A DNA stretch of 64,000 nucleotides from Variovorax guangxiensis (GTDB lineage Bacteria > Pseudomonadota > Gammaproteobacteria > Burkholderiales > Burkholderiaceae_C): contig NZ_RXFT01000023.1 in assembly GCF_003952165.1 (NCBI RefSeq), positions 1-64,000 of the forward strand, read 5' to 3'. Numbering within the stretch: position 1 is the stretch's first letter; each line of letters opens with the position of its first letter. The notes beneath the pieces were generated by a model. The model saw nothing but the letters and a program-made list of their open reading frames with translations, was not told where the DNA came from and did no database searches. Below are positions 1 through 64,000 of the stretch, one piece after another. The position numbers and the translations under genes are program-made.

Positions 1-1
1 C

Positions 2-379
2 GGCAACAGCGATGGCCTGCTCAAGCTCATCGCCGACCGCAAGCGCGAGGCCGGCAGCAGGTACCCCAAGCTCACCACCTTGCGCGAGGGCAGGAAGAAT
101 GTCCACGGCTGGAATGGCGAGGAGTCGCTGGTGCGCCGTGCCGACGGCACGCACGACTTCGAATGGATGTTCATCGGCGAGAACGGCGGCAGCGTCGCGC
201 GTCCCGGCAACCTCGACGTGACTATGCACACCAAGGTCATGGCAGATCGCATCGGCGCGGCGCCGGCTTCCTCGCTCAGTGACGAGGAAGCCATCGCGCT
301 GTGGGACAGGCTGCTGGACGGCCTGAAGTTCCGCGTTGCGGTGCCGGGTGCACCGGCCGAAGCCGTGGCGATCCAATGA
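2..379 (+). CDS. Tli4-like T6SS immunity protein, C-terminal part (5' end outside window)
   Basis: The reading frame is open from the left edge, so only the last 125 residues are present. Seen: a G-W-x-G-E-E segment followed by L-V-R-R, a short acidic loop, D-F-E-W, and near the end S-L-S-D-E-E-A-I-A-L-W-D-R-L-L. That order matches my recollection of the C-terminal domain of the Tli4 family, the periplasmic immunity proteins against Tle4-type phospholipase effectors. If so, the protein protects its producer from a lipase delivered by the T6SS, and the effector gene would lie left of the window. It overlaps the next gene by four bases (ATGA). It could be another protein sharing the fold; no search was possible. 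Confidence 0.6.
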   Translation, partial: GNSDGLLKLIADRKREAGSRYPKLTTLREGRKNVHGWNGEESLVRRADGTHDFEWMFIGENGGSVARPGNLDVTMHTKVMADRIGAAPASSLSDEEAIALWDRLLDGLKFRVAVPGAPAEAVAIQ

Positions 380-606
380 GGGAATCCACGATGACAGCGG
401 AACACAACCCGACGCGACGCAAGGCGATGCAACTGGCAACGGGCGTCGTGGCGATGGCGGCTTCGCCGGTGCCTCTGATGGCGCGGCTTCAGGTCGAAGG
501 CGACTCCGCCGGGCCATCGACCAATGTGCTGTGGAAGCCCATCGACGATGCCCGGCGCTTCGAGAAGCCATCCGACGATCTTCTCGAGGTCGGCTTCTCA
601 CGGTGA
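376..606 (+). CDS. Small hypothetical protein with a possible export signal
   Basis: A 76-codon frame whose ATG overlaps the preceding stop (ATGA), suggesting translational coupling with the Tli4-like gene. A second in-frame ATG at 391 is an alternative start. The N-terminus has an R-R-K-A-M-Q-L-A stretch followed by a short hydrophobic run (GVVAMAASPVPLMA), resembling a weak Sec or Tat signal. The rest is polar, with no recognisable domain. It ends after only about 40 residues beyond the putative cleavage point, so it may be the remnant of a longer secreted protein. It is convergent with the hydrolase gene at 646. No function is assigned. Confidence 0.45.
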   Translation: MRESTMTAEHNPTRRKAMQLATGVVAMAASPVPLMARLQVEGDSAGPSTNVLWKPIDDARRFEKPSDDLLEVGFSR

Positions 607-645
607 GTGCCTCGGGGCGCGCCGACCCCGCGAGGCTCGCGCCAT

Positions 646-1284
646 TTAGGCGACGCCTCGTGCGCGGCGGTTGGACATCACGACGTTGTCCTTCGGGATG
701 ACCTGGCCTTCGCGCATTGCCGTGATCCATGCATCGGTGGAGGTCACGGCCGCGAAGTTGCTGTGGAACACCACGCTGAAGACGCGGTGGATCTCCTGCG
801 CCGTGACCTTGCCCGCCGCGTTCTCGTAGGGCAGAGCACCGCTGGCGTCCGCGAGGAACTCCACGGCCAGGCCGCGGTGCATGGCCTCGTACACGGTGGA
901 GGCGTCGCAGTTCTGCGTCATGTAGCCGGCCACGCTCAGCGTGTCGATCTCGTTGCGCGCGAGCCAGTCGGCGAAGTCGGTGCCGGTGAACACGCTCGGA
1001 AAGCTCTTGGTGACCAGGTGGTCGTGCGGCCGCTTCGCGATCTCGGGGTGCAGCTGGCCGTTGTGCGCGTCGGCCTGGAACACCGGCGCGCCCTTGGGCG
1101 CATGGTGGCGCACCACCACCACCGGCGTGCCGGCGGCGCGCGCGGCGTCCATGGCCTTCGTCACGTTCGGCAGCGTGTCCAGGATGGGCGGGTACTCGAT
1201 CGGCAGGCCTCCGCCTTCGAAGTATTCGTTCTGCACGTCGATCACGACGAGGGCGCGGCGCGGCCTGGTTGTGTTGCTGCTCAT
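646..1284 (-). CDS. Isochorismatase-family cysteine hydrolase
   Basis: A 212-residue protein, normal length for the family. The catalytic triad of this fold is visible: D16 in V-V-I-D-V-Q-N, K93 in L-V-T-K-S-F, and nucleophile C126 in G-Y-M-T-Q-N-C-D-A-S-T. The G-Y-M-T motif just before the cysteine is typical. These enzymes hydrolyse amides, imides or vinyl ethers (nicotinamidase, N-carbamoylsarcosine amidase, isochorismatase); the substrate cannot be read from sequence. ATG at 1284 is preferred over an upstream ATG at 1365 because AAGGAGCCC lies just before it and the family homology starts there. It is divergent from a GlxA-type regulator, a common pairing in which the regulator controls the hydrolase. 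Confidence 0.85.
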   Translation of the reverse strand: MSSNTTRPRRALVVIDVQNEYFEGGGLPIEYPPILDTLPNVTKAMDAARAAGTPVVVVRHHAPKGAPVFQADAHNGQLHPEIAKRPHDHLVTKSFPSVFTGTDFADWLARNEIDTLSVAGYMTQNCDASTVYEAMHRGLAVEFLADASGALPYENAAGKVTAQEIHRVFSVVFHSNFAAVTSTDAWITAMREGQVIPKDNVVMSNRRARGVA

Positions 1285-1384
1285 GATGGGCTCCTTCTCT
1301 TGTGTGGTTCGGATGACTGGATTCTTCCCGTGGGCCCCATTCCCCGAAAGTGGCCCGAAAGCCATTCATCGATAAGATCGGGCC

Positions 1385-2359
1385 ATGAGCACCGCTGCCA
1401 CCGAAACCGTCGCGGTCGTCGCCTTCGACGGCATCAGTCCCTTCCACTTGTCCGTGCCCTGCATGGTCTTCGGCGAGGACCGCACCGAGGCCGGTGCGCC
1501 GCGCTTCCGCGTGCAGGTGTGCGCGCCCGAGCCCGGCGAGCTGCGCACCAACGCGGGCTTCTCGCTGGTGGTGCCGCACGGGCTGGAGGCGATACGCCGC
1601 GCGCGCATCGTGGTGGTGCCCTCATGGCGCGACGACTGCAGCGCGGCGCCGCCCGAGCTCGTTCGCGCGCTGCAGGCCGCGCACCGGCGCGGCGCCACCG
1701 TGATGGGCCTGTGCCTGGGCGCCTTCGTGCTGGCCGAGGCCGGCCTGCTCGACGGCCGCCCGGCCACCACGCACTGGAAGCTGGCGCCCGCCTTCGCCAG
1801 GCAGTACCCGAAGGTGAAGCTGCAGCCCGAGGTGCTCTACGTGGAAGACGGCAACGTGCTCACCTCCGCCGGCACCGCGGCCGGCATCGACTGCTGCCTG
1901 CACCTGCTGCGCGTGCGCTACGGCGCCGAGACCGCCAACCGCGCCGCGCGGCGCATGGTGGTGGCGCCGCACCGGCAGGGCGGGCAGGCGCAGTACATCG
2001 AGCAGCCGGTGCCCGCCACCGCCGAGCGCGACCGGCTCGCGCCGCTGCTCGAATGGCTGGGCCGGCACCTCGACAGGCCGCACGAGCTCGACGACCTCGC
2101 GCGGCGCGCGCTCATGAGCCGGCGCAACTTCACGCGGCGCTTCCGCGAATCCACCGGCACCACCGTCGGCCAGTGGATGCAGAACCAGCGCCTGGCGCTC
2201 GCGCAGCGCCTGCTCGAAACCACCGACCATCCGGTGGAGCGCGTGGCCACCGGCGCCGGCTTCGGCTCGGCGGTGTCGCTGCGCAAGCATTTCCTCTCGG
2301 CCTTCAAGGTGTCGCCGACGGCGTACCGGCAGCAGTTCTCGCGGGCCGGTATCGACTGA
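1385..2359 (+). CDS. GlxA-type transcriptional regulator (DJ-1/PfpI domain plus AraC HTH)
   Basis: 324 residues in the usual two-part layout. Residues about 8-175 form a DJ-1/PfpI class I amidotransferase-like domain with the nucleophile-elbow sequence G-L-C-L-G-A-F (C110) and a following A-T-T-H-W. Residues about 215-320 form an AraC/XylS double helix-turn-helix (M-S-R-R-N-F-T-R-R-F and the V-A-x-x-x-G-F-G-S motif). Such proteins act as cytoplasmic activators; the DJ-1 domain is thought to sense a ligand rather than catalyse. It is divergent from the hydrolase gene with about 100 bp between them, so that gene is the likely target. Confidence 0.88.
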   Translation: MSTAATETVAVVAFDGISPFHLSVPCMVFGEDRTEAGAPRFRVQVCAPEPGELRTNAGFSLVVPHGLEAIRRARIVVVPSWRDDCSAAPPELVRALQAAHRRGATVMGLCLGAFVLAEAGLLDGRPATTHWKLAPAFARQYPKVKLQPEVLYVEDGNVLTSAGTAAGIDCCLHLLRVRYGAETANRAARRMVVAPHRQGGQAQYIEQPVPATAERDRLAPLLEWLGRHLDRPHELDDLARRALMSRRNFTRRFRESTGTTVGQWMQNQRLALAQRLLETTDHPVERVATGAGFGSAVSLRKHFLSAFKVSPTAYRQQFSRAGID

Positions 2360-2372
2360 CCGGCGCCTGCGC

Positions 2373-4376
2373 TCAGTGCGCCGGCACCTGTCGCCGCGTG
2401 GTGAGCAGCGCGCGCAGCTTGGCCGGCGCGACCGGCTTGGTCAGCAGCATCACGCCGCCGTGGCGCAGCCTCTGCAGCACCTCGGGCCCGGTGGCGCCCG
2501 AGACCAGCACCGCCAGCGCCTCGGGCTGCAGCCGCCTGGCGGCGTCGATCACGTCCACGCCGTCGCCTTCGCCCGCGAGCTGCAGGTCGCACAGCACCGC
2601 GTCGTAGTGGATGTCGCCGGTGCCCAGCCGCGCGATGGCCTCGGCGCCGGTGCTCACGCACTCCACCTGGCAGCCCCATTGCTCCAGCAGCGCGCGGCTG
2701 CCGTCGAGGATGGCGGGGTCGTCGTCCACCACCAGGCAGCGCAGGCCCACCAGCGGCGCGGGCGCCATCGGCGCCGGCTGCGGTGGCGCCACGTCGGCCA
2801 GCCGCGCGGCCGGCAGCGTGAAGGCGAATGTGCTGCCCGCCTGCAGCGCCGAGCGCACCGTGATGCGCGTGCCCAGCAGCGCGGCGATGCGCGCGCAGAT
2901 CGCCAGCCCCAGCCCGAAGCCGCGGCGCCGGTCGCGCTCGGTGTTGGCCACCTGGTAAAACTCCTCGAAGATGCGGCCCTGGTGGATGGGCGCGATGCCC
3001 ACGCCGTTGTCGCGCACCTCGATGCGCACGCCGCCCGCGCTGCGCCGCGCCGCCACCAGCGCCGTGCCGCCCTCGGGCGCGTGGCGCAGCGCGTTGGTGA
3101 CGAGATTGCCGACGATGCGCCGCAGCATCGCCGCGTCGCTGCGCACGGCCAGCCCGCGGTCGCTCCAGCGCAGCCGCACGCGGGCCTCGACGGCGGCCGC
3201 GGCGTGCTGCGCGTCGAGCTGGTCGAAGAGTTCCGCGAGCGGCACCTTCGCGATCGCCGGCGTGAGCACCTGCGCGTCGAGCCGCGAGATTTCGAGCAGG
3301 TCGTCGAGCAGCACGCCCATGAACTCGGTGCTTTCCTGCAGCCGCAGCACGGCCGGGCGCTGCGCGGGCGTGGCGCCGGGCAGCAGTCCGTCGATGAAGA
3401 GGCCCATGGCATGCAGCGGCTGGCGCAGGTCGTGGCTCGCGGCCGCGAGGAAGCGCGCGCGCGAAAGAGCTGCCTGCTCCGCCTCGGCCATGCGCTGCAG
3501 CGCGACGGCGGTGGCCTCGCGCACGCGCTCTTCGCTGATCTGGCGGTTGCGCTGCAGGCGCTCGGCCAGGCGGTCGATGTCGTGCGCGAGCACCGCGAGC
3601 TCGTGCGTGCCGCGCGTGCCGCCTTCCACCACGTCGCAGCGCACCTCGAAATGCCCGGCCTCCAGCGCCGCGACCGTGCGCGACACGCGCCGCAGCGGCC
3701 GCGCCACCGTGCGCGCCATGTGGCGTACCGAGGCCCATGCCGCCATCAGCGCCACCAGCGCGATGCCGATGCCGGCGATGAGCGAGCGGCTGCGCTCGCG
3801 CGTGTAGGCGGTGGTGTCGCGGAAGGTCTGCACCAGGCCGATGGGCGTGTCGCCCGCCGCGGTGGAGCCGGCCGGCGCGAAGGCGCTGGCGCGCGAGGCC
3901 TCGCGCAGTGTGACCGGCGAGGTGAACATGCGCAGCTGCGCGAGCGACGCAGTCTTCGGCCCGGCCGTCACGTAGATGCCCGCGCTGTTGCTGATTTCCA
4001 CACGAGTGACCTGACCGCCGCGCAGCGCGGCATTGGCCACGTTCTGCAGCGCCGGCACGTCGCCCGCGTAGAGGCTCAGGTCGGACATGGCCGCGACCTG
4101 CCGCGCCACGGCCTGGCCCTCGGCGTCGAAGGCGGCTTCGAGGGTCTGCAGCCGGTTGTGCGTGAACCAGCCGGTGAGCGCCAGCGCCACCGCCGCGCAC
4201 GGCACCACGCCAAGGCGAAACAGGTCGCGCTGCAGGTTGCCGCGCACGACCAGCGTGTGGGGCGACTGGAAGGATGCGGGCGGCGGGGATGGCGATGGCG
4301 GGGACTGCGATGGCGTGCCCGCGCCCTCCGTCCCCGAGGGCCCAGCCGGGTCGTGGGAGGGCGGAACGCTGCTCAT
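2373..4376 (-). CDS. Membrane hybrid histidine kinase (HAMP-like linker, HisKA, HATPase, receiver)
   Basis: 667 residues. A proline-rich cytoplasmic tail (1-38) precedes TM1 (about 52-70), a periplasmic sensor region (about 75-195), TM2 (about 198-217), a HAMP-like linker and a coiled coil. The H-box F-L-A-A-A-S-H-D-L-R-Q-P-L-H carries the phosphoacceptor H315. An ATPase domain with E-V-R-D-N-G-V-G-I and G-F-G-L-G-L-A follows, then a C-terminal receiver starting V-V-D-D-D-P-A with the acceptor aspartate in V-L-C-D-L-Q. The start is set by an ATGA overlap with the upstream binding-protein gene, so the two are co-translated. This suggests that the periplasmic binding protein presents a ligand to the kinase. 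The sensor region has no domain I recognise. Confidence 0.88.
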   Translation of the reverse strand: MSSVPPSHDPAGPSGTEGAGTPSQSPPSPSPPPASFQSPHTLVVRGNLQRDLFRLGVVPCAAVALALTGWFTHNRLQTLEAAFDAEGQAVARQVAAMSDLSLYAGDVPALQNVANAALRGGQVTRVEISNSAGIYVTAGPKTASLAQLRMFTSPVTLREASRASAFAPAGSTAAGDTPIGLVQTFRDTTAYTRERSRSLIAGIGIALVALMAAWASVRHMARTVARPLRRVSRTVAALEAGHFEVRCDVVEGGTRGTHELAVLAHDIDRLAERLQRNRQISEERVREATAVALQRMAEAEQAALSRARFLAAASHDLRQPLHAMGLFIDGLLPGATPAQRPAVLRLQESTEFMGVLLDDLLEISRLDAQVLTPAIAKVPLAELFDQLDAQHAAAAVEARVRLRWSDRGLAVRSDAAMLRRIVGNLVTNALRHAPEGGTALVAARRSAGGVRIEVRDNGVGIAPIHQGRIFEEFYQVANTERDRRRGFGLGLAICARIAALLGTRITVRSALQAGSTFAFTLPAARLADVAPPQPAPMAPAPLVGLRCLVVDDDPAILDGSRALLEQWGCQVECVSTGAEAIARLGTGDIHYDAVLCDLQLAGEGDGVDVIDAARRLQPEALAVLVSGATGPEVLQRLRHGGVMLLTKPVAPAKLRALLTTRRQVPAH

Positions 4377-5440
4377 CGCGGGGCCGCGAGCCGGTCGGTC
4401 AGTTCCCGTTCCTCCGGCAGGCGCAGGCCGAGTCCGCGTGCCACGGTCGCGTTGACGCGCACGGTGGCGGGCGTCGCAGCTTCCACCAGCGGTGCGTTGC
4501 TGTTGCCGCTGCCCGTGCCGGCGCTCGCGACCTTCTGGCCGAGCTGCCGCGCCTGCTGGGCGAGCTGCGAGGGCGTGGAGACCGCCGCCGCCAGGCCGCC
4601 CGAGCGCACCAGCCCCTCGCTGGCGCCGAACACCGGCAGGCCGGCGGTCGCGGCGGCGCGCAGCACCGAGAGCGTGGCGGCCTGGTTGTCGCCGATCAGG
4701 TCGGGCAGCACCATCAGCGCGTCGCTCTGCGGCACCACCTGGCGCAGGGCCGAGGCGATCGACCGCGCGTCGGGCGCGTATTCCACGCGCAGGTCCCACG
4801 CCGGATTCGCGCCTTGAGCTGCGCGCTGAAGCTCGCGCACCAGCGGCTCCGACTCGGGCGTGGCGACCACGCCAACGCGGTGCTTCTGCGGCAGCACCGC
4901 GTTGACCAGCGCGAGCTGGTCGGCCATGGCCGGGTCGCGCAGCAGCACGCCCACGCGGCGGTCGCCGCGCCGCAGCGCCGGGCTGGAGGCCTTCAGGGTT
5001 TCATATTCGAGGCGGCTGAGCATCGCCAGCACCAGCGGCTCCTGGCCCGGGCGCTCGACCGCGGCGCGCGCGGCGGCGGGGCCCACGGCCATGGTGAGCG
5101 GCGTGTCGGCGGCGCTGGGGCGCAGGCCGCGCGTGCGCACACCCGCGTTGGCGGCGCGTTCGGTGTCGGGAGCCGCGGCCGCCTCGGGTTGCGCCGCGCC
5201 GGGTGCGCCGGGCGAGACGCGCACCAGCTCGAACCTGCCGCCCGGCTCCTGGTCCGCGCGCAGCTGCTGCACGAACTCCGAAGACGCAGCCATGTCGTCG
5301 CCCATCAGTACCGTGAGGCTGGCGGCCGCGACACTGCCGCCAGCCGCGGCCCACGCGAGCGCCGCCACCAGCGCGCTGCGGGCGGCGCGCCACAGCCTTC
5401 TCGAGGAGGGCGGGAGAACGGAGATCACGGCAACAAACAT
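4373..5440 (-). CDS. Periplasmic ABC-type substrate-binding protein (TrpX/BmpA-like fold), likely sensor partner
   Basis: About 355 residues with a long basic N-region and a hydrophobic signal core ending A-A-G-G-S-V-A-A-A. The mature part alternates hydrophobic strands and small-residue turns (A-M-L-S-R, V-G-V-L-L-R-D, H-R-V-G-V-V-A-T, D-A-L-M-V-L-P-D, A-G-L-P-V-F-G-A-S), typical of type-1 periplasmic binding proteins of the ABC substrate-binding (DUF534-like) group. No permease or ATPase gene is adjacent; instead it is coupled by ATGA to a hybrid histidine kinase. I infer a sensory role. ATG at 5440 is chosen; an in-frame TTG at 5473 would add 11 residues. Confidence 0.7.
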   Translation of the reverse strand: MFVAVISVLPPSSRRLWRAARSALVAALAWAAAGGSVAAASLTVLMGDDMAASSEFVQQLRADQEPGGRFELVRVSPGAPGAAQPEAAAAPDTERAANAGVRTRGLRPSAADTPLTMAVGPAAARAAVERPGQEPLVLAMLSRLEYETLKASSPALRRGDRRVGVLLRDPAMADQLALVNAVLPQKHRVGVVATPESEPLVRELQRAAQGANPAWDLRVEYAPDARSIASALRQVVPQSDALMVLPDLIGDNQAATLSVLRAAATAGLPVFGASEGLVRSGGLAAAVSTPSQLAQQARQLGQKVASAGTGSGNSNAPLVEAATPATVRVNATVARGLGLRLPEERELTDRLAAPR

Positions 5441-5614
5441 GGACTGCTTCCGCAGCGAGGAGCGATGATCCAATGTAAGGACGACCCCCTCTTCGCGCGA
5501 TAAGGCGGAGGGCTTATGTCAGCGTCGACGGTGGCCTGCCCGCGTGACGAATTCCACGCGGCGATGGCCGCACGGCCTATGCCCGATGGAGTACCCAGGC
5601 ACTTACCGCAGGCC

Positions 5615-7504
5615 CTATGCCCCCACCGCCTGCGCCGCCGCCGCACGCTGCGCCTGTATCGCCTGGCGCAGCACGCGCGGCGACACCGGCTTGTAGAGCA
5701 CCGTGATGCCGGCGCTCGCCACCTCGCGCAGGCGGTCGGGCTTGGTCTCTCCGGTCACCAGCAGGCGCGCGGTGCCGGCGCCGATGCCGCGCGGATGGCG
5801 CTCCAGCGCGGCGATCACGTCCAGGCCGTTGTCGCCGCCCTGCAGCAGCAGGTCGCTGATGACCACGTCGGGCGGCTGCGCCCAGCCGTCGGCCATGGTC
5901 AGCGCCTCGGCGCGGGTCTGCGCGGGCAGCACCTCGGCGCCCCAGTTGGAGAGCACCACCGTCAGGCCCTCGAGGATGGTGCGCTCGTCGTCGATCACCA
6001 TGATGCGCACGCCGGCCAGGCTTTCCTCCTCCTCGATGGCGGCGACGGCGGGCGACGCCGCGGGCGCCGGCAGCGCGGCAGGCGCCGAGCGCACCAGCAC
6101 CCGCACGCAGGTGCCCTTGTGCAGCTTCGAGCTCAGTTCCACGCGCGTGTTGAGCAGCTCGGCCAGCCGCTGCACCGTGGCCAGGCCCAGCCCCATGCCG
6201 CGCGTGCCGCGCGATGCCTGCCGGCTCGCGGGCTCGACCTGGTAGAACTCCTCGAACACCCGCGCCTGGTGGTGCGCGGCGATGCCCACGCCGGTGTCGA
6301 CCACGTCGATGCGCACGCCCCGGCCGCGCCGCCGGGCGCCGATGAGCACGCCGCCCTCGATGGTGTGGCGCAGCGAGTTCGACACCAGGTTGTTCAGGAT
6401 GCGCGAGAGCATCACGTAGTCGCAGCGCACCCACACGTCGGTCTTGCGCACCACCAGCCGCAGGCCCTGCTGCTCGGCCACCGGGCGGAAGTTGCGGCTG
6501 ATCTCCTCGAACAGCCGGTCGAGCGGAAAGTCGATCCACTGCGGCTGCAGCACGCCCGCGTCGAGCTGCGACAGGTTCAGCAGCTCGGAGAAGAGGCGGT
6601 CCAGCGAATCCACGCACTCGCGGATGTGGCCGATGCGCTGCAGCTTCACCGGGTCGCTCTCGCCGTTGGCCAGCCCGTCGGAGAAGAGCGTGAGCGCGTG
6701 CAGCGGCTGGCGCAGGTCGTGGCTCGCGGCTGCCAGCAGCCGGGTCTTGGCCTGGCTGGCCACTTCGAGCAGCTGGTTCTTGCGCGCCAGCTCGGCCGTG
6801 GCCTCGTTGATGCGGCTTTGCAGCAGGCGGTGGCTCTCGGCGAGCGCGCGCGCGGCCTCGTTGAAGCCCTGCTGCAGGTGTCGCACCTCCGCCGTGCCCT
6901 CGATGGCCACGCTCGCGTCCTCGCCCGCGCCCAGCCGGTCGACCGCCTTGCCCAGCGCGCGGATGGGCTCGCTGATGCGCCGCGCCGCCCACCAGCCCGC
7001 CAGGCCCACCCCGAAGAGGCTGATCGCCAGCACCAGCCCCACGTTGAACCACACCGAGCGCCGCGCGCTCTGCACGGCCGCCAGGCTCATCTCGACCATC
7101 ACCTTGCCGTTGTGGCGGCCGTCGTCGCTCACGATGGGCACCACCACCTGCAGGCCCTCGGCGCGGGCGCGGTCGATGGTCTCGGAGTTGGCGACGATCT
7201 CGCCGTCCTCCGTCCAGATCTGCACCTGCTGCACGTTGGGCTGGTAGGTGCCCGACTGGGCGGTGCGCGCCAGCGCGCGGCGGTCCATGCGCGCCAGCGG
7301 CGCCTGCGCCACGGTGGCCACCTGCAGTGCCACGGTCTGCGCGTTGGCCCGCATCAGCTCGGTGAGGTTGCCCAGGTGCTGGCGCGTCAGCACGGCGATC
7401 GCCGCCAGCGTGGCCAGGGCCGCCGGCACCATCGCCAGCAGGATCAGCTGCTGGGCGAAGGTCAGGCGGGCCAGGCCTCGGATGACGCGGAAATTCCAGT
7501 TCAT
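5615..7504 (-). CDS. Second membrane hybrid histidine kinase (HAMP, HisKA, HATPase, receiver)
   Basis: 629 residues. TM1 (about 18-39) and TM2 (about 152-172) flank a periplasmic sensor of about 110 residues. A HAMP linker (R-R-I-S-E-P-I-R-A-L) leads to a coiled coil and the H-box L-L-A-A-A-S-H-D-L-R-Q-P-L-H with H262. The ATPase domain shows the N-box, D-T-G-V-G-I and G-M-G-L-G-L-A. The C-terminal receiver has V-I-D-D-E-R-T and the acceptor in V-V-I-S-D-L. Architecture and H-box nearly match those of the kinase at 2373-4376, so the two look like paralogues. It is divergent from the PhnD-like pair at 7.6-9.8 kb, which may supply its signal. Confidence 0.88.
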   Translation of the reverse strand: MNWNFRVIRGLARLTFAQQLILLAMVPAALATLAAIAVLTRQHLGNLTELMRANAQTVALQVATVAQAPLARMDRRALARTAQSGTYQPNVQQVQIWTEDGEIVANSETIDRARAEGLQVVVPIVSDDGRHNGKVMVEMSLAAVQSARRSVWFNVGLVLAISLFGVGLAGWWAARRISEPIRALGKAVDRLGAGEDASVAIEGTAEVRHLQQGFNEAARALAESHRLLQSRINEATAELARKNQLLEVASQAKTRLLAAASHDLRQPLHALTLFSDGLANGESDPVKLQRIGHIRECVDSLDRLFSELLNLSQLDAGVLQPQWIDFPLDRLFEEISRNFRPVAEQQGLRLVVRKTDVWVRCDYVMLSRILNNLVSNSLRHTIEGGVLIGARRRGRGVRIDVVDTGVGIAAHHQARVFEEFYQVEPASRQASRGTRGMGLGLATVQRLAELLNTRVELSSKLHKGTCVRVLVRSAPAALPAPAASPAVAAIEEEESLAGVRIMVIDDERTILEGLTVVLSNWGAEVLPAQTRAEALTMADGWAQPPDVVISDLLLQGGDNGLDVIAALERHPRGIGAGTARLLVTGETKPDRLREVASAGITVLYKPVSPRVLRQAIQAQRAAAAQAVGA

Positions 7505-7677
7505 GGGCGCATCGGACGCATGGGGGCCGAGCTTATTGGGGCCGTCCGGAGCGGGAAAGCTAGGTAAAACATCACAAAAAATGCTTGTAATTGATATTTA
7601 ATGACGTCCGCGCTGCCATGTTAGACCCGCCGATGCGCGCCGGCCCTATGTCTTTCGCTCCAGAAATGCTGGCTTCC

Positions 7678-8703
7678 ATGCGCCGATTCGCCGAGTTTCC
7701 AGCCGCCTGGCTCCGCGCGGCCGCGTTGGCGCTGCTGGCGGTGCTGCCCCTGGCGGCGCCGGCGCAGGGCCATCCGCTGGACGGCCCGGTGCGCTTCGGC
7801 ATCCTGCCGCTGGGGGGCGCCTTCGAGTCGCGCAGCGACTGGGACCCCCTGCTGGCCGAGCTCAGCCGCGCCATCAACCGGCCGGTGAGCGTGCTGTCGG
7901 TCAACTCGTACGAGGCGCTGGAGCAGGCCATCCAGCGCGACGAGGTCGACATGGCCTTCCTCTCGGGAAAGATGGCGCTCGACGCCGTCACCCAGCGCCG
8001 CATGAAGGTGGTGGCGCAGGTGGTGCGCCACGACGGCCTGCCCGGCTACCGGGCACTGCTGCTGTCGCGCAAGGCGCCGCCCTTCAATTCGCTGAAGAAC
8101 CTGCTCGACCAGCCCGATCGCTGGCGGCTCGCGCGCGGCGAGAAGCAGTCGGTGTCGGGCTTCATCGTGCCGCAGCTGCAGCTCTTCCTGCCGAACCACA
8201 TCGCGATGGAGACGCGCTTTCGCAGCGAGATCGTCGGCACCCACCAGGCCACCGCGCTGGCCGTGGCCAATAACGAGGCCGACGTGGCCACCAACAACAC
8301 GGCCGACTTCGAGCGCTTCAAGACGCGCTTTCCGGCCGAGACCGAGCGGCTGCAGGTGCTGTGGGAGTCCGAGCTGATCCCGCACGCGCAGATCGTGGTG
8401 CGGCGCGAATACACGCCCGAGCTGCGCAAGCGCGTGCAGGCCTTCCTGGTCGCCTACGGCCGTGCCAAGGGCCCGCGCGGCGACGCCGAGCGCGTGGTGC
8501 TGAAGTCGCTGCACGACCTGGCCGGCTTCGTGGCCGCCGACAACAGCTCGCTGCAGCCGGCCGCCAGGCTGGCCTACCAGCTGGCGAAGCAGAACGCCAT
8601 GACCGCGCAATGGGTGAACGACGCCGCGCGCGAAGCCCGGCTGCAGCGCATCGAGAGCAGCTACGCCGACCAGGTCAGCGTGCTCAAGGACGTGTCGCCA
8701 TGA
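7678..8703 (+). CDS. PhnD-like periplasmic phosphate/phosphonate-type binding protein, copy 1
   Basis: About 341 residues. The chosen ATG directly precedes a good signal peptide (R-R-F-A-E, then W-L-R-A-A-A-L-A-L-L-A-V-L-P-L-A-A-P-A-Q-G). ATGs at 7618 and 7648 and a TTG at 7591 are in-frame alternatives and none has a clear ribosome site. The mature part shows PhnD-family features: V-R-F-G-I-L-P-L-G-G, an E-V-D-M-A-F-L-S-G-K-M-A segment, G-T-H-Q-A-T-A-L-A-V and A-D-V-A-T-N-N-T. It is followed by a close paralogue with an ATGA overlap. There are no PhnC/PhnE transporter genes nearby, so a role presenting ligand to the divergent hybrid kinase is more likely than import. Confidence 0.8.
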   Translation: MRRFAEFPAAWLRAAALALLAVLPLAAPAQGHPLDGPVRFGILPLGGAFESRSDWDPLLAELSRAINRPVSVLSVNSYEALEQAIQRDEVDMAFLSGKMALDAVTQRRMKVVAQVVRHDGLPGYRALLLSRKAPPFNSLKNLLDQPDRWRLARGEKQSVSGFIVPQLQLFLPNHIAMETRFRSEIVGTHQATALAVANNEADVATNNTADFERFKTRFPAETERLQVLWESELIPHAQIVVRREYTPELRKRVQAFLVAYGRAKGPRGDAERVVLKSLHDLAGFVAADNSSLQPAARLAYQLAKQNAMTAQWVNDAAREARLQRIESSYADQVSVLKDVSP

Positions 8704-9755
8704 GCGTGGGAGCCGGGTTCAGGCGAGCGGCCGCTGTGCTGCTGGCTTTCTTCATAGTCCTGCCTGCCGTGGCCCAGCAGGCGCCCGCGGCCGCCGTTTC
8801 GCCTGCCGAGAAGGGCGCCTCTGCGCCGGCCATCCGGATGATCCGCTTCGGCGTGCTGCCGCTGGGCGGCACCGTCGAGTCGCGTGCGCTGTGGACGCCG
8901 CTCATGAACGACATGGGCCGTTCGCTCGGCATGCCGGTCAGCATGTATTCGGTGCCGACCTATGAAGAGCTCGACCGCGCCATCGGCCGCGACGAGATCG
9001 ACATGGCTTTTCTCTCCGGCAAGATGGCGCTCGACGCCGTGATGCAGCGGCGCATGAAGGTGGTGGCGCAGATCGCGCGGCACCCCGGCATGCCCGAACA
9101 CCGCGCGGTACTGCTGGTGCGCAAGGCCGGTCCGCTCAATACGCTCGAGGGCCTGCTCGCGCAGCCCGAGAAGTGGCGGCTCGCGCGCGGCGACAGCCGC
9201 TCCGTCACCGGCTTCATCGTGCCGCAGAGCCAGCTCTTCCTGCCGAACAACATCGAGATGGAGACGCGCTTTCGCAGCGAGTTCGTCGGTACCCACCAGG
9301 CCACCGCGCTGGCCGTGGCGAATGGCGATGCCGACGTGGCCACCAACAACACCACCGACTTCGAGCGCTTCCGCCAGCAGTTCCCCATCGAGGCCGAGCG
9401 GCTGCAGGTGGTGTGGGAGTCGCAGCCGCCACCCGGCGCGCAGATGGTGGTGCGGCGCGACTTCCCGCCAGAGTTCCAGGCGCGGCTGCAGAACTTCCTG
9501 ACCGGCTACGGCAAGGCCAAGGGCGCGCGCGGCGACGCCGAGCGCGAAGTGCTCAAGAGCCTGCGCGCGGCCTACGGCTATGTCGCGGCCGACGACAGCG
9601 CGCTGCTGCCACAGGCGCTGCTGGAGCGCCAGCTCGGCAGGCAGCACGCCATGGCCGCGTCGTGGGTCAACGAGGCCGCGCGCGAGCAGCGGCTGCAGCG
9701 CATCGAGAAGACCTACGCCGAGCAGGTCGAGACGCTGCGTTCCGCCGCGCGCTGA
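8700..9755 (+). CDS. PhnD-like periplasmic phosphate/phosphonate-type binding protein, copy 2
   Basis: 351 residues, starting at an ATG that overlaps the stop of copy 1 (ATGA). The N-terminus is a signal peptide (F-R-R-A-A-A-V-L-L-A-F-F-I-V-L-P-A-V-A-Q-Q). The mature sequence tracks copy 1 throughout: I-R-F-G-V-L-P-L-G-G, E-I-D-M-A-F-L-S-G-K-M-A, G-T-H-Q-A-T-A-L-A-V-A-N and A-D-V-A-T-N-N-T-T. Most difference is in the signal peptide and the C-terminal third. It is therefore a tandem duplicate kept in frame-coupled order. Two non-identical binding proteins beside one kinase could give heteromeric or dual-ligand sensing; this is inference. Confidence 0.8.
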   Translation: MSVGAGFRRAAAVLLAFFIVLPAVAQQAPAAAVSPAEKGASAPAIRMIRFGVLPLGGTVESRALWTPLMNDMGRSLGMPVSMYSVPTYEELDRAIGRDEIDMAFLSGKMALDAVMQRRMKVVAQIARHPGMPEHRAVLLVRKAGPLNTLEGLLAQPEKWRLARGDSRSVTGFIVPQSQLFLPNNIEMETRFRSEFVGTHQATALAVANGDADVATNNTTDFERFRQQFPIEAERLQVVWESQPPPGAQMVVRRDFPPEFQARLQNFLTGYGKAKGARGDAEREVLKSLRAAYGYVAADDSALLPQALLERQLGRQHAMAASWVNEAAREQRLQRIEKTYAEQVETLRSAAR

Positions 9756-9814
9756 GCGGACAGGCCCCGCGCGCCGGGCGAATCTCTACTCCCTTCGCCG
9801 TAGCTCCAGAACCC

Positions 9815-9846
9815 CCGCCTAGGCCATTAGCTAGGCCTTAAGGCGG
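9815..9846. promoter_or_regulatory. Nested palindromes upstream of tssK (candidate operator)
   Basis: Within 32 bp there are three interlocking inverted repeats: GCCTAG and CTAGGC (9817-9822 and 9831-9836) around an 8-nt spacer, the perfect palindrome GCCTTAAGGC (9835-9844), and outer arms CCGCCT/AGGCGG (9815-9820 and 9841-9846). The segment is about 70 bp upstream of the tssK start in the only gap before the long + strand T6SS operon. A regulator site or a transcript hairpin would both fit; the regulator is not identifiable. Confidence 0.4.
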
Positions 9847-9918
9847 ATTTGCCACCAGCCCCCCGAGCCGGAAACTTCGTGTTTCTTTCAGGCAACCCTT
9901 GCCGTTGACGGAGTGCGG

Positions 9919-11250
9919 ATGAGTTGGCGAACAAAAGTGGTCTGGAGCGAGGGGATGCTGTTGCAGCCTCAGCACCTGCAGCAGAGCGAGCGTCATGCCG
10001 ATCACGCGCGGCACGTGCTGCTGCGTTCCACGACGCCCTACGCATGGGGCTTCGCCGAACTGGAGATCGACCCCGCCGCGCTCACGCTGGGCAAGCTGGC
10101 GCTGGTGCGCGCGGTCGGCGTGTTCGGCGACGGCACCGTCTTCGACATGCCGGCGGTCGACCCGCTGCCCGAGCCCATCGACATTCCCGCCGCCATGCGC
10201 GACGAGGCCGTGGTGCTCGCGCTGCCGCTGCGCCGCGCGGGGGCGCGCGAGGCCGACGCGGAAGAATATGAAGAGCTGGTGCGCCACCGCGTGCTCGAGT
10301 CGGAAGTGCCCGACTCCAACACCGCCGGCGAGCGCACCGCGATGCTGCAGCTGGGCCAGCTCCACACGCGCCTGATGCGCGCCAGCGAGGCCACCGATGC
10401 CTGGACCACCATCGGCGTGGCCCGCGTGGCGGAGCGCCGCGTCGACAACCAGGTGCAGCTCGACCGCGCCATGCTGCCGCCGCTGCTCGACGTGGCCGGC
10501 CATGCCGTCATCCGCGCCTGGCTCGACGAACTGCTGGGCCTGCTGCGCCAGCGCGGCGAGGCGCTGGCTGGCCGGCTCACGCAGGGCGGCACCGGCGGCG
10601 TGGCCGAGATCGCCGACTTCATGCTGCTGCAGGCCGTCAATCGCAACGAGGCCATCTTCGCGCACCTCGCGAAGAGCGCGATGCTGCACCCGCAGCACTT
10701 CTTCGAGCATGCGCTGGGGCTGGCGGGCGACCTCGCGAGCTTTCGCGACTCGCGCCGCGTGTCGCGCTTCGGCCCCTACATCCACGACGACCTCGCCATG
10801 AGCTTCCGTCCGCTCATGGACGACCTGCGCCGCAGCCTGTCGATGGTGTTCGAGCAGTCGGCCATCCGCATCGACCTGCACGACCGCAAGCATGGCGTGC
10901 GCGTGGCGGTGGTCACCGACGTGGAGCTGCAGCGCAAGGCCACCTTCGTGCTCGCGGTGAGCGCCAGCATGCCCAGCGAGGCGCTGCGCGCGCGTTTTCC
11001 CACGCAGGTCAAGATCGGCCCGGTCGAGCGCATCCGCGATCTCGTCAACCTCGCGCTGCCGGGCGTCACGCTCACGCCGATGCCGGTGGCGCCGAGGCAG
11101 ATTCCCTTCCACACGGGCGCCAGCTACTTCGAGCTGGAGACGCGCAACAGCGACCTGTGGCGGCAGCTCGAGCAGTCGGGCGGCATCGCGATGCACATCG
11201 CGGGGGACTTCCCGGGGCTCGATCTCCAGTTCTGGGCGATACGAGCATGA
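9919..11250 (+). CDS. tssK: T6SS baseplate subunit TssK
   Basis: 443 residues, family length about 440-450. The N-terminus S-W-R-T-K-V-V-W-S-E-G-M-L-L-Q-P-Q-H-L-Q-Q is the TssK signature (shoulder domain), and the C-terminal P-F-H-T-G-A-S-Y-F-E-L, then L-W-R-Q-L and I-A-G-D-F-P-G-L-D-L-Q-F-W, is the head domain that contacts the TssL/TssM membrane complex. TssK trimers link the TssF/TssG wedge of the baseplate to the envelope complex. ATG at 9919, six bases after GGAG, is preferred to a GTG at 9913. It is the first gene of the operon tssK-tssL-tssM-tagF. Confidence 0.97.
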   Translation: MSWRTKVVWSEGMLLQPQHLQQSERHADHARHVLLRSTTPYAWGFAELEIDPAALTLGKLALVRAVGVFGDGTVFDMPAVDPLPEPIDIPAAMRDEAVVLALPLRRAGAREADAEEYEELVRHRVLESEVPDSNTAGERTAMLQLGQLHTRLMRASEATDAWTTIGVARVAERRVDNQVQLDRAMLPPLLDVAGHAVIRAWLDELLGLLRQRGEALAGRLTQGGTGGVAEIADFMLLQAVNRNEAIFAHLAKSAMLHPQHFFEHALGLAGDLASFRDSRRVSRFGPYIHDDLAMSFRPLMDDLRRSLSMVFEQSAIRIDLHDRKHGVRVAVVTDVELQRKATFVLAVSASMPSEALRARFPTQVKIGPVERIRDLVNLALPGVTLTPMPVAPRQIPFHTGASYFELETRNSDLWRQLEQSGGIAMHIAGDFPGLDLQFWAIRA

Positions 11251-11281
11251 CCCCCAGTGGCACCGTCAGCGTGGAGCCATC

Positions 11282-12637
11282 ATGAGCACACCTCCCGATC
11301 CTTTTGCCGCCTTCGAGTCGGAGCGCACGGTCATCAAGCCCAAGCCGCGCACGCCGGCCGGCACACCTGCCGCGCCCGCTGCGGCGCCTTTCTTCGGCGG
11401 GGCCGATCCGACGCCGGCCGCCGACGTCGGCGAACTCGGCTTGCTCAACCCGCTGGTGTCGGCCGCCGGCAAGCTGCTGGTGCTGATCGGAAAGCTGCGC
11501 AATCTCGCGCAGCCGCCCAACGTGCCGGCGCTGCGTGCGTCGACCGCCGATGCGGTGAACCAGTTCGATGCCAGCGCGCGCCGCGCGGGCGTGGGCAATG
11601 AATCCGTGCTCGCCGCGCGCTACGTGCTGTGCACCGCGCTCGACGAGGCCGTGGCCAACACGCCCTGGGGCGTGCAGGCCGGCTGGAACAAGCAGAGCCT
11701 GCTGGTGCAGTTCCACAACGAGACATGGGGCGGCGAAAAAGTCTTCCAGCTTCTCGCCAAGCTCGCGCAGGACGTGCCCACGCACCGCCAGCTGCTGGAG
11801 CTGATCTACAGCGTGCTCGCGCTCGGCTTCGAGGGCCGCTACCGCGTGATCGACAACGGCCGCGCGCAGCTCGACTCTGTGCGCCAGCGCCTGGCCGACC
11901 TGATCGCCAAGGACCGTCCACCGGTGGAAGCCGAGCTCTCGCCGCACTGGCGCGGGCAGGGCGCGGGCACGGTGCGGCTGCGCGAGTCGCTGCCGCTGTG
12001 GGTGTTCGCGGCCGGCTTCGCGCTGCTGCTGGCGCTCGCGTGGTTCGGGCTGCGGCTCACGCTGAACTACCGCTCCGACACCACGTACGCCGCAGTGTCC
12101 AGCCTGCGCGCGCCCAACATCCAGATCGCGCCGCCCGCGCTGCCTGCGAAGACGCCGCGCCTCGCGCGCTTCCTGGAGCCCGAGGTGAAGCAGGGCCTCG
12201 TCACCGTGACCGACGAGGCCGACCGCAGCGTGGTGCGCCTGCGCGGCGACTCCTTCTTCGGCTCCGGCAGCGCCGAGCCGATGCCGCAGTCGCTGCCGGT
12301 GCTGCGCCGCATCGGCCAGGCGCTGGCCGAGGTGAAGGGCGAGGTGCTGATCACCGGCCATTCCGACAACCAGCCGATCCGCTCGCTGCGCTATCCGTCG
12401 AACTGGCACCTGTCGGCCGCGCGCGCCGACGCCGTGAAGGGCGCACTCTCCACGCTGGTCGACCCCGCGCGCATGCGCGCCGACGGCAAGGCCGACGCCG
12501 AACCGGTGGCGCCCAACGACACGCCGGCCAACCGCGCGCGCAACCGCCGCGTGGAAGTGGTGCTGCTGACCGGGCCCGAAGGCGTCACGCCCGCGCCGGC
12601 CGCCGCTCCTGCTCCAGCCACGGGAGCGACGAAATGA
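11282..12637 (+). CDS. tssL: T6SS membrane subunit TssL with C-terminal OmpA-like domain
   Basis: 451 residues in the extended (evolved) TssL layout. A Pro/Ala-rich tail leads to a cytoplasmic DotU domain (about 55-235; F-H-N-E-T-W-G-G-E-K-V-F is the DotU signature). One TM helix (about 239-261) anchors it, and a periplasmic OmpA-type peptidoglycan-binding domain (about 310-440) ends with G-H-S-D-N-Q-P-I-R and N-R-R-V-E-V-V. TssL, TssM and TssJ form the envelope-spanning complex; the OmpA domain holds it to the cell wall. The gene overlaps tssM by four bases. A second DotU gene at 58.7-60.0 kb lacks the OmpA domain. Confidence 0.96.
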   Translation: MSTPPDPFAAFESERTVIKPKPRTPAGTPAAPAAAPFFGGADPTPAADVGELGLLNPLVSAAGKLLVLIGKLRNLAQPPNVPALRASTADAVNQFDASARRAGVGNESVLAARYVLCTALDEAVANTPWGVQAGWNKQSLLVQFHNETWGGEKVFQLLAKLAQDVPTHRQLLELIYSVLALGFEGRYRVIDNGRAQLDSVRQRLADLIAKDRPPVEAELSPHWRGQGAGTVRLRESLPLWVFAAGFALLLALAWFGLRLTLNYRSDTTYAAVSSLRAPNIQIAPPALPAKTPRLARFLEPEVKQGLVTVTDEADRSVVRLRGDSFFGSGSAEPMPQSLPVLRRIGQALAEVKGEVLITGHSDNQPIRSLRYPSNWHLSAARADAVKGALSTLVDPARMRADGKADAEPVAPNDTPANRARNRRVEVVLLTGPEGVTPAPAAAPAPATGATK

Positions 12638-15600
12638 TCAAGAAAATCTTCGGCTTCCTTTTCAGCCCGCTGCTGCTCACGCTGCTGGCGCTGATCGTCG
12701 TCGCGCTGCTGATCTGGTGGATCGGCCCGCTGGTGAAGATCGGCTCGCTCGCGCCGCTCGAAAGCGAGACCACGCGCGCCATCGTCATCGGCGTCATCGT
12801 GCTCGTCGTGGTGCTGCGCGCGCTGTACCGCCGCTGGCGCGCCCGCCGTGCGAGCCAGCACCTGACCGACGGCTTGATGAAGGCGCCCGCCGCCAAGGCC
12901 GACGCGCCGGTCAACGGCGAGCAGAAGATCCTCGACACCCGCTTCAGCGAAGCCGTCGCCACGCTCAAGCAGATGCGCATGCACGCCGCGGGCAAGAAGC
13001 CGGGCTGGCGCGACTGGCTTTCCATCTCGGGCGGCAGCTATCTCTACGACCTGCCCTGGTACGTCTTCATCGGCGCGCCGGGCGCGGGCAAGACCACCGC
13101 GCTGGTCAACTCTGGCCTGAGCTTCCCGCTGGCCGAGAAGTTCGGCCCCGGTGCGATCCGCGGCGTGGGCGGCACGCGCAACTGCGACTGGTGGTTCACC
13201 GACGAGGCGGTGCTCATCGACACCGCCGGGCGCTACACCACGCAGGACAGCCACCAGTCGGAAGACAAGAGCGCGTGGGAAGGCTTCCTGGGGCTGCTGA
13301 AGAAGGTGCGCCCGCGCAGGCCGCTGAACGGCGTGTTCCTCACCGTCAGCGTGGCCGACCTGCTGAGCCAGGGCCCCGAGGCGCGTACCCAGCTTGCCGC
13401 ATCGATCCGCGCGCGCCTGCTGGAGCTCGACGGCAAGCTCACCACGCGGCTGCCGGTGTACGTGCTCGTCACCAAGAGCGACCTGCTCTACGGCTTCACC
13501 GACTACTTCGACGACCTCGGCAAGGAGCAGCGCGCGCAGGTCTTCGGCTTCACGCTGCCGGCCGACGAGAACCTGCAGGTGGAGGAGAAGGGGCTTTCGG
13601 CCGCCTTCAACCGCGAGTTCGCGCTGCTGCACAATCGTGTGAACGACGGCCTCATCGCGCGCATGCAGCGCGAGACCGACGGCAACCGCCGCGCGGCGAT
13701 CTTCGGCTTTCCGGCGCAGTTCGGCTCCATCGGCCCGCTGCTGTCGGACCTGCTGGAGCAGGTGTTCACCGGCTCGCGCTTCGCGCAGCCGCCGTGGGTG
13801 CGCGGCGTGTACTTCACCAGCGGCACGCAGGAGGGCAGCCCCATCGACCGCGTGATGGGCAGCCTGGCGCGCAGCTTCGGCATCGAGCGCGCCATGCTCG
13901 CGCCGCAGAAGTCCAGCGGGCGCAGTTACTTCCTCACCTCGCTGCTGCGCGAGGTGGTGTTCCCCGAGCAGCGCCTGGCCGGCGCCGACGTGAAGCTGGA
14001 GCGCCGCCGCCACACGCTGCGCGTGATCGGCGTGACGGCCATGACGCTCGTCACCGTCGGCCTGCTCGCGGCCTGGGGCTACAGCACGCTGCAGAACATG
14101 AACTACCTGAAGTCGGTAGAGGCCCGCGTGGAGCCCGCCCGGCAGAACCTCGCGGCGCTGCCCGCGCGCGTGCAGAACCTGGTCGAGGTGGCGCCCGTGC
14201 TGCAGAGCCTGCGCGACATCTGGAAGACGCCCGACAACCGCCAGGGCGACGAGCCGCTGTCGATGACGCTGGGCCTCTACCAGGGCGACAAGCTCGACGC
14301 GGCCGCCATGCTCACGCACCAGCGCGCGCTGAACGACGCGTTCCTGCCGCAGATCGCCAAGCGCATCGAGGACCAGCTGCGCACCGCGCAGAAGGACAAC
14401 CTCGAATTCACCTACGAGGCGCTCAAGAGCTACCTGATGCTCTACCAGCCCGAGCACTTCGACGCCGAGGCGCTGAAGGCCTGGATCACCCTCGACTGGT
14501 CGCGCAACCTCGACCGCGGCATTCCGGAAGACCAGCGCAAGCAGCTCGAAGACCAGCTCGACGTGCTCATCGCCCAGGGTCCGCCACGCTCGCCGCTGAA
14601 GATGGACGAGAACCTGGTGCGCAGCGTGCGCGCGGTGCTCGCGAGTTATCCGCTGGAGCAGCGCGTGTTCAGCCGCCTGAAGCGCCAGCGCGCCAGCAAG
14701 GACATCCCGGCCTTCAGCGTGGCCACGGCTACGGGCCCCTCGGGCCCGCTGGTGTTCGAGCGCATCAGCGGCAAGCCGCTGTCCGAGGGCGTGCCGGGCA
14801 TGTTCACCTACGACGGCTACCACAAGCGATTCCAGAACGAGGTGGTGGTGCTCACCGGCCTGCTCGCCAACGAAGACCCGTGGGTGCTCGGACAGGACCG
14901 CAATGCCGCCAACCGCCTGCGCGACGCTGCCGCGCTCGGCGCGCTGACCGACCGCGTGCGCCGCCTCTACCTGGAGGAATACGTCAAGCAGTGGGAAGCG
15001 CTGCTCGCCGACGTGCGCCTGATCCGAGTGAACGGCCTGGAGAAGAACATCGAGACCGCGCGCATCCTCTCGGGCGTCGATTCGCCGCTCGCCAACTTCC
15101 TGCGCGCCGTCGTCAAGCAGACCACGCTCATCCCCGCCGCCGACGCCAACAAGGACGTCGTCAGCAAGGCCACCGAGACCGTGCGCAACACCCGCAAGGG
15201 CCTGGAAGACCTGTTCGGCGGCGACCCCGGCCGGCAGGTGGCGCCGGGCAAGCGCATCGAGAGCATCGTGGACGACCGCTTCGAGGCGCTGCGCCGCCTC
15301 GTCACCGCGGGCGGCCCCAACCAGCCCGCGCCCATCGACGACGCGCTGAAGCTCTTCAACGAGGTGTACGTGTACCTCAACGCCGTCGACACGGCCGTGA
15401 AGGGCCGCACCTCGCCGCCGCCCGGCGACGTGGCCGGCAAGCTCAAGTCCGACGCCGGCCGCCTGCCGGAGCCCGTGCGCTCCATGGTCGAGAACCTGAG
15501 CCAGGCCGGCGCCGCGCAGGCCCAGGTGGCCGAACGCGGCAACCTGAGCCAGGACCTGCGCCCCGTCACCGAGTTCTGCGCGCGCGCCATCGCCGGCCGC

Positions 15601-16236
15601 TACCCCTTCGTGCAGAGCAGCAAGCGCGACGTGCTGCCCGAGGACTTCGGCCAGATGTTCGGCCCCGGCGGCCTGATGGACGACTTCTTCCAGAAGCGCC
15701 TGGCCGCCATCGTCGACACCAGCACCCGCCCGTGGCGCTACAAGCCCGTGGCCGAGCGCGGCGCCATCACCACCCAGGCGATCGCGCAGTTCGAGCGCGC
15801 CGCGCGCATCAAGGAAATCTTCTTCCGCGGCGGCGGCAGGGCCCCGTCGATGCGGCTGGACTTCAAGCCGGTGGAAATGGACGCGGGCATCACCCAGTTC
15901 ATCCTCGACGTCGACGGCCAGCTCGTGAAATACGCGCACGGCCCCGTCGTGCCCATGGCCGTGCAGTGGCCGGGCCCGAAGGGCAGCAACCAGGTGCGCA
16001 TCCAGGTCAGCCCGCCATCGACCACCGGCAGCTCCGGCGCAGCCGTGGACGGGCCGTGGGCCCTGTTCCGCGCGCTCGACGACGGGCAGCTCGAAGCGGG
16101 GGATGCGCCCGAGAAGTTCTTCATCACCTTCCAGATCGGGGCGCGCAAGACGCGCTTCGAGGTGACGACCAACAGCGTGCAGCATCCCATTCGCTTGCGC
16201 GAGCTGCGCGAGTTCTCATGTCCGGAGGGGCTGTGA
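12634..16236 (+). CDS. tssM: T6SS membrane subunit TssM (IcmF)
   Basis: 1200 residues, normal for TssM. Two N-terminal TM helices (about 8-29 and 47-64) precede a cytoplasmic NTPase-like domain with an intact Walker A G-A-P-G-A-G-K-T (147-154), a D-T-A-G-R-Y motif and V-T-K-S-D. A third TM helix (about 464-486) leads to the large periplasmic region that binds TssJ and reaches the outer membrane. The start overlaps the tssL stop (ATGA), and the end overlaps tagF. The protein is the backbone of the membrane complex, and ATP/GTP binding has been linked to Hcp recruitment in other systems. All motifs are intact, unlike the short homologue at 57.6 kb. Confidence 0.97.
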   Translation: MIKKIFGFLFSPLLLTLLALIVVALLIWWIGPLVKIGSLAPLESETTRAIVIGVIVLVVVLRALYRRWRARRASQHLTDGLMKAPAAKADAPVNGEQKILDTRFSEAVATLKQMRMHAAGKKPGWRDWLSISGGSYLYDLPWYVFIGAPGAGKTTALVNSGLSFPLAEKFGPGAIRGVGGTRNCDWWFTDEAVLIDTAGRYTTQDSHQSEDKSAWEGFLGLLKKVRPRRPLNGVFLTVSVADLLSQGPEARTQLAASIRARLLELDGKLTTRLPVYVLVTKSDLLYGFTDYFDDLGKEQRAQVFGFTLPADENLQVEEKGLSAAFNREFALLHNRVNDGLIARMQRETDGNRRAAIFGFPAQFGSIGPLLSDLLEQVFTGSRFAQPPWVRGVYFTSGTQEGSPIDRVMGSLARSFGIERAMLAPQKSSGRSYFLTSLLREVVFPEQRLAGADVKLERRRHTLRVIGVTAMTLVTVGLLAAWGYSTLQNMNYLKSVEARVEPARQNLAALPARVQNLVEVAPVLQSLRDIWKTPDNRQGDEPLSMTLGLYQGDKLDAAAMLTHQRALNDAFLPQIAKRIEDQLRTAQKDNLEFTYEALKSYLMLYQPEHFDAEALKAWITLDWSRNLDRGIPEDQRKQLEDQLDVLIAQGPPRSPLKMDENLVRSVRAVLASYPLEQRVFSRLKRQRASKDIPAFSVATATGPSGPLVFERISGKPLSEGVPGMFTYDGYHKRFQNEVVVLTGLLANEDPWVLGQDRNAANRLRDAAALGALTDRVRRLYLEEYVKQWEALLADVRLIRVNGLEKNIETARILSGVDSPLANFLRAVVKQTTLIPAADANKDVVSKATETVRNTRKGLEDLFGGDPGRQVAPGKRIESIVDDRFEALRRLVTAGGPNQPAPIDDALKLFNEVYVYLNAVDTAVKGRTSPPPGDVAGKLKSDAGRLPEPVRSMVENLSQAGAAQAQVAERGNLSQDLRPVTEFCARAIAGRYPFVQSSKRDVLPEDFGQMFGPGGLMDDFFQKRLAAIVDTSTRPWRYKPVAERGAITTQAIAQFERAARIKEIFFRGGGRAPSMRLDFKPVEMDAGITQFILDVDGQLVKYAHGPVVPMAVQWPGPKGSNQVRIQVSPPSTTGSSGAAVDGPWALFRALDDGQLEAGDAPEKFFITFQIGARKTRFEVTTNSVQHPIRLRELREFSCPEGL

Positions 16237-16877
16237 GCATCGAGCCTTCCCCGCTTCTTGCCGCCACCGCCGTGCTGCCCGGGTGGTTCGGGAAATTGCC
16301 GGGCATGGGGGACTTCGCGCATCGGCGGCTGCCTGAGCCGTTCCGTGCGGTGTGGGACCAGTGGCTGCAGCGGGGCATGTCGCGGCTGCGGGACCGGGCC
16401 GATTGGACCGAGCGGTATCTGGAGGCGCCTATCTGGTGCTTTGCGCTGGGACGGCAGGTGGCTGGCGACCGAGCCTGGATCGGGGTGCTGATGCCTTCCG
16501 TGGATGGGGTGGGGCGGTACTTTCCGTTTGCCATCGCGGTGGAGCTGGAGGCGGATTCGCCCGGGACCCTGCGAGGCGAGGCGCTGGCTGTTGCGTTGCG
16601 GTGGTGGGCTCATGCGACGCAGGCTGCGTTGGAGGGGCTGGATGGGGATCTGGATGCGGTGCGGTTCGATGCTGTGCTGCAGAGGCTTTTTGTCGAAGAG
16701 GCTTCTTTGTCCGATGAGCGGGTTATTGCTGTCGAGTCGCTTGATCTGCCGCTGGCAGGGACTTCGCTTTGGTTGAGTGATCCTTCTACAGAGGCGGGGA
16801 TTCGGATGTTGAGTACCGGGTTGCCTCGGGATGAGCAGTTTGATGCGCTGTTTCTTGGGTTTGCGGAGGAGGGGTGA
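16233..16877 (+). CDS. tagF: T6SS post-translational regulator TagF
   Basis: About 214 residues. The N-terminus W-F-G-K-L-P-G-M-G-D-F, then R-R-L-P-E-P-F and W-D-Q-W-L-Q, is the TagF (DUF2094) signature. TagF holds the T6SS off; in Pseudomonas it acts through Fha1 and is opposed by the PpkA pathway, whose kinase gene follows here. I choose GTG at 16233 because GGAGGGG sits six bases upstream and GTGA overlaps the tssM stop; an ATG at 16218 would add five residues. Codon use is unlike its neighbours: many T- and G-ending codons (ttt, ggg, gat, ttg), a shift that continues to the giant inverted repeat downstream. Confidence 0.93.
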   Translation: MSIEPSPLLAATAVLPGWFGKLPGMGDFAHRRLPEPFRAVWDQWLQRGMSRLRDRADWTERYLEAPIWCFALGRQVAGDRAWIGVLMPSVDGVGRYFPFAIAVELEADSPGTLRGEALAVALRWWAHATQAALEGLDGDLDAVRFDAVLQRLFVEEASLSDERVIAVESLDLPLAGTSLWLSDPSTEAGIRMLSTGLPRDEQFDALFLGFAEEG

Positions 16878-16908
16878 TGACATTCCCTTCTCGTTTTTGC
16901 TTCCGGAG

Positions 16909-17518
16909 CCGGGTCTCGCCCCGGCGGGCGACCTACTTTCTTTTGCTTCGCCAAAAGAAAGTAGGCAAAGAAAAGGCGACCCTGCTGTCTGCGTCCCTCC
17001 GCTTCGCTGCGGGCAACCTGCGGTGCTCGGCGCAGGAGGGGGTCCGCAGAACTCGCTTCGCTCAAACAGCTGCGGCCCTGATCCCTCCTGCGCCTGCGCT
17101 CCTCGGCGCAGCCAGAAGGGAGCGATCCGCGCCATCGCTTCGCTCGGCTTTTGAACAGCCTGGACTGGCCTTCGCTTCGCTCGGCCAGGCATTGAGTTCC
17201 AGTGGCCTCGCCGAACCCAATGCGCCATTCCAAGCCCAGCAGGCGCAAAGCGCCTGCTGGGCACCCGCGGCCGAGCGCAGCGATGGCCCGCGTGTCCCCA
17301 ATCCCCTCTGGCTGCGCCGAGGAGCGCAGCGTTTCGCGGATCAGGGCTCGCCCTTGTCTGAGCGAAGCGAGTTTGGGCGAGACCCCGCGAAACGCGAGCA
17401 CCGCAGGTTGCCCCGTAGCGCAGCGAAGGGGTCGCAGACAGTGGGGTCGCCTTTCTTTTGCCTACTTTTCTTTGGCGAAGCAAAGAAAAGTAGGTCGGCC
17501 GCCGGGCCGAGACCCGGC
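16909..17518. repeat. Giant imperfect inverted repeat (about 240-bp arms) between tagF and ppkA
   Basis: This fills the 685-bp gap 16,878-17,562; I see no real gene in it. The left arm (about 16,909-17,150) and right arm (about 17,270-17,518) are imperfect reverse complements. Examples are CTACTTTCTTTTGCTTCGCC near 16,932 against its counterpart near 17,485; GGCAACCTGCGGTGCTCG near 17,012 against its complement near 17,397; and CTGCGCTCCTCGGCGCAGCC near 17,094 against its complement near 17,311. Near the centre is a perfect 13-bp hairpin. The dyads inside each arm (TACTTTC...GAAAGTA) would also fold. Similar blocks read through in Comamonadaceae genomes and are often mis-annotated as proteins; that statement is from memory. 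The large repeat could terminate or attenuate transcription between tagF and the kinase gene. Confidence 0.85.
17234..17262. repeat. Perfect 13-bp hairpin near the centre of the giant inverted repeat
   Basis: GCCCAGCAGGCGC at 17,234-17,246 and its exact reverse complement at 17,250-17,262 are separated by AAA. The pairing is fully GC-rich and should fold strongly in either strand. No T-run follows, so it is not a classical intrinsic terminator. Confidence 0.85.
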
Positions 17519-17562
17519 CCCGGGAAACAAACCCCAAGCACAACTCAAAGAGGAGCCAGTCA

Positions 17563-19494
17563 ATGACCGACTCCAACGAAGACGACCGCACCCGCGTAGT
17601 CCCCAAGTCAACTCCGCCGTCGCAGCCCACGACGACAGGCGACACCTCCGCCACGGTAATCACGGCAGGTGCCCCCACGAGCATGTCCGGCACAAACCCG
17701 GTAACAAGCCCCGCCACCGGCGCAACGGAAGCCGGCCTCCTCCCCGTAGGCAGCCGCCTCGCAGAATTCGAGATCACAAGAGTCATAGGCCAGGGCGGCT
17801 TCGGAGTCGTCTACGAAGCCTGGGACCACACGCTGGAGCGCGTGGTGGCGATCAAGGAGTACCTGCCGACATCGCTCTCGGCGAGGCAGCAGGACGGCAC
17901 GGTCATCCCGCTGTCGGAGAAGCACCGCGAAACCTTCGACCTCGGCATGCGCAGCTTCATCAACGAAGCCCGCCTGCTCGCCCAGTTCGACCACCCGTCG
18001 TTACTCAAGGTCTACCGCTTCTGGCAGGAAAAGGGCACCACCTACATGGTCATGCCCTTCTACAGGGGCGAGACGCTGCGTGAGGCCCTGGTGTCGATCC
18101 CCGCCGGCGTGGACGAGTCCTGGCTGATCCGCATCATGGACGGCGTCACGCAGGCGCTGGCTGTGATGCACAACGCCAACTGCTATCACCGCGACATCGC
18201 CCCCGACAACATCATCCTGCTCGAAGGCTCGGGCCGCCCGGTGGTGCTGGACTTCGGCGCCGCGCGCCGCGTGATCACCGACAAGACGCAGGCGATCACG
18301 GTCATCCTGAAGCCCGGCTACGCGCCGATCGAGCAGTACGCCGAGATGCCCGACATGTCGCAGGGCGCGTGGACCGACGTGTACGCGCTCGCGGCGGTGA
18401 TGCACGTGGCGGTGTGCGGCCGCGCGCCGCCGCCTTCGGTGGCGCGGCTGCTGTCCGACAGCTATGTGCCGCTCGCGGGCAACGAGATCCTGCGCAAGCG
18501 CTACAGCCCGCGGCTGCTGGAGGCGATCGACGCGGGGCTGGGCGTGCGGCCCGAGCAGCGGCCGCAGTCGATGGCGGAGCTGCGCTCGGCGCTCGACCTG
18601 GAGGTGGGGCACAGCATCGCGCCGGTGCCGCGCACGCAGCCGCCATCGTCGTCCGGCGCGCGCACGTCGATGGGCACGAATGCGGACGCCGCCACGGTCA
18701 TCGCAGGCAAGGCAGGCGGCGGTGCGAAGGCGCCTGCGCCCGCGCCCGCTCCGACGGGCAACAAGGGGGGAGGAAGTGGCGGCAGCAACAAGACCGCCGT
18801 CGCCCTCGCTTCCATCGCCGTGCTCGCGGCAGCAGCCGGTGGTGGCTGGTGGTGGTTCCAGGGGCGCGGCGGTGCAGACGACAAGCAGGTCGTCAGCACC
18901 ACGCCGGCTCCGCCGCCCGACACCAAGGTCGCCGAGGCCCCACCGCCCCCACCTCCACCACCACCGCCTCCTCCTCCGGCGCCGCGCACGCCGGCCGAGT
19001 CGCTGCAGTCGCTCGCCACCGGCGCGACGCCCGGCTTCGACGTGACGGCCACGCCGAAGAAAGCCGAGGTCGCCATCGGCAAGGACCGGCTCGCCTTCGA
19101 GGTCCGCAGCAAGCGGGAGGGGTTCGTGTACGTGTTCCTGCTGTCCAGCGGCGGCGAGATGTTCCTGCTCTTCCCGAACCTGCTGGACAAGTACAACAAG
19201 ATCACCGCGGGCGGCACGCTCTCGCTGCCGCGCGCCTCGTGGCCGATGGACGCGGGCGGGCCGGCCGGCACCGACCAGTTCGCGGTGCTGGTGAGCGAGC
19301 ACGAGCGCGACTTCAGCGCCGCCGGCGTGCAGAACGACGGCGTATTCCCGGTGTTCCCGCTGCCCGTGCTGGCCGCGCTGGAGGCCACGCGCGGCACCGG
19401 TCCGTCGCCTCTCCTGGGCAAGCCGGTGTGCGCGCCCAACACCCCGTGCAACGACGTCTACGGCGTCGGCAATTTCAAAATCGTCGAGAAGTAA
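17563..19494 (+). CDS. T6SS-associated serine/threonine kinase (PpkA-type) with periplasmic DUF4384-like domain
   Basis: 643 residues. After a Thr/Pro-rich tail the kinase domain (about 68-350) has the glycine loop V-I-G-Q-G-G-F-G, K98 in V-A-I-K-E-Y, the catalytic loop H-R-D-I-A-P-D-N (D211) and D-F-G (D230). A low-complexity linker leads to one TM helix (about 408-432), a run of 13 prolines, and a C-terminal domain with Y-V-F-L-L-S-S-G-G-E-M-F-L-L-F-P, which I read as DUF4384. PpkA kinases phosphorylate FHA proteins to switch the T6SS on; the FHA protein (49.9 kb) and phosphatase (51.6 kb) are in this locus. AGAGGAG precedes the ATG. The first 80 codons are unusually rich in A and C. Confidence 0.93.
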   Translation: MTDSNEDDRTRVVPKSTPPSQPTTTGDTSATVITAGAPTSMSGTNPVTSPATGATEAGLLPVGSRLAEFEITRVIGQGGFGVVYEAWDHTLERVVAIKEYLPTSLSARQQDGTVIPLSEKHRETFDLGMRSFINEARLLAQFDHPSLLKVYRFWQEKGTTYMVMPFYRGETLREALVSIPAGVDESWLIRIMDGVTQALAVMHNANCYHRDIAPDNIILLEGSGRPVVLDFGAARRVITDKTQAITVILKPGYAPIEQYAEMPDMSQGAWTDVYALAAVMHVAVCGRAPPPSVARLLSDSYVPLAGNEILRKRYSPRLLEAIDAGLGVRPEQRPQSMAELRSALDLEVGHSIAPVPRTQPPSSSGARTSMGTNADAATVIAGKAGGGAKAPAPAPAPTGNKGGGSGGSNKTAVALASIAVLAAAAGGGWWWFQGRGGADDKQVVSTTPAPPPDTKVAEAPPPPPPPPPPPPPAPRTPAESLQSLATGATPGFDVTATPKKAEVAIGKDRLAFEVRSKREGFVYVFLLSSGGEMFLLFPNLLDKYNKITAGGTLSLPRASWPMDAGGPAGTDQFAVLVSEHERDFSAAGVQNDGVFPVFPLPVLAALEATRGTGPSPLLGKPVCAPNTPCNDVYGVGNFKIVEK

Positions 19495-19548
19495 TCGTCT
19501 GCAGAGCGTCGGCCTACGGGCCGTGACTCTCAGGACAAGGAGGCTTTC

Positions 19549-21177
19549 ATGATGACCGCATCGCAACCGCAGCAGAAGCAGCAACTCCAGGCACGCAGAG
19601 GGCCGGAGACCGGCTGGAGCGCTCTCGCAACCGGCGCCGCCATCGCCTTGCTGGCAGGCTGCACCACGCCGCCGCCGGCCGCCACGGACACCGGCGCAGC
19701 CACGGCCGACACCAGCGCGAGCAGCACCGCTACCTCGCGCCCGGCGCCCACCGGCGCCAGCGTGGCCGGCCAGGCCCGCACTTTCTCGACGCAGCTGGCC
19801 ACCTACACATCGGTGAGCTTCGACTCGGTGCCGGGCTGGTCGCGCGACGATTTCTCGGAGAGCTGGCCTGCCTTTCTCGGCAGCTGCAAGGTGCTCAATG
19901 GTCGCGGCGCCGAATGGAAGTCGGTGTGCGACCGCGCGCTGAAGGTCGACAGCAAGAACAACAACGCGATCCGGGGCTTCTTCGAGGGCGAGTTTTCGGC
20001 CTACCAGATCCGCGACGACGACCGACGGCCCGACGGCGTGGTCACCGGCTACTTCGAACCCGAGATCGCGGGCGCGCGCCAGTACGGCGCGCCCTTCATC
20101 TATCCGGTGTACGGCCAGCCAGAAGACATGCTCTTTGCCGACGCGCGCAAGCTGCCGCCGGGCAACGGCACGGTGGCGGCCCGCGTGGAAGGCCGCAACG
20201 TGGTGGTGCAAACGGGCCTGAGCACGCGCGACATGGGCGCGCCGGGCCTCTATGCGCTGGACCTTTCGGGCATCTCGCGCGACACGCTCGACCGCAAGGT
20301 GCGCCTGCGCATCGAGGGCAAGCAGCTGCTGCCGTACTACACGCGCGAAGAGATCGAGACCAAGGGTGCGCCCAACGCCAAGGTGCTTGCGTTCGTGAGC
20401 AGCGCCACCGCGCTGTACGAGATGCAGATCCAGGGCTCGGGCCGCATCCGCATGGCCAACGGCGACATCGTGCGCGTGGCCTACGCCGAGCAGAACGGCC
20501 AGCCCTTCCGTCCGACGCTGGCGCAGGCCGCCAACGGCAAGCCGCGCAGCCCTGTGAAGGTGCGCGGCTCTTCCATCGAACTGCAGCTGGACGACGGCGA
20601 CGATGACGACAGCGACACCGGGGCCGTGGCCAACGGCACCATCCGCACGCGTGGCTTCACGCTGGCACGACCGGTGGCCAGCGGCCCGGTGGTGGTGCCG
20701 GGTCGGCGGCCGGCGGGTGGCGCGGTGACGGGCTCGGGCATCAAGGACCCGAGCTACGTGTTCTTCAAGGAGTCGCCATCGCCGGTGGGCGGACCGGTGG
20801 GCGCCTTCGGCGTGCCGCTGTCGGCGGGGCGCTCCATTGCGGTCGATCCGCGCAGCACGCCGCTGGGCTACCCGGTGTTCGTTTCCACGCGCACGCCCGG
20901 CAGCGGCGCGCCGATGCAGCGCCTGACCATTGCGCAGGACACCGGCGGCGCCATCCGTGGCGCGGTGCGGGCCGACTACTTCTTCGGCAACGGCCAGCAG
21001 GCCGCGACCAACGCGCGCCGCATGAAGGAGCGCGGCCAGCTCTGGATCTTGCTGCCGCGCGGCCTCGCCGTGGCGCAGGCGGCCACGTCCTCGGCCATCC
21101 GCACGCGCGGTGGGCCGGTGGGCGCGAACCTGCCGCAATGCCTGGTTCCCTCTGAAGGCAGCTGCGTCGACGACTGA
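19549..21177 (+). CDS. mltA: MltA-type membrane-bound lytic murein transglycosylase (lipoprotein)
   Basis: 542 residues. A lipobox L-L-A-G-C (C38) ends the signal peptide, so the mature protein is an outer-membrane-type lipoprotein. Residues about 90-330 match the MltA barrel domain (V-T-G-Y-F-E-P-E-I-x-G, Q-I-Q-G-S-G-R-I). A less conserved insert follows, and the C-terminal 3D domain shows Y-V-F-F, P-L-x-A-G-R-S-I-A-V-D, A-Q-D-T-G-G-A-I-R-G and R-A-D-Y-F-F-G, including the conserved aspartates. The enzyme cleaves the MurNAc-GlcNAc bond to give anhydro-muropeptides. Between the kinase and the sigma-like gene, it is a good candidate for opening the wall for TssM/TssJ, as other T6SSs recruit lytic enzymes. 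AAGGAGG precedes the start; ATG at 19,552 is an alternative. Confidence 0.92.
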   Translation: MMTASQPQQKQQLQARRGPETGWSALATGAAIALLAGCTTPPPAATDTGAATADTSASSTATSRPAPTGASVAGQARTFSTQLATYTSVSFDSVPGWSRDDFSESWPAFLGSCKVLNGRGAEWKSVCDRALKVDSKNNNAIRGFFEGEFSAYQIRDDDRRPDGVVTGYFEPEIAGARQYGAPFIYPVYGQPEDMLFADARKLPPGNGTVAARVEGRNVVVQTGLSTRDMGAPGLYALDLSGISRDTLDRKVRLRIEGKQLLPYYTREEIETKGAPNAKVLAFVSSATALYEMQIQGSGRIRMANGDIVRVAYAEQNGQPFRPTLAQAANGKPRSPVKVRGSSIELQLDDGDDDDSDTGAVANGTIRTRGFTLARPVASGPVVVPGRRPAGGAVTGSGIKDPSYVFFKESPSPVGGPVGAFGVPLSAGRSIAVDPRSTPLGYPVFVSTRTPGSGAPMQRLTIAQDTGGAIRGAVRADYFFGNGQQAATNARRMKERGQLWILLPRGLAVAQAATSSAIRTRGGPVGANLPQCLVPSEGSCVDD

Positions 21178-21240
21178 AGGATCGAAGGATGCAAGCCCCC
21201 GGGCCAATGGCCATCCCGCTGGCCGGCGAAGCGAGGTCCG

Positions 21241-21338
21241 TTCGGGGAACACCGCGGAACCGGCTTTGCCGGGCCGCCGGTGTTGCCCCCTGCAAGGGGG
21301 TGGGCGAAGCGACACGAAGTGCGCGCAGCCTGGGGGTG
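21241..21338 (+). repeat. Dispersed 98-bp intergenic repeat, copy A
   Basis: It matches the reverse complement of 33,143-33,240 over 98 bp without gaps, with 8 mismatches by my count (about 92% identity). It lies between mltA and the sigma-like gene and ends six bases before that gene's ATG, so it forms most of its 5' leader. Inside is a short dyad around CCCCCTGCAAGGGGG. Confidence 0.85.
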
Positions 21339-21343
21339 AGCCG

Positions 21344-22093
21344 ATGATCGAGACGCTGTCGTCCGCGGAAAGCAGTGAACTCGTTCGCCTTTGGCGACGG
21401 CGCCAGACGCTGTCCCCGGGCGAGATGGGCGCCATGTACCGCATCGTCGGCGACGCGCTGGTGGCCTGCAATCCGCCCGAGCTGCAGGTGCTGGGCGAGG
21501 GCCGGCAGGAGCTGGTGGCGCAGTTCATCTACGTGAAGGTGCTGCGGCTCGACGCCGACCCCGACGAGGCCGACGAACGCGCGGGCCACAGCGCACCGTC
21601 CACCGCCTTCGCGCTGTGCGCGTATTTCCGCCGCTATCTCATCGACTGCACGCGCGCCAGTTCCTTCCGCCGCAAGCTCTCCATCGGCGACCAGATCACC
21701 GAGGCGCAACTGGAAGACGAGATCGGCGCCGACGAGGACCTCGAAGGCTGCCTGGCCGAGCACGGCCTGAGCATGCAGGCGGTGCAGCAGGCCGCGCGCG
21801 AGTTCATCGCGGGGCTGCCCGAGCCCGAGCGCCTTCTGCTGTGCGAGGGCTTCGGCAAGGAGGCCGAAGGCGGGCTCTCGGGCATCGCCTCGCGCCATGC
21901 CATCGCTTCCTACCACTACCGCGCGGGCCGGCTGGGCCTGGTGCACAAGCGCGAAGGCCTCACGGCGGACTACGCCAGGACCCGGCTCGGCGGCTGGCTC
22001 CAGCAGACGCTGGGCATCGCCATCGAGCCCGACAACATGGCGGCGATCCTGCAGGTTTTCAAAATCCTCGGTGCTGAAGCGTCTTACGCCTGA
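21344..22093 (+). CDS. Sigma-70-like protein of the T6SS locus (diverged)
   Basis: 249 residues. The middle has A-L-C-A-Y-F-R-R-Y-L-I-D-C-T-R-A, like sigma region 2 (x-R-N-x-x-I-D-x-x-R), followed by S-F-R-R-K. After an acidic linker, A-A-R-E-F-I-A-G-L-P-E-P-E-R-L-L-L, then I-A-S-R-H-A-I-A-S-Y-H-Y-R-A-G-R-L-G-L, resembles region 4.2. It is therefore probably an ECF-type sigma factor or a derivative; the match is weak and a non-sigma DNA-binding protein is possible. The next gene, 27 bp on, encodes a single-pass membrane protein that would suit an anti-sigma factor. No other sigma-like gene lies in the locus. Confidence 0.65.
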   Translation: MIETLSSAESSELVRLWRRRQTLSPGEMGAMYRIVGDALVACNPPELQVLGEGRQELVAQFIYVKVLRLDADPDEADERAGHSAPSTAFALCAYFRRYLIDCTRASSFRRKLSIGDQITEAQLEDEIGADEDLEGCLAEHGLSMQAVQQAAREFIAGLPEPERLLLCEGFGKEAEGGLSGIASRHAIASYHYRAGRLGLVHKREGLTADYARTRLGGWLQQTLGIAIEPDNMAAILQVFKILGAEASYA

Positions 22094-22120
22094 AGACATA
22101 GCCATTCAGGAACAGACGCC

Positions 22121-23299
22121 ATGACCCACGACCTCTGGCCCCCGCTCAGCGTGATACGCCACGCGCTGGAAACGACCGGCGCGGCCGCGATGCCGGACAC
22201 CGGGCCCGAAGGCGAGCCCGGCACGGCCACCGTGGCCATGCCCGGATCACCGCCAGGAACGCCGGCCACGCCCGTCGTTGCCGCGTCCGACCTGTTGATG
22301 CCTCTCACCGAATTGGCCCGGCGCCGCGAGGCTGTCGCCCAGCGAGCCTTCCCGGCCCGCTGGGCGCCGGGCCGCCTCGTCAGCCTGATCTACAGCGGGC
22401 GGCTGCTCGGCGTGCTGCTCGACCGCTGCATCCACGACGACCTGTGGCTGGGGTGGATGGCCGTCGGCGAGGCCGACTGGGCCGGTGCATTCGACGTGCT
22501 GCTCGAGCCCGAGGACGAGCCCTTCGAGCCGATGTTCGGTGTCGTCCAGACGTGGAACGTGCTCACGCTCGAACCCAGCCCGCAGCTCTGCGCGCGCGTG
22601 CTGGGCGAAGTTTCCGCCACGCGGCTCGCGGCCATCCGCGCAGTGCATGACGAGTGGGCCGCGCGCACCGCGTTGGCCATCGCGCCGCAGCCCGGGCGCA
22701 TCGCGCTGCGCGGCGTGGGCGGCGGCGTCTTCTCGGTGCTGTCGGGCACGCCACTCGGGCCGGAAGACCCGCGCACCGACTACCAGGATCTGTACCGCGA
22801 CGTGGGCCTGGAACTCGGCGCCGCGCTGACGCGGCCGCAGAGCGACGAGGCTGCCCCTTCTGCCCCTTCTTCTTCATCTCCATCGCGCGCGCGGCCGCAG
22901 CCCGGCCCCGAGGGCGGCTGGTGGGGCAGCATCCGCCGCTGGTTCGGCGCCGAAGGCTGGGCGCGCCCGGCCTTTGCCGTGCTGGCGCTGGTCGTGGTGG
23001 TCCAGAACGTCGGGCTCATCGGCGGCCGCGGCGCGCCCGAGGACGACGAAGTGCGCTTCCGCGCCGTGCCCACCGCACCGGCGCCCACGCGCGCAGACCT
23101 CGTCGTGCGCTGGAAGCCCGGCGTGCGCATGGACGAGGCCGACAGGCTGCTGCAGTCGGTCTCGGCCGACGTGGTGGGCGGGCCGGGCGGCGATGGCGCA
23201 TGGCACTTGCGTGTGCCGGAGCCCGTCGAGGCGCTGGCAGTGCTCGCGGCCTCGCCGCTGGTGGAATCGGCCGGGCCGGCCAGCGAGCGGCGGCCATGA
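22121..23299 (+). CDS. Single-pass membrane protein, possible anti-sigma-like partner
   Basis: 392 residues. The N-terminal 270 residues have no recognised domain (L-L-D-R-C-I-H-D-D-L-W-L-G-W-M, then E-P-F-E-P-M-F-G). A Ser/Pro-rich linker is followed by one TM helix (about 282-304) and a periplasmic C-terminus of about 80 residues. That end (A-D-L-V-V-R-W-K-P-G-V, L-L-Q-S-V-S-A-D-V-V-G-G-P, A-W-H-L-R-V) resembles the inhibitor-like tail seen in some anti-sigma factors. With the sigma-like gene just upstream and the caspase-like gene coupled downstream (ATGA), a membrane signalling chain is plausible. It is not a proven anti-sigma factor; the cytoplasmic part lacks a zinc-finger motif. Confidence 0.6.
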   Translation: MTHDLWPPLSVIRHALETTGAAAMPDTGPEGEPGTATVAMPGSPPGTPATPVVAASDLLMPLTELARRREAVAQRAFPARWAPGRLVSLIYSGRLLGVLLDRCIHDDLWLGWMAVGEADWAGAFDVLLEPEDEPFEPMFGVVQTWNVLTLEPSPQLCARVLGEVSATRLAAIRAVHDEWAARTALAIAPQPGRIALRGVGGGVFSVLSGTPLGPEDPRTDYQDLYRDVGLELGAALTRPQSDEAAPSAPSSSSPSRARPQPGPEGGWWGSIRRWFGAEGWARPAFAVLALVVVVQNVGLIGGRGAPEDDEVRFRAVPTAPAPTRADLVVRWKPGVRMDEADRLLQSVSADVVGGPGGDGAWHLRVPEPVEALAVLAASPLVESAGPASERRP

Positions 23300-25428
23300 C
23301 ACGCCAAGCCCGTCTGTCTTCCTCCCTCCCCCTCTGGGGGAGGGCAGGGGTGGGGGCACGCGGCGCATTCATCGGGCGCTCTGCCTGCCCCCATCCCGAC
23401 CTTCCCCCAAAGGGGGAAGGAGCAAGGCAACTGCGCTTGCTCCAGGCGTTGCTCATTCTGTGGCTGCTCGCTTGCGGCAGCCTTGCTTTCGCCACGCAGC
23501 GCGCGCTGCTTGTCGGCGTATCCGAACTCGTCAACCAGCCGCAGGCGCTGTGGCTGCAGGCGCCGCGCAACGACGTGATGCTGATGCGCGACGCGCTGCT
23601 CAGGCAGGGCTTTGCCGCGCCCGACATCGCCGTGCTCGCCGACGGCGTGAGCGGCGCGGCACTGCCCGAGTCGCAGGCCATCCACGAGGCGCTGGCGAAG
23701 CTGCTCGCGCAGTCGAGGAGCGGCGACTTCGTGCTGCTGTACTTCTCCGGCCACGGCACGCGGCTGCGCGACATCGTCAAGCGCTACCAGGAGCCCGACG
23801 GGCTCTCGGAGAACTTCCTCGCGCGCGACGTGCGCGGCACGCTGGGCAGCGACAACGCGCTCGCGGGCGATCTGCGCGACGTGGATTTCGATGCGTGGAT
23901 CCAGTCCTTCCTCGCGAAGAACGTGTTCGTGGCCTCGGTGTTCGACACCTGCTCCGCCAACTCCATGACGCGCGGCACGGCGGACGCACCCGCCACCGCC
24001 GAAGGCCCGCCCGACGACGAGGTGCGCTGGCGCGGACTGCGCGCCACGCAGCTCACGGGCGGCGCGCCGCCCGCCCGGCAGCCGGCGCCACCCGCGCCGG
24101 CCGAAGCCGTTCCGCGTGCCCGCTACGTCGCCTTCTTCGCATCGGAAAGCCACCAGATCACGCCCGAGCTGCGGCTGCCGCGCAAGGCGCGAAACGCGAG
24201 GCCGCAGGGCCTGCTGACATGGGCGATGGTCGAAGCCCTTTCGCGAAAACCCGCAACCTGGCGGGAATTGTTCGATGGCGTGCTCGCGCTGTACCCGCCC
24301 GTCATCGACGAACTTGCCCAGCGCTTTCCGACACGCGAGCTGCCGTCCCCGGTGGCCGAAGGCAACCTCGATGCGCCGCTGTTCGCCAACAGCGGCGCTC
24401 CCGCATCCACGCGCCCCGTGTGGCGCGCGCAGCGCAGTGGCGACAGCCTGGCCATCAAGGCGGGCCTGCTCGACGGACTCGCGCAGCAGCAGGAGCTGCG
24501 CGTGCTCGCCACGCTGGACGACGGCACCGTGCGCGGCGCGCCGGCCGCCGTGTCGCAGATCAAGCTCGGCAACGCATGGCTGGCCGTGCCGGCAGCGCTG
24601 AAGGACGTTCCGGGCAGCGCCTTCTGGAGCGTCACGCCGATGGCCGAGCCGGCCGCCACCGCGTTGCGCGTGCGCGCCGACAAGCCGCTGCCAATTGGCC
24701 TGAGCCTCGACTACCCGGCCGCGATCCGCGCGGCGGACGACACGGCCACGGCCGACGTGCGCTGGACCGACCTCGGCGCCTCGGGCCAGCGCCTCGAACT
24801 GCTCGCGCCGCTCTTCGGCGCGAACGTCTCCACCGTGGTGCTGCCCGACACCGCCGCGCTGCGCCGCCGCCTGCAGGCATTGGCGCAGCTGAAGTGGCTC
24901 TCTCAACTGCAGGGCTACGGCAAGGACGGCCAGCTCGACGGCTTCGACGCTGCGCTGGAGGTGTGGAGCGGCGAGCGCATGCTGCGCAGCGTGCCCGTTT
25001 CCCAGGCCGCCAGCGGGCTGCCCGCGACGCGCGCCGGCGAGCGGGTGCGCTTGAACGTGCGCAACACCAGCGGCCGTTCGCTCGACCTCGTCATCGCGGG
25101 CATCGATGCTCGAGGCAATCTGCAGCCGGTCTATCCCGACGAGTCCGGCGAAACCAACCGCTTCAAGCGGGGCACGCCCGAGCAGCCCTCGGTGAAGCGC
25201 TTCGACCTGCCCTGGCTCGATGCGGCGGGCGACGCGCGCCTGCTGGTCATGGCCGTGCCCGCCACGCCCTACAGCGCGCCGCGCCTCTTCGGCGTGGCCT
25301 ATGCGCAGGCCGATGTGTCCGAAGTGCGCGTGCGCGGCGGGCAGCCGCCGGCCGAGAGCGCCGAGCGCCAGGTGTTCACGGCCCTGCTGCGCAGGAGCGG
25401 CACGGCGGACGCGGGGGCCAGGCCATGA
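23296..25428 (+). CDS. Exported caspase-fold (peptidase C14) protein with C-terminal DUF4384-like domain
   Basis: 710 residues from the ATG overlapping the preceding stop (ATGA). A hydrophobic signal or anchor (about 46-66) precedes a caspase p20-like domain starting T-Q-R-A-L-L-V-G-V. The dyad is present: H153 in Y-F-S-G-H-G-T and C219 in V-F-D-T-C-S-A-N-S-M. A p10-like stretch (V-A-F-F-A-S-E) and a long C-terminal half follow, the latter with L-V-I-A-G-I-D-A-R-G-N-L-Q-P-V-Y-P-D, like DUF4384. The export signal places the protease in the periplasm, or tethers it there. Residues 9-43 are encoded by an inserted repeat, so the true start may be later, near the hydrophobic segment. The role in the T6SS is unknown. 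Confidence 0.83.
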   Translation: MTRQARLSSSLPLWGRAGVGARGAFIGRSACPHPDLPPKGEGARQLRLLQALLILWLLACGSLAFATQRALLVGVSELVNQPQALWLQAPRNDVMLMRDALLRQGFAAPDIAVLADGVSGAALPESQAIHEALAKLLAQSRSGDFVLLYFSGHGTRLRDIVKRYQEPDGLSENFLARDVRGTLGSDNALAGDLRDVDFDAWIQSFLAKNVFVASVFDTCSANSMTRGTADAPATAEGPPDDEVRWRGLRATQLTGGAPPARQPAPPAPAEAVPRARYVAFFASESHQITPELRLPRKARNARPQGLLTWAMVEALSRKPATWRELFDGVLALYPPVIDELAQRFPTRELPSPVAEGNLDAPLFANSGAPASTRPVWRAQRSGDSLAIKAGLLDGLAQQQELRVLATLDDGTVRGAPAAVSQIKLGNAWLAVPAALKDVPGSAFWSVTPMAEPAATALRVRADKPLPIGLSLDYPAAIRAADDTATADVRWTDLGASGQRLELLAPLFGANVSTVVLPDTAALRRRLQALAQLKWLSQLQGYGKDGQLDGFDAALEVWSGERMLRSVPVSQAASGLPATRAGERVRLNVRNTSGRSLDLVIAGIDARGNLQPVYPDESGETNRFKRGTPEQPSVKRFDLPWLDAAGDARLLVMAVPATPYSAPRLFGVAYAQADVSEVRVRGGQPPAESAERQVFTALLRRSGTADAGARP
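23322..23422. repeat. Inverted-repeat element with 37-bp arms, inside the caspase-like gene start
   Basis: The arms 23,322-23,358 and 23,386-23,422 are imperfect reverse complements (about 30 of 37 match) around a 27-bp loop. Each arm holds a smaller dyad (CCCTCTGGGGGAGGG; CTTCCCCCAAAGGGGGAAG). It has the look of a mobile GC-rich miniature repeat of beta-proteobacteria. It stays in frame with the caspase-like gene and adds about 35 residues before the signal sequence. Confidence 0.75.
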
Positions 25429-25488
25429 CGGTTCCAGTTCCTCTTTTTCTTTTTTTGTTCCTGTTCCATCGATTTCCGGAGGTGAGAA

Positions 25489-26046
25489 ATGGCATTCCTA
25501 GACGACGGCTCCTGGAGCCCTGAAGACGCCCGCCAGTTCTACGAACTGATCGGCACCGGCTCGTCCGAGACCGACCTGGTCATGCTGATCGAGAACAAGG
25601 GCGCGCCGGTCGAAGGCGAGCTGGAGCGCAGCTTCGACGACGGCAAGGCGCGCCTGAACATCGGCGGCTACTACTGGTCGGTGCAGGTGCCCGAGTCTTC
25701 CAGCCAGAACCAGGTGGTGCCCAACAACCTGATCGTCGCGCGCCGCAGCGACGCCGCCACCGCCACCATCGCCAGCCTGCTGCGTGCGCAGGAGAAAGAC
25801 CTGAAGGTGATGATCAGCGCCTTCAAGTCCGGCGGCGACGAGCGCTCGCCCGATGCGCAGTCGACCTTCGAGCTGGTGCTGGAGAACGCGCGCATCTGCC
25901 GGCTGGTGCTGAGCTCGGGCGGCCACTGGGGCGTGCCCTCGGAGCTGATCTCCATCAGCTACCGCACGGTGAAGGTGCGCTCGGCGCCGCAGAAGACCAC
26001 CGGCCTGCGCGGCGCGGTGCGCGAATGCCAGTTCACCCGCGCATGA
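25489..26046 (+). CDS. Diverged Hcp-like T6SS protein
   Basis: 185 residues. The layout fits the Hcp (PF05638) barrel: S-S-E-T-D-L-V-M-L-I-E-N-K-G at the N-terminus, then W-S-V-Q-V, a helix region L-L-R-A-Q-E-K-D-L-K-V-M-I-S, and T-F-E-L-V-L-E-N-A-R-I-C-R-L-V-L-S-S followed by E-L-I-S-I-S-Y-R-T-V-K-V. Identity to the true Hcp at 53.1 kb is low, so it is a remote relative placed by pattern only. It could be a tube cap, an Hcp-binding factor, or a structural subunit of tssE/tssF context. GGAGGTGA five bases before the ATG is the strongest ribosome site in the region, and a T-rich leader (25,436-25,465) precedes it, suggesting high expression. Confidence 0.65.
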   Translation: MAFLDDGSWSPEDARQFYELIGTGSSETDLVMLIENKGAPVEGELERSFDDGKARLNIGGYYWSVQVPESSSQNQVVPNNLIVARRSDAATATIASLLRAQEKDLKVMISAFKSGGDERSPDAQSTFELVLENARICRLVLSSGGHWGVPSELISISYRTVKVRSAPQKTTGLRGAVRECQFTRA

Positions 26047-26083
26047 GCCGCGCACTCAGTCCAGCCACAAGGAGCCGCACACC

Positions 26084-26899
26084 ATGACCACCGCCGCCGA
26101 ATTCCTCAAGGCCGCCGACCCCGCTGCAGCCCTCAAGGCCCTGAGCGACGACGTGCGCGCCAAGCCTTCCGACAGCAAGCACCGCGTGTTCATGGCGCAG
26201 CTGCTGTGCGTGCTGGGGCAGTGGGAGCGCGCGCTCAACCAGCTCACCGTGGCCGCCGAGCTCGACGCGCTGGCCGTGCCCATGAAGCAGGTCTACGGCG
26301 AGGCCGTGCGCTGCGAGGGCCTGCGCGCCGAAGTGTTCGCCGGCACGCGCACGCCGATGATCTTCGGCCAGCCCGACGAATGGCTGGCGCTGCTCATCGA
26401 GTCGCTGCTGCGCCAGGGCCGCGGCGAGAGCGAGCTGGCGGAAGACCTGCGCCAGCGCGCCTTCGACGGCGCGCCCGCCATCGGCGGCACCGTCGACGGC
26501 AAGCCCTTCGAATGGCTCTCCGACGCCGACATGCGGCTGGGCCCTGTGCTCGAGGCCTTCGTCAACGGCAAGTACTACTGGATTCCGTACGCGCGCCTCG
26601 CGCACATCAAGATCGAGCCGCCCGAGGACCTGCGCGACTGCGTATGGATGCCCGCGCACCTGCAGTTCGAGAACGGCGGCGAGACGCTCGCGCTCATTCC
26701 CACGCGCTACGAAGGCACCGAGAAGCAGGAAGACGGCGAGCTGCGCCTCGCACGCAAGACCGAGTGGCGCGAGCTGCGCCCGGAGGTCTGGGCGGGCTTC
26801 GGCCAGCGCGTGCTCAGCAGCAGCGACGGCAATGAGTACGCGCTGATGGACGTGCGCGAGATCCTCTTCACGCCGGCCGAAGGTGCCGTCGATGGCTGA
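26084..26899 (+). CDS. tagJ: T6SS accessory protein TagJ (ImpE/HsiE)
   Basis: 271 residues, full length. The N-terminal TPR-like part has A-L-K-A-L-S-D-D-V-R-A-K-P and F-M-A-Q-L-L-C-V-L-G-Q-W-E-R-A-L-N-Q-L. The C-terminal ImpE part shows F-E-W-L-S-D-A-D-x-R-L-G-P-V-L-E, N-G-K-Y-Y-W-I-P and R-L-A-R-K-T-E-W. TagJ binds the N-terminus of the sheath protein TssB and helps ClpV-driven sheath recycling. It overlaps tssE by eight bases. Confidence 0.95.
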   Translation: MTTAAEFLKAADPAAALKALSDDVRAKPSDSKHRVFMAQLLCVLGQWERALNQLTVAAELDALAVPMKQVYGEAVRCEGLRAEVFAGTRTPMIFGQPDEWLALLIESLLRQGRGESELAEDLRQRAFDGAPAIGGTVDGKPFEWLSDADMRLGPVLEAFVNGKYYWIPYARLAHIKIEPPEDLRDCVWMPAHLQFENGGETLALIPTRYEGTEKQEDGELRLARKTEWRELRPEVWAGFGQRVLSSSDGNEYALMDVREILFTPAEGAVDG

Positions 26900-27407
26900 G
26901 CTCACCGCGCAGGAGCGGCTGCAGCCCTCGCTGCTCGACCGCCTCGTCGACAACGCGCCCGACGAGAAGCGCGAGAGCGACGACAAGCGCACGCTGACCA
27001 AGCAGGCGCTGCGCCAGGCCGTGCTGCGCGACCTGGGCTGGCTCTTCAACGCCACCGGCTACGGCCTCTCGATGGACGACAGGCAGTACCCCAACGCGGC
27101 GCGTTCGGTCATCAACTACGGATTGCCTATGCTGTCTGGCCAGTTCACCTCGTCGGTGCAGCGTGTCAGCATGGAACAGGCTTTGAAGAACGCAATCCTG
27201 CAGTTCGAGCCACGCATCCTGTCCCGAACACTCGAAGTCGAACTCATCATGGAGGGCCCGGCACTTGACTCGCACAACAGCATCGGCCTGCAGATCCGCG
27301 GCATGCTGTGGGCGCAGCCCGTGCCGCTGGAGTTCCTGATGCGAAGCCGCGTAGACCTGGAAGAAGGTCGCATCGAGATAGTGGACATGGCGCAAAACCC
27401 GAGATGA
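26892..27407 (+). CDS. tssE: T6SS baseplate subunit TssE (gp25-like)
   Basis: 171 residues, a typical length. The N-terminus R-L-Q-P-S-L-L-D-R-L and the gp25 core L-R-Q-A-V-L-R-D-L-G-W-L-F-N-A-T, then V-I-N-Y-G-L-P, are diagnostic, as is F-E-P-R-I-L. TssE is the wedge protein of the baseplate that connects to the sheath. ATG at 26,892 inside the tagJ stop region is chosen over a GTG nine bases earlier. Only seven bases separate its stop from tssF. Confidence 0.95.
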   Translation: MAELTAQERLQPSLLDRLVDNAPDEKRESDDKRTLTKQALRQAVLRDLGWLFNATGYGLSMDDRQYPNAARSVINYGLPMLSGQFTSSVQRVSMEQALKNAILQFEPRILSRTLEVELIMEGPALDSHNSIGLQIRGMLWAQPVPLEFLMRSRVDLEEGRIEIVDMAQNPR

Positions 27408-27414
27408 GTCCGCC

Positions 27415-29307
27415 ATGGACCCCAGGCTGCTGAGTCTGTACGAACAGGAACTGCGCTACTTCCGCGAAAGCTCTTCAGAGTTCGCACGCGCATTTCCAAA
27501 GATTGCGCATCGGCTCGGCATCGAAGGCCAGGAGGTCGCCGATCCGTACGTGGAGCGGCTCATCGAGGCCACCGCATTCCTCTCGGCGCGCGTGGGCCTG
27601 AAGCTCGACGCCGAATACCCGCGCTTCACCGGGCACCTGCTCGATATCGTGTATCCGCACTTCCTCGCGCCGACGCCGGCGATGGTGGTGGTCTCGTTCG
27701 CGCCGGATCCCGACGACGCCAACCTCGCCACCGGCCCGAGCCTGCCGCGCGGCAGCGGCCTGCGCGCGCGGCAGGCGGTGGGGCAGAACACGCACTGCGA
27801 GTTCCGCACAGCCAGCGCATTGCGCATCTGGCCCATCGAGGTGCAGCGCGCGCAGTACTTCACCTACGCGCCCGACCTGCCGCTCAACACGCATCCGCAG
27901 TCGCGCGCGATCCGCGGCGGCCTGCGCATCGTGCTGCGCGCCACGGCCGGGCTGGACTTCAGCCAGATCGCGCTCGACGATCTCGTGCTGCACTTCGGCG
28001 GCGCGGAAGACGTGGCCTGGCAGCTGCACGAATGCGCGCTGGGCCAGCCCATCGGTGTGCTGGTGCGGCCGCTGGGGCCGGGCGGCGGCCTGCAGGGCAC
28101 GCCGCGCAGCCTGCCGCCGAGCGCCATCGGCGCGGTCGGCTTCGAGGACGACGAGGCGCTGCTGCCCGTCACGGCCACCGGCTTCTCGGGCTTCAGGCTG
28201 CTGCAGGAGTACTTCGCCTTTCCCCAGCGCTTCCAGTTCGTGCGCATCGGCGGGCTGAAGGCGCTGCTGGCCCAGATGCCGGTGGGCGAGGTCGAGATCG
28301 TGCTGCTGTTCTCGCGCGGCGACGCGGCTCTCGAAAAGCTCGTGAGCGCCGACAACGTGCTGCTGCACTGCGTGCCCGCGGTGAACCTCTTCAGCAAGCG
28401 GCTCGACCGCGTGCCGCTGAACGAGGGCGTGAGCCAGTTCCACCTGGTGCCCGACCGCACGCGGCCGCAGGACTTCGAGGTGCACACCGTCACCGAGGTC
28501 ATCGGCCACGGCACGCCGGGCGCCGATGCGGCGGCGGCCGAGCAGCCGTTCCGGCCCTTCTACTCGGCCTTCCACGGCAGCCGCCTGAGCCATCCGGCCT
28601 ACTTCACGACCACGCGCGAGCCGCGCATGCTGTCGGTGCGCCAGCGCACGGAGGGCAACCGCAGCAGCCACATCGGCTCCGAGGTCTACATGCAGATCGT
28701 CGATCCGCAGCAGGCGCCGTACGCGGCCACGCTGCGGCAGCTGGCGGTGACCGCGCTGTGCACCAACCGCGACCTGCCCCTCTTGATGCCGCTGGGCCGC
28801 GAGAACGACTTCGACTGCGTCGATTCATTCCCCGTGCAGCGCGTGCGCATGGTGCGCGGTCCCTCGCGGCCGGTGTCGCCGGTGGTGAGCCAGGGGCTGG
28901 GCTGGCGCGTGGTCGACCATCTCGCGCTCAACTACCTGTCGCTGTCCGACAGCACGCCGGAGCAGGGCGCGGCCGCGCTGCGCGAGACGCTGATGCTCTA
29001 CGCGGTGCATGCGGACGAGATGCGCCAGGGCCAGGTGCGCGGGCTGCTTTCGGTGAAGTGCAAGCCGGTGGCGCGCCGCCTGCCGCTGAAGGGGCCGATC
29101 GCCTTCGGCCGCGGGCTGGAGGTGACGCTGGAAGTCGACAAGGACGCCTTCCACGGCCACAGCAGCTTTCTCTTCGGTGCCGTGCTGGCGCGCTTTCTGT
29201 CGCGCCACGTGGAGGTGAACCATTTCGTCGAGACCGTGCTGCGCATCGCGGGCAAGGGCGAGACCATGCGCTGGAGGCCGCTGTGCGGGACGCGGCAGAT
29301 CCTGTGA
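27415..29307 (+). CDS. tssF: T6SS baseplate subunit TssF
   Basis: 630 residues, as expected for TssF (VasA). The N-terminus L-L-S-L-Y-E-Q-E-L-R-Y-F-R-E is diagnostic, followed by A-F-P-K-I-A-H-R-L-G, D-P-Y-V-E-R-L-I-E and L-D-x-x-Y-P-R-F-T. The C-terminus (H-V-E-V-N-H-F-V-E-T-V-L and M-R-W-R-P-L-C-G-T-R) is also family-typical. With TssG it forms the baseplate wedge around VgrG. The stop overlaps the tssG GTG by four bases. Confidence 0.97.
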   Translation: MDPRLLSLYEQELRYFRESSSEFARAFPKIAHRLGIEGQEVADPYVERLIEATAFLSARVGLKLDAEYPRFTGHLLDIVYPHFLAPTPAMVVVSFAPDPDDANLATGPSLPRGSGLRARQAVGQNTHCEFRTASALRIWPIEVQRAQYFTYAPDLPLNTHPQSRAIRGGLRIVLRATAGLDFSQIALDDLVLHFGGAEDVAWQLHECALGQPIGVLVRPLGPGGGLQGTPRSLPPSAIGAVGFEDDEALLPVTATGFSGFRLLQEYFAFPQRFQFVRIGGLKALLAQMPVGEVEIVLLFSRGDAALEKLVSADNVLLHCVPAVNLFSKRLDRVPLNEGVSQFHLVPDRTRPQDFEVHTVTEVIGHGTPGADAAAAEQPFRPFYSAFHGSRLSHPAYFTTTREPRMLSVRQRTEGNRSSHIGSEVYMQIVDPQQAPYAATLRQLAVTALCTNRDLPLLMPLGRENDFDCVDSFPVQRVRMVRGPSRPVSPVVSQGLGWRVVDHLALNYLSLSDSTPEQGAAALRETLMLYAVHADEMRQGQVRGLLSVKCKPVARRLPLKGPIAFGRGLEVTLEVDKDAFHGHSSFLFGAVLARFLSRHVEVNHFVETVLRIAGKGETMRWRPLCGTRQIL

Positions 29308-30422
29308 CCGGCAACCTGGCCAGCGCTGCCCGCGCGCCCGGGCAGGGCGCGGGCACCGTGCAGGCCCGCGTCGATGCCGCGCTGCGCGGCTGGTCGGCCC
29401 AGCCCTGGGCCTTCGACTACTTCGCGGTGATGCGCCGGCTGGAGTCGGTCGCGAAGACCACGCCGCGCTGGGGCCGCGCGCTGCTGCCCGGTGCCGAGCC
29501 GGTGCGCGTGGGGCAGGAGCCTTCGCTCTCGTTCGCGCCCGCGAGCTTCAGCCGCTTCGAGCCCGCCACCGTGCATTCGCCGCCGCGCCTGCGCCAGCAG
29601 TTCTTCGGCTACATCGGCCCCAACGGGCCGCTGCCGGTGCACCTGAGCGACTTCATCCGCGAGCGCAGCCTGAACCATGGCGACCCGACCTGGCTGGCCT
29701 TTCTCGACAGCTTCTCGCACCGCTTCTCGCTGCACTTCTACCGCGCGTGGGCGCAGTCGCGTCCGGCCGTGGCGCTGGACCGGCCGGGCGAGGACCGCTT
29801 CCGCCTGCAGATCGGCGCGCTGGTGGGCATCGGCGCGCCGGGCCGCGTGGAGCGCGACGAGATCCATGACGACGCGCGGCTGCACTTCTCGGGCTGGCTC
29901 GCGCGACGCGTGCACAACGTGGAGAGCGTGGAGTCGGTGCTGTGCTGCTACTTCGGCGTGCCGGTGAAGCTGGAGCGCTGGGTCGGCCACTGGATGAGCC
30001 TGCCCGCCGGCGAACTTACGCGGCTGGGGCAGGGCGAGAGCTCGCGCTCCATGGGGATGGGCGCCATGCTCGGCACCCGTGCGTGGGACCGCCAGCACCG
30101 CGTGCGCCTGCATCTGGGCCCGCTCACGCTCGAGCAGTACCGCATGTTCCTGCCCATCGGCGATGCGCGCCCCGTGCTGCAGCGCTGGATGCAGCAGCTG
30201 CTCGGCGACGAGCTCGAGTGGGACGCAGAACTCGTGCTCGAGAAGGCGCAGGTGCCGCTCACGCGACTTGGCGACGCGAAGGGCAGCGCGCCCCGCCTCG
30301 GCTGGGTGTCGTGGCTCGGCCAGCGCCCGCGCTCGCGCGACGCGGCCGACGTGCGCATCGGCAGCCAGTCTTTCAACAAGCCCACCTTCATTCGTTCAGA
30401 AGAGATACGGAGTCCCTCATGA
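29304..30422 (+). CDS. tssG: T6SS baseplate subunit TssG
   Basis: 372 residues. The start is GTG in a GTGA overlap with tssF. F-D-Y-F-A-V-M-R-R-L-E and S-L-S-F-A-P-A-S-F at the N-terminus, then F-F-G-Y-I-G-P-N-G-P-L-P-x-H-L-S and F-L-D-S-F-S-H-R, are diagnostic of TssG (VasB). It pairs with TssF in a 2:1 TssF:TssG wedge. It overlaps the ClpV start by ATGA, so the operon from tagJ to tssH is continuous. Confidence 0.96.
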   Translation: MTGNLASAARAPGQGAGTVQARVDAALRGWSAQPWAFDYFAVMRRLESVAKTTPRWGRALLPGAEPVRVGQEPSLSFAPASFSRFEPATVHSPPRLRQQFFGYIGPNGPLPVHLSDFIRERSLNHGDPTWLAFLDSFSHRFSLHFYRAWAQSRPAVALDRPGEDRFRLQIGALVGIGAPGRVERDEIHDDARLHFSGWLARRVHNVESVESVLCCYFGVPVKLERWVGHWMSLPAGELTRLGQGESSRSMGMGAMLGTRAWDRQHRVRLHLGPLTLEQYRMFLPIGDARPVLQRWMQQLLGDELEWDAELVLEKAQVPLTRLGDAKGSAPRLGWVSWLGQRPRSRDAADVRIGSQSFNKPTFIRSEEIRSPS

Positions 30423-33133
30423 GTGAAATCAGCCGCACCGCCCTTTTCGGCAAGCTCAACTCGCTGGCCTACAAGGCCATCGAAGGCGCCACCGTGTTCT
30501 GCAAGATGCGGGGCAATCCGTACGTGGAGCTGGAGCACTGGTTCGCGCAGCTGCTGCAGGCGCAGGACTCCGACCTGCACCGCGTGATCCAGCACTACGG
30601 TCTCGACGTGTCGGTCATCGCCAAGGACATGACCGCCGCGCTCGACCGCCTGCCGCGCGGCGCCACCGCCATCAGCGACTTCTCGCCGCACATCGAGAAC
30701 GCCATCGAGCGCGCATGGACCTACGCCACGCTGCAGTTCGGCGAGGCGCAGGTGCGTACCGGCTACCTGCTGGTGGGCATGCTGAAGACGCAGAGCCTGC
30801 GCAACCCGCTGTTCGGCCTGTCGAAGCAGTTCGAGAAAGTGAAGGTCGAGGACCTGGCCGACAACTTCGCGAAGATCTGCGATGCCTCGCCCGAGGCGCA
30901 GATGCGCGCGCAGGACGGCACCGGCTTGGGGCAAGGCGCGCCCGGCGAGGACTCCGGCGCGATGGCGCCGGCCGCCATGGGCAAGGGCGACGCTCTCAAG
31001 AAGTTCGCGGTCGACCTCACCGAGAAGGCGAAGAAGGGCGAGATGGACCCGGTGACGGGCCGCGACGAGGAGATCCGCCAGATCGTCGACATCCTCATGC
31101 GCCGCCGCCAGAACAACCCGCTGCTCACCGGCGAGGCCGGCGTCGGCAAGACGGCCGTGGTGGAAGGCTTCGCGCAGCGCCTGGCGCGCGGCGACGTGCC
31201 GCCGCAGCTGAAGGACGTGAAGCTGCTCACGCTGGACATCGGCCTGCTGCAGGCCGGCGCGAGCATGAAGGGCGAGTTCGAGCAGCGCCTGCGCCAGGTG
31301 ATCGACGAGGTGCAGAGCTCGCCCACGCCCATCATCCTTTTCATCGACGAGATCCACACGCTGGTGGGGGCGGGCGGCGCGGCCGGCACCGGCGACGCGG
31401 CCAACCTGCTCAAGCCGGCGCTCGCGCGCGGCAACCTGCGCACCATCGGCGCCACCACCTGGGCCGAGTACAAGAAATACATCGAGAAGGACCCGGCACT
31501 CACCCGCCGCTTCCAGGTCGTCCAGGTGCCAGAGCCCGACGAGACCAAGGCCATCCTGATGTTGCGCGGCGTGGCCAGCGTGCTCGAGAAGCACCATCGC
31601 GTGCAGCTGCTCGACGAGGCCATCGAGGCGGCGGTGAAGCTGAGCCACCGCTACATTCCCGCGCGCCAGCTGCCCGACAAGGCCGTGAGCCTGCTGGACA
31701 CCGCCTGCGCGCGCGTGGCCGTGTCGCAGCACGCGACGCCGCCCGAGGTGGAAGACTGCATGCGCCGCATCGAGGGGCTGACGGTGGAGCAGGAGATCAT
31801 CGGGCGCGAAGAGGCCATCGGCATCGACGTGACCAAGCGCGCCGCGCAGGTGGCCGCGCTGCTGGCCGAGTCGAAGGTGCAGCTCGATGCGCTCAACGCC
31901 CGCTGGCAGGAAGAGAAAGGGCTGGTCGACCGGCTGCTGGAGCTGCGCAGCAAGCTGCGCGCGGGGAACAAGCCGGTGGACACGCCCGCTGCCGCCAATG
32001 CCGATGCGGCCGCACCTGCCGCCGCCGCTGAAGCCGCACCCGACCGCGCCGCGCTGCTGGCTGAACTGCACGAGCTGCAGGCGAAGATCCACGCGGTGCA
32101 GGGCGAGTCGCCGCTGATCCTGCCTTCGGTCGACGAGCAGGCCGTGGCCTCGGTGGTCGCCGACTGGACCGGCATTCCCGTCGGCCGCATGGTCAAGAAC
32201 GAGGTGGAGGCGGTGCTCAAGCTCGCCGACACGCTCAACCAGCGCGTGATCGGACAGAAGCACGGCCTGGAGATGATCGCGCGGCGCATCCAGACCTCGC
32301 GCGCGCGGCTGGACAACCCGCAGAAGCCCATCGGCGTGTTCATGCTGTGCGGCACCTCCGGCGTGGGCAAGACCGAGACCGCGCTCGCGCTGGCCGAGGC
32401 GCTGTACGGCGGCGAGCAGAACATCATCACCATCAACATGAGCGAGTTCCAGGAGGCGCACACCGTCTCCACGCTCAAGGGCGCGCCTCCGGGCTACGTG
32501 GGCTACGGCGAGGGCGGCATCCTGACCGAGGCGGTGCGTCGCCGCCCGTACAGCGTGGTGCTGCTCGACGAGGTGGAGAAGGCCCACCCCGACGTGCACG
32601 AGATCTTCTTCCAGGTCTTCGACAAGGGCTGGATGGAAGACGGCGAGGGCCGGATGATCGACTTCAAGAACACCATCATCCTGCTGACCACCAATGCCGG
32701 CAGCGAGCTGGTGATGAGCATGTGCCGCGACCCCGAGCTGTTGCCCGACCCCAACGCGCTGGCCGATGCGCTGAAGGCGCCGCTGATGAAGGTGTTCCCG
32801 CCCGCGCTGCTGGGCCGCATCGTCACCATTCCCTACTACCCGCTGTCGCCCGAGATGATGAAGAAGATCGTGCGGCTGCAGCTGGGCCGCATCAAGAAGC
32901 GCGTGGAAACCAACCACGGCGTGCCTTTCGAGTACAGCGACGCGGTGGTCGACCAGGTGGTCGCGCGCTGCCAGGACCCGGAGTCGGGCGGGCGCGTGAT
33001 CGACGCGATCCTCACCAACACCGTGCTGCCGACGATCTCGGTCGAGTACCTGCAGCGGCTGGCCTCGGGCGGCGAGATCCGCCGGGTCGCGCTCGACGTG
33101 AAGGACGCGGACTTCACCTACGCCTTCGACTGA
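30419..33133 (+). CDS. tssH: T6SS sheath-recycling ATPase TssH (ClpV)
   Basis: 904 residues. The N-domain (1-155) is the TssB/C-binding ClpN repeat (L-N-S-L-A-Y-K-A-I-E-G-A). AAA+ module 1 has Walker A G-E-A-G-V-G-K-T (238-245) and Walker B I-L-F-I-D-E-I-H. Module 2 has G-T-S-G-V-G-K-T (645-652) and V-V-L-L-D-E-V-E-K-A-H-P. An unusual Ala-rich insert (A-A-A-N-A-D-A-A-A-P-A-A) sits in the middle domain. ClpV disassembles the contracted TssB/TssC sheath in the cytoplasm. The start is the ATGA overlap with tssG. Confidence 0.97.
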   Translation: MSEISRTALFGKLNSLAYKAIEGATVFCKMRGNPYVELEHWFAQLLQAQDSDLHRVIQHYGLDVSVIAKDMTAALDRLPRGATAISDFSPHIENAIERAWTYATLQFGEAQVRTGYLLVGMLKTQSLRNPLFGLSKQFEKVKVEDLADNFAKICDASPEAQMRAQDGTGLGQGAPGEDSGAMAPAAMGKGDALKKFAVDLTEKAKKGEMDPVTGRDEEIRQIVDILMRRRQNNPLLTGEAGVGKTAVVEGFAQRLARGDVPPQLKDVKLLTLDIGLLQAGASMKGEFEQRLRQVIDEVQSSPTPIILFIDEIHTLVGAGGAAGTGDAANLLKPALARGNLRTIGATTWAEYKKYIEKDPALTRRFQVVQVPEPDETKAILMLRGVASVLEKHHRVQLLDEAIEAAVKLSHRYIPARQLPDKAVSLLDTACARVAVSQHATPPEVEDCMRRIEGLTVEQEIIGREEAIGIDVTKRAAQVAALLAESKVQLDALNARWQEEKGLVDRLLELRSKLRAGNKPVDTPAAANADAAAPAAAAEAAPDRAALLAELHELQAKIHAVQGESPLILPSVDEQAVASVVADWTGIPVGRMVKNEVEAVLKLADTLNQRVIGQKHGLEMIARRIQTSRARLDNPQKPIGVFMLCGTSGVGKTETALALAEALYGGEQNIITINMSEFQEAHTVSTLKGAPPGYVGYGEGGILTEAVRRRPYSVVLLDEVEKAHPDVHEIFFQVFDKGWMEDGEGRMIDFKNTIILLTTNAGSELVMSMCRDPELLPDPNALADALKAPLMKVFPPALLGRIVTIPYYPLSPEMMKKIVRLQLGRIKKRVETNHGVPFEYSDAVVDQVVARCQDPESGGRVIDAILTNTVLPTISVEYLQRLASGGEIRRVALDVKDADFTYAFD

Positions 33134-33142
33134 CATGACACA

Positions 33143-33240
33143 CACCCCCAGTCTTCGCGCACTTCGTGTCGCTTCGCCAACCCCCTTGCAGGGGGCAACG
33201 CCTGCGGCCCGGCAAAGCCGGTTCCGCGGCGTTTCGCGAA
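33143..33240 (-). repeat. Dispersed 98-bp intergenic repeat, copy B (inverted relative to copy A)
   Basis: This is the reverse complement of 21,241-21,338 with 8 mismatches and no gaps. It fills most of the gap between tssH and the first vgrG. It contains CCCCCTTGCAGGGGG, a perfect 6-bp-stem dyad. Confidence 0.85.
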
Positions 33241-33284
33241 CTGGCCGCGACGACTGACGCCGCATTGACGCAAGAGACCAAGAA

Positions 33285-36200
33285 ATGGCCGACAACGAGT
33301 TCCGCATCGAGAGCGATTCACCCGCCAAGGACGACCTGATGTTCTGGCGCATCGTGGGGCACGAGGCGCTGGCGCGCCCGTCGGCCTATGAGCTCACGGT
33401 GATCTCGACGAACAAGGCCATCGACGCCAAGGACATCCTCGGGCATGCCTTCGACGTGGTGATCGGGTTCAAGGACGCCGATGGCGCAACGCACGAGCGC
33501 CATTGCCAGGGCCATGCGGTGCGCTTCGTGCGCGCGGGCCACATGGGGCGGCACTACGAATACCGCATCACCCTGCGCTCGTGGTTCTGGCTGCTCACCA
33601 AGCGCGCCAACTCCCGCATCCTGCAGGAGAAAAAGGTGCTCGAAGTGCTCGACGCGGTGTTCGAGGACAGCCCCATCAAGCGCTTCAAGAAGACCAAGGC
33701 CGACAACGTGGTCGGCACGCACAACCCGCGCCGCTACTGCGTGCAGCACCAGGAAAGCGACTACAGCTTTCTATCGCGCCTGCTGGAGGACGAGGGCATC
33801 TACTACTGGTTCGACGCGCACGACGCGCCCGGCACCATGCATCTTTCGGACGCCAGCGACATGGCGCACGAGAAGCTGCCGGCGGCCGACACCCTGCGCC
33901 ACATGGCCGTCAACGCCGCCGAACCGCGCTTCAACGAGATCTCGCGCTGGGTGAGCGGACGCCAGTTCGACACCGGCAAGCACGCCTCGCGCGACAGCGA
34001 CTTCAAGGCCATCAAGAAGAAACTGGGCGCCGACATCGATGCGTCGGACGACCACGAGCTCGCGAGCCTGGAGCTCTTCGAGTTCCCGGGCGGCTACTTC
34101 AGCGGCGACGACGCCGAGACCCGCGCCAAGCTGCGCGGCGACGAACTCAACGCGCGCCGCGACCGCCACTGGGCCGTGACGCCGTGGCCCGACGTCACGG
34201 CCGGGCGCGGCTTCAAGTACGAAGGCGACCCCGACGGCACGCGCAACGGCGACTACGTGATCGCGGCCTGCACCTTCGTCGCCAGCCATCGCGGCTACGA
34301 GGGCGTCAGCGGCAACACCCCGGCGCAGCCCGTGCATGCCGCGCTGACCGACGTGCTGCGCGACGACGCGGTGAACGCCGACACGCTGCCGGTGCTCGAA
34401 GAGATCATCGCGGCCACGCCCGCGCTCTCGGCCGCGCAGACCGGCAGCAGCATCTTCCTGCTCACCGTGATGCCGGTCGAGCGCCTGTTCCGCACGCCCC
34501 GCCTCACGCCACGCGTGACCATGCCGGGCCCGCAGACCGCCATCGTCGTCGGCCCCAAGGGCGACGAGCTGCACGTGGACGACCACGGCCGCGTGAAGGT
34601 GCACTTCCACTGGGACCGCTACGACGAGAGCAACGAGAAGTCGACCTGCTGGATCCGCGTGTCGCAGCCCTGGGGCGGCAAGGGCTGGGGCGGCTACTTC
34701 ATTCCGCGCATCGGCCAGGAGGTGATCGTCGACTTCCTCAACGGCGACCCCGACCGGCCCATCATCATGGGGCGCGTCTACAACGACGAGCAGCCCATTC
34801 CCTACAAGTCGCCGACGCAGAGCGGCTTCAAGACCCGCTCCACGCCCGGCGGCGGCTCTTCGAACTACAACGAGATCATGTTCGAGGACAAGAAGGGCGA
34901 GGAAAAGATCAACATCCACGCCGAACTCGACATGAGCCGCAGCGTGGAGCGCGACGACTCCACCACCATCGACCGCGACCAGAGCGTCACCGTCAAGCGC
35001 GACCAGACCAACCACGTCGACCGCGACCGCAAGAGCACGGTGACGCGCAACGACACCAACATGGTGGTGGTGGACCAGAAGAACACGGTCAAGGGGAAGC
35101 AGAACAACCAGGTGGTGGGCAACCGCGATACCTTCGTCGACAGCAACGATTCGCTCAAGGTGAAGGGCACCAGCACCCACGAAGTCGTCGGCGCGCGCAG
35201 CGACATCTCCCGTGCCGGCGAAACCCGCAGCGTGACCGGCAACCAGACCATCACCGTCAGCGGAAACCTGACCTACAAGGCCGCGAAGATGAGCTTCGAG
35301 GCCGCGCACATCGACTGGATGGTGACCGGTGCGAGCTCGAAGTACATCACGGTGCCCACCGGGCCGCTGCACCTGATGGCCAACAAGATCAAGCTGATGA
35401 GCAACACCGGCATCGAGATGATGGCGGTGGGCAACATCGACGCGACCTCCATCGGCAGCAACACCACGGTGCTTGGGCCGAACTCGAGCGGGTACATCGG
35501 CACCAACAGCGAAGCGAACCTGGGCATCGCGCGCGCCACGTTCATGGGACTGAGCATCGACAACGCTCTTGCGCTGAGCATGTCGAACTTCGTGGGCATC
35601 AAGATCGACAACACCGCGGGGATCGCGATCGATACCGTGGCAGCCGTGGCGATCGAGCAGAGGACCAGCAACGTGCGGCAATCAACTCTGCAGTGCTTCA
35701 CCCCCGGTGCGGGCGGCAGTGCGGGTGCAGGTGCCGCGGCCGCCGCTGCGTTGGGGGCGGTCGCCGGCGCGGGCAGTGCGATCAAGGACGTGCTCGCCAC
35801 GCTGGACCAGTACGCGGCGGCCGAGGAGCAGCTGACGACCGCGTCCAAGGAAGCGGCGGCGGCCGGCCTGCCCGGTCTCGCCGGGCGCCTGTCCAACCTG
35901 GCGACCATCACTCGCATGCGGCACAACCAGGGGATCATGGGCGCGGTGCCTGTGCTCGGAACGGGACTCGAGGTGTTCCTGGAAGTTTTCGTCGGCAGCG
36001 ACTCGACCGGGACCGGTGCGCTGGCCGGCGATCAGTCGAAAAACGCAGACGGCACGAACGCCGCGCCGCCGCCGCCGCCCGGCGAGATCGAGCCGACGCA
36101 GGCATGGCAGCCGCCGCCGCCCGGTAGCGGGCCGGCGGGTGGCTCTTCGGGTACGGGGAGCACCGGTGGCGGGAGTGGTGGCAGCAGTGGAGGCACAGGT

Positions 36201-36320
36201 GGCGACAGCGGCGCGGGCGGCAGCAGCGGGGGCGGTGCTGGAGGCGGCGACGGCGCCGGAGGAAGTTCCGGCGGGTCATCGGGTGGCGGCGGTGGGGCGG
36301 GCGGCGCAGGCGGCTCCTGA
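33285..36320 (+). CDS. vgrG: VgrG spike protein 1 with long C-terminal extension
   Basis: 1011 residues. The gp27-like base (about 1-370) is followed by the gp5 OB domain with V-K-V-H-F-H-W-D-R-Y-D (about 437) and S-Q-P-W-G-G-K-G-W-G. A beta-helical needle carries repeated D-x-S/T-x-x-V-x-R-D units (about 545-690). From about residue 805 there is an extra part: an Ala/Gly-rich segment, a predicted helical region (L-A-T-L-D-Q-Y-A-A-A-E-E-Q-L), a hydrophobic patch, then a proline run and an 80-residue Gly/Ser tail. VgrG caps the Hcp tube. The extension may carry a toxin or an adaptor-binding element; no known toxin motif is seen. The gene starts the effector block. Confidence 0.95.
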   Translation: MADNEFRIESDSPAKDDLMFWRIVGHEALARPSAYELTVISTNKAIDAKDILGHAFDVVIGFKDADGATHERHCQGHAVRFVRAGHMGRHYEYRITLRSWFWLLTKRANSRILQEKKVLEVLDAVFEDSPIKRFKKTKADNVVGTHNPRRYCVQHQESDYSFLSRLLEDEGIYYWFDAHDAPGTMHLSDASDMAHEKLPAADTLRHMAVNAAEPRFNEISRWVSGRQFDTGKHASRDSDFKAIKKKLGADIDASDDHELASLELFEFPGGYFSGDDAETRAKLRGDELNARRDRHWAVTPWPDVTAGRGFKYEGDPDGTRNGDYVIAACTFVASHRGYEGVSGNTPAQPVHAALTDVLRDDAVNADTLPVLEEIIAATPALSAAQTGSSIFLLTVMPVERLFRTPRLTPRVTMPGPQTAIVVGPKGDELHVDDHGRVKVHFHWDRYDESNEKSTCWIRVSQPWGGKGWGGYFIPRIGQEVIVDFLNGDPDRPIIMGRVYNDEQPIPYKSPTQSGFKTRSTPGGGSSNYNEIMFEDKKGEEKINIHAELDMSRSVERDDSTTIDRDQSVTVKRDQTNHVDRDRKSTVTRNDTNMVVVDQKNTVKGKQNNQVVGNRDTFVDSNDSLKVKGTSTHEVVGARSDISRAGETRSVTGNQTITVSGNLTYKAAKMSFEAAHIDWMVTGASSKYITVPTGPLHLMANKIKLMSNTGIEMMAVGNIDATSIGSNTTVLGPNSSGYIGTNSEANLGIARATFMGLSIDNALALSMSNFVGIKIDNTAGIAIDTVAAVAIEQRTSNVRQSTLQCFTPGAGGSAGAGAAAAAALGAVAGAGSAIKDVLATLDQYAAAEEQLTTASKEAAAAGLPGLAGRLSNLATITRMRHNQGIMGAVPVLGTGLEVFLEVFVGSDSTGTGALAGDQSKNADGTNAAPPPPPGEIEPTQAWQPPPPGSGPAGGSSGTGSTGGGSGGSSGGTGGDSGAGGSSGGGAGGGDGAGGSSGGSSGGGGGAGGAGGS

Positions 36321-36338
36321 CAACGACGCGAGTCCGGC

Positions 36339-38930
36339 ATGCAAGTCCTCAAACCCCAGGCGCTCGGCCTGTCGACCAGGCCCATCGAGTTCCGCAAGCG
36401 CTTCGGACTCAGCATCAGCGCGTACCTGTACCTGCCGTTCGAGCAGGGCGAGCGCGGCTGCCTGTGGGCCGAGCAGTCGATGTGGAGTTTCCTCTCGCAG
36501 GAGATGGCGCAGCCCCTGATTGACGAGGGCGTCGCCAAGCTCACCCCCGAATTCCTCGTGCACGGCAAGGCGTTTCCGCCGAAGGACCGGCCTTCGGCCT
36601 GTGCCGTGCGGGCGCGCTTCGGCGACCGCGAGAAGACCCTGCTCGTATTCGGCGACCGCTACTGGGACGGCAATCGGCCCAGCGCGCCGCAACCCTTTGA
36701 ATCGATGCCGCTCGGCTGGACCGCCGCATACGGCGGCGCCGATTTCGCGGGCAACCCCGAAGGCCGCGGGCGAGACTCGAAGGACGGTGTGACCTGGCTG
36801 CCCAACATCGAACTACCTGGTGACCGGCTGCTGCGCCCCGACCAGGCCATCGTGCCCGCCGGCTTCGGCGCGCTCGACCTGATGCATCCGCAGCGCGCGC
36901 AATACCGCGGCACCTATGACGCCGACTACCTCAAGCAGCACGCGCCGGGCTTCGCGCCCGATACCGACTGGCGCTACTTCAATCTCGCCCAGCCAGACCA
37001 GTGGATGGGTGGCGCGCTCGCCGGCGACGAAGCCTTCTCGTTCGAGAACATGCATCCCGCCAAGCCGCTGATCGAAGGCCGCCTGCCCGGCATGAGGGTG
37101 CGCGTGTTCGCGGGCTATCGCATGCCGGACGCCGAGCCGAAGATCCGGGAGGTTCCGCTGCGCTTGACCACCGTGTGGTTCTTTCCGCATGCGGAGCGCT
37201 GTATCGCGGTCTTCCAGGGGCTGGCCGAGGTGGGGACGGACGATGGTGCCGACGTACTGAGCCTCATGGGCGCCGTCGAGCGCCTGGGCCAGGCCGGCAC
37301 CGACCAGTACTACCTCGATGCCGCCGCCAGGCGCGCCGATCCGAAGACAGGTTCGATCTATGCGCTGTTCGACAACGATCTGCTGCCCGAAGGCGTGAGC
37401 ACGGCCGACCCGAGCGTCGAAGCCGCGAAGGCGTCGTTCGCGACCGACAACCTGCAGGCCGAGGGCCAGTACCGCCGGGCGAAGGCGGACGTCGCGATCG
37501 CGCGTGGCAAGGCCGAGCAGGCGGGTCTCGACCCCGACGCGCTCGGCATCCGCATGCCTGCGCGAGAAAAGGTGCCCACGGGCGATGCCTTGCCGCCTTA
37601 TCTTGAAAAGCAGATGAAGCTCGCGGAGGCCCAGCAGTGGGCCGCCGTCGAGGATGCGGTAAGCGTCCTCGAGAAGGCGATGGCGCTGCCGCCGGGCAAG
37701 ATGGACATCGCAAAACTCCAGCATCGCGGCCCCCCGGTGTACCGGGCCGAGAAGCACCTGGCAGAGATGCGTGCGCTGGTGGCCTCGGGCACCCGTCCGA
37801 TCGATCTCGCGCCGGTGCTGCCCAAGCTCTACGAACTCGAGAAGACGCATCGGCAGGGCTACCTGGAAACGGCGCACATGCAGCCGCGGGTCGATCCCAT
37901 GCCGGCCGCGGAAGCCGCGGCACTGCGAGCCGAAATGGCGCGGGCGGTGCCGGCCGGCATCCGGATGTTCGCGGGCATCGACTTCACCGGGGCGGATCTC
38001 TCGGGGCTGGACCTGCGGGAGGCGAATTTCGAAGGCGCCTGGCTCGAGGCCGTGGACTTCCGCAACGCGAATCTCTCCGGGGCCAATTTCACCGAAGCGG
38101 TGCTGGCGCATGCCAGGCTCGACGCGGCGATCGCTATCGGCACCAGGTTCTCCAAGGCCAACCTCGGCAAGGCGACGCTGGCCGGCGCAGTGTTCGACGA
38201 TGCCGATTTCTCGGGCGCGGTGCTCATGGGGTGTGCCTTCGCGAACACGCAGATGCGCCGCGCCGTGTTCACCGGTGCCAATCTGCTCGATGCCACCTGG
38301 GGCGCCGCCGACTGGCAGGGTGCCAGGCTTGCGGGACAGACTTTCCACAAGCGCGATCTGCGGGGTATGCGGCTGCCGCAGGCGGATCTTTCGGCCACGA
38401 CCTTCATGGAATGCAACCTGGCGGGCGTCGACCTGCATGGGGCCACGCTCGAGAGCGCGACCTTCGTCACCAGCAATCTCGATGCCGCCGACCTCAGGGT
38501 CGCGCGCTGCGCAGGAGCCGTGGCGGTGCAGAACTCGCGCATGAAGGACGCGGACCTCAGTGGTGCCGATCTGCGTGGGTTCAACTTCGGCGCTGGCGAT
38601 CTGCGCGGCGTGAAGATGGTGCGCGCCGTGCTCGATGGCGCCAATCTCTGCGAGGCGCGCATCGATGGTGCCGACCTGAGGCTGTCCAGCGCCAAGGGAG
38701 CGCTGATGCGGCTGACCAACTGCACTGGTGCGCTGCTGTCGGGCGTGAACTTCAGCGACGCGGTGTTGCAGAAGTCGGACCTGCGTGGCGCCGACCTGCG
38801 GCGCAGCAATCTCTTCGGCGCCGATCTCAGCCGCGTGAGGCTCGATGGCGACACCCTGTTCGACGGGGCGCTGCTGAAGCGCGCTCGCACCTGGCCCCGT
38901 CTCACCCCGGAACAGCAGGCCGCGCAATGA
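36339..38930 (+). CDS. DUF2169 protein fused to pentapeptide repeats
   Basis: 863 residues. The N-terminal DUF2169 domain (about 10-330) shows Y-G-G-A-D-F-x-G-N-P-E-G-R-G and L-P-N-I-E-L-P. A central helical part with many Lys and Glu follows. From about residue 548 to 855 there are pentapeptide repeats of the A(D/N)LxG kind (A-D-L-S-G-L-D-L-R-E-A-N-F-E-G), which fold as a right-handed quadrilateral beta-helix. DUF2169 proteins recur next to vgrG genes and are thought to help load PAAR-type effectors on the spike; that is family knowledge, not shown here. The stop overlaps the next pentapeptide gene by ATGA, so the two products likely work together. Confidence 0.85.
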   Translation: MQVLKPQALGLSTRPIEFRKRFGLSISAYLYLPFEQGERGCLWAEQSMWSFLSQEMAQPLIDEGVAKLTPEFLVHGKAFPPKDRPSACAVRARFGDREKTLLVFGDRYWDGNRPSAPQPFESMPLGWTAAYGGADFAGNPEGRGRDSKDGVTWLPNIELPGDRLLRPDQAIVPAGFGALDLMHPQRAQYRGTYDADYLKQHAPGFAPDTDWRYFNLAQPDQWMGGALAGDEAFSFENMHPAKPLIEGRLPGMRVRVFAGYRMPDAEPKIREVPLRLTTVWFFPHAERCIAVFQGLAEVGTDDGADVLSLMGAVERLGQAGTDQYYLDAAARRADPKTGSIYALFDNDLLPEGVSTADPSVEAAKASFATDNLQAEGQYRRAKADVAIARGKAEQAGLDPDALGIRMPAREKVPTGDALPPYLEKQMKLAEAQQWAAVEDAVSVLEKAMALPPGKMDIAKLQHRGPPVYRAEKHLAEMRALVASGTRPIDLAPVLPKLYELEKTHRQGYLETAHMQPRVDPMPAAEAAALRAEMARAVPAGIRMFAGIDFTGADLSGLDLREANFEGAWLEAVDFRNANLSGANFTEAVLAHARLDAAIAIGTRFSKANLGKATLAGAVFDDADFSGAVLMGCAFANTQMRRAVFTGANLLDATWGAADWQGARLAGQTFHKRDLRGMRLPQADLSATTFMECNLAGVDLHGATLESATFVTSNLDAADLRVARCAGAVAVQNSRMKDADLSGADLRGFNFGAGDLRGVKMVRAVLDGANLCEARIDGADLRLSSAKGALMRLTNCTGALLSGVNFSDAVLQKSDLRGADLRRSNLFGADLSRVRLDGDTLFDGALLKRARTWPRLTPEQQAAQ

Positions 38931-39985
38931 CCGTCACCCCAAAGCTGCTGACGCTGGCCGTGCGCATGGGCGAAACCCTGAGCGGCACGGACCTTGCCAA
39001 GGGGCGTTTCGCCGGAGTGGCGCTCGGTGGCGGCGTGTTCTCCCAGGTGCGCATGGCCGAGGCCGATTTCCGCAAGGCCGACCTGCGCGAGACCGTGTTC
39101 GACCAGTGCGACATGCGCGGCCTGATCGCCTCGAGCGCGAACTTGCGCAAGGCGGTGTTCAATCGCTGCCAGCTCGATCATGCAGACCTGCGCGAGGCCA
39201 ACCTGCACGGCGCCGTCTTCACCGAGTGCGACCTGATGCACGCTCAGCTGGCGAATGCCGCGATGTCCATGGCATCGGTCAACAAGTGCCGTCTCGACCA
39301 TGCGAACCTGCGCGGCGCACAGCTCGACGCCGCCGTCATCACCCAGTCGGTGCTGCTCGACGTCTGCGCCGACGACACCAGCTGGCAATACACCACCGTC
39401 AACGAATGCGACCTCTCGCACCTGACGTGGGCCGGCGCGCGCATGCTGCGCAACGTGTTCTTCAAGACCTCGCTCAGGAGCATGTCGTTCGCCGGGCTGG
39501 AACTGAACGGCTGCCAGTTCTCGTCCGCCGACCTGAGCGGCGCCGACTTCAGCGGCGTCACGCTGCAGCAGTGCAACTTCCAGGGCGCGACGCTCGATGG
39601 CGCGAAGTTCGTGAAGGCCGTCGCGCCGTCGGCAATCTTCTGCGCGGCCAGCGGCAAGGCTGCAGACTTCTCTGGCGCAAGGCTGCGTCAGGCGCTTTTC
39701 ACTGGCGCCGTCCTGCCGCAGGCCAGCTTCGCAGGCTGCGACCTGTACCAGACCCATTTCGCGGGCGCGAAAGTACAAGGCGCCAACTTCACCGGCGCCG
39801 AGCTGACCTACGCCGACTTCCGCCACGCTGACCTCACCACGGCCGACCTGCGCCGCGCCACCATGGTGCGCACCGTGCTGCATGCCGCCGTCACCGAAAA
39901 CGCCCAGATGAGCGACCGTGCGCGCGCGCTCGAGACCGACCCCGAGCTGGCGGAAGCCGAGCGCTGGCAGCCGCTGGTCGCCTGA
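38927..39985 (+). CDS. Pentapeptide-repeat protein
   Basis: 352 residues made almost entirely of pentapeptide repeats (A-D-F-R-K-A-D-L-R-E, A-D-L-S-G-A-D-F-S-G), predicted to form a long beta-helix. It is translationally coupled to the DUF2169-pentapeptide protein. It could extend or pair with that protein's beta-helix, and the shape would suit stacking on a VgrG tip or holding a PAAR-like partner. There is no signal peptide, so it is cytoplasmic or delivered. A DNA-gyrase-mimic role of some pentapeptide proteins is possible but less likely here. Confidence 0.8.
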   Translation: MTVTPKLLTLAVRMGETLSGTDLAKGRFAGVALGGGVFSQVRMAEADFRKADLRETVFDQCDMRGLIASSANLRKAVFNRCQLDHADLREANLHGAVFTECDLMHAQLANAAMSMASVNKCRLDHANLRGAQLDAAVITQSVLLDVCADDTSWQYTTVNECDLSHLTWAGARMLRNVFFKTSLRSMSFAGLELNGCQFSSADLSGADFSGVTLQQCNFQGATLDGAKFVKAVAPSAIFCAASGKAADFSGARLRQALFTGAVLPQASFAGCDLYQTHFAGAKVQGANFTGAELTYADFRHADLTTADLRRATMVRTVLHAAVTENAQMSDRARALETDPELAEAERWQPLVA

Positions 39986-40013
39986 CATGACGAATACGGA
40001 GGGAACCATCACC

Positions 40014-40658
40014 ATGAACAACGAAACGACAACGCTCGCGAAAGCGCGCACCACCAGGAAGAGCCAGGCCGCTAAGCCCATCCCGGGCGAGTGGTGCGTG
40101 GGCATTCTCGGCATCGATGCAAGGGGCCGGCAGGTCGTTGCCAGCGGTGACCTCAAGCTGCGCGCACGCCGCGCCGCGAGCTGCCTGCTGGAGCCGGCGG
40201 CCGGCGACAGCGTGGCCTGCCTGCGCATCGCACCCGATGAAGTCTGGATCATGGCCGTGCTGCAGCGCGAGGAAGGCACGGCCAACGTCGTGAGCTGCGA
40301 GGGCGGCACCGGCATGCGCATCGCTGCCGAGGGTGGACGCATCGAACTGGCTGCCGAAGAACTCGACGTCGCCACCCAGCGCACGCGCCTTGCCACCGAC
40401 ACCGCCGACGTCGTCGGCCGCCAGCTCAGCGTGGTCGGCACCAGCCTCAAGCTCGTGGGCTCGGTGCTCTCCTCGGTGATGGACCGGGTGCAGCACTTCA
40501 GCAGGCACTACCTGCGCACCACCGATGGCATCGACCGCGTGGCGGCCACGCACGTCGAGTGCGAGGCGAAGCAGCTGATGCGGATCGAAGGCGAACACAC
40601 GCTGGTCAACGGCCGCGAGCTGGTGAAGGCGCGCGGCGCGCAGATCCATTTCGGCTGA
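40014..40658 (+). CDS. DUF3540-type T6SS-associated protein
   Basis: 214 residues from the ATG preceded by GGAGGG; an ATG at 39,987 would add nine residues. After a basic tail (K-A-R-T-T-R-K-S-Q-A-A-K) there is a small-barrel-like region (G-I-D-A-R-G-R-Q-V-V-A-S-G, D-S-V-A-C-L-R-I) and then beta-rich repeats (V-V-G-R-Q-L-S-V-V-G-T-S-L-K-L-V-G-S). This matches what I know of DUF3540, found beside DUF2169 and DUF4150 genes in T6SS clusters. The repeats resemble the VgrG needle, so it may form a mini-spike segment. Function unproven. Confidence 0.7.
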   Translation: MNNETTTLAKARTTRKSQAAKPIPGEWCVGILGIDARGRQVVASGDLKLRARRAASCLLEPAAGDSVACLRIAPDEVWIMAVLQREEGTANVVSCEGGTGMRIAAEGGRIELAAEELDVATQRTRLATDTADVVGRQLSVVGTSLKLVGSVLSSVMDRVQHFSRHYLRTTDGIDRVAATHVECEAKQLMRIEGEHTLVNGRELVKARGAQIHFG

Positions 40659-40679
40659 GGCGACGGGGGAGACGAAAAA

Positions 40680-41075
40680 ATGTTCGCCAACTGCCAGCTG
40701 ATGGGCACGGACATGGGCTTTCCCGATGTCTGCATCACGCCCGCCGCGCCGTCGCCCATTCCGGTGCCGTACCCGAACATCGCCATGGGCCCCATGGCGA
40801 TTCCGAACTGCCCCACGATCCTCATCATGGGCGGCCCGGCCCACAACCTCGGCACCACCATTCCGATGACCAACGGCGACAACTCCGGCGTGCTGCTGGG
40901 CGTGGCCTCGGGAACGGTGATGGGGCCGAGTCGGCACCTCACGGGGGCCTTCACCGTCCTGATGATGGGCATGCCTGCGTCGCGGCTGACCAGCGTGTCG
41001 CTGCAGAACAGCACCAATTGCCCGGGCGTGCGCACCGTGCCGAGCCAGCCGCTGGTGTTGCTGCTGGCGCCGTAG
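40680..41075 (+). CDS. PAAR-like DUF4150 spike-tip protein
   Basis: 131 residues, a complete DUF4150 domain: F-P-D-V-C-I-T-P near the N-terminus, then P-V-P-Y-P-N-I-A, I-M-G-G-P-A-H-N-L-G-T-T and S-V-S-L-Q-N-S-T-N-C-P-G. DUF4150 proteins are PAAR-like and sharpen the VgrG tip. This one carries no C-terminal toxin and may act as a bare tip for the VgrG genes on either side. The same N-terminal pattern (F-P-D-V-C-F-T-P) recurs in the toxin gene at 46.3 kb. Confidence 0.88.
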   Translation: MFANCQLMGTDMGFPDVCITPAAPSPIPVPYPNIAMGPMAIPNCPTILIMGGPAHNLGTTIPMTNGDNSGVLLGVASGTVMGPSRHLTGAFTVLMMGMPASRLTSVSLQNSTNCPGVRTVPSQPLVLLLAP

Positions 41076-41144
41076 AGCGCATCGCAGATGCCTAGGTGGC
41101 GCGGAAAGAGCGCCGCTCGTACAGAACAAGGGGAGTAGCCATTC

Positions 41145-43523
41145 ATGGCAGACCAGGAGTTCCGCATCGAGAGCGACTCGCCCGTGAAGGACGAGCTCAT
41201 GTTCTGGCGCATCGTGGGGCACGAGGCACTGGCGCGCCCGTCGACATACGAACTCACGGTGCTGTCGGAGAACAAGGCCATCGATGCGAAGGACATCCTG
41301 GGGCGCGCCTTCGACGTCGTCATCGGCTTCGAGGACGCAGATGGGGGCAGCCATGAACGCCATTGCCAGGGCCACGCGGTGCGCTTCGTGCGCGCGGGCC
41401 ATGCGGGGCGCTACTTCGAATACCGCTTCACCCTGCGCTCGTGGTTCTGGCTGCTCACCAAGCGCAGCAATTCGCGCATCCATCAGGAAAAGCCCGTGCT
41501 CGACGTGCTCGATGCGGTGTTCGAGGACAGCCCGATCAAGCGCTTCAAGAAGACCCGCACCGACAACGTGGTCGGCACCCACAAGCCGCGCCGCTACTGC
41601 GTGCAGCACCAGGAAAGCGACTATCAGTTCCTATCGCGCCTGTTGGAAGACGAAGGTATCTATTACTGGTTCGACGCGCACGATGCGCCCGGCACCATGC
41701 ATCTGTCGGACGCGAGCGACATGGCGCACGACAAGCTGCCGGCCGCGGACACCCTGCGCTACGTGTCGAGCGACGCCGCCGAAGCGCGCTTCAACGAGAT
41801 CTCGCGCTGGGTCAGCGAGCGGCAGTTCGACACCGGCAAGTACGCATCGACCGACAGCGACTTCAAGGCGATCAAGAAGAAGCTGGAGGCCGCCGGCGGC
41901 ACGCCCGACAAGCACGAGCTGGCCGAGTTCGAGGCCTTCGAGTTCGCGGGTGGGTACTTCAACGGTGGCGATGCCGACGACAAGGGCAAGCTGCGCGGCG
42001 AGGAGATCGGCGCGCGCCGCCAGCGCCACTGGGCGCTCACGCCCTGGCCCGACGTGGCGGCAGGCCGCAGCTTCAAGTTCGAGAACGACCCTGACGGCAC
42101 GCGCGACAGCGACTACGTGATCGCCGCCTGCACCTTCGTCGCGAGCCACCCGGGCTACGAAGGCGCGGACATCGAGGAGCCACCGGCCCCGCCGACACGG
42201 CTTCTGAGAGAAGCTCTCGCGGACGACGCCGTGCTGGCCGACACCTTGCCGGCCTTCGAGGCGGTCGCCGCCCGGATGCCGTCGCTCGATGCGAGCCGCC
42301 CGGGCGCAAGCGCTTTCCTGTTGACGGTGTTTCCGGTCGACATGCCTTTCCACCCGCCGCGCCTCACGCCGCGCGTGGTCATGCCGGGCCCGCAATCGGC
42401 CATCGTAGTAGGCCCCTCCGGCGAGGAGATCCATGCCGACGACTTCGGCCGCGTGAAGGTGCACTTCCACTGGGACCGCTACGACAAGAGCAACGAGAAG
42501 TCGACCTGCTGGGTGCGCGTGTCGCAGCCCTGGGCGGGCAAGGGATGGGGCGGCTACTTCTGCCCGCGCATCGGCCAGGAGGTGATCGTCGACTTCCTCA
42601 ACGGCGACCCCGACCGGCCGCTGATCGTGGGCCGCGTCTACAACGACGACCAGCCCATTCCCTTCGGAACTCACACCCAGAGCGGTTTTCGCACGCGCTC
42701 CACGCCCAAGGGCAGCGCGGCCAACTGCAACGAATTCCGCTTCGAGGACAAGAAGGGATCGGAGCAGGTGTACCTGCACGCCGAGAAGAACCAGGACATC
42801 GAGGTCGAGAACGACGAGACGCACTGGGTGGGCCACGACCGCGCCAAGACCATCGACCACGACGAGACCACGCACGTGAAGCACGACCGCACCGAGACGG
42901 TCGACAACAACGAGACCATCACCGTGCACGGCCAGCGCACCGAGACGGTGGACAAGAACGAGACCATCACCATCCACCAGAACCGCACCGAGACGGTGGA
43001 CCTGAACGAGACGATCTCCATCGGCCAGAACCGCACCATCACGGTGGGCGCGAGCGAGAGCGCCACGGTGGCGCTGCAGCGCACGCACACGGTGGGCATC
43101 AACGAGACCATCACCGTGGGGGCAGCGCAGGAGATCACGGTAGGGGCGATGCAGGCGGTGACGGTGGGGGCGAGCCAGACGATCAGCGTGGGGGCGAATC
43201 AGTCGAGCAGCATCGGGGCCAATCGGTCGGTGGATGTGGGCGCGAACCTGTCGACCAACGTGGGCGCGGACGAATCGCGAAGCGTGAGTTCGGGACGGAC
43301 TACCAGCGTGGGCAAGGACGACTCGCTGTCCGTCGGAAAGAACCTGGTGATCGACGCGGGCGATTCCATCTCCATCACCACGGGCAGCGCAAGCATCACG
43401 ATGAAGAAGGACGGAACCATCGTGATCAAGGGGAAGGACATCACGATCGATGCCTCCGGGAAGATCAACCAGAAGGCCGGCGGGAACATTCTCATGAAGG
43501 GTTCGAAGATCCTTCAGAACTGA
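41145..43523 (+). CDS. vgrG: VgrG spike protein 2
   Basis: 792 residues, without the long tail of VgrG 1. The first 500 residues are very close to VgrG 1, with long near-identical DNA stretches (for example 41,435-41,460 against 33,575-33,600). The OB domain has V-K-V-H-F-H-W-D-R-Y-D and W-G-G-Y-F-C-P-R-I-G-Q-E-V. The needle (about 545-735) is a strikingly regular beta-helix of N-E-T-I-T-V/I and R-T-E-T-V-D units, ending with I-T-I-D-A-S-G-K-I-N. It likely pairs with the DUF4150 and DUF2169 proteins around it. CAAGGGGAG precedes the start. Confidence 0.95.
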   Translation: MADQEFRIESDSPVKDELMFWRIVGHEALARPSTYELTVLSENKAIDAKDILGRAFDVVIGFEDADGGSHERHCQGHAVRFVRAGHAGRYFEYRFTLRSWFWLLTKRSNSRIHQEKPVLDVLDAVFEDSPIKRFKKTRTDNVVGTHKPRRYCVQHQESDYQFLSRLLEDEGIYYWFDAHDAPGTMHLSDASDMAHDKLPAADTLRYVSSDAAEARFNEISRWVSERQFDTGKYASTDSDFKAIKKKLEAAGGTPDKHELAEFEAFEFAGGYFNGGDADDKGKLRGEEIGARRQRHWALTPWPDVAAGRSFKFENDPDGTRDSDYVIAACTFVASHPGYEGADIEEPPAPPTRLLREALADDAVLADTLPAFEAVAARMPSLDASRPGASAFLLTVFPVDMPFHPPRLTPRVVMPGPQSAIVVGPSGEEIHADDFGRVKVHFHWDRYDKSNEKSTCWVRVSQPWAGKGWGGYFCPRIGQEVIVDFLNGDPDRPLIVGRVYNDDQPIPFGTHTQSGFRTRSTPKGSAANCNEFRFEDKKGSEQVYLHAEKNQDIEVENDETHWVGHDRAKTIDHDETTHVKHDRTETVDNNETITVHGQRTETVDKNETITIHQNRTETVDLNETISIGQNRTITVGASESATVALQRTHTVGINETITVGAAQEITVGAMQAVTVGASQTISVGANQSSSIGANRSVDVGANLSTNVGADESRSVSSGRTTSVGKDDSLSVGKNLVIDAGDSISITTGSASITMKKDGTIVIKGKDITIDASGKINQKAGGNILMKGSKILQN

Positions 43524-43553
43524 GCGCGGGCGAAGAAATTCAAGGAGAGAACC

Positions 43554-44048
43554 ATGAGCGGCAGGGACTCGATCGAGCAAGAACTCAGGACGGAAATGGA
43601 GGAGCCGGCGGCCATCGCGCTCTGGAATTCCGTGACGACCGCGGAGCTGGTCGCCATCGCGGACGAGGGACAGACGCTGCTCGTCGTGCTCGGGGGGCGT
43701 CCCGGCACGACCGCGGTGCGTGCGCGCAGCGTGGTGGACCTGCACGGCGCCCATATCGGCCGGCAGGTGGTGCTGATGTTCGAGAACGCCGATCCGGCGC
43801 GCCCGATCGTGATCGGCGTGCTGCGTGGCGCGCACGGATGGCCGCTGCCGGATGCGCCGGCGCAAGTGGAAGTCGATGCGGATGGCGAGCGCATGCTGGT
43901 GAGCGCCAGGGACGAGCTGGTGCTGCGCTGCGGCAAGGCCAGCATCACGCTCACGCGGGCCGGCAAGGTGCTGATCCAGGGTAGCTATGTGTCGAGCCGC
44001 TCGACGGGCGTGAACCGCGTCAAGGGTGGCTCGGTGCAGCTGAACTGA
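43554..44048 (+). CDS. DUF6484-type T6SS-associated protein
   Basis: 164 residues. A small barrel-like domain is suggested by V-R-A-R-S-V-V-D-L-H-G-A-H-I-G-R-Q-V and P-I-V-I-G-V-L-R-G, followed by L-R-C-G-K-A-S-I-T-L-T-R-A-G-K-V-L-I-Q-G-S-Y. This pattern matches the DUF6484 family, short proteins next to vgrG and DUF2169 genes. The end resembles the terminal turns of a VgrG needle, so it may act as a needle adaptor. It lies between vgrG 2 and a DUF2169 gene with short spacers, presumably in the same operon. Confidence 0.68.
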   Translation: MSGRDSIEQELRTEMEEPAAIALWNSVTTAELVAIADEGQTLLVVLGGRPGTTAVRARSVVDLHGAHIGRQVVLMFENADPARPIVIGVLRGAHGWPLPDAPAQVEVDADGERMLVSARDELVLRCGKASITLTRAGKVLIQGSYVSSRSTGVNRVKGGSVQLN

Positions 44049-44063
44049 GCGGGAAGAGGGTAC

Positions 44064-45191
44064 GTGGAACTCCTCAATGCCACCCGCATGGTCGCGGGGT
44101 TCAACCTGGGCGTCGAGCCGAGCGGACGGGAACTGCTCGTGGTGGTCGCCAAGGGAACCTTCCGCATTCCGCCGCCCGACGCGCCGGACGGCATCGTGCT
44201 GCACGAGGCGCAGCTGCCGCTGGTAATGGCAGATACCTTCACCGGCGCACCGGGGCTCTCGGCGCCGGTCTACGAAGTGGACTTCGCGCCGCGCAAGCGG
44301 CGCTGCGACATTCTCTTGCTGGGTAGCGCGTACGCGCCGGGCGGCCGGCCCGCGTCGCGCGTCGAGGTGGGATTGCGGGTCGGCAGCTGGAGCAAGACCT
44401 TCGCGGTGGTCGGGCCGCGCCAGTGGGAATGCGCAATGGCCGGCGTCGGCTCGACACCGCCTGGCGTGTTCGTGCGGCAGCCGATCTCGTACGACGTGGC
44501 CTTCGGCGGCGTCGACCTCCTGCATGAGGACCCTGCCCAGCACGCCGCCTTCATGGCCAACCCGGTCGGGCGCGGTTTCCACAGGCACATGCGGGTGGAA
44601 TGGGTCGAGGGCTGGCCGCTGCCGGCCACGGAAGAAATCGATCACGCCGTGCGCGCGCCCGACGGTAACTACCGGCCCATGGCCCTCGGACCCGTGGGGC
44701 GCGGGTGGGATCCGCGCCATCGCTTTGCCGGCACCTACGACGACGCGTGGCGCCAGAAGCACTTTCCCTTCCTGCCGCCCGATTTCGACGAGCAGTATTT
44801 CCAGGCGGCACCGCTCGACCAGCAGGTGCCGCTCGACCACTTCCGCAACGGCCCCGTCGAGGTGCTGATGGCCAACCTGACGCCCGGTGGACTGACGCGC
44901 TTCACCATTCCCCACCTGGTGGCGCCGGTGCACGTATTCACTCGCGATGGCGAGCGCGAGGACCACACGGCCACGCTCGACACGGTGGTCATCGAACCCG
45001 ACGAGGGGCGCTTCAGCCTCACCTGGCGCATGACGCGGCCATTGAAAAAGGACGTCTTCGAGGTCGCGCAGGTCATGGTCGGCAAGAAAGGGCGCGAATG
45101 GTGGCAGCAGCGCGATGCCACGCCTTTCCCCATTCCCGTGATCATGGTGCCGATGGTGCCGGACGACGAAGAGATGGACGAGGTCGCATGA
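44064..45191 (+). CDS. DUF2169 T6SS adaptor-like protein
   Basis: 375 residues, a stand-alone DUF2169 protein: G-R-E-L-L-V-V-V-A-K-G-T-F at the N-terminus, Y-D-V-A-F-G-G-V-D, N-P-V-G-R-G-F and L-P-P-D-F-D-E-Q-Y-F-Q. GTG at 44,064 after GAAGAGGG is the start. DUF2169 proteins are associated with loading PAAR-type effectors onto VgrG. The next gene is coupled by ATGA, and a PAAR-like toxin gene lies two genes on, so this copy is the likely adaptor for that toxin. Confidence 0.85.
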   Translation: MELLNATRMVAGFNLGVEPSGRELLVVVAKGTFRIPPPDAPDGIVLHEAQLPLVMADTFTGAPGLSAPVYEVDFAPRKRRCDILLLGSAYAPGGRPASRVEVGLRVGSWSKTFAVVGPRQWECAMAGVGSTPPGVFVRQPISYDVAFGGVDLLHEDPAQHAAFMANPVGRGFHRHMRVEWVEGWPLPATEEIDHAVRAPDGNYRPMALGPVGRGWDPRHRFAGTYDDAWRQKHFPFLPPDFDEQYFQAAPLDQQVPLDHFRNGPVEVLMANLTPGGLTRFTIPHLVAPVHVFTRDGEREDHTATLDTVVIEPDEGRFSLTWRMTRPLKKDVFEVAQVMVGKKGREWWQQRDATPFPIPVIMVPMVPDDEEMDEVA

Positions 45192-46240
45192 GCATGCCGA
45201 CCTCAGCCATCTGCATCCGGCGCACGGGTCTGGTCACCAGCGTGGGGCTGAACGCGGCGGCATCCTGCGCGGCGATCCGCGCCAAGGTCACCAACCCGAG
45301 CGAGACGCGCTTCATCGATTCTGAGGGCGAGCGGATCATGGCGCACGCCGTGCCGCTGGAGAAGCCATGGCGCGGACGAGCCAAGCTGGTCCGCATGGCC
45401 GCGCTGGCGGTGCAGGAATGCCTGGCCGGCGTGGCGCGCGAGCGATGGGACGAGATCCCCCTGCTGCTGTGCGTGGCCGAACACGAAAGGCCGGGGCGCC
45501 TGCAGGGGCTCGACGATCTGCTCTTCGAAGAGCTGCAGGATCTGCTCGGGGCCCGCTTCTCGGCGGATTCGCTCGTGGTCGCGCATGGCCGCGTGAGCGT
45601 GGTGGTGGCGCTCGCGCAGGCGCAGCGATTGATCGGCGGCGGCGTGCCGCTGGTGCTCGTGGCCGCCGTCGACAGTCTGCTCGAGTGGCCGACGCTCGGC
45701 GCATACGAACGCGGCAATCGCGTGCTGACGGCGGGGAACTCGAACGGCTTCATTCCCGGCGAGGGTGCGGGGGCGCTGCTCGTGGGCGTCCCCGGCGGCC
45801 CGGGCGGCCCGGGCGGCGAGGGAGGGCTGGTGTGCGCGGGCATCGGCTTCGGCATCGAGAAAGCGCACATCGACACCGAGGAGCCGTTGCGCGGCGACGG
45901 CCTGAGCGCAGCCATCGAGGCGGGGCTGGCGCAGGCCGGCTGCGGCATGCACGACATCGACTACCGCGTCACCGACCTGTCGGGCGAGCAGTACTACTTC
46001 AAGGAGGCGACGCTCGCGCTTGCGCGTACGCTGCGCCAGCGCAAGGAGAGCTTCGACATCTGGCATCCGGCCGAATGCATCGGCGAGGCGGGGGCCGTGG
46101 CCGGAGTCGCCGCGCTGGCCGTGGCGGATGCGGCGGGCCGCCGCGGGTATGCGCCGGGGCCGGCCGTGCTGGTGCACATGGCGAACGATGCGGGGCAGCG
46201 GGCCTGCGCCGTGATGCGCTTCGAAGAGGCCGCGGCCTGA
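45188..46240 (+). CDS. Beta-ketoacyl-synthase-fold protein lacking catalytic residues
   Basis: 350 residues with the thiolase/KAS layout. The start C-I-R-R-T-G-L-V-T-S-V-G-L-N matches the KAS opening, and S-N-G-F-I-P-G-E-G-A-G-A-L-L-V-G matches the conserved P-x-E-G-A-G region. Where the active-site cysteine should be (A-C-A-S-G) the sequence is V-A-H-G-R-V, with H133 in the cysteine position. The two catalytic histidine regions also look replaced (V-T-D-L-S-G-E and E-C-I-G-E-A-G-A). It is thus probably a non-catalytic scaffold. Coupled by ATGA to a DUF2169 gene and followed by a PAAR-like toxin, it may act as a chaperone. A real fatty-acid enzyme is unlikely. Confidence 0.72.
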   Translation: MSMPTSAICIRRTGLVTSVGLNAAASCAAIRAKVTNPSETRFIDSEGERIMAHAVPLEKPWRGRAKLVRMAALAVQECLAGVARERWDEIPLLLCVAEHERPGRLQGLDDLLFEELQDLLGARFSADSLVVAHGRVSVVVALAQAQRLIGGGVPLVLVAAVDSLLEWPTLGAYERGNRVLTAGNSNGFIPGEGAGALLVGVPGGPGGPGGEGGLVCAGIGFGIEKAHIDTEEPLRGDGLSAAIEAGLAQAGCGMHDIDYRVTDLSGEQYYFKEATLALARTLRQRKESFDIWHPAECIGEAGAVAGVAALAVADAAGRRGYAPGPAVLVHMANDAGQRACAVMRFEEAAA

Positions 46241-46250
46241 GGAGCGCGCG

Positions 46251-47399
46251 ATGAGCAACAAGGTCTTCGCCAACGCCCTGGAGATCTCGTGCAAGGCCGC
46301 GAGCGGAAAGACCATGTGCGCCTTTCCGGACGTCTGCTTCACTCCGCCGCAGACGCCGGCCACGCCGCCGGGCGTGCCGCTTCCGTATCCGAACACGGGC
46401 TTCTCGTCGGATACGACCGACGGCTCGACCAGCGTCGAGATCTCGGGCCAGCAGGTGATGCTCAAGAACAAGAGCTACTTCAAGCGAAGCAGCGGCGACG
46501 AAGCCGGCTGCGCGCCCAAGAAGGGTCTGGTCACGAGCACCAACATGGGAAAGATCTATTTCTCGCGCTGGTCGATGGACGTGCTGGTGGAGGGCGAGAA
46601 CGTGGTGCGCCACCTCGACATCACCACGCACAACCACAGCTCGTATCCGGGCAACGAGTCGATTCCGTGGCCGCATCTGGAATCGATGGCGCCCGGCGCG
46701 GCCAAGGCGGCGTGCGACAAGGAAGTCAAGCGCGAGAAGGCCGCCTGCAAGGATTTCAAGAAGCAGGGCACGAAGAACGTGTGCGCCGCCGCCGGTATGA
46801 ACATCGGCATCAAGAAGCAGCGGGGGCGCGGGGCGGACTGGAACAAGATGTCGCTCGACGCCATCAAGGGCAAGGAGGCGGCCGACAAGTGCCTGCGCGC
46901 GCGCAAGTGCAGGCTCGTGCCCTACAACGCGCAGAAGGACGGCGTGAAGGGCTGCTGCCCGAGCCAGACGCCCGATCACGTGATACCCAAGAGCTCCTTC
47001 TACACGGCGGCGGTCTCCAAGGGCAAGAAGCTGCCCGGCTGGAAGAACTACAAGATGAGCGCCGCGCCCTGCATGTGTGCGGAGGGGCCGAGCAACACCG
47101 AGGGCAGCCACGGGCTGCGCCATGCGGCCCACAAGTTCATGGGCAAGAAGGTGGGCGCGGGAACGACGCAGTCCTTCGCCAAGGAGATGAACCTCTGCGT
47201 GAAGAGCGCGCAGAAGGTGTTCAAGTCGTCCAACTGCAGCAACAAGTGCCTGAAGGCGCAGCTCACCGAGGGGCACAAGGACATGTGCTCGAAGGACCTG
47301 AAGGACGCCGAGGTGAAGCATTCGCCTTCGGGGTCCGACGTCGCGAGCGAGGCGGCTCTGGATCCGCTCAAGGCGCTGGGCAACAAGAGATCCCGCTGA
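46251..47399 (+). CDS. PAAR-like (DUF4150) T6SS effector with C-terminal nuclease-like toxin domain
   Basis: 382 residues. Residues 1-125 are a DUF4150 PAAR-like tip (F-P-D-V-C-F-T-P-P-Q-T-P, P-Y-P-N-T-G). The rest is Lys- and Cys-rich, with C-C-P-S-Q-T-P-D-H-V-I-P-K-S (D242, H243) and later G-S-H-G-L-R-H-A-A-H-K (H287, H291, H294). A D-H...P core followed by a His cluster is typical of HNH/Endo VII-type nucleases such as Tox-GHH2, though the G-H-H motif itself is not exact. About 17 cysteines suggest metal binding or disulfides. It is the clearest effector candidate in the window, delivered on a VgrG tip. The gene after it is the likely immunity gene. Confidence 0.8.
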   Translation: MSNKVFANALEISCKAASGKTMCAFPDVCFTPPQTPATPPGVPLPYPNTGFSSDTTDGSTSVEISGQQVMLKNKSYFKRSSGDEAGCAPKKGLVTSTNMGKIYFSRWSMDVLVEGENVVRHLDITTHNHSSYPGNESIPWPHLESMAPGAAKAACDKEVKREKAACKDFKKQGTKNVCAAAGMNIGIKKQRGRGADWNKMSLDAIKGKEAADKCLRARKCRLVPYNAQKDGVKGCCPSQTPDHVIPKSSFYTAAVSKGKKLPGWKNYKMSAAPCMCAEGPSNTEGSHGLRHAAHKFMGKKVGAGTTQSFAKEMNLCVKSAQKVFKSSNCSNKCLKAQLTEGHKDMCSKDLKDAEVKHSPSGSDVASEAALDPLKALGNKRSR

Positions 47400-47412
47400 A
47401 AGGAGAGCGTAC

Positions 47413-48300
47413 ATGGCACAACGGCTGGGACTGTCGAAGGACAACCTGATATCGCGAGGCGCAGCGCGCTTCAAGGACCTCGTCTATCTTGCGCTTCAGG
47501 ACAAGAAGCTCCAGAAGAAAGGCATCGCCCACACTCGATTGGGCAGCGTGGACGAAGGTGAGATCGCCAATGTCAAGGATCTGGCATGGCGTGCGGCCGG
47601 CATCTGCGTTGTGCGCAAACCCGCCGAGAAGCTCGTCGCCGTCTCCGGCGACGGCCAGGTATTCACCTACGTGGGTGGACAGGAGGGCAGCGAGAAGATC
47701 CGCGACGCCTTCGACCTGCGCGCCTGTGCCGCCATAGACGGATACGCCTATGCCTGCGGCATGAACCGCGAGGTGTTCAGGCGCGCAGGAGAAGGAAAGT
47801 GGACCGCCATGCACGCGCCGGCTGCGCAGGGCGACGACGAGGTCGCCGGCTTCGAAGCCATCGACGGCTTCGGCGCGGACGACATCTATGCCGTGGGCTG
47901 GGAAGGCGAGTTGTGGCATTGGCAAGCCGGCGCCTGGACCCAGGGGCCGAGTCCGGTCAACGTGGTGCTCAGCGGCGTGTGCTGCGCCGGCGAGGGGAAT
48001 GTCTACGCCTGCGGCCAGGCAGGCACGCTGCTGCGAGGCCGCGGGCAGGACTGGGAGGTGCTCGAGACCGAGGGGCTCATGGACGACTTCTGGGACCTGC
48101 GCTGGTTCATGGGCCGTCTGTACGTGGCGAGCATGAGCGCACTGTACGAGCTGCAGGGCGATGCGCTCGTGCCGGTCGACTTCGGCCGCGACGCTCCCGA
48201 CAGCTGCTACAAGCTCACCGATGCGGAGGGTGTGCTGTGGTCGGTCGGGCAGCAGAACATCTGCTCGTTCGATGGCGCCGCCTGGCGCCGCTGGGAGTGA
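47413..48300 (+). CDS. Beta-propeller-like candidate immunity protein
   Basis: 295 residues, no signal peptide. After a basic N-terminus there are repeated blades with the pattern V-x-G-x-x-G-x-V/L-x-x-x-x-x-G-x-W: A-V-S-G-D-G-Q-V-F-T-Y, A-C-G-M-N-R-E-V-F-R-R, A-V-G-W-E-G-E-L-W-H-W, A-C-G-Q-A-G-T-L-L-R-G and S-V-G-Q-Q-N-I-C-S-F. This suggests a six- or seven-bladed propeller. It starts 13 bases after the toxin stop with a strong AAGGAGA, the usual place for a cognate immunity gene. A cytoplasmic immunity protein fits a nuclease. Binding is inferred from position only. Confidence 0.65.
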   Translation: MAQRLGLSKDNLISRGAARFKDLVYLALQDKKLQKKGIAHTRLGSVDEGEIANVKDLAWRAAGICVVRKPAEKLVAVSGDGQVFTYVGGQEGSEKIRDAFDLRACAAIDGYAYACGMNREVFRRAGEGKWTAMHAPAAQGDDEVAGFEAIDGFGADDIYAVGWEGELWHWQAGAWTQGPSPVNVVLSGVCCAGEGNVYACGQAGTLLRGRGQDWEVLETEGLMDDFWDLRWFMGRLYVASMSALYELQGDALVPVDFGRDAPDSCYKLTDAEGVLWSVGQQNICSFDGAAWRRWE

Positions 48301-48310
48301 GGGCGAGGCC

Positions 48311-49606
48311 ATGAGCATCGTCGCGGCGAACAACACGGAAGGCATGGCCCTGAACAGGCCCGTGCCGGCCGTCGTCGCGCAGCATGCGGAGGAAAGCGCG
48401 GTGCTCTTCCATGTGCGGGCGCGGATGGTCGATGCGCCTCATGTCAGGCTGCATCATCTGCGCCGCCTGGACGACCGGCTGGCGGCACATCTGGACGGTC
48501 TTGCCGTGGCGGGTGCGTACGGCGCACATCTGTGCGCGACGGCGCTGGCCATGCCCGGCCCGGGCGAACTCTTCGCAACCACCGCGCTGGCGCTCGACAC
48601 GCACGACGGCCCTTGCCTCGACAAGGTGCTGGCGCTCGCGCATGCCTTGCCGGAGTGCCGCCCCGGCGTGCTGGCCGCCTTCGAATGGGTTTCAGCGCCT
48701 TCGTTGCGCGGCATCACCGGCGGGCTGCTGGCTTCTCCATCGGCATTCCATCGCATGGTGGGCATCCTGGCCTGCGGTGCGCATCGCGTCGATCCGGGCG
48801 CGCCGCTGGTGGCGGCGCTGGGCGATCCGGACAGCTTGTTGCGCGAGCACGCGCTTCGCATCGCAGGGGAGTGCGGCAGGCTGGACCTGCAGGGCGCTTG
48901 CGTGCGCGCCTTGGCCGATGAGGACGCCGCTTGCCGTTTTCAGGCTGCGCGTTCGGCGGTGCTGCTCGGCGACCGGCATGCAGCGATACGGGTACTGCAC
49001 GAGGAGACGGGCGCAGGCAGGCCGCACCGGGCGCAAGCCATCGGGCTGCTGCTCAAGCTCGCCTCGCCCGAGCAGGCGGTGCCGATCCTGAAGTCTCTGT
49101 TCGAGTCGCAGGCGGATGCGCGAGAACTGATCCGCGGCCTTGGCACGAACGGCGATCCGCGCTGGGTGCCTTGGCTGATCGACAGGATGGACGATGCTTC
49201 CCTGTCGCGCCTGGCCGGCGAAGCCTTCACGCTGATCACCGGCCTCGATCTCGCGGCGCACGATCTGGAGCGCAAGCCACCCGATGGCGCCGAGACCGGT
49301 CCGATGGACGATCCGGCGGACGACGACGTTGCGATGGACGAAGACGACGGCCTGCCCTGGCCCGACGCGGGCAAGGTCGCCGACGCGTGGGCCGTTCGCG
49401 CGCCGGGCTTTCCGGAGGGCGTTCGCCACTTCATGGGAGCGCCACCGTCGTGGGACCACGCCGTCCAGGTGCGCGCCCGGGGTTGCCAGCGGCAACGCGG
49501 GGCGGCCTCGGAATACCTGTGCCTGCTTCGGCCCGGCACGGCGCTGTTTCCGACCGGAGCTCCTGCGTGGCGCCAGCAGCGCTGGCTTGCCGGACCCGAG
49601 GCCTGA
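48311..49606 (+). CDS. TIGR02270-family T6SS-associated HEAT-like protein
   Basis: 431 residues. The middle (about 130-330) is helical with HEAT-like units (A-L-G-D-P-D-S-L-L-R-E-H-A-L-R-I-A-G-E, A-L-A-D-E-D-A-A-C-R-F-Q-A-A-R-S-A). The C-terminus has an acidic stretch (D-D-P-A-D-D-D-V-A-M-D-E-D-D) then P-x-W-D-H-A-V-Q-V and R-G-A-A-S-E-Y-L. This matches the TIGR02270 family known from T6SS loci. Its role is undefined; HEAT-type proteins usually bind partners, here plausibly effectors or adaptors. It sits directly after the toxin-immunity pair and before a tiny membrane protein. Confidence 0.72.
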   Translation: MSIVAANNTEGMALNRPVPAVVAQHAEESAVLFHVRARMVDAPHVRLHHLRRLDDRLAAHLDGLAVAGAYGAHLCATALAMPGPGELFATTALALDTHDGPCLDKVLALAHALPECRPGVLAAFEWVSAPSLRGITGGLLASPSAFHRMVGILACGAHRVDPGAPLVAALGDPDSLLREHALRIAGECGRLDLQGACVRALADEDAACRFQAARSAVLLGDRHAAIRVLHEETGAGRPHRAQAIGLLLKLASPEQAVPILKSLFESQADARELIRGLGTNGDPRWVPWLIDRMDDASLSRLAGEAFTLITGLDLAAHDLERKPPDGAETGPMDDPADDDVAMDEDDGLPWPDAGKVADAWAVRAPGFPEGVRHFMGAPPSWDHAVQVRARGCQRQRGAASEYLCLLRPGTALFPTGAPAWRQQRWLAGPEA

Positions 49607-49612
49607 GCGTTC

Positions 49613-49780
49613 ATGCGTACCCCGTACATCCTCGCGCTCCTGGCCTTCGTGTTCGCTGTCGCGGCAGCCCTGCGCTGGACGCGCAACGCCGGGCACTCCG
49701 ATCCCGCCACCCGCACCTGGCTCCTCGTCGCCCTGGTCTTCACCGCCGTAGCAGCCTGGCTGCAATGGCATACCTCTTAA
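49613..49780 (+). CDS. 55-residue two-helix membrane protein
   Basis: A short frame six bases after the TIGR02270 stop. Two hydrophobic segments (Y-I-L-A-L-L-A-F-V-F-A-V-A-A-A-L, about 5-20; T-W-L-L-V-A-L-V-F-T-A-V-A-A-W-L, about 36-51) flank a short polar hairpin with R, D and H. That arrangement is typical of a real small inner-membrane protein, and the spacing suggests co-translation. No homologue is recognised. It might anchor the HEAT-like protein or act as a further immunity or regulatory factor. Confidence 0.6.
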   Translation: MRTPYILALLAFVFAVAAALRWTRNAGHSDPATRTWLLVALVFTAVAAWLQWHTS

Positions 49781-49787
49781 GGCGAGA

Positions 49788-49816
49788 TTGCCAACATGTC
49801 CCACGGAATGAATACT
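49788..49816 (+). promoter_or_regulatory. Candidate sigma-70 promoter for tagH
   Basis: TTGCCA (49,788-49,793, 5 of 6) and AATACT (49,811-49,816, 4 of 6) are separated by exactly 17 bp. They lie in the gap between the small membrane protein gene and tagH, with an expected transcript start near 49,823, about 47 bp before the ATG. Prediction from sequence only. Confidence 0.4.
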
Positions 49817-49869
49817 CCTTGCGAGTTTGTTCGGGTGCATTCAGGCACAGAGCCTTCGGGGGCCGATTC

Positions 49870-51534
49870 ATGATCCATATCGCTGTCATCACCCGGCAAG
49901 GCGCTCCGGCGGGGCAGTCCATCTCTGCGGACTTCGGTCCCAATGGCGGCACCATCGGCCGGGCCGATACCAACACGCTGGTGCTCGACGATCCCGACCG
50001 CACGGTCTCGCGCGTGCATGCGCAGGTGCTGTGCCGCGACGGGCAGTACTTCGTCATCGACCGGGGCAGCAACCCGATGCAGTGCAACGGCGTGTCGCTG
50101 GGCTCGGGCAAGGAGGCGGCGCTGACCGATGGCGCGCGGCTGGTGGTCGGGAGCTTCGAGCTCACGGTGCGCGCGACGGCCGCCGCCGCGCCGCCGCCTT
50201 CGCTGGCCATTCCCAACACGGTGATCGGGGCGCCCGCGGGCGCGCCTGCCGCTGCCGCGTCGTCGAGCGACGATCCCTTCGCCGACCTGCTCGCGGGCCT
50301 CGCTCCTGCGCCGGCACCGGCTGTGCCCGCAGTGGCGGCTCCCGCGGCCGCGCTGCCCGATTCGCTGCTCTTTCCCGACCCGATGGAAAGCGGCTCGCGC
50401 AACGTGCAGGCCGCGCAGGTCGATCCTTTCGCGAATCTGCTCGGGCCCACGCCGTCGTCGACGCCGGCGGCCGGCCTCGGGGCGCTCGATGATTTCTCCG
50501 ACCTCGGTGCGCCGCCCGCGCATGGCAAGGCGGCGAACATCGACGAGCTTTTCGGCGGTGTGGGCGGTGGCGGCGGCATCGGCGGCGATCCGCTCGCGCT
50601 GTCGCCGCTGGCCGATCCGCTGCTGCAGCCGAACACCGCATCGAACGCCGATCCGCTGGCGGCCCTGCAGCAGGCGGCGCCGGCCACGCCCGTGCCGCGG
50701 CCGGACCATCTGCCGATCGACCAGTTCGGCTTCACTCCGCCCAAGGCCGTCGAGCCGCCAAAGCCGCCCGCACCGGTGCCCGTGCCTGCACCGCCGCCGG
50801 CACAGTTCGACGACATGACCGGCCAGCCGATCCGCATCAGCGGGCCGGAAGGCTCGGGCAGGCCGCTGGAACCGCTGAGGCCTCCGGCGCCGGCGCCGGT
50901 TCCACGCCCCGCCGCACCCGCACCGGAGCGCATGGCCAGCGACGACGAATTGCTCGCCGCCTTCCTGCGCGGCCTCGCGAGCACGCACCAGCCGCCCGAG
51001 ATGCTCACGCCGGGCCTGATGGAGCGCATCGGCTCGATGCTGCGCAGCGCCACCGAGGGCACGCTGCAGCTGCTGCTCACGCGCCAGGAGTTCAAGCGCG
51101 AGGTGCGCGCCGAGGTCACGATGATCGCGGCGCAGGCCAACAACCCGCTGAAGTTCTCGCCCACGGTCGAGGTGGCGCTGGCGCACCTGCTGGGCCCCGG
51201 CGTGCGCGGCTTCATGCCGCCCGAGGCCGCGATGCGCGATGCCTTCAACGACCTGCGCGCCCACCAGTTCGGCGTGATGGTGGGCATGCGCGCCGCGCTG
51301 GCCCATGTCATCGCGCGCTTCGAGCCTGCGGAGCTGGAGAAGAAGATCAGTGCGAAGACGGCGCTCGACGCGCTCTTCAGCGCCAACCGCAAGGCCAAGC
51401 TGTGGGACCAGTTCGTGTCGCTCTACGGCGGCATCGCGAGCGAGGCGGAGGACGACTTCCACAGCCTCTTCGGCAAGGCCTTCCTCGAGGCCTACGAGGA
51501 GCAGATGGCGCGCCTGAAGTCCGACGGTCAGTAG
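49870..51534 (+). CDS. tagH: T6SS FHA-domain protein TagH
   Basis: 554 residues. The N-terminal FHA domain (about 1-100) has G-G-T-I-G-R-A-D, S-R-V-H-A-Q-V and F-V-I-D-R-G-S-N-P, which together bind phosphothreonine. A long Ala/Pro-rich linker (about 110-350) leads to the C-terminal TagH domain with L-L-A-A-F-L-R-G-L, N-P-L-K-F-S-P-T-V-E-V-A-L and F-L-E-A-Y-E-E-Q-M. It is the probable substrate and reader of the PpkA-type kinase, and its phosphorylation should trigger assembly. ATG at 49,870 is chosen because the FHA domain starts there. A candidate promoter lies upstream, and the phosphatase gene follows. Confidence 0.94.
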   Translation: MIHIAVITRQGAPAGQSISADFGPNGGTIGRADTNTLVLDDPDRTVSRVHAQVLCRDGQYFVIDRGSNPMQCNGVSLGSGKEAALTDGARLVVGSFELTVRATAAAAPPPSLAIPNTVIGAPAGAPAAAASSSDDPFADLLAGLAPAPAPAVPAVAAPAAALPDSLLFPDPMESGSRNVQAAQVDPFANLLGPTPSSTPAAGLGALDDFSDLGAPPAHGKAANIDELFGGVGGGGGIGGDPLALSPLADPLLQPNTASNADPLAALQQAAPATPVPRPDHLPIDQFGFTPPKAVEPPKPPAPVPVPAPPPAQFDDMTGQPIRISGPEGSGRPLEPLRPPAPAPVPRPAAPAPERMASDDELLAAFLRGLASTHQPPEMLTPGLMERIGSMLRSATEGTLQLLLTRQEFKREVRAEVTMIAAQANNPLKFSPTVEVALAHLLGPGVRGFMPPEAAMRDAFNDLRAHQFGVMVGMRAALAHVIARFEPAELEKKISAKTALDALFSANRKAKLWDQFVSLYGGIASEAEDDFHSLFGKAFLEAYEEQMARLKSDGQ

Positions 51535-51613
51535 GTACAAGAGCCGGAACAGGAAGAACGACGACCCCGGTCGAAGCCACCACAACAACACCAGCCATCG
51601 CGAGGCACCCCGC

Positions 51614-52408
51614 TTGGAAATCGAAATCGTCACGCTCTCCCGGCAAGGAGGCCGCACCTACAACGAGGACGTGCACGGCCATTGGCACGATGAGCGCTAC
51701 GTTGCCTGCCTGGTGGCCGACGGTGCGGGCGGCCATGGCGGCGGCGACGTGGCGGCGGCCACCGCGCGCGCCAGCATGCTCGGCGGCTTCTCGGCCGCGC
51801 CGGGGCTGGACGAAGCCACGCTGCGCGGCCTGGTGGAACAGGCCAACCGCGACGTGGTGGCGCGCCAGGCGGAAGGCGGCAAGCTCGCGGGCATGCGCTC
51901 GACCATCGTGTTCGCGGCCATCGACCTCGAAAGCCAGGCGCTCGCCTGGGTGCACAGCGGCGACAGCCGCGCCTACCTGTTCCGTGGCGGTGCCATCGTG
52001 GCGCGCACCACCGACCACAGCCTGGTGCAGCAGATGGTGGCCGGCGGCATGCTCGACGAGGAGGGCGCGCGGCTGCATCCGCAGCGCAACATGCTGCTGT
52101 CGGCGCTGGGCTCGATCGAGGAGGCGCCCGACATAGCGGTGTCGGAGCGCATGCGCCTGCTGCCCGGCGACGTGCTTCTGCTGTGCAGCGACGGCGTATG
52201 GGAGCCCTTGGGCGACGAATGCCTGATCGACACGCTGCACGCCTCGCGCACGCCCAGCCAGTGGACCGAGCTGATCGACGCGCAGGTCAAGGCCAATGCC
52301 AAGCCGGGCCACGACAACTACACGGCGCTCACGCTGTGGGTGATCGAGGACGATGGCGACGACGTGACGCGGCTGATGCCGGAGAACGTTGCATCCACGG
52401 ATTGCTGA
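51614..52408 (+). CDS. pppA: PP2C-type T6SS phosphatase (PppA/Stp1)
   Basis: 264 residues. All PP2C metal-binding motifs are present: N-E-D-V-H-G, V-A-D-G-A-G-G-H, S-G-D-S-R-A-Y, S-D-G-V-W-E and H-D-N-Y-T-A. It removes phosphate from the kinase's targets, opposing the PpkA-type kinase at 17.6 kb and resetting the T6SS. The start is TTG at 51,614; the next ATG is well inside the fold. It is the last + strand gene of the block and ends before a hairpin. Confidence 0.93.
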   Translation: MEIEIVTLSRQGGRTYNEDVHGHWHDERYVACLVADGAGGHGGGDVAAATARASMLGGFSAAPGLDEATLRGLVEQANRDVVARQAEGGKLAGMRSTIVFAAIDLESQALAWVHSGDSRAYLFRGGAIVARTTDHSLVQQMVAGGMLDEEGARLHPQRNMLLSALGSIEEAPDIAVSERMRLLPGDVLLLCSDGVWEPLGDECLIDTLHASRTPSQWTELIDAQVKANAKPGHDNYTALTLWVIEDDGDDVTRLMPENVASTDC

Positions 52409-52445
52409 GGATTTCCGTCTCGAGGCAAGGAAAGAGGCAAAGAAG

Positions 52446-52475
52446 AAGGGCCCGAAGCGATCGCTCCGGGCCCTT
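52446..52475. terminator. Hairpin between pppA (+) and the convergent tube operon (-)
   Basis: AAGGGCCCG (52,446-52,454) pairs perfectly with CGGGCCCTT (52,467-52,475), with an inner AGC/GCT extension. It lies between convergent genes, 38 bp after the pppA stop and 27 bp before the stop of the minus-strand gene. A run of purines before it gives Us on the minus transcript and a weak TTGTCGTT follows on the plus, so it could serve both directions. Confidence 0.65.
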
Positions 52476-52502
52476 GTCGTTCCAGCCGGGTCGGCTGTCC
52501 GT

Positions 52503-53042
52503 TCAGGCGCCGCCCGTGCTCGGCACGGTTTGGGGCGCGACGTAGGTGTACTTGCTCGCCGTCTTCTTCACCTTCTTCAGCGCGTTGCGCAGCTGCGCCG
52601 GCATGTCGCTGCGATTGGGCAGGTTGGTGTAGTTGTCGATGCCCTGTTCCTTGCAGCAGTTGGCGCAGCCGTTGTTGAGCAGGTCGAGCGCATAGCGCGT
52701 CTTGCTCAGCGTGCTGGAGGCGCCGGGCTCGCGGAACGGATCGAAGATGCCGTCGGGCAGTACCTTCTGTCCCAGCGCGATCGCCTGCGTCTGGAAGTGC
52801 GTGATGTGCTTCTGCGTGACCGGCCCGTAGTAGCCGTCCACGACGATCACTTCGGTCTGGCCCGGGGGCGGGTCCAGGTCGTGGTTGAAGCCCAGCAGCT
52901 CGTAGTAGAAGATCTTGAACAGCGCCTGCACCAGCATCACGTCTTCACGCGTGTTGGAGCCGATCCGGCCTACCGACCAGTCGATGTTGTAGGCGGTGAG
53001 CAGAGCGCCGCTTTTGCCGATGAGTGGGGTGCTGAATGCCAT
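52503..53042 (-). CDS. Peptidoglycan-binding-like protein, last gene of the tube operon
   Basis: 179 residues, starting at an ATG after CCGGAGCA. The pattern D-V-M-L-V-Q-A-L-F-K, D-G-Y-Y-G-P-V-T-Q-K-H-I-T-H-F-Q and D-G-I-F-D-P-F resembles the PG_binding_1 helical repeat (D-G-x-x-G-x-x-T). A C-terminal cluster G-C-A-N-C-C-K-E and a Lys-rich stretch are unusual. There is no signal peptide, so any cell-wall contact would need export by the T6SS. It follows hcp by 81 bp, suggesting secretion inside the Hcp tube. It may be an Hcp-linked effector or accessory protein. Confidence 0.65.
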   Translation of the reverse strand: MAFSTPLIGKSGALLTAYNIDWSVGRIGSNTREDVMLVQALFKIFYYELLGFNHDLDPPPGQTEVIVVDGYYGPVTQKHITHFQTQAIALGQKVLPDGIFDPFREPGASSTLSKTRYALDLLNNGCANCCKEQGIDNYTNLPNRSDMPAQLRNALKKVKKTASKYTYVAPQTVPSTGGA

Positions 53043-53123
53043 TGCATTGCTCCGGTGAGGACGCGTGGGAACCGCACCGGGCACTGGCGCGCCCGATGCC
53101 GTGCCCGGCGGGTCCGTCGTCCG

Positions 53124-53603
53124 TCAGCGGGTCTCGGTGGTCGCGACGTTCCAGCCGAACTTGACTTCGCCGCCGGCCGCGCCCTTGTCGTCCTGGGCCT
53201 TGTAGGCGAACTCGATATCCTTGAACGAGCACGACACCTGCTCCTGCACGTCGCCGCCCTGGGCGCCGCCGGGGCCGACCATGGAGATGAACACTTCCTT
53301 GAGCGTGACCTTCAGGTACTCCTGCTGGCCTTCGCCCGATTTGCGGCAGGTCAGGACCATGTCCTTGAAGTGCTTGCCGCTCACGCAGTTCTTGGCCAGC
53401 ACCGGGGAGGCCTTGTCGTAGACGTGCGTGAAGTGGAACTCGCCGGGCGTGGCCTTGCCCTTGCCCGAGCCGCCGCCGGAGCCTGCGCCCGAGGAATTGC
53501 TCACGTTCCAGGTCCACGACGAGATCTCGATCTCGTCCTTGTGGTCCTTGTGGGAAGACTCGCCCTTGACGCCGTCGAGCTTGATGTGAAAGTCAGAAGA
53601 CAT
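53124..53603 (-). CDS. hcp: T6SS tube protein Hcp (TssD)
   Basis: 159 residues, normal for Hcp. D-F-H-I-K-L-D-G-V-K-G-E-S, E-I-E-I-S-S-W-T-W-N-V-S, F-H-F-T-H-V-Y-D-K-A-S-P and V-K-F-G-W-N-V are the family signatures. Hexamers stack into the inner tube that is ejected. AAGGAG lies just before the ATG. The 206-bp gap to tssC contains a candidate promoter of its own, fitting the need for far more Hcp than sheath. Confidence 0.97.
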   Translation of the reverse strand: MSSDFHIKLDGVKGESSHKDHKDEIEISSWTWNVSNSSGAGSGGGSGKGKATPGEFHFTHVYDKASPVLAKNCVSGKHFKDMVLTCRKSGEGQQEYLKVTLKEVFISMVGPGGAQGGDVQEQVSCSFKDIEFAYKAQDDKGAAGGEVKFGWNVATTETR

Positions 53604-53713
53604 GTTCCTACTCCTTGGAACCCGATTGCGTTCGGGCAGTTGCTGTTGATGATCGAGACGGATGCTTGTGCTGCCGGAGGCTTGTCGGCGGGGCCGGCCC
53701 CCGGCAGCTGTGG

Positions 53714-53742
53714 ATAGAACGAAACGGGATCGGGAATTTCAA
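53714..53742 (-). promoter_or_regulatory. Candidate promoter for hcp (minus strand)
   Basis: On the minus strand TTGAAA (53,742-53,737, 5 of 6) and TTCTAT (53,719-53,714, 3 of 6) are 17 bp apart. They lie in the tssC-hcp gap, about 110 bp upstream of the hcp start. The -10 match is weak. Confidence 0.33.
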
Positions 53743-53764
53743 GAAAAAACCGGCCCGTTCCGAG

Positions 53765-53803
53765 CTTTCTTTTCTTCTTTCTCTTCTTCCTCTTCTTCCT
53801 TCC
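53765..53803 (-). other. 39-nt uninterrupted polypurine tract in the tssC-hcp spacer transcript
   Basis: The + strand is pyrimidine only from 53,765 to 53,803, so the minus-strand transcript has 39 purines starting seven bases after the tssC stop. It is followed by a run of six Ts in the transcript sense (near 53,748). It may mark the end of the tssABC transcript or affect mRNA stability. Confidence 0.7.
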
Positions 53804-53809
53804 GGTGCC

Positions 53810-55303
53810 TCAGGCGCCGCCCTTGGCCGAGGGAAGCTTCGACACCAGGCGCAGCGAGACGGTGAGGCCCTCCAGCTGGTAGTGCGGGCGCAGGAAGAAC
53901 TTGGAGGTGTAGTAGCCCGGGTTGCCTTCCACTTCCTCCACGACCACCTCGGCGGCGGCCAGCGGCTTCTGGGCCTTGGTGATCTCCGAGGAGTTGGCGG
54001 GGTCGCCGTCCACGTAGTTCATGATCCACTTGTTGAGCCAGCGCTGCATGTCCTCGCGCTCCTTGAAGCTGCCGATCTTGTCCCGCACGATGCACTTCAG
54101 GTAGTGCGCGAAGCGGTTGCAGGCGAAGAGGTAGGGCAGGCGCGCCGCCAGGTTGGCGTTGGCGGTGGCGTCGGGGTCGTCGTACTCGGCCGGCTTGTTC
54201 AGCGACTGGGCGCCGATGAAGGCCGCGAAGTCGGAATTCTTGCGGTGGATCATCGACAGCAGCCCCGCCTTCGAGAGCTCGGCCTCGCGGCGGTCGCTGA
54301 TGGCGATCTCGGTGGGACACTTCTGGTCCACGCCGCCGTCGTCGCTCGGGAAGGTGTGCAGCGGCAGGTTCTCCACCGCGCCGCCCGACTCGATGCCGCG
54401 GATGCGCGAGCCCCAGCCGTAGAGCTTGTACGAGCGGTTGATGTTGGTCGCCATCGCGTAGGCCGCGTTGGCCCAGGCGTACTTGTTGTGGTCGGCGCCG
54501 GCGGTGTCTTCCTCGAAGTCGAATTCCTCCACCGGGTTGGTGTTGGCGCCGTACGGCGTGCGCGCCAGGAAGCGCGGCATGCACAGGCCGATGTACTTGG
54601 AGTCGTCCGACTCGCGCAGGCTGCGCCATCCGGCGTACTCGGGGGTGGAGAAGATCTTGGTCAGGTCGCGCGGGTTCGCGAGTTCCTGCCACGACTCCAT
54701 CTGCATAAGGTTGGGGCTGGCGCCGGTGATGAAGGGCGCGTGCGCCGAGGCGGCGATCTTCGCCATCTCGCCGAGCAGCTCCACGTCGGGCGGGCTCTGG
54801 TCGAAGTGGTAGTCGCCCACCAGCGCGCCGAAGGGCTCGCCGCCGAACTGGCCGTATTCCTGCTCGTAGATCTTCTTGAACATCGGGCTCTGGTCCCAGG
54901 CCGCGCCCTTGAACTTCTTGAGGTTCTTGGCCAGTTCCTGCTTGGAGATGTCCATCACGCGGATCTTGAGGTTCTCGTCGGTCTCGGTGTTGTTCACCAT
55001 GTAGTGCAGGCCGCGCCACGCACTCTCGAGCTTCTGGTAGTCGGGGTGATGGATGATCTTGTTGACCTGGTCGGTCAGCTTGGCGTCGATCGCGGCGATC
55101 ATGGCCTGGATCGACTTGGTCACGTCCTTGCCGATGATGGTGCTGTTGGCCAGCGCCTGCTGTGCCAGCGTGAGCACGGCGGCTTCGACGGCGCTCTTGG
55201 CTTCGTCGCTGCGCGGCTTGAATTCCTTCTGCAGCAGCGACGAAAAGTCGCTGCCAGCGTACGCGACATCTTTCAGCGCGCTCTGTTCGAGTGCTTCGGC
55301 CAT
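53810..55303 (-). CDS. tssC: T6SS sheath large subunit TssC (VipB)
   Basis: 497 residues. W-R-G-L-H-Y-M-V-N-N-T-E, F-G-A-L-V-G-D-Y-H-F, F-I-T-G-A-S-P, W-R-S-L-R-E-S-D-D-S-K-Y-I-G-L and the C-terminal F-F-L-R-P-H-Y-Q-L-E-G-L are diagnostic of the contractile sheath protein. It forms the sheath with TssB around the Hcp tube. It is 37 bp after tssB in the operon tssA-tssB-tssC. Confidence 0.97.
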   Translation of the reverse strand: MAEALEQSALKDVAYAGSDFSSLLQKEFKPRSDEAKSAVEAAVLTLAQQALANSTIIGKDVTKSIQAMIAAIDAKLTDQVNKIIHHPDYQKLESAWRGLHYMVNNTETDENLKIRVMDISKQELAKNLKKFKGAAWDQSPMFKKIYEQEYGQFGGEPFGALVGDYHFDQSPPDVELLGEMAKIAASAHAPFITGASPNLMQMESWQELANPRDLTKIFSTPEYAGWRSLRESDDSKYIGLCMPRFLARTPYGANTNPVEEFDFEEDTAGADHNKYAWANAAYAMATNINRSYKLYGWGSRIRGIESGGAVENLPLHTFPSDDGGVDQKCPTEIAISDRREAELSKAGLLSMIHRKNSDFAAFIGAQSLNKPAEYDDPDATANANLAARLPYLFACNRFAHYLKCIVRDKIGSFKEREDMQRWLNKWIMNYVDGDPANSSEITKAQKPLAAAEVVVEEVEGNPGYYTSKFFLRPHYQLEGLTVSLRLVSKLPSAKGGA

Positions 55304-55340
55304 GGTGATCTACTCCTCGTGTGCTCTGATGGTTGTCGAC

Positions 55341-55856
55341 TCAGGCGGCGGGGGCGCTGCCGTCCTCGGGTTTCTTGCTCGCGGCCAGCGTCTGCAGCAG
55401 GGCCGGGTCTTCCAGCACCTTGGCCAGCAGCTCTTCCGCGCCGCCCTTGCCGTCCATGTAGGTGACGAGGTTCGAAAGCTGCGTGCGCGCCTCCAGCAGC
55501 TTGTTGAGCGCGCCGACCTTGCGCGCCACCGCGGCGGGCGAAAAGTCTTCCATGTTCTCGAAGGTGAGCTCCACCTTCAGGTCGCCCTCGCCGGTGAGCG
55601 AGTTCTCCACCGCGAAGGCCGCGCGCGGCTTCATGGCCTTCATGCGCGAGTCGAAGTTGTCGACGTCGATCTCCAGGAACTTGCGGTCTGCCACCGGCGC
55701 GAGCGGGTCGGCCGGCTTGCCGGAGAGGTCCGCCAGCACGCCCATGACGAAGGGCAGCTGCACCTTCTTCTCCGCCCCGTAGAGCTCCACGTCGTACTCG
55801 ATCTGGACCCGGGGCGCCCGGTTGCGGGCGATGAATTTCTGACTGCTCTTGGCCAT
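55341..55856 (-). CDS. tssB: T6SS sheath small subunit TssB (VipA)
   Basis: 171 residues. The N-terminus S-Q-K-F-I-A-R-N-R-A-P-R-V-Q-I-E-Y-D-V-E is the VipA signature, followed by L-P-F-V-M-G-V-L-A-D-L-S-G and F-L-E-I-D-V-D-N-F-D. It pairs with TssC and carries the site read by ClpV; TagJ, encoded on the other strand, binds its N-terminus in related systems. A purine-rich leader precedes it. Confidence 0.97.
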   Translation of the reverse strand: MAKSSQKFIARNRAPRVQIEYDVELYGAEKKVQLPFVMGVLADLSGKPADPLAPVADRKFLEIDVDNFDSRMKAMKPRAAFAVENSLTGEGDLKVELTFENMEDFSPAAVARKVGALNKLLEARTQLSNLVTYMDGKGGAEELLAKVLEDPALLQTLAASKKPEDGSAPAA

Positions 55857-55910
55857 GGAGATGCTCCTTGCGGGTGTGAATGGGGACGGATGCGGGGTGG
55901 TGGTCGGGGC

Positions 55911-56954
55911 TTACTCGGAAGGACGGCGGCCCGTGACCGTTTCAATGGTGTCCATCGCGTTCGGCGCGAGGTTGGCCATGATCTCGAGGAAGCTCACTCC
56001 GATGAGCTTCTTGGCGCGCTCGATCAGCAGCGGCGCGGGGTTGCCCGGCTCGGCCTGCTCCAGGTAGCGGATCACGCGGTCGAGCATCTGCACGGCGTCC
56101 TGCCGGTTCTGTATCTCGCCGCGCGCGGCGGCGGGGCGCGAGGCCGCGGCACCGTTGGCTTGTGCATCCGCCGCGGCGCCGCCGGAGTCCTGCGCGGCGG
56201 CGGCATCTGCCGGCGAGCCGCTGGCGGAGGCGCAGGCCTTCTGCAGCACGCGCGCGATGGAGCGCAGCGGGTCGAGGTCGAATGCATCGGCGCGGCCTGT
56301 GCGCTCGGCGATGAGCTTCTTCAGCTGCTCCACCAGCGCGGGCACGCCCAGCGCTGCCTGGATGGCATCGGGCCGCTCGGACTGGATGGCCTCCAGCCCG
56401 CCCTGCACCTGCGCCATCGAGTAGGTGGCTTCGCCGCCCACGGCGGTGAGCGCGTTGTGCGCGATGGCGATGTCGCGCACGCGGATCGGCCCCACGCCGC
56501 GCGCGACGCCGACCTGCGCCTCGTAGAGGTCGCGCAGGCCCATGGTCTCGTCGGTCAGCGGCGCGAGCGCGTTCAGGCGCATCGTCGGGTCGTTGTCGTC
56601 GTCGGCATCCAGCTTTGGATGTATGCCGTCCCAGAAGGTGTCGAGCAATCCGTTGAGCAGCCGCAGGCCGGAGGCGAAGCCTTCCACGCCCTGCAGGCGG
56701 GTGGAGGCGCGCAGCAGCAGCACGGCGGCGCGCACGTCCTTGCTGCGCCGCAGGATGTTCCCGGCCTTCTCGCCCACCTCGCGCCACTCGGGCTCGACCG
56801 CGGGGATCACCGTGTCGCCGAACTGCTGCTCGGGCTTGCCCTGCGCGTCCGCGACCAGCGCCATGAAGTCCGCGTCGTACTCGAGATCGTCGCCGCACGG
56901 CGATGCATCGCCGATGGGCGCGAGCAGTGTTGCAGCGAGTTCGTTGTTCAGCAT
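55911..56954 (-). CDS. tssA: T6SS assembly protein TssA (short type)
   Basis: 347 residues. The ImpA-type N-terminal domain shows P-I-G-D-A-S-P-C-G-D-D-L-E-Y-D and W-R-E-V-G-E-K-A, then L-L-N-G-L-L-D-T-F-W-D-G-I-H-P. An Ala-rich linker leads to a short C-terminal domain (R-Q-D-A-V-Q-M-L-D-R-V-I-R-Y) of the ring-forming kind. TssA primes tail assembly at the baseplate. ATG at 56,954 starts the homology. It is divergent from tssJ with 71 bp between, and a good promoter is found in that gap. Confidence 0.95.
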   Translation of the reverse strand: MLNNELAATLLAPIGDASPCGDDLEYDADFMALVADAQGKPEQQFGDTVIPAVEPEWREVGEKAGNILRRSKDVRAAVLLLRASTRLQGVEGFASGLRLLNGLLDTFWDGIHPKLDADDDNDPTMRLNALAPLTDETMGLRDLYEAQVGVARGVGPIRVRDIAIAHNALTAVGGEATYSMAQVQGGLEAIQSERPDAIQAALGVPALVEQLKKLIAERTGRADAFDLDPLRSIARVLQKACASASGSPADAAAAQDSGGAAADAQANGAAASRPAAARGEIQNRQDAVQMLDRVIRYLEQAEPGNPAPLLIERAKKLIGVSFLEIMANLAPNAMDTIETVTGRRPSE

Positions 56955-56978
56955 GTTGCCTATCGGAGTTCGCTGGTG

Positions 56979-57007
56979 ATAATCAAAGATGCGTCTTGAC
57001 CGGTCAA
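56979..57007 (-). promoter_or_regulatory. Promoter for tssABC with a 12-bp palindrome over the -35
   Basis: On the minus strand TTGACC (57,007-57,002, 5 of 6) and GATTAT (56,984-56,979, 4 of 6) are exactly 17 bp apart, in the divergent tssA/tssJ gap. The -35 is half of the perfect palindrome TTGACCGGTCAA (56,996-57,007), so a dimeric repressor bound there would block the promoter. Sequence-based prediction. Confidence 0.5.
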
Positions 57008-57025
57008 TGCAACGAAGGGAATAGC

Positions 57026-57538
57026 ATGCGCACGCTGGGTACACACCATTCGTCCTATGAGGGCTTCCTTGCCGCGGCAACGCGGCGCCACATCGCCGTT
57101 CTTGGCCTTGCTGGAGCCGGTCTTCTGCTTGCGGGATGCGCCGCGAAGCCCGTGGTCACCACGGTGGCCGTCACGCTCACCGCGGGCGCCGACGCCAACC
57201 CCGATGCGCGCGGCCGCGCATCTCCGCTCACGGTGCGCGTGTATGCATTGAAGTCGCCCGGCCCCTTCGAAGGCGCCGACTTCTTCTCGCTCTTCGAGAA
57301 GGACCAGGCCACGCTCGGCGCCGAGCTCGTGCAGCGCGAAGAGGTGCTGCTGCGGCCCGGCGAGACGAAGAAGCTCGACTTCAACCTGCCGCCCGATGCG
57401 AAGTCCATGGGCGTGATGGCGGCCTACCGCGACCTCGACCGCGCACGATGGCGCGAGGTGCGCCCGGTGGTCACCGGCAAGGCGCAGTCGCTCGATGTGA
57501 CCTTCGGCGCGCGTACGATGCGCGTGGACGCCAGGTAG
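57026..57538 (+). CDS. tssJ: T6SS outer-membrane lipoprotein TssJ
   Basis: 170 residues. A lipobox L-L-A-G-C (C38) ends a signal peptide with a long polar N-region. The mature part shows S-P-L-T-V-R-V-Y-A-L-K, F-E-G-A-D-F-F-S-L-F and L-R-P-G-E-T-K-K-L-D-F, all TssJ features. It anchors TssM to the outer membrane. CGAAGGGA precedes the ATG at 57,026. It stands alone on the + strand, divergent from tssA and convergent with the second TssM-like gene. Confidence 0.95.
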   Translation: MRTLGTHHSSYEGFLAAATRRHIAVLGLAGAGLLLAGCAAKPVVTTVAVTLTAGADANPDARGRASPLTVRVYALKSPGPFEGADFFSLFEKDQATLGAELVQREEVLLRPGETKKLDFNLPPDAKSMGVMAAYRDLDRARWREVRPVVTGKAQSLDVTFGARTMRVDAR

Positions 57539-57553
57539 CCCGTGCGCTACCGG

Positions 57554-58654
57554 TCATGACGGCCTTCCCGGCCGCACCAAAGGCTGGTCGACGGGAAGGA
57601 AGTGCTCGAACAGGTCGTGCACGAAGGCGCCGCTGGCCGCGTCCGACGCGGATGCTGTGAGATAGAAGCCGCGCCAGCGCGGCGCGCGCGGCCCGCGGCC
57701 GTGGTTCTCGAACAGCACCTGCGCGAACTGGCGCAGCCCCGGCTGCAGGGCGCGCACCGCTTCCACGAACTCATGAATGGCGAGCCGGCCGGTGGGGCCG
57801 GGCTGCTCGCGCAGCAGCGACATGCGCAGCGCGTGCAGCTGCTGCGCGATGGGCTCGAACACGGTGTCCAGCCGCTCGCCAGCCGGAGTCTCGATGAAGG
57901 CTGAAGGATCGGTCAGCCTGTGCCCCAGTGCCTGCGCAAGCACTTCGGGCGGCAGCGCTCCGCGCAGGGTCGCATAGCCCGGCAGCCGTTCGAGGCCGGT
58001 CACGACGAGGTAGGTGGGCATCTGCAGCCGCAGGCCGTCGCTGGCTTCGCCGAGCAGGCGGCGCGTTCGCGCGGCGAGCGACTTCAGCTCCGTGGCGTCG
58101 GCATCCAGAAGGTCGCCGGCGGCCACGGCCACCACGAGGCCGTTGAGCGGCAGGCGGTCGCGCCGCTCGGCCAGCGCAAGCAGTGAGTGAAGCCACAGGC
58201 TGCGCGACTGCGGCGTGCCCGCCTTGTCGCCGACCGCGCCCGCATCGAGCTCGATAGCCACCAGCCGATGGGTCAGCCACCAGTGCCACCAGGCGGCACC
58301 GGATGCGGCGTCCGTGCGTTCGGCGTGCGCGGTCGCGAGCAGCCCCGCGAGGTTGGCCGATGCATCGCCGAAGAAGAGGAACCACGGCACCGGCGCCGAG
58401 GGCCTGGCCCATGGCGCGCGGCGCATGGCCTGCTGCGCCCGCGTCATGCTTTCCTTCAGCGTGTCGACGGCCAGTGCGGTTCCGCCGGCATCGGCCGCCG
58501 GTTCGGCCAGCGCGGCGAGGCGCTTGCGCAGCCCGCGCCGGCGCGCGCCCCGGCCGGCATCGCGCACCACCGCGTACAGCAGGCCGAAGCCCAGCAGGCA
58601 CAGCGCCAGCAGCAGCCAGAAGCGGTGGGCGGGCGACAGCAGCAGGCCGGTCAT
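57554..58654 (-). CDS. Short TssM/IcmF-like protein with degenerate GTPase motifs
   Basis: 366 residues. One N-terminal TM helix (about 12-29) precedes a domain that aligns to the NTPase region of TssM: V-P-W-F-L-F-F-G against P-W-Y-V-F-I-G, W-W-L-T-H-R-L-V-A-I-E-L against W-W-F-T-D-E-A-V-L-I-D-T, L-P-L-N-G-L-V-V-A-V against R-P-L-N-G-V-F-L-T-V, and T-Y-L-V-V-T-G-L-E against V-Y-V-L-V-T-K-S-D. Walker A (G-A-P-G-A-G-K-T) is replaced by G-D-A-S-A-N-L-A and T-K-S-D by T-G-L-E. It stops right after this domain, without the periplasmic part. It is therefore probably a non-nucleotide-binding regulator. ATGA-coupled to the DotU gene upstream. Confidence 0.82.
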   Translation of the reverse strand: MTGLLLSPAHRFWLLLALCLLGFGLLYAVVRDAGRGARRRGLRKRLAALAEPAADAGGTALAVDTLKESMTRAQQAMRRAPWARPSAPVPWFLFFGDASANLAGLLATAHAERTDAASGAAWWHWWLTHRLVAIELDAGAVGDKAGTPQSRSLWLHSLLALAERRDRLPLNGLVVAVAAGDLLDADATELKSLAARTRRLLGEASDGLRLQMPTYLVVTGLERLPGYATLRGALPPEVLAQALGHRLTDPSAFIETPAGERLDTVFEPIAQQLHALRMSLLREQPGPTGRLAIHEFVEAVRALQPGLRQFAQVLFENHGRGPRAPRWRGFYLTASASDAASGAFVHDLFEHFLPVDQPLVRPGRPS

Positions 58655-59985
58655 CGCGAGACGGTCTCCAGGAAGACGAAGTCGGCGATCAGCCGGTCGC
58701 TGTTCTTGCTGGCCGCGAGCGACTCGCGCAACCTCAGCAGGTAGGCGGAGGCGAGTTCGAAGGGCGGCCGGTCGGCGGTTTCGGTGAGGGGAGTGGGCGA
58801 CGAAAGCACTGTGATCAGCACGCTGCCGAAGGGCGGACTCACCAGCCAGCTGGAAGGGATGTCGCGGCCTATCTCCAGGACCTCGCCCGCGTGCAGCCGC
58901 GTGGGCTGCTGCCCGGCGTTGAGATGCATGACGGAGCCGTCGGCCGTGTAGTAGTCGACCCAGATGTAGCTGTCGTGGCGCGGCGCGGTCACCTGCACGC
59001 GCACGTTGTCGCCCTCGCGCAGGCGGCCGTCGCGGGCCGTGGGCGCGCTCACGTCGAGGCCGTAGGCCTTCTCGGTGTTGCGTGCCTGGTAGGGCTTGAG
59101 GATGGCGAACACCTCGCAATGCGGCCACACGCGCAGTCCGATGTCGAAGCGCGGCGACTTCACGCCGGGCAGGGCGCTCACTTCGTGCTCGACGCGCGGC
59201 AGGTCTCCGGGCTGCGAGACGAAGCCGGTGACCCGCGTGCGGCCCTCGTGGTCGACGCTGGCCGTGAGGTCGGCGCAGGCGAAAGCCTGCAGGTGCTGCT
59301 CGACGCGCTGGGCCAGGCCGGTGGCGGCCGCGGGCGGGCCGCCGGACCACAGCCACGGCATGTACAGCAGCGGCAGCGCCAAGGCCAGGGCGGCGGCGCC
59401 GAGCAGCAGGGTGCGGTCGCGCCGGCGCGTGTCGTTGGGGCCGCGCGGGTCGGGCGCCTCGTAGGGTTGCGGCGCGATGTGGTCCTGCAGCAGGCTGCCC
59501 ATGGACAGCGGGCGCAGCAGCAGCTGGCGGCCGTGCAGGTCCTTCAGCTTGCCGAGTTCGCCCTGGTCGCCGTCCTCGAAGTAGTACTGTCCCCTGAAGC
59601 CGAGCGCCAGCGCGTGCCAGTACACCTCGCGCACCGCGTCGTCGTCGGGGCCCAGGGCCGAGAGGTGGTGGAAGAACTCGCTGTGGGCGTTGTTGGAGTT
59701 GAATAGCTGCACCTGCAGGGGAGCGGCCGTGCCTGTCGCGCCGGCCGCGTCCGGGTGCCGCGCGAGGATCTCGTCGATCCAGGCCACCATGGCGAAGGAG
59801 GCCGACTCGATCTGCGCGGCGGGCGTGCCGGCGGCCTCGGCGGCGGCGCGTGCCGCGTCGAGCAGCTGGCGGGCCCGTTGCTGCGCCGCATCGTGCGGCA
59901 GCAGTGGCGCGCCGGACGCGATGGACGCATCCAGCGCGAGGCCGGATGAGATGAAGCTGGAGAAACAGTCGAGAAGGCGGGCCAT
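58651..59985 (-). CDS. Second DotU/TssL-like protein with periplasmic DUF4384-like domain
   Basis: 444 residues. The cytoplasmic DotU domain (1-165) has A-M-V-A-W-I-D-E-I-L, L-F-N-S-N-N-A-H-S-E-F-F and A-L-G-F-R-G-Q-Y. One TM helix (about 191-211) follows, then a periplasmic part: a BON-like stretch, W-P-H-C-E-V-F-A-I-L, and a DUF4384-like end (V-R-V-Q-V-T-A-P-R-H-D-S-Y-I-W-V-D-Y-Y). The OmpA domain of the main TssL is absent. With the coupled TssM-like gene it forms a second DotU/IcmF pair. The C-terminal domain resembles that of the PpkA-type kinase, so the two may interact in the periplasm. Confidence 0.85.
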   Translation of the reverse strand: MARLLDCFSSFISSGLALDASIASGAPLLPHDAAQQRARQLLDAARAAAEAAGTPAAQIESASFAMVAWIDEILARHPDAAGATGTAAPLQVQLFNSNNAHSEFFHHLSALGPDDDAVREVYWHALALGFRGQYYFEDGDQGELGKLKDLHGRQLLLRPLSMGSLLQDHIAPQPYEAPDPRGPNDTRRRDRTLLLGAAALALALPLLYMPWLWSGGPPAAATGLAQRVEQHLQAFACADLTASVDHEGRTRVTGFVSQPGDLPRVEHEVSALPGVKSPRFDIGLRVWPHCEVFAILKPYQARNTEKAYGLDVSAPTARDGRLREGDNVRVQVTAPRHDSYIWVDYYTADGSVMHLNAGQQPTRLHAGEVLEIGRDIPSSWLVSPPFGSVLITVLSSPTPLTETADRPPFELASAYLLRLRESLAASKNSDRLIADFVFLETVSR

Positions 59986-60228
59986 GGGCGGGCCCGCTCA
60001 TTCATGCGTTGCGAAGGATGCCTTGCACCGGCGTCTGCAGCGATGGCACATGCCCATGTCCCCGGTTCCTTCGAGTAGGCGGCCATTCTTTCAAAGGGCT
60101 TGCAAGGGGCGCCATACCGCTTGGGGTCTATGCCGTTGGTGGGGCCGCCGGCCTTGCTGCGCGGGGCTTTCGCCGGTATCTTCAGCGTCTGCCGTGCTTC
60201 GCACGCTGGGATACGGGGAAAAGACATC

Positions 60229-60930
60229 ATGAAAATACTGATCGCCGACGACCACCGGCTCGTCATCGAGGCGGTCAAAGCCAAGCTGTCGGAGCTGGAG
60301 CCCGGCATCGAATTCGTCCTGGCGATGAGCGTCGACGAATTGCTTGCCGGAGCCACCGACGACCTCGACCTGGCCCTGATCGACCTCAACATGCCCGGCG
60401 CCGACGGCCAGGCCCACATCGACGAGATCCGCCAGCGCCATCCGGCCGTGCCGGTGATCGTGCTGTCGGGCTACGAAGACCCGGCCATCATGCGCAGCGC
60501 GCTCGAGCGCGGCGTGCTCGGATTCATACCCAAGGCCTACTCTCCCGACGTGATGCTCTCGGCCGTGCGGCTGGTGCTGGCCGGCGGCGTGTACGTGCCG
60601 CCGATGATGCTGACGGCAGTGCCCCCCGGCATCGTGGCCGGCATGGCGCAGCCGGCGGGCACCGAGGCGATCGTGCGCGGCACCGGTGGTGGCGGTGGTG
60701 GCGGCACCCAGACGCTGGAGCACCTGCGCAGCGTGCTCACCGAGCGGCAGGTCGAGGTGCTGCAGCTGCTGTCGCAGGGCAAGCCCAACAAGCTGATCGG
60801 GCGCAGCCTTGGCATCAGCGAGGGCACGGTGAAGATCCACCTGGCGGCGATCTTCCGCGCGCTCAACGTGCGCAACCGCACCGAGGCGGTGGTGGCCGCC
60901 CAGGCGCTGACCGAGGCGCAGCAGGCCTGA
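60229..60930 (+). CDS. LuxR/NarL-type response regulator
   Basis: 233 residues. The receiver (1-120) has I-A-D-D-H, phosphoacceptor D52 in L-I-D-L-N-M-P-G, and a K in F-I-P-K-A-Y. A Gly-rich linker (seven Gly in a row) leads to the LuxR HTH (about 160-225; L-T-E-R-Q-V-E-V-L-Q-L-L, N-K-L-I-G-R-S-L, V-K-I-H-L). It has no adjacent kinase gene. The hybrid kinases at 2.4-7.5 kb have their own receivers but no output domain, so they could signal to this protein. The linker and site GGGGTCTATGCC upstream (60,123-60,134) invite an autoregulation test. Confidence 0.88.
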   Translation: MKILIADDHRLVIEAVKAKLSELEPGIEFVLAMSVDELLAGATDDLDLALIDLNMPGADGQAHIDEIRQRHPAVPVIVLSGYEDPAIMRSALERGVLGFIPKAYSPDVMLSAVRLVLAGGVYVPPMMLTAVPPGIVAGMAQPAGTEAIVRGTGGGGGGGTQTLEHLRSVLTERQVEVLQLLSQGKPNKLIGRSLGISEGTVKIHLAAIFRALNVRNRTEAVVAAQALTEAQQA

Positions 60931-60987
60931 GCGGCCCGGCGCTGCGTTCCCCGTCTTTTCTTCTTTTTCCTTTGCCGGGCGCCGTTG

Positions 60988-63414
60988 CTACCAGCGGTAG
61001 CTGAACTTCGCCTGCACCGCGCGCCGCTGGCCGAAGTACTGGCCGTTGCCCGCGACGTAGCTCCTGTCGGTGAGGTTGGTGGCGTTCAGCGCGAAGCTGT
61101 AGGGGCCCTGCTCGTAGCGCAGCGCCGCGTCCACCAGCGTGTAGGGCGGGTTGTAGCTGCTGTTGTCGGTGCTGGCCGGCACCTTGCCGACGTGGCGTAT
61201 GCCGCCGCCCACGCTCCAGCCTTTCAGCGCGGGGCCTCCGAAGCGGTAGTCCAGCCACAGCGAGGCGGTCTGGCGCGCCGTGTTCAGCGGTTGCTTGCCG
61301 ATCTCCGCCGGGTTCAGGCTTTGCGTGACCTTGGCGTCGAGCAGCGTGTAGCTGGCCACCAGCTTGAGCTGCTTCGTGAGCGCGGCGCGCGCCTCGAACT
61401 CGGGGCCGCGCGTGCGCACCTCGCCGATCTGCGAGACCGGGCCGATGACGAACGGGTCGAAGACGGGCGAGTTGCTCTTGCGCAGGTCGAAGACCGACAC
61501 GGTGAAGAGCGCGTCGATGCCGGGCGGCCGGTACTTCAGGCCCGCCTCGAACTGGCGGCCCAGCTCGGGTTTGAGCAGGGTGCCGTTGGGGATGGCGCCC
61601 GGCAGCGGCGTGAACGAGGTCGCGTAGCTGAAGTAGGGCGCCAGCCCGTTCGGCGCGAGGTACAGCAGGCCCGCGTTGTAGGTGGTCTTGGTGTTGGTGT
61701 CGATGCCGAAGGACGAGCTCACCAGCCGGTTGACGCTGCTGCGCGCGCGGTCCTGCCGCACCGTGAGACCCAGCGACCACGGCCCTTTGCGCATCTGGTC
61801 CTGCACGTAGAAGCCGCGCTGCGTGATGCTGTTGTCGCCCAGTCCGTTCACCGGTGGGTCTGATACAGGCTGGCCGTACACCGGCGCGAAGGCGTCGATG
61901 GAGGGCGCCGGGCCGATGCCGCCTTGCTGCGAGCTGGCCTGCCGCTGGTACTCCATGCCCATCAGCAGCGTGTGCGAGACGGCGCCGGTGCTGAAGCGGC
62001 CTTCGACCTGGGTGTCGAGCGTGCTGGTGCGGTTTCTCTCGTCGACCCGCATCACCATGCGGTCGAGCGTGCGCAGGTCGCTCTGGAAGCCGGTGCCGTA
62101 GACCTGCCGGTAGTCGATGTCGAGCCTGGCGTGGCGCGCGTTCTGCCGCAGCGTCCAGTTGTCGCTGAGCTGGTGTTCGAAGAGGTAGGTGAGCGAGAAC
62201 GCGTCGCGGTCGTAGCGGTCGTAGCCGGGCTCGCCGATGTAGCGCTCGCGCGGAATGCTGCCCCAGGGGTTGGGTGTGATGAGCGCGCTCTGCGGCCAGA
62301 TGCTCTTGGGCGTGGTGCGGTCGCGCGTGGCCTCCGCCATCAGCGTGACCTTGGTGCGCGCGGAGGGCATCCACGTGAGCGAGGGCGCGATGAAGCTGCG
62401 GTCGTCGCGGGAGTAGTCGGTCTGGCCGTCGCTGTTGCGCAGCACGCCGTTGAGCCTGAAGAGCAGGCTGCCGTCGGCGTTCATCGCGCCGCCGATGTCG
62501 AAGCTGCCCTGCCGGCGGTTGCGGTTGCCCAACGAGACGCTCACCTCGCGCACCGCCTCCGCCGAGGGCCGCTTGGACACCATGTTGATGGCCCCCCCGG
62601 GCGCCGACGGGTCGTACACCGCGCCCGGCCCCTTCAGCAGCTCGACGCGCTCCAGCGCCTGCGGCTCCACCAGCCAGCGCGTGGCGAAGCTGTTGGTGGG
62701 GAGCTTGAAGCCGTCGAGGTACTCGGCCGGCGCGAAGCCGCGCACCGTGAGCGAGGCGAAGCGCGTGTCGTAGCCCGCGACCTCGGTAAGCACGCCGGCC
62801 GAGTAGCGCAGCGACTGCTCGACGGTGTGCACGGCCTGGTCGTCCATCTGCGCGCGCGTGACCACGGTGACGGCGCGCGGGGTTTCCAGCAGCGGCGTGT
62901 CGGTGCGCGTGGCCGTGGCGCTGCGCTGCGCCACGTAGCCTTCGACCTGGCCGTCGGCGCGCTCGCCCGGCGCGTTGACGGTGAGCGTGGGCAGGATGGC
63001 GTTGGGCCCGGAGACCGCTGCGGGCGTGCCCGTGGCCTGGCGCACCGCATAGGCGCCGCTGGTGCCGGGCACGGCTTCGAGCCGGTGCGGCGAGAGCAGC
63101 TCGGCCAGGCCCTCTGCCACGGTGCGGCGGCCCTGTATGGCGGCGGCATTCTTTCCGCGCACCAGCGCCGGATCGAAGGAGAGCGTGATGCCGGCCTGCC
63201 GCGCGAAGCTGCTGAGCGCGTCTTCCAGCGCGCCGGCCGGAATGTCGAAGCTGGCGCGCGCCGGAACATCCGCCGGCTGCGCCTGCGCGCGCGCGGAATT
63301 CATGGGCGCAGCCCATCCCGCCGCGATACCCAGCAGCAGCGCGGAGAGCAGGGTGGGCCTTGTCTGCCGGAACCGCCAGAACCCGGGATGGCGGTCCGGA
63401 GAAAGGCGTCTCAA
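60988..63414 (-). CDS. TonB-dependent siderophore-type receptor with N-terminal signalling domain
   Basis: 808 residues. A signal peptide precedes an STN signalling domain (about 55-105; F-D-I-P-A-G-A-L-E-D-A-L), then a TonB box region, the plug (V-T-V-V-T-R-A-Q-M-D, G-F-A-P-A-E-Y-L-D-G) and a 22-stranded barrel ending in F-S-Y-R-W. STN receptors report ligand uptake to a FecR/FecI pair. The start is TTG overlapping the FecR stop (TTGA). No ATG lies before the mature domain, so TTG is required or the coupling is essential. It likely imports a ferric siderophore; the ligand cannot be read. It is unrelated to the T6SS except by position. Confidence 0.92.
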   Translation of the reverse strand: MRRLSPDRHPGFWRFRQTRPTLLSALLLGIAAGWAAPMNSARAQAQPADVPARASFDIPAGALEDALSSFARQAGITLSFDPALVRGKNAAAIQGRRTVAEGLAELLSPHRLEAVPGTSGAYAVRQATGTPAAVSGPNAILPTLTVNAPGERADGQVEGYVAQRSATATRTDTPLLETPRAVTVVTRAQMDDQAVHTVEQSLRYSAGVLTEVAGYDTRFASLTVRGFAPAEYLDGFKLPTNSFATRWLVEPQALERVELLKGPGAVYDPSAPGGAINMVSKRPSAEAVREVSVSLGNRNRRQGSFDIGGAMNADGSLLFRLNGVLRNSDGQTDYSRDDRSFIAPSLTWMPSARTKVTLMAEATRDRTTPKSIWPQSALITPNPWGSIPRERYIGEPGYDRYDRDAFSLTYLFEHQLSDNWTLRQNARHARLDIDYRQVYGTGFQSDLRTLDRMVMRVDERNRTSTLDTQVEGRFSTGAVSHTLLMGMEYQRQASSQQGGIGPAPSIDAFAPVYGQPVSDPPVNGLGDNSITQRGFYVQDQMRKGPWSLGLTVRQDRARSSVNRLVSSSFGIDTNTKTTYNAGLLYLAPNGLAPYFSYATSFTPLPGAIPNGTLLKPELGRQFEAGLKYRPPGIDALFTVSVFDLRKSNSPVFDPFVIGPVSQIGEVRTRGPEFEARAALTKQLKLVASYTLLDAKVTQSLNPAEIGKQPLNTARQTASLWLDYRFGGPALKGWSVGGGIRHVGKVPASTDNSSYNPPYTLVDAALRYEQGPYSFALNATNLTDRSYVAGNGQYFGQRRAVQAKFSYRW

Positions 63415-64000
63415 CGTCGCGCGACAGTCAATGTGCCTCCAGTGCCGCGGTCGAGCCGGACCGGCAGTGTGCGTACCAGCGCCTCCAGCGCGCGGCCGAC
63501 GGGGTCGGGACCGCTGAGCTGGAAGACGCCCGACACGCGCAGCGATGCCGCATCCGCGTCGCAGAGCAGCGGTGTGGCGTGGTAGCGCGCCAGCTCGGCG
63601 ATGAAGGCATCGAGCCTCATCTGCCGCGCCACCAGCGCGCCGTCGGTCCAGGCGTCGGGCTCGAAGCTGCGGTCCACGATGCGCTGGGGCGGTTGTGCCG
63701 CGCCGCCGCGCACGATGTAGCCGTCTCCCGCCTGGGCGACGACCGGCGGTGCGTCGACGGTGGTGTGGATGGCCACGCGGCCCTCGGTCATCGACAGCCG
63801 CGTCTGGTCGTCCTGCTCGCGCACACCGAAGCGCGTGCCCAGCGCCTCGAAGCGCGCGTGCGGCGTCTCGACCCAGAATGCGCGGTGGCCGAGCAGCGAG
63901 CCGCCGTCCGCGCCGGTGCGCACGAAGAGCTCGCCGCGCCGCAGCACGATGCGGCGGCGGCGCGGCGAGAAGATCACCTGCACCTCGGAGCCGGTGTTGA
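63411..64000 (-). CDS. FecR-family anti-sigma regulator (5' end outside window)
   Basis: About 196 residues visible, open to the right edge. N-T-G-S-E-V-Q-V-I-F, then R-R-I-V-L-R-R-G-E-L-F-V, F-W-V-E-T-P, and F-x-A-L-G-T-R-F are the FecR domain. A DUF4974-like C-terminus (L-R-V-S-G-V-F-Q-L) follows. FecR relays the receptor's signal through the inner membrane to an ECF sigma factor, expected just outside the window. It is coupled to the receptor by TTGA. Confidence 0.9.
   Translation of the reverse strand, partial: NTGSEVQVIFSPRRRRIVLRRGELFVRTGADGGSLLGHRAFWVETPHARFEALGTRFGVREQDDQTRLSMTEGRVAIHTTVDAPPVVAQAGDGYIVRGGAAQPPQRIVDRSFEPDAWTDGALVARQMRLDAFIAELARYHATPLLCDADAASLRVSGVFQLSGPDPVGRALEALVRTLPVRLDRGTGGTLTVARR

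Follow-up and report, generated by a model that had tools for sequence, protein, structure and literature searches.

The three genes packed between mltA and an Hcp-like gene of a T6SS cluster encode a divergent ECF-type sigma factor (SIG), a putative membrane anti-sigma factor (TMI) and a predicted exported protease of the caspase/metacaspase fold (CASP). With slightly less than even confidence we propose that CASP cuts TMI after a single arginine, R314, to free SIG, probably for the T6SS genes. The conservation of R314 at CASP-bearing loci and its loss in a clade without CASP provide new support, on sequence grounds, for this cleavage reading. All three open reading frames are present where the initial annotation of the window (the whole 64,000-nucleotide stretch of DNA analysed) had placed them, and the PpkA gene lies two genes upstream of SIG. 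The features are the following:

12634-16236: tssM, same T6SS cluster
19549-21177: mltA, just before SIG (PF03562 and 3D domain)
21344..22093, + strand: SIG, divergent ECF-type sigma factor, 249 aa (open reading frame, profile relationship)
22121..23299, + strand: TMI, putative membrane anti-sigma factor, 392 aa (open reading frame, fold prediction, hydropathy)
22352..22672, + strand: TMI residues 78-184, cytoplasmic MazF/Kid-fold domain (fold prediction)
22970..23026, + strand: TMI residues 284-302, transmembrane helix (hydropathy)
23054..23062, + strand: TMI R312-F313-R314, periplasmic linker, candidate site for cleavage by CASP (R314 conservation, pLDDT)
23090..23284, + strand: TMI residues 324-388, periplasmic subtilisin-propeptide-like domain (predicted structure, Foldseek)
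23296..25428, + strand: CASP, predicted exported caspase/metacaspase-fold protease (PF00656, export signal)
23437..23493, + strand: CASP residues 48-66, hydrophobic core of the signal peptide (hydropathy)
23752..23754, + strand: CASP H153, catalytic His (alignment, 55/55)
23950..23952, + strand: CASP C219, catalytic Cys (alignment, 55/55)
25489-26046: Hcp-like gene (HcpL), after CASP (PF05638 at E 5.5e-5, just over the cut-off)

R314 is located just outside the membrane helix and is invariant in the CASP-bearing sequences (57/57); it is kept also in L085 at a TMI identity of 36%, and residues 301-320 around it are predicted with a pLDDT below 50. Conversely, the motif is missing in all three CASP-less loci, L078 among them. 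These loci cluster as one clade with a support of 94/97 (a higher value of 99/100 counts against the two noTMI rows only), and on this sequence clustering the absence of CASP looks like a single event. TMI is eroded within the clade, with one locus lacking the membrane helix and another both helix and tail; 56/56 CASP-bearing loci have the helix; L080 and L081 have lost it, and the TMI frame of L086 lacks it. Hereby, L091 and L092 were left out as duplicates of L080 and L081, as were the TMI rows cut by contig ends (L030, L048, L049, L059), and the TMI of L086 is missing from the helix/tail and R314 tables because its tblastn match fell short of the limit. No CASP homologue was found elsewhere in either of the two CASP-less-clade genomes searched. 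Since the query used finds CASP orthologues only and missed the PF00656 caspases of two further genomes (G158 and G449), such negatives leave room for other caspases. The same query gave no match in the genome of L090, where SIG is accompanied by a TMI that has membrane helix, tail and, close to the membrane, an EFR, and the absence of CASP at L029 carries no meaning, as this locus ends just after TMI.

As modelled, TMI is built like a membrane anti-sigma factor, i.e. a sigma-adjacent gene, a cytoplasmic part, one transmembrane helix and a periplasmic part, and it likely controls SIG. The single-pass topology with an inhibitor-like tail, as originally annotated, is borne out by the single hydrophobic helix (residues 284-302) and by the tail, which is predicted as strand-helix-strand-strand-helix-strand and adopts a subtilisin-propeptide-like fold in the model. 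Hereby, Foldseek relates the tail to 3cnq_P with a probability of 1.00 and a TM-score of 0.73 by target length, but with an E-value of only 0.15; at E ≤ 0.001 nothing was returned for TMI. At L072 the tail is present by eye, though the tail pattern missed it. For the cytoplasmic domain, structure prediction yields a MazF fold, which, if true, would add a MazF-fold domain to anti-sigma factors. When the N domain was compared with a 25-sequence PemK profile, 8/100 shuffles scored as high (not significant), scans of TMI and its relatives contained no PemK sequence match, and searches of PDB sequences retrieved neither a sigma factor nor MazF. Family scans of TMI alone returned nothing, and none of the anti-sigma Pfam models matched among 24 TMI members (nothing below E 0.27).

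CASP matches PF00656 at E 1.2e-9, above the family cut-off, and is nearest by sequence to metacaspase-4 and -9. Its description as an exported caspase-fold protein with intact H153 and C219 agrees with the export signal in the hydropathy profile and with the invariance of both residues in 55/55 CASP sequences (numbering from the ATG at 23296). Equally invariant (55/55) are D93, S151 and D217, which we equated by motif with Asp95, Ser156 and Asp211 of TbMCA2, given in the accessible part of the source as acidic S1 pocket residues of an Arg/Lys-specific metacaspase; by this motif correspondence CASP may carry the pocket residues expected of such an enzyme. The ATGA overlap of TMI and CASP noted earlier is present at 23296-23299, but the working start of CASP may lie downstream of this ATG. 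The mean majority identity amounts to 0.14 for residues 1-30, 0.29 for residues 31-60 and 0.81 for residues 61-90. Given the poor conservation of the first ~45 codons, which run across a stretch resembling a repeat (about 23315-23430, read by eye), the start is perhaps nearer the signal peptide, at which the frame directly opens in the relatives L050, L051, L055 and L073. To our knowledge, physiological substrates are not established for most bacterial caspase homologues; a caspase with an adjoining candidate substrate and a single candidate cleavage residue represents a directly testable set.

For the binding of SIG by TMI, the cleavage, the cue and the regulon we infer the following course. 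The MazF-fold cytoplasmic domain of TMI would bind SIG and hold it back, while the one helix would span the inner membrane and place the propeptide-like domain in the periplasm. Upon a periplasmic cue, possibly a disturbance of the cell wall or the T6SS, perhaps sensed by the C-terminal half of CASP, this exported metacaspase-like protease would cut TMI after the juxtamembrane R314, the cut would lead to regulated proteolysis, and the freed SIG would most likely raise transcription of its own T6SS cluster. The computed support comprises the sigma relationship, the predicted folds and topology, the export signal, the intact dyad, the conserved T6SS linkage and the tracking of CASP by R314. Whether CASP acts on TMI we regard as evenly balanced, and T6SS genes are slightly more likely than not to be targets of SIG. 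In a bolder version, the periplasmic caspase would be the site-1 protease of a T6SS-driving sigma switch: it would detect injury in the periplasm or the arrival of a T6SS attack, cut the MazF-fold anti-sigma factor after one conserved Arg and turn on the cell's own weapon; this we consider doubtful. If true, a protease-controlled sigma switch would join T6SS regulation.

Alternatively, TMI might not be cut by CASP. Its tail would then bind and restrain CASP or help it to fold, the real targets of CASP would be T6SS or cell-wall proteins, and SIG-TMI would sense the state of CASP or of the T6SS. We judge this arrangement unlikely. It is in line with the predicted subtilase-propeptide fold of the tail, as such a propeptide inhibits its protease, although the proteases inhibited by subtilase propeptides are serine proteases, not caspases. 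It is also in line with the correlation between the C-terminal half of CASP and the adjoining HcpL across 25 close Variovorax loci (r 0.91). With the background removed, however, this signal is mostly lost (partial r 0.23 for 52 sequences, L075 being left out for its lack of mltA), and we therefore read it as mostly linkage; it may stem from recombination of neighbours. The last CASP segment, which adjoins HcpL, gives a partial r of 0.51, and the same test yields 0.26 for TssE and 0.04 for ImpE. Tracking of CASP by the TMI tail beyond the shared background was not found (partial r 0.15; TMI N domain 0.49). Moreover, binding without a cut leaves the R314 pattern unexplained.

A neighbourhood scan places T6SS genes of some kind at 62/63 SIG loci and core tss genes at 58/63. 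Hence, with SIG falling in the sigma family (see below), the trio is neither without a sigma relationship nor scattered away from T6SS genes, and the initial annotation holds on both points. In a distant genome the trio lies inside an otherwise standard T6SS operon, and 3/5 SIG homologues on plasmids are found within 20 kb of T6SS genes. No T6SS linkage is seen at L086, L087, L088, L089 and L090; even in ~30%-identity relatives outside T6SS (L086, L087, L090) SIG and TMI are adjacent, the TMI homologue of L086 stopping before the membrane helix. The three genes need not go together, as some SIG genes of Burkholderiaceae lack TMI and CASP, and some contigs with a SIG-TMI pair show no T6SS match. 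In Paraburkholderia PGU19, SIG is flanked by tssA and a PP2C-like gene within a 40 kb region that also contains ppkA and mltA and in which neither TMI nor CASP gave a match.

Going by the accessible part of the source, a sigma factor inside a T6SS region has a precedent: the EcfK-PknS system (ECF43) of Xanthomonas citri consists of an ECF sigma gene beside a Ser/Thr kinase gene in a T6SS region and is tied to T6SS expression, with EcfK activated by phosphorylation and the Thr of the ECF43 QTTA motif in region 2.2 being phosphorylated. SIG is alike in that an ECF sigma lies in a T6SS region with a Ser/Thr kinase near, but it lacks QTTA, and in Comamonadaceae it is joined by a membrane partner and, in most cases, a caspase. 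It appears rather improbable that the main control over SIG comes from PpkA and its phosphatase by way of Ser/Thr phosphorylation, in the manner of PknS and EcfK, with TMI and CASP as a second input in Comamonadaceae. The position of PpkA and the PGU19 neighbourhood would fit, as would the degradation of the acidic sigma2.2 motif in many SIG members; the SIG of the window, however, retains the acidic E56 and reads GRQE at residues 53-56 where ECF43 has QTTA (manual alignment of both motifs). Furthermore, PpkA, together with TagF, FHA and PP2C, already forms the usual posttranslational switch of T6SS.

SIG is very probably a sigma factor or sigma-derived, and by its profile it is a divergent member of the ECF sigma family, with recognisable sigma regions 2 and 4. 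The profile of 46 SIG members aligns with that of ten ECF-size sigma factors of the same genome (10/14 sigma genes taken from it passed the length filter) with a score of 38.9 (P 5.7e-5), colinear over 145 columns, and 0/100 column-shuffles scored as high. NCBIfam sigma70-ECF is matched by 6/46 members (best 3.9e-5, covering most of the model), below the curated cut-off of 42.9 bits. In the structure comparison, RNA-polymerase-sigma or sigma entries are among the best 45 matches, with a VIA Z below 6. The sigma-70-like character annotated for the first protein thus stands at the level of the family, but not for SIG alone, which gave zero matches up to E 1 in Pfam and NCBIfam; Foldseek with the predicted SIG structure returned nothing at E ≤ 0.001, and a relaxed SIG-profile search of its own genome recovered SIG alone. 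Such divergence, together with Pfam scans of the 46 members that gave chance-level matches only and no sigma family, and with the degraded sigma2.2 motif, would suit a SIG that is no longer a working sigma factor and serves as a sigma-derived scaffold or DNA-binding regulator. This is highly improbable, as across the 46 members the putative region-4 helix has an invariant S189 and a conservation of at least 90% at H191, Y192 and R193, region 2 reaches the same level at F95 and D101, and several members still match sigma70-ECF. Finally, a role of the trio in self-killing or defence, with a MazF-like toxin and a caspase placed in a T6SS island by chance, is most unlikely despite the predicted MazF fold and the match of the PADLOC caspase model to CASP (E 2.9e-9), as the position inside the T6SS operon is conserved, CASP bears an export signal, and the Arg and Thr/Ser residues used in MazF catalysis have, by eye, no counterpart pair in TMI.

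Proteolytic release of SIG by CASP would have several relatives, as far as the accessible parts of the respective sources go. In RseA/DegS-type systems a membrane anti-sigma factor is cut by an envelope-sensing protease and the sigma factor is freed, a cut only proposed for TMI, whereas the protease of the trio has a caspase fold and is encoded beside its presumed substrate, and TMI has MazF-fold and propeptide-like domains. The CASP-sigma/Csx30/Csx29 system of type III-E CRISPR likewise holds an ECF-like sigma factor by an inhibitor, the latter being cleaved by a CHAT protease; it is, however, RNA-triggered, uses an inhibitor unrelated to TMI and resides in a CRISPR locus rather than a T6SS. 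ECF54 sigma factors, like SIG, have caspase-like or subtilase genes beside them (carboxypeptidase, subtilase and CHAT neighbours), but are discussed as acting without an anti-sigma factor. The titles and abstract openings listed from open-licence PMC papers contained no description of the circuit, as first annotated, although the sigma factor in a T6SS region was known already from EcfK; no open-licence PMC paper combining a subtilisin prodomain with an anti-sigma factor was found. The main text of a review on T6SS regulation (PMC10482370) does not mention anti-sigma, ECF or caspase, and reports RpoE as acting on one T6SS.

Similar combinations occur in other genomes. In G449, the TMI profile matches a protein across membrane helix and tail (E 8e-10), which BLASTP against TMI did not find, so that the profile alone linked the two. 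Its gene lies directly downstream of that for a Pfam-recognised ECF sigma factor, to which the SIG profile gave no match, and the gene of a PF00656 caspase follows the same orientation no more than about 5 kb away. When plasmids were searched with TMI, or with the G449 protein or its DNA, no match was obtained. If true, the combination of a propeptide-like membrane sensor and a caspase with at least one unrelated sigma factor, that of G449, would point to a general signalling module. A PF00656 caspase is also encoded next to one of the SIG-TMI pairs of G158, in divergent orientation.

The 7.18 Mb genome that contains the window carries three T6SS by VipB count, and the window cluster follows the order tssK, tssL, tssM, tagF, ppkA, mltA, SIG (divergent ECF-type sigma factor), TMI (putative membrane anti-sigma), CASP (caspase-fold protein), hcp-like (HcpL), impE, tssE, tssF, tssG, clpV and vgrG, with clpV assigned by eye. 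The initial annotation had placed the SIG-TMI-CASP trio in a T6SS operon, and a genome neighbourhood scan on SIG supports the link to T6SS genes in relatives. Hereby, 63 loci with SIG were found on genome contigs, 58 with a core tss gene and 62 with some T6SS gene; the sole remaining locus (L045) spans only 3.5 kb and has mltA. CASP is found at 55 of the 63 loci (two of the 55 cut by contig ends), and at five of the eight loci without it the contig stops in or just after TMI, leaving three without CASP. Comparison genome G054 (identities to the window: SIG 48%, TMI 33%, CASP 38%) has the order tssA-B-C-hcp-SIG-TMI-CASP-hcpL-impE-tssE-F-G-clpV, i.e. a standard T6SS order with the trio inserted between two hcp genes. 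For comparison, 16 other T6SS regions (14-20 kb; tssF 46-54% identical), among them the second T6SS of the window genome, contained none of the trio genes; thus, the cassette is a lineage-specific addition. Matches to SIG occurred in 8/200 genomes of a family sample, 4/300 of an order sample and 5/398 of a phylum sample, each count including the window's own genome and one of the five phylum-sample matches being weak.

The description of CASP as an exported caspase-fold protein with intact H153/C219 likewise holds. CASP matches PF00656 (E 1.2e-9), a hydrophobic signal sequence sits ahead of the caspase fold's first strand, and H153 and C219 are present in 55/55 sequences (window, 53 genome loci and the relative L085). 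D93, S151 and D217 are also present in all 55 and match, by motif, Asp95, Ser156 and Asp211 of TbMCA2, which are reported members of its S1 pocket. By sequence, the closest solved structures are metacaspase-4 and -9. Since metacaspases and orthocaspases are described as cutting after Arg or Lys, cleavage after Arg or Lys is predicted for CASP by analogy. At its 5' end, after the overlapping ATG and ahead of the signal peptide, the CASP frame contains a GC-rich repeat-like element (window 23315-23430). The C-terminal part gives a weak DUF4384 match under the cut-off (E 0.061 in the window, 0.0012 in L050, 0.026 in L051; none listed for L068 or L085). A DUF4384 domain also occurs in the T6SS kinase of the cluster:

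Window 17563-19494: PpkA, kinase domain, possible TM helix at 411-429, DUF4384 past the helix

Via DUF4384, PpkA and CASP may be reading one periplasmic signal.

Within the TMI linker that joins the membrane helix to the tail (residues 301-326), the sole invariant position is R314, the candidate cleavage site, which is kept in 57/57 CASP-bearing sequences (R312 in 55/57). The R-x-R motif occurs in 120/120 of the best 120 of 374 protein-database homologues, whose CASP status is mostly unestablished, and it is kept in L085, which has CASP, although TMI is more distant there (36% vs 43-45% identity). The three CASP-less loci form one group (support 94/97): L078 keeps TM and tail with the R-x-R motif gone, L080 has lost the TM and kept the tail, and L081 has lost both. 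No CASP homologue was found elsewhere in the genomes of L080 (G064) and L081 (G027) by a query blind to other caspases. Such tracking of CASP by R314 is the pattern expected of a protease and its site, judged on one apparent loss event. A counter-case is L090, in which TM, tail and EFR are all there in a genome without a CASP homologue by the CASP query. Co-variation of the TMI tail with CASP above background was not seen, and that of CASP with HcpL is largely accounted for by background and neighbourhood. HcpL itself (window 25489-26046; relatives L019-L046) falls into two very different allele groups in close Variovorax, 38-46% and 81-99% identical to the window gene, respectively. The CASP C-terminal half goes along with the HcpL allele group.

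As precedents, EcfK-PknS is described for a T6SS having its own ECF sigma factor, RseA/DegS for anti-sigma cutting, and Csx30/Csx29 for the cutting of an anti-sigma by a caspase-clan protease. The novelty lies in the combination: a sigma factor embedded in a T6SS, a membrane partner with a predicted MazF fold whose periplasmic domain resembles a propeptide, and an exported caspase. No such circuit was found in the open-licence PMC papers searched.

SIG also occurs outside the trio. Five records of Caballeronia and Paraburkholderia replicons carry it at 43-47% identity, and the TMI and CASP queries gave no match in these stretches. In C. grimmiae, SIG comes after tssJ-K-L-M-tagF-kinase-mltA-response regulator, and the opposite strand carries a histidine kinase; a gene annotated as a CHAT-domain protein adjoins tssJ in this T6SS, which has no CASP match (L216 16525-18708). 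In Paraburkholderia PGU19 p1, SIG has tssA on one side and a PP2C-like gene on the other, and in Caballeronia M1242 hcp, tssE and tssF lie within 20 kb of it; in the remaining two of the five records, the 15-20 kb on either side of SIG showed no core gene of a T6SS. In genomes G449 and G316, SIG has two-component genes (histidine kinase, response regulator) beside it, and profile search found no TMI, except a TM and tail match in G449. In G449 (L088 5653-9980), the gene just 3' of SIG on its strand would encode, by eye, an oxidoreductase-like protein of 1141 aa, and 19.5 kb of sequence gave no T6SS match. L086, L087 and L090 hold SIG-TMI pairs at about 30% identity; their contigs (8-16 kb) gave no T6SS match. 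Therefore, the SIG-TMI pairing is the wider unit. Burkholderiaceae may have lost TMI, the tree having long branches here. In L086, the TMI frame ends ahead of the TM, followed by a small frame for a membrane protein.

The TMI match in G449 (E 8e-10) runs through TM and tail only and belongs to a separate cluster of this Burkholderiales genome:

L207 3650-8827: ECF sigma, TM and tail protein (putative anti-sigma), short tail protein, permease, caspase

Here, the TM and tail protein is directly 3' of an ECF sigma recognised by Pfam (PF04542, just over its cut-off), which the SIG profile, with its single match in G449, does not match. It is followed on the same strand by the short protein, with a TM and a similar tail by eye, the permease and the PF00656 caspase. 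In G158, a PF00656 caspase is the divergent neighbour of one of two SIG-TMI pairs. Together with the window-type loci, sigma, TM and tail, and caspase are so combined in at least three settings; L090 may be a case of a tail without caspase.

Directly upstream of tssK, the window has two tandem phosphonate-binding-type periplasmic proteins (PF12974; 7678-8703 and 8736-9755). The T6SS cluster has two-component genes at its edges (histidine kinase and response regulator; 5615-7504 and 60229-60930), whose homologues adjoin SIG in C. grimmiae (L212) as well as in G449 and G316 (L088, L089).
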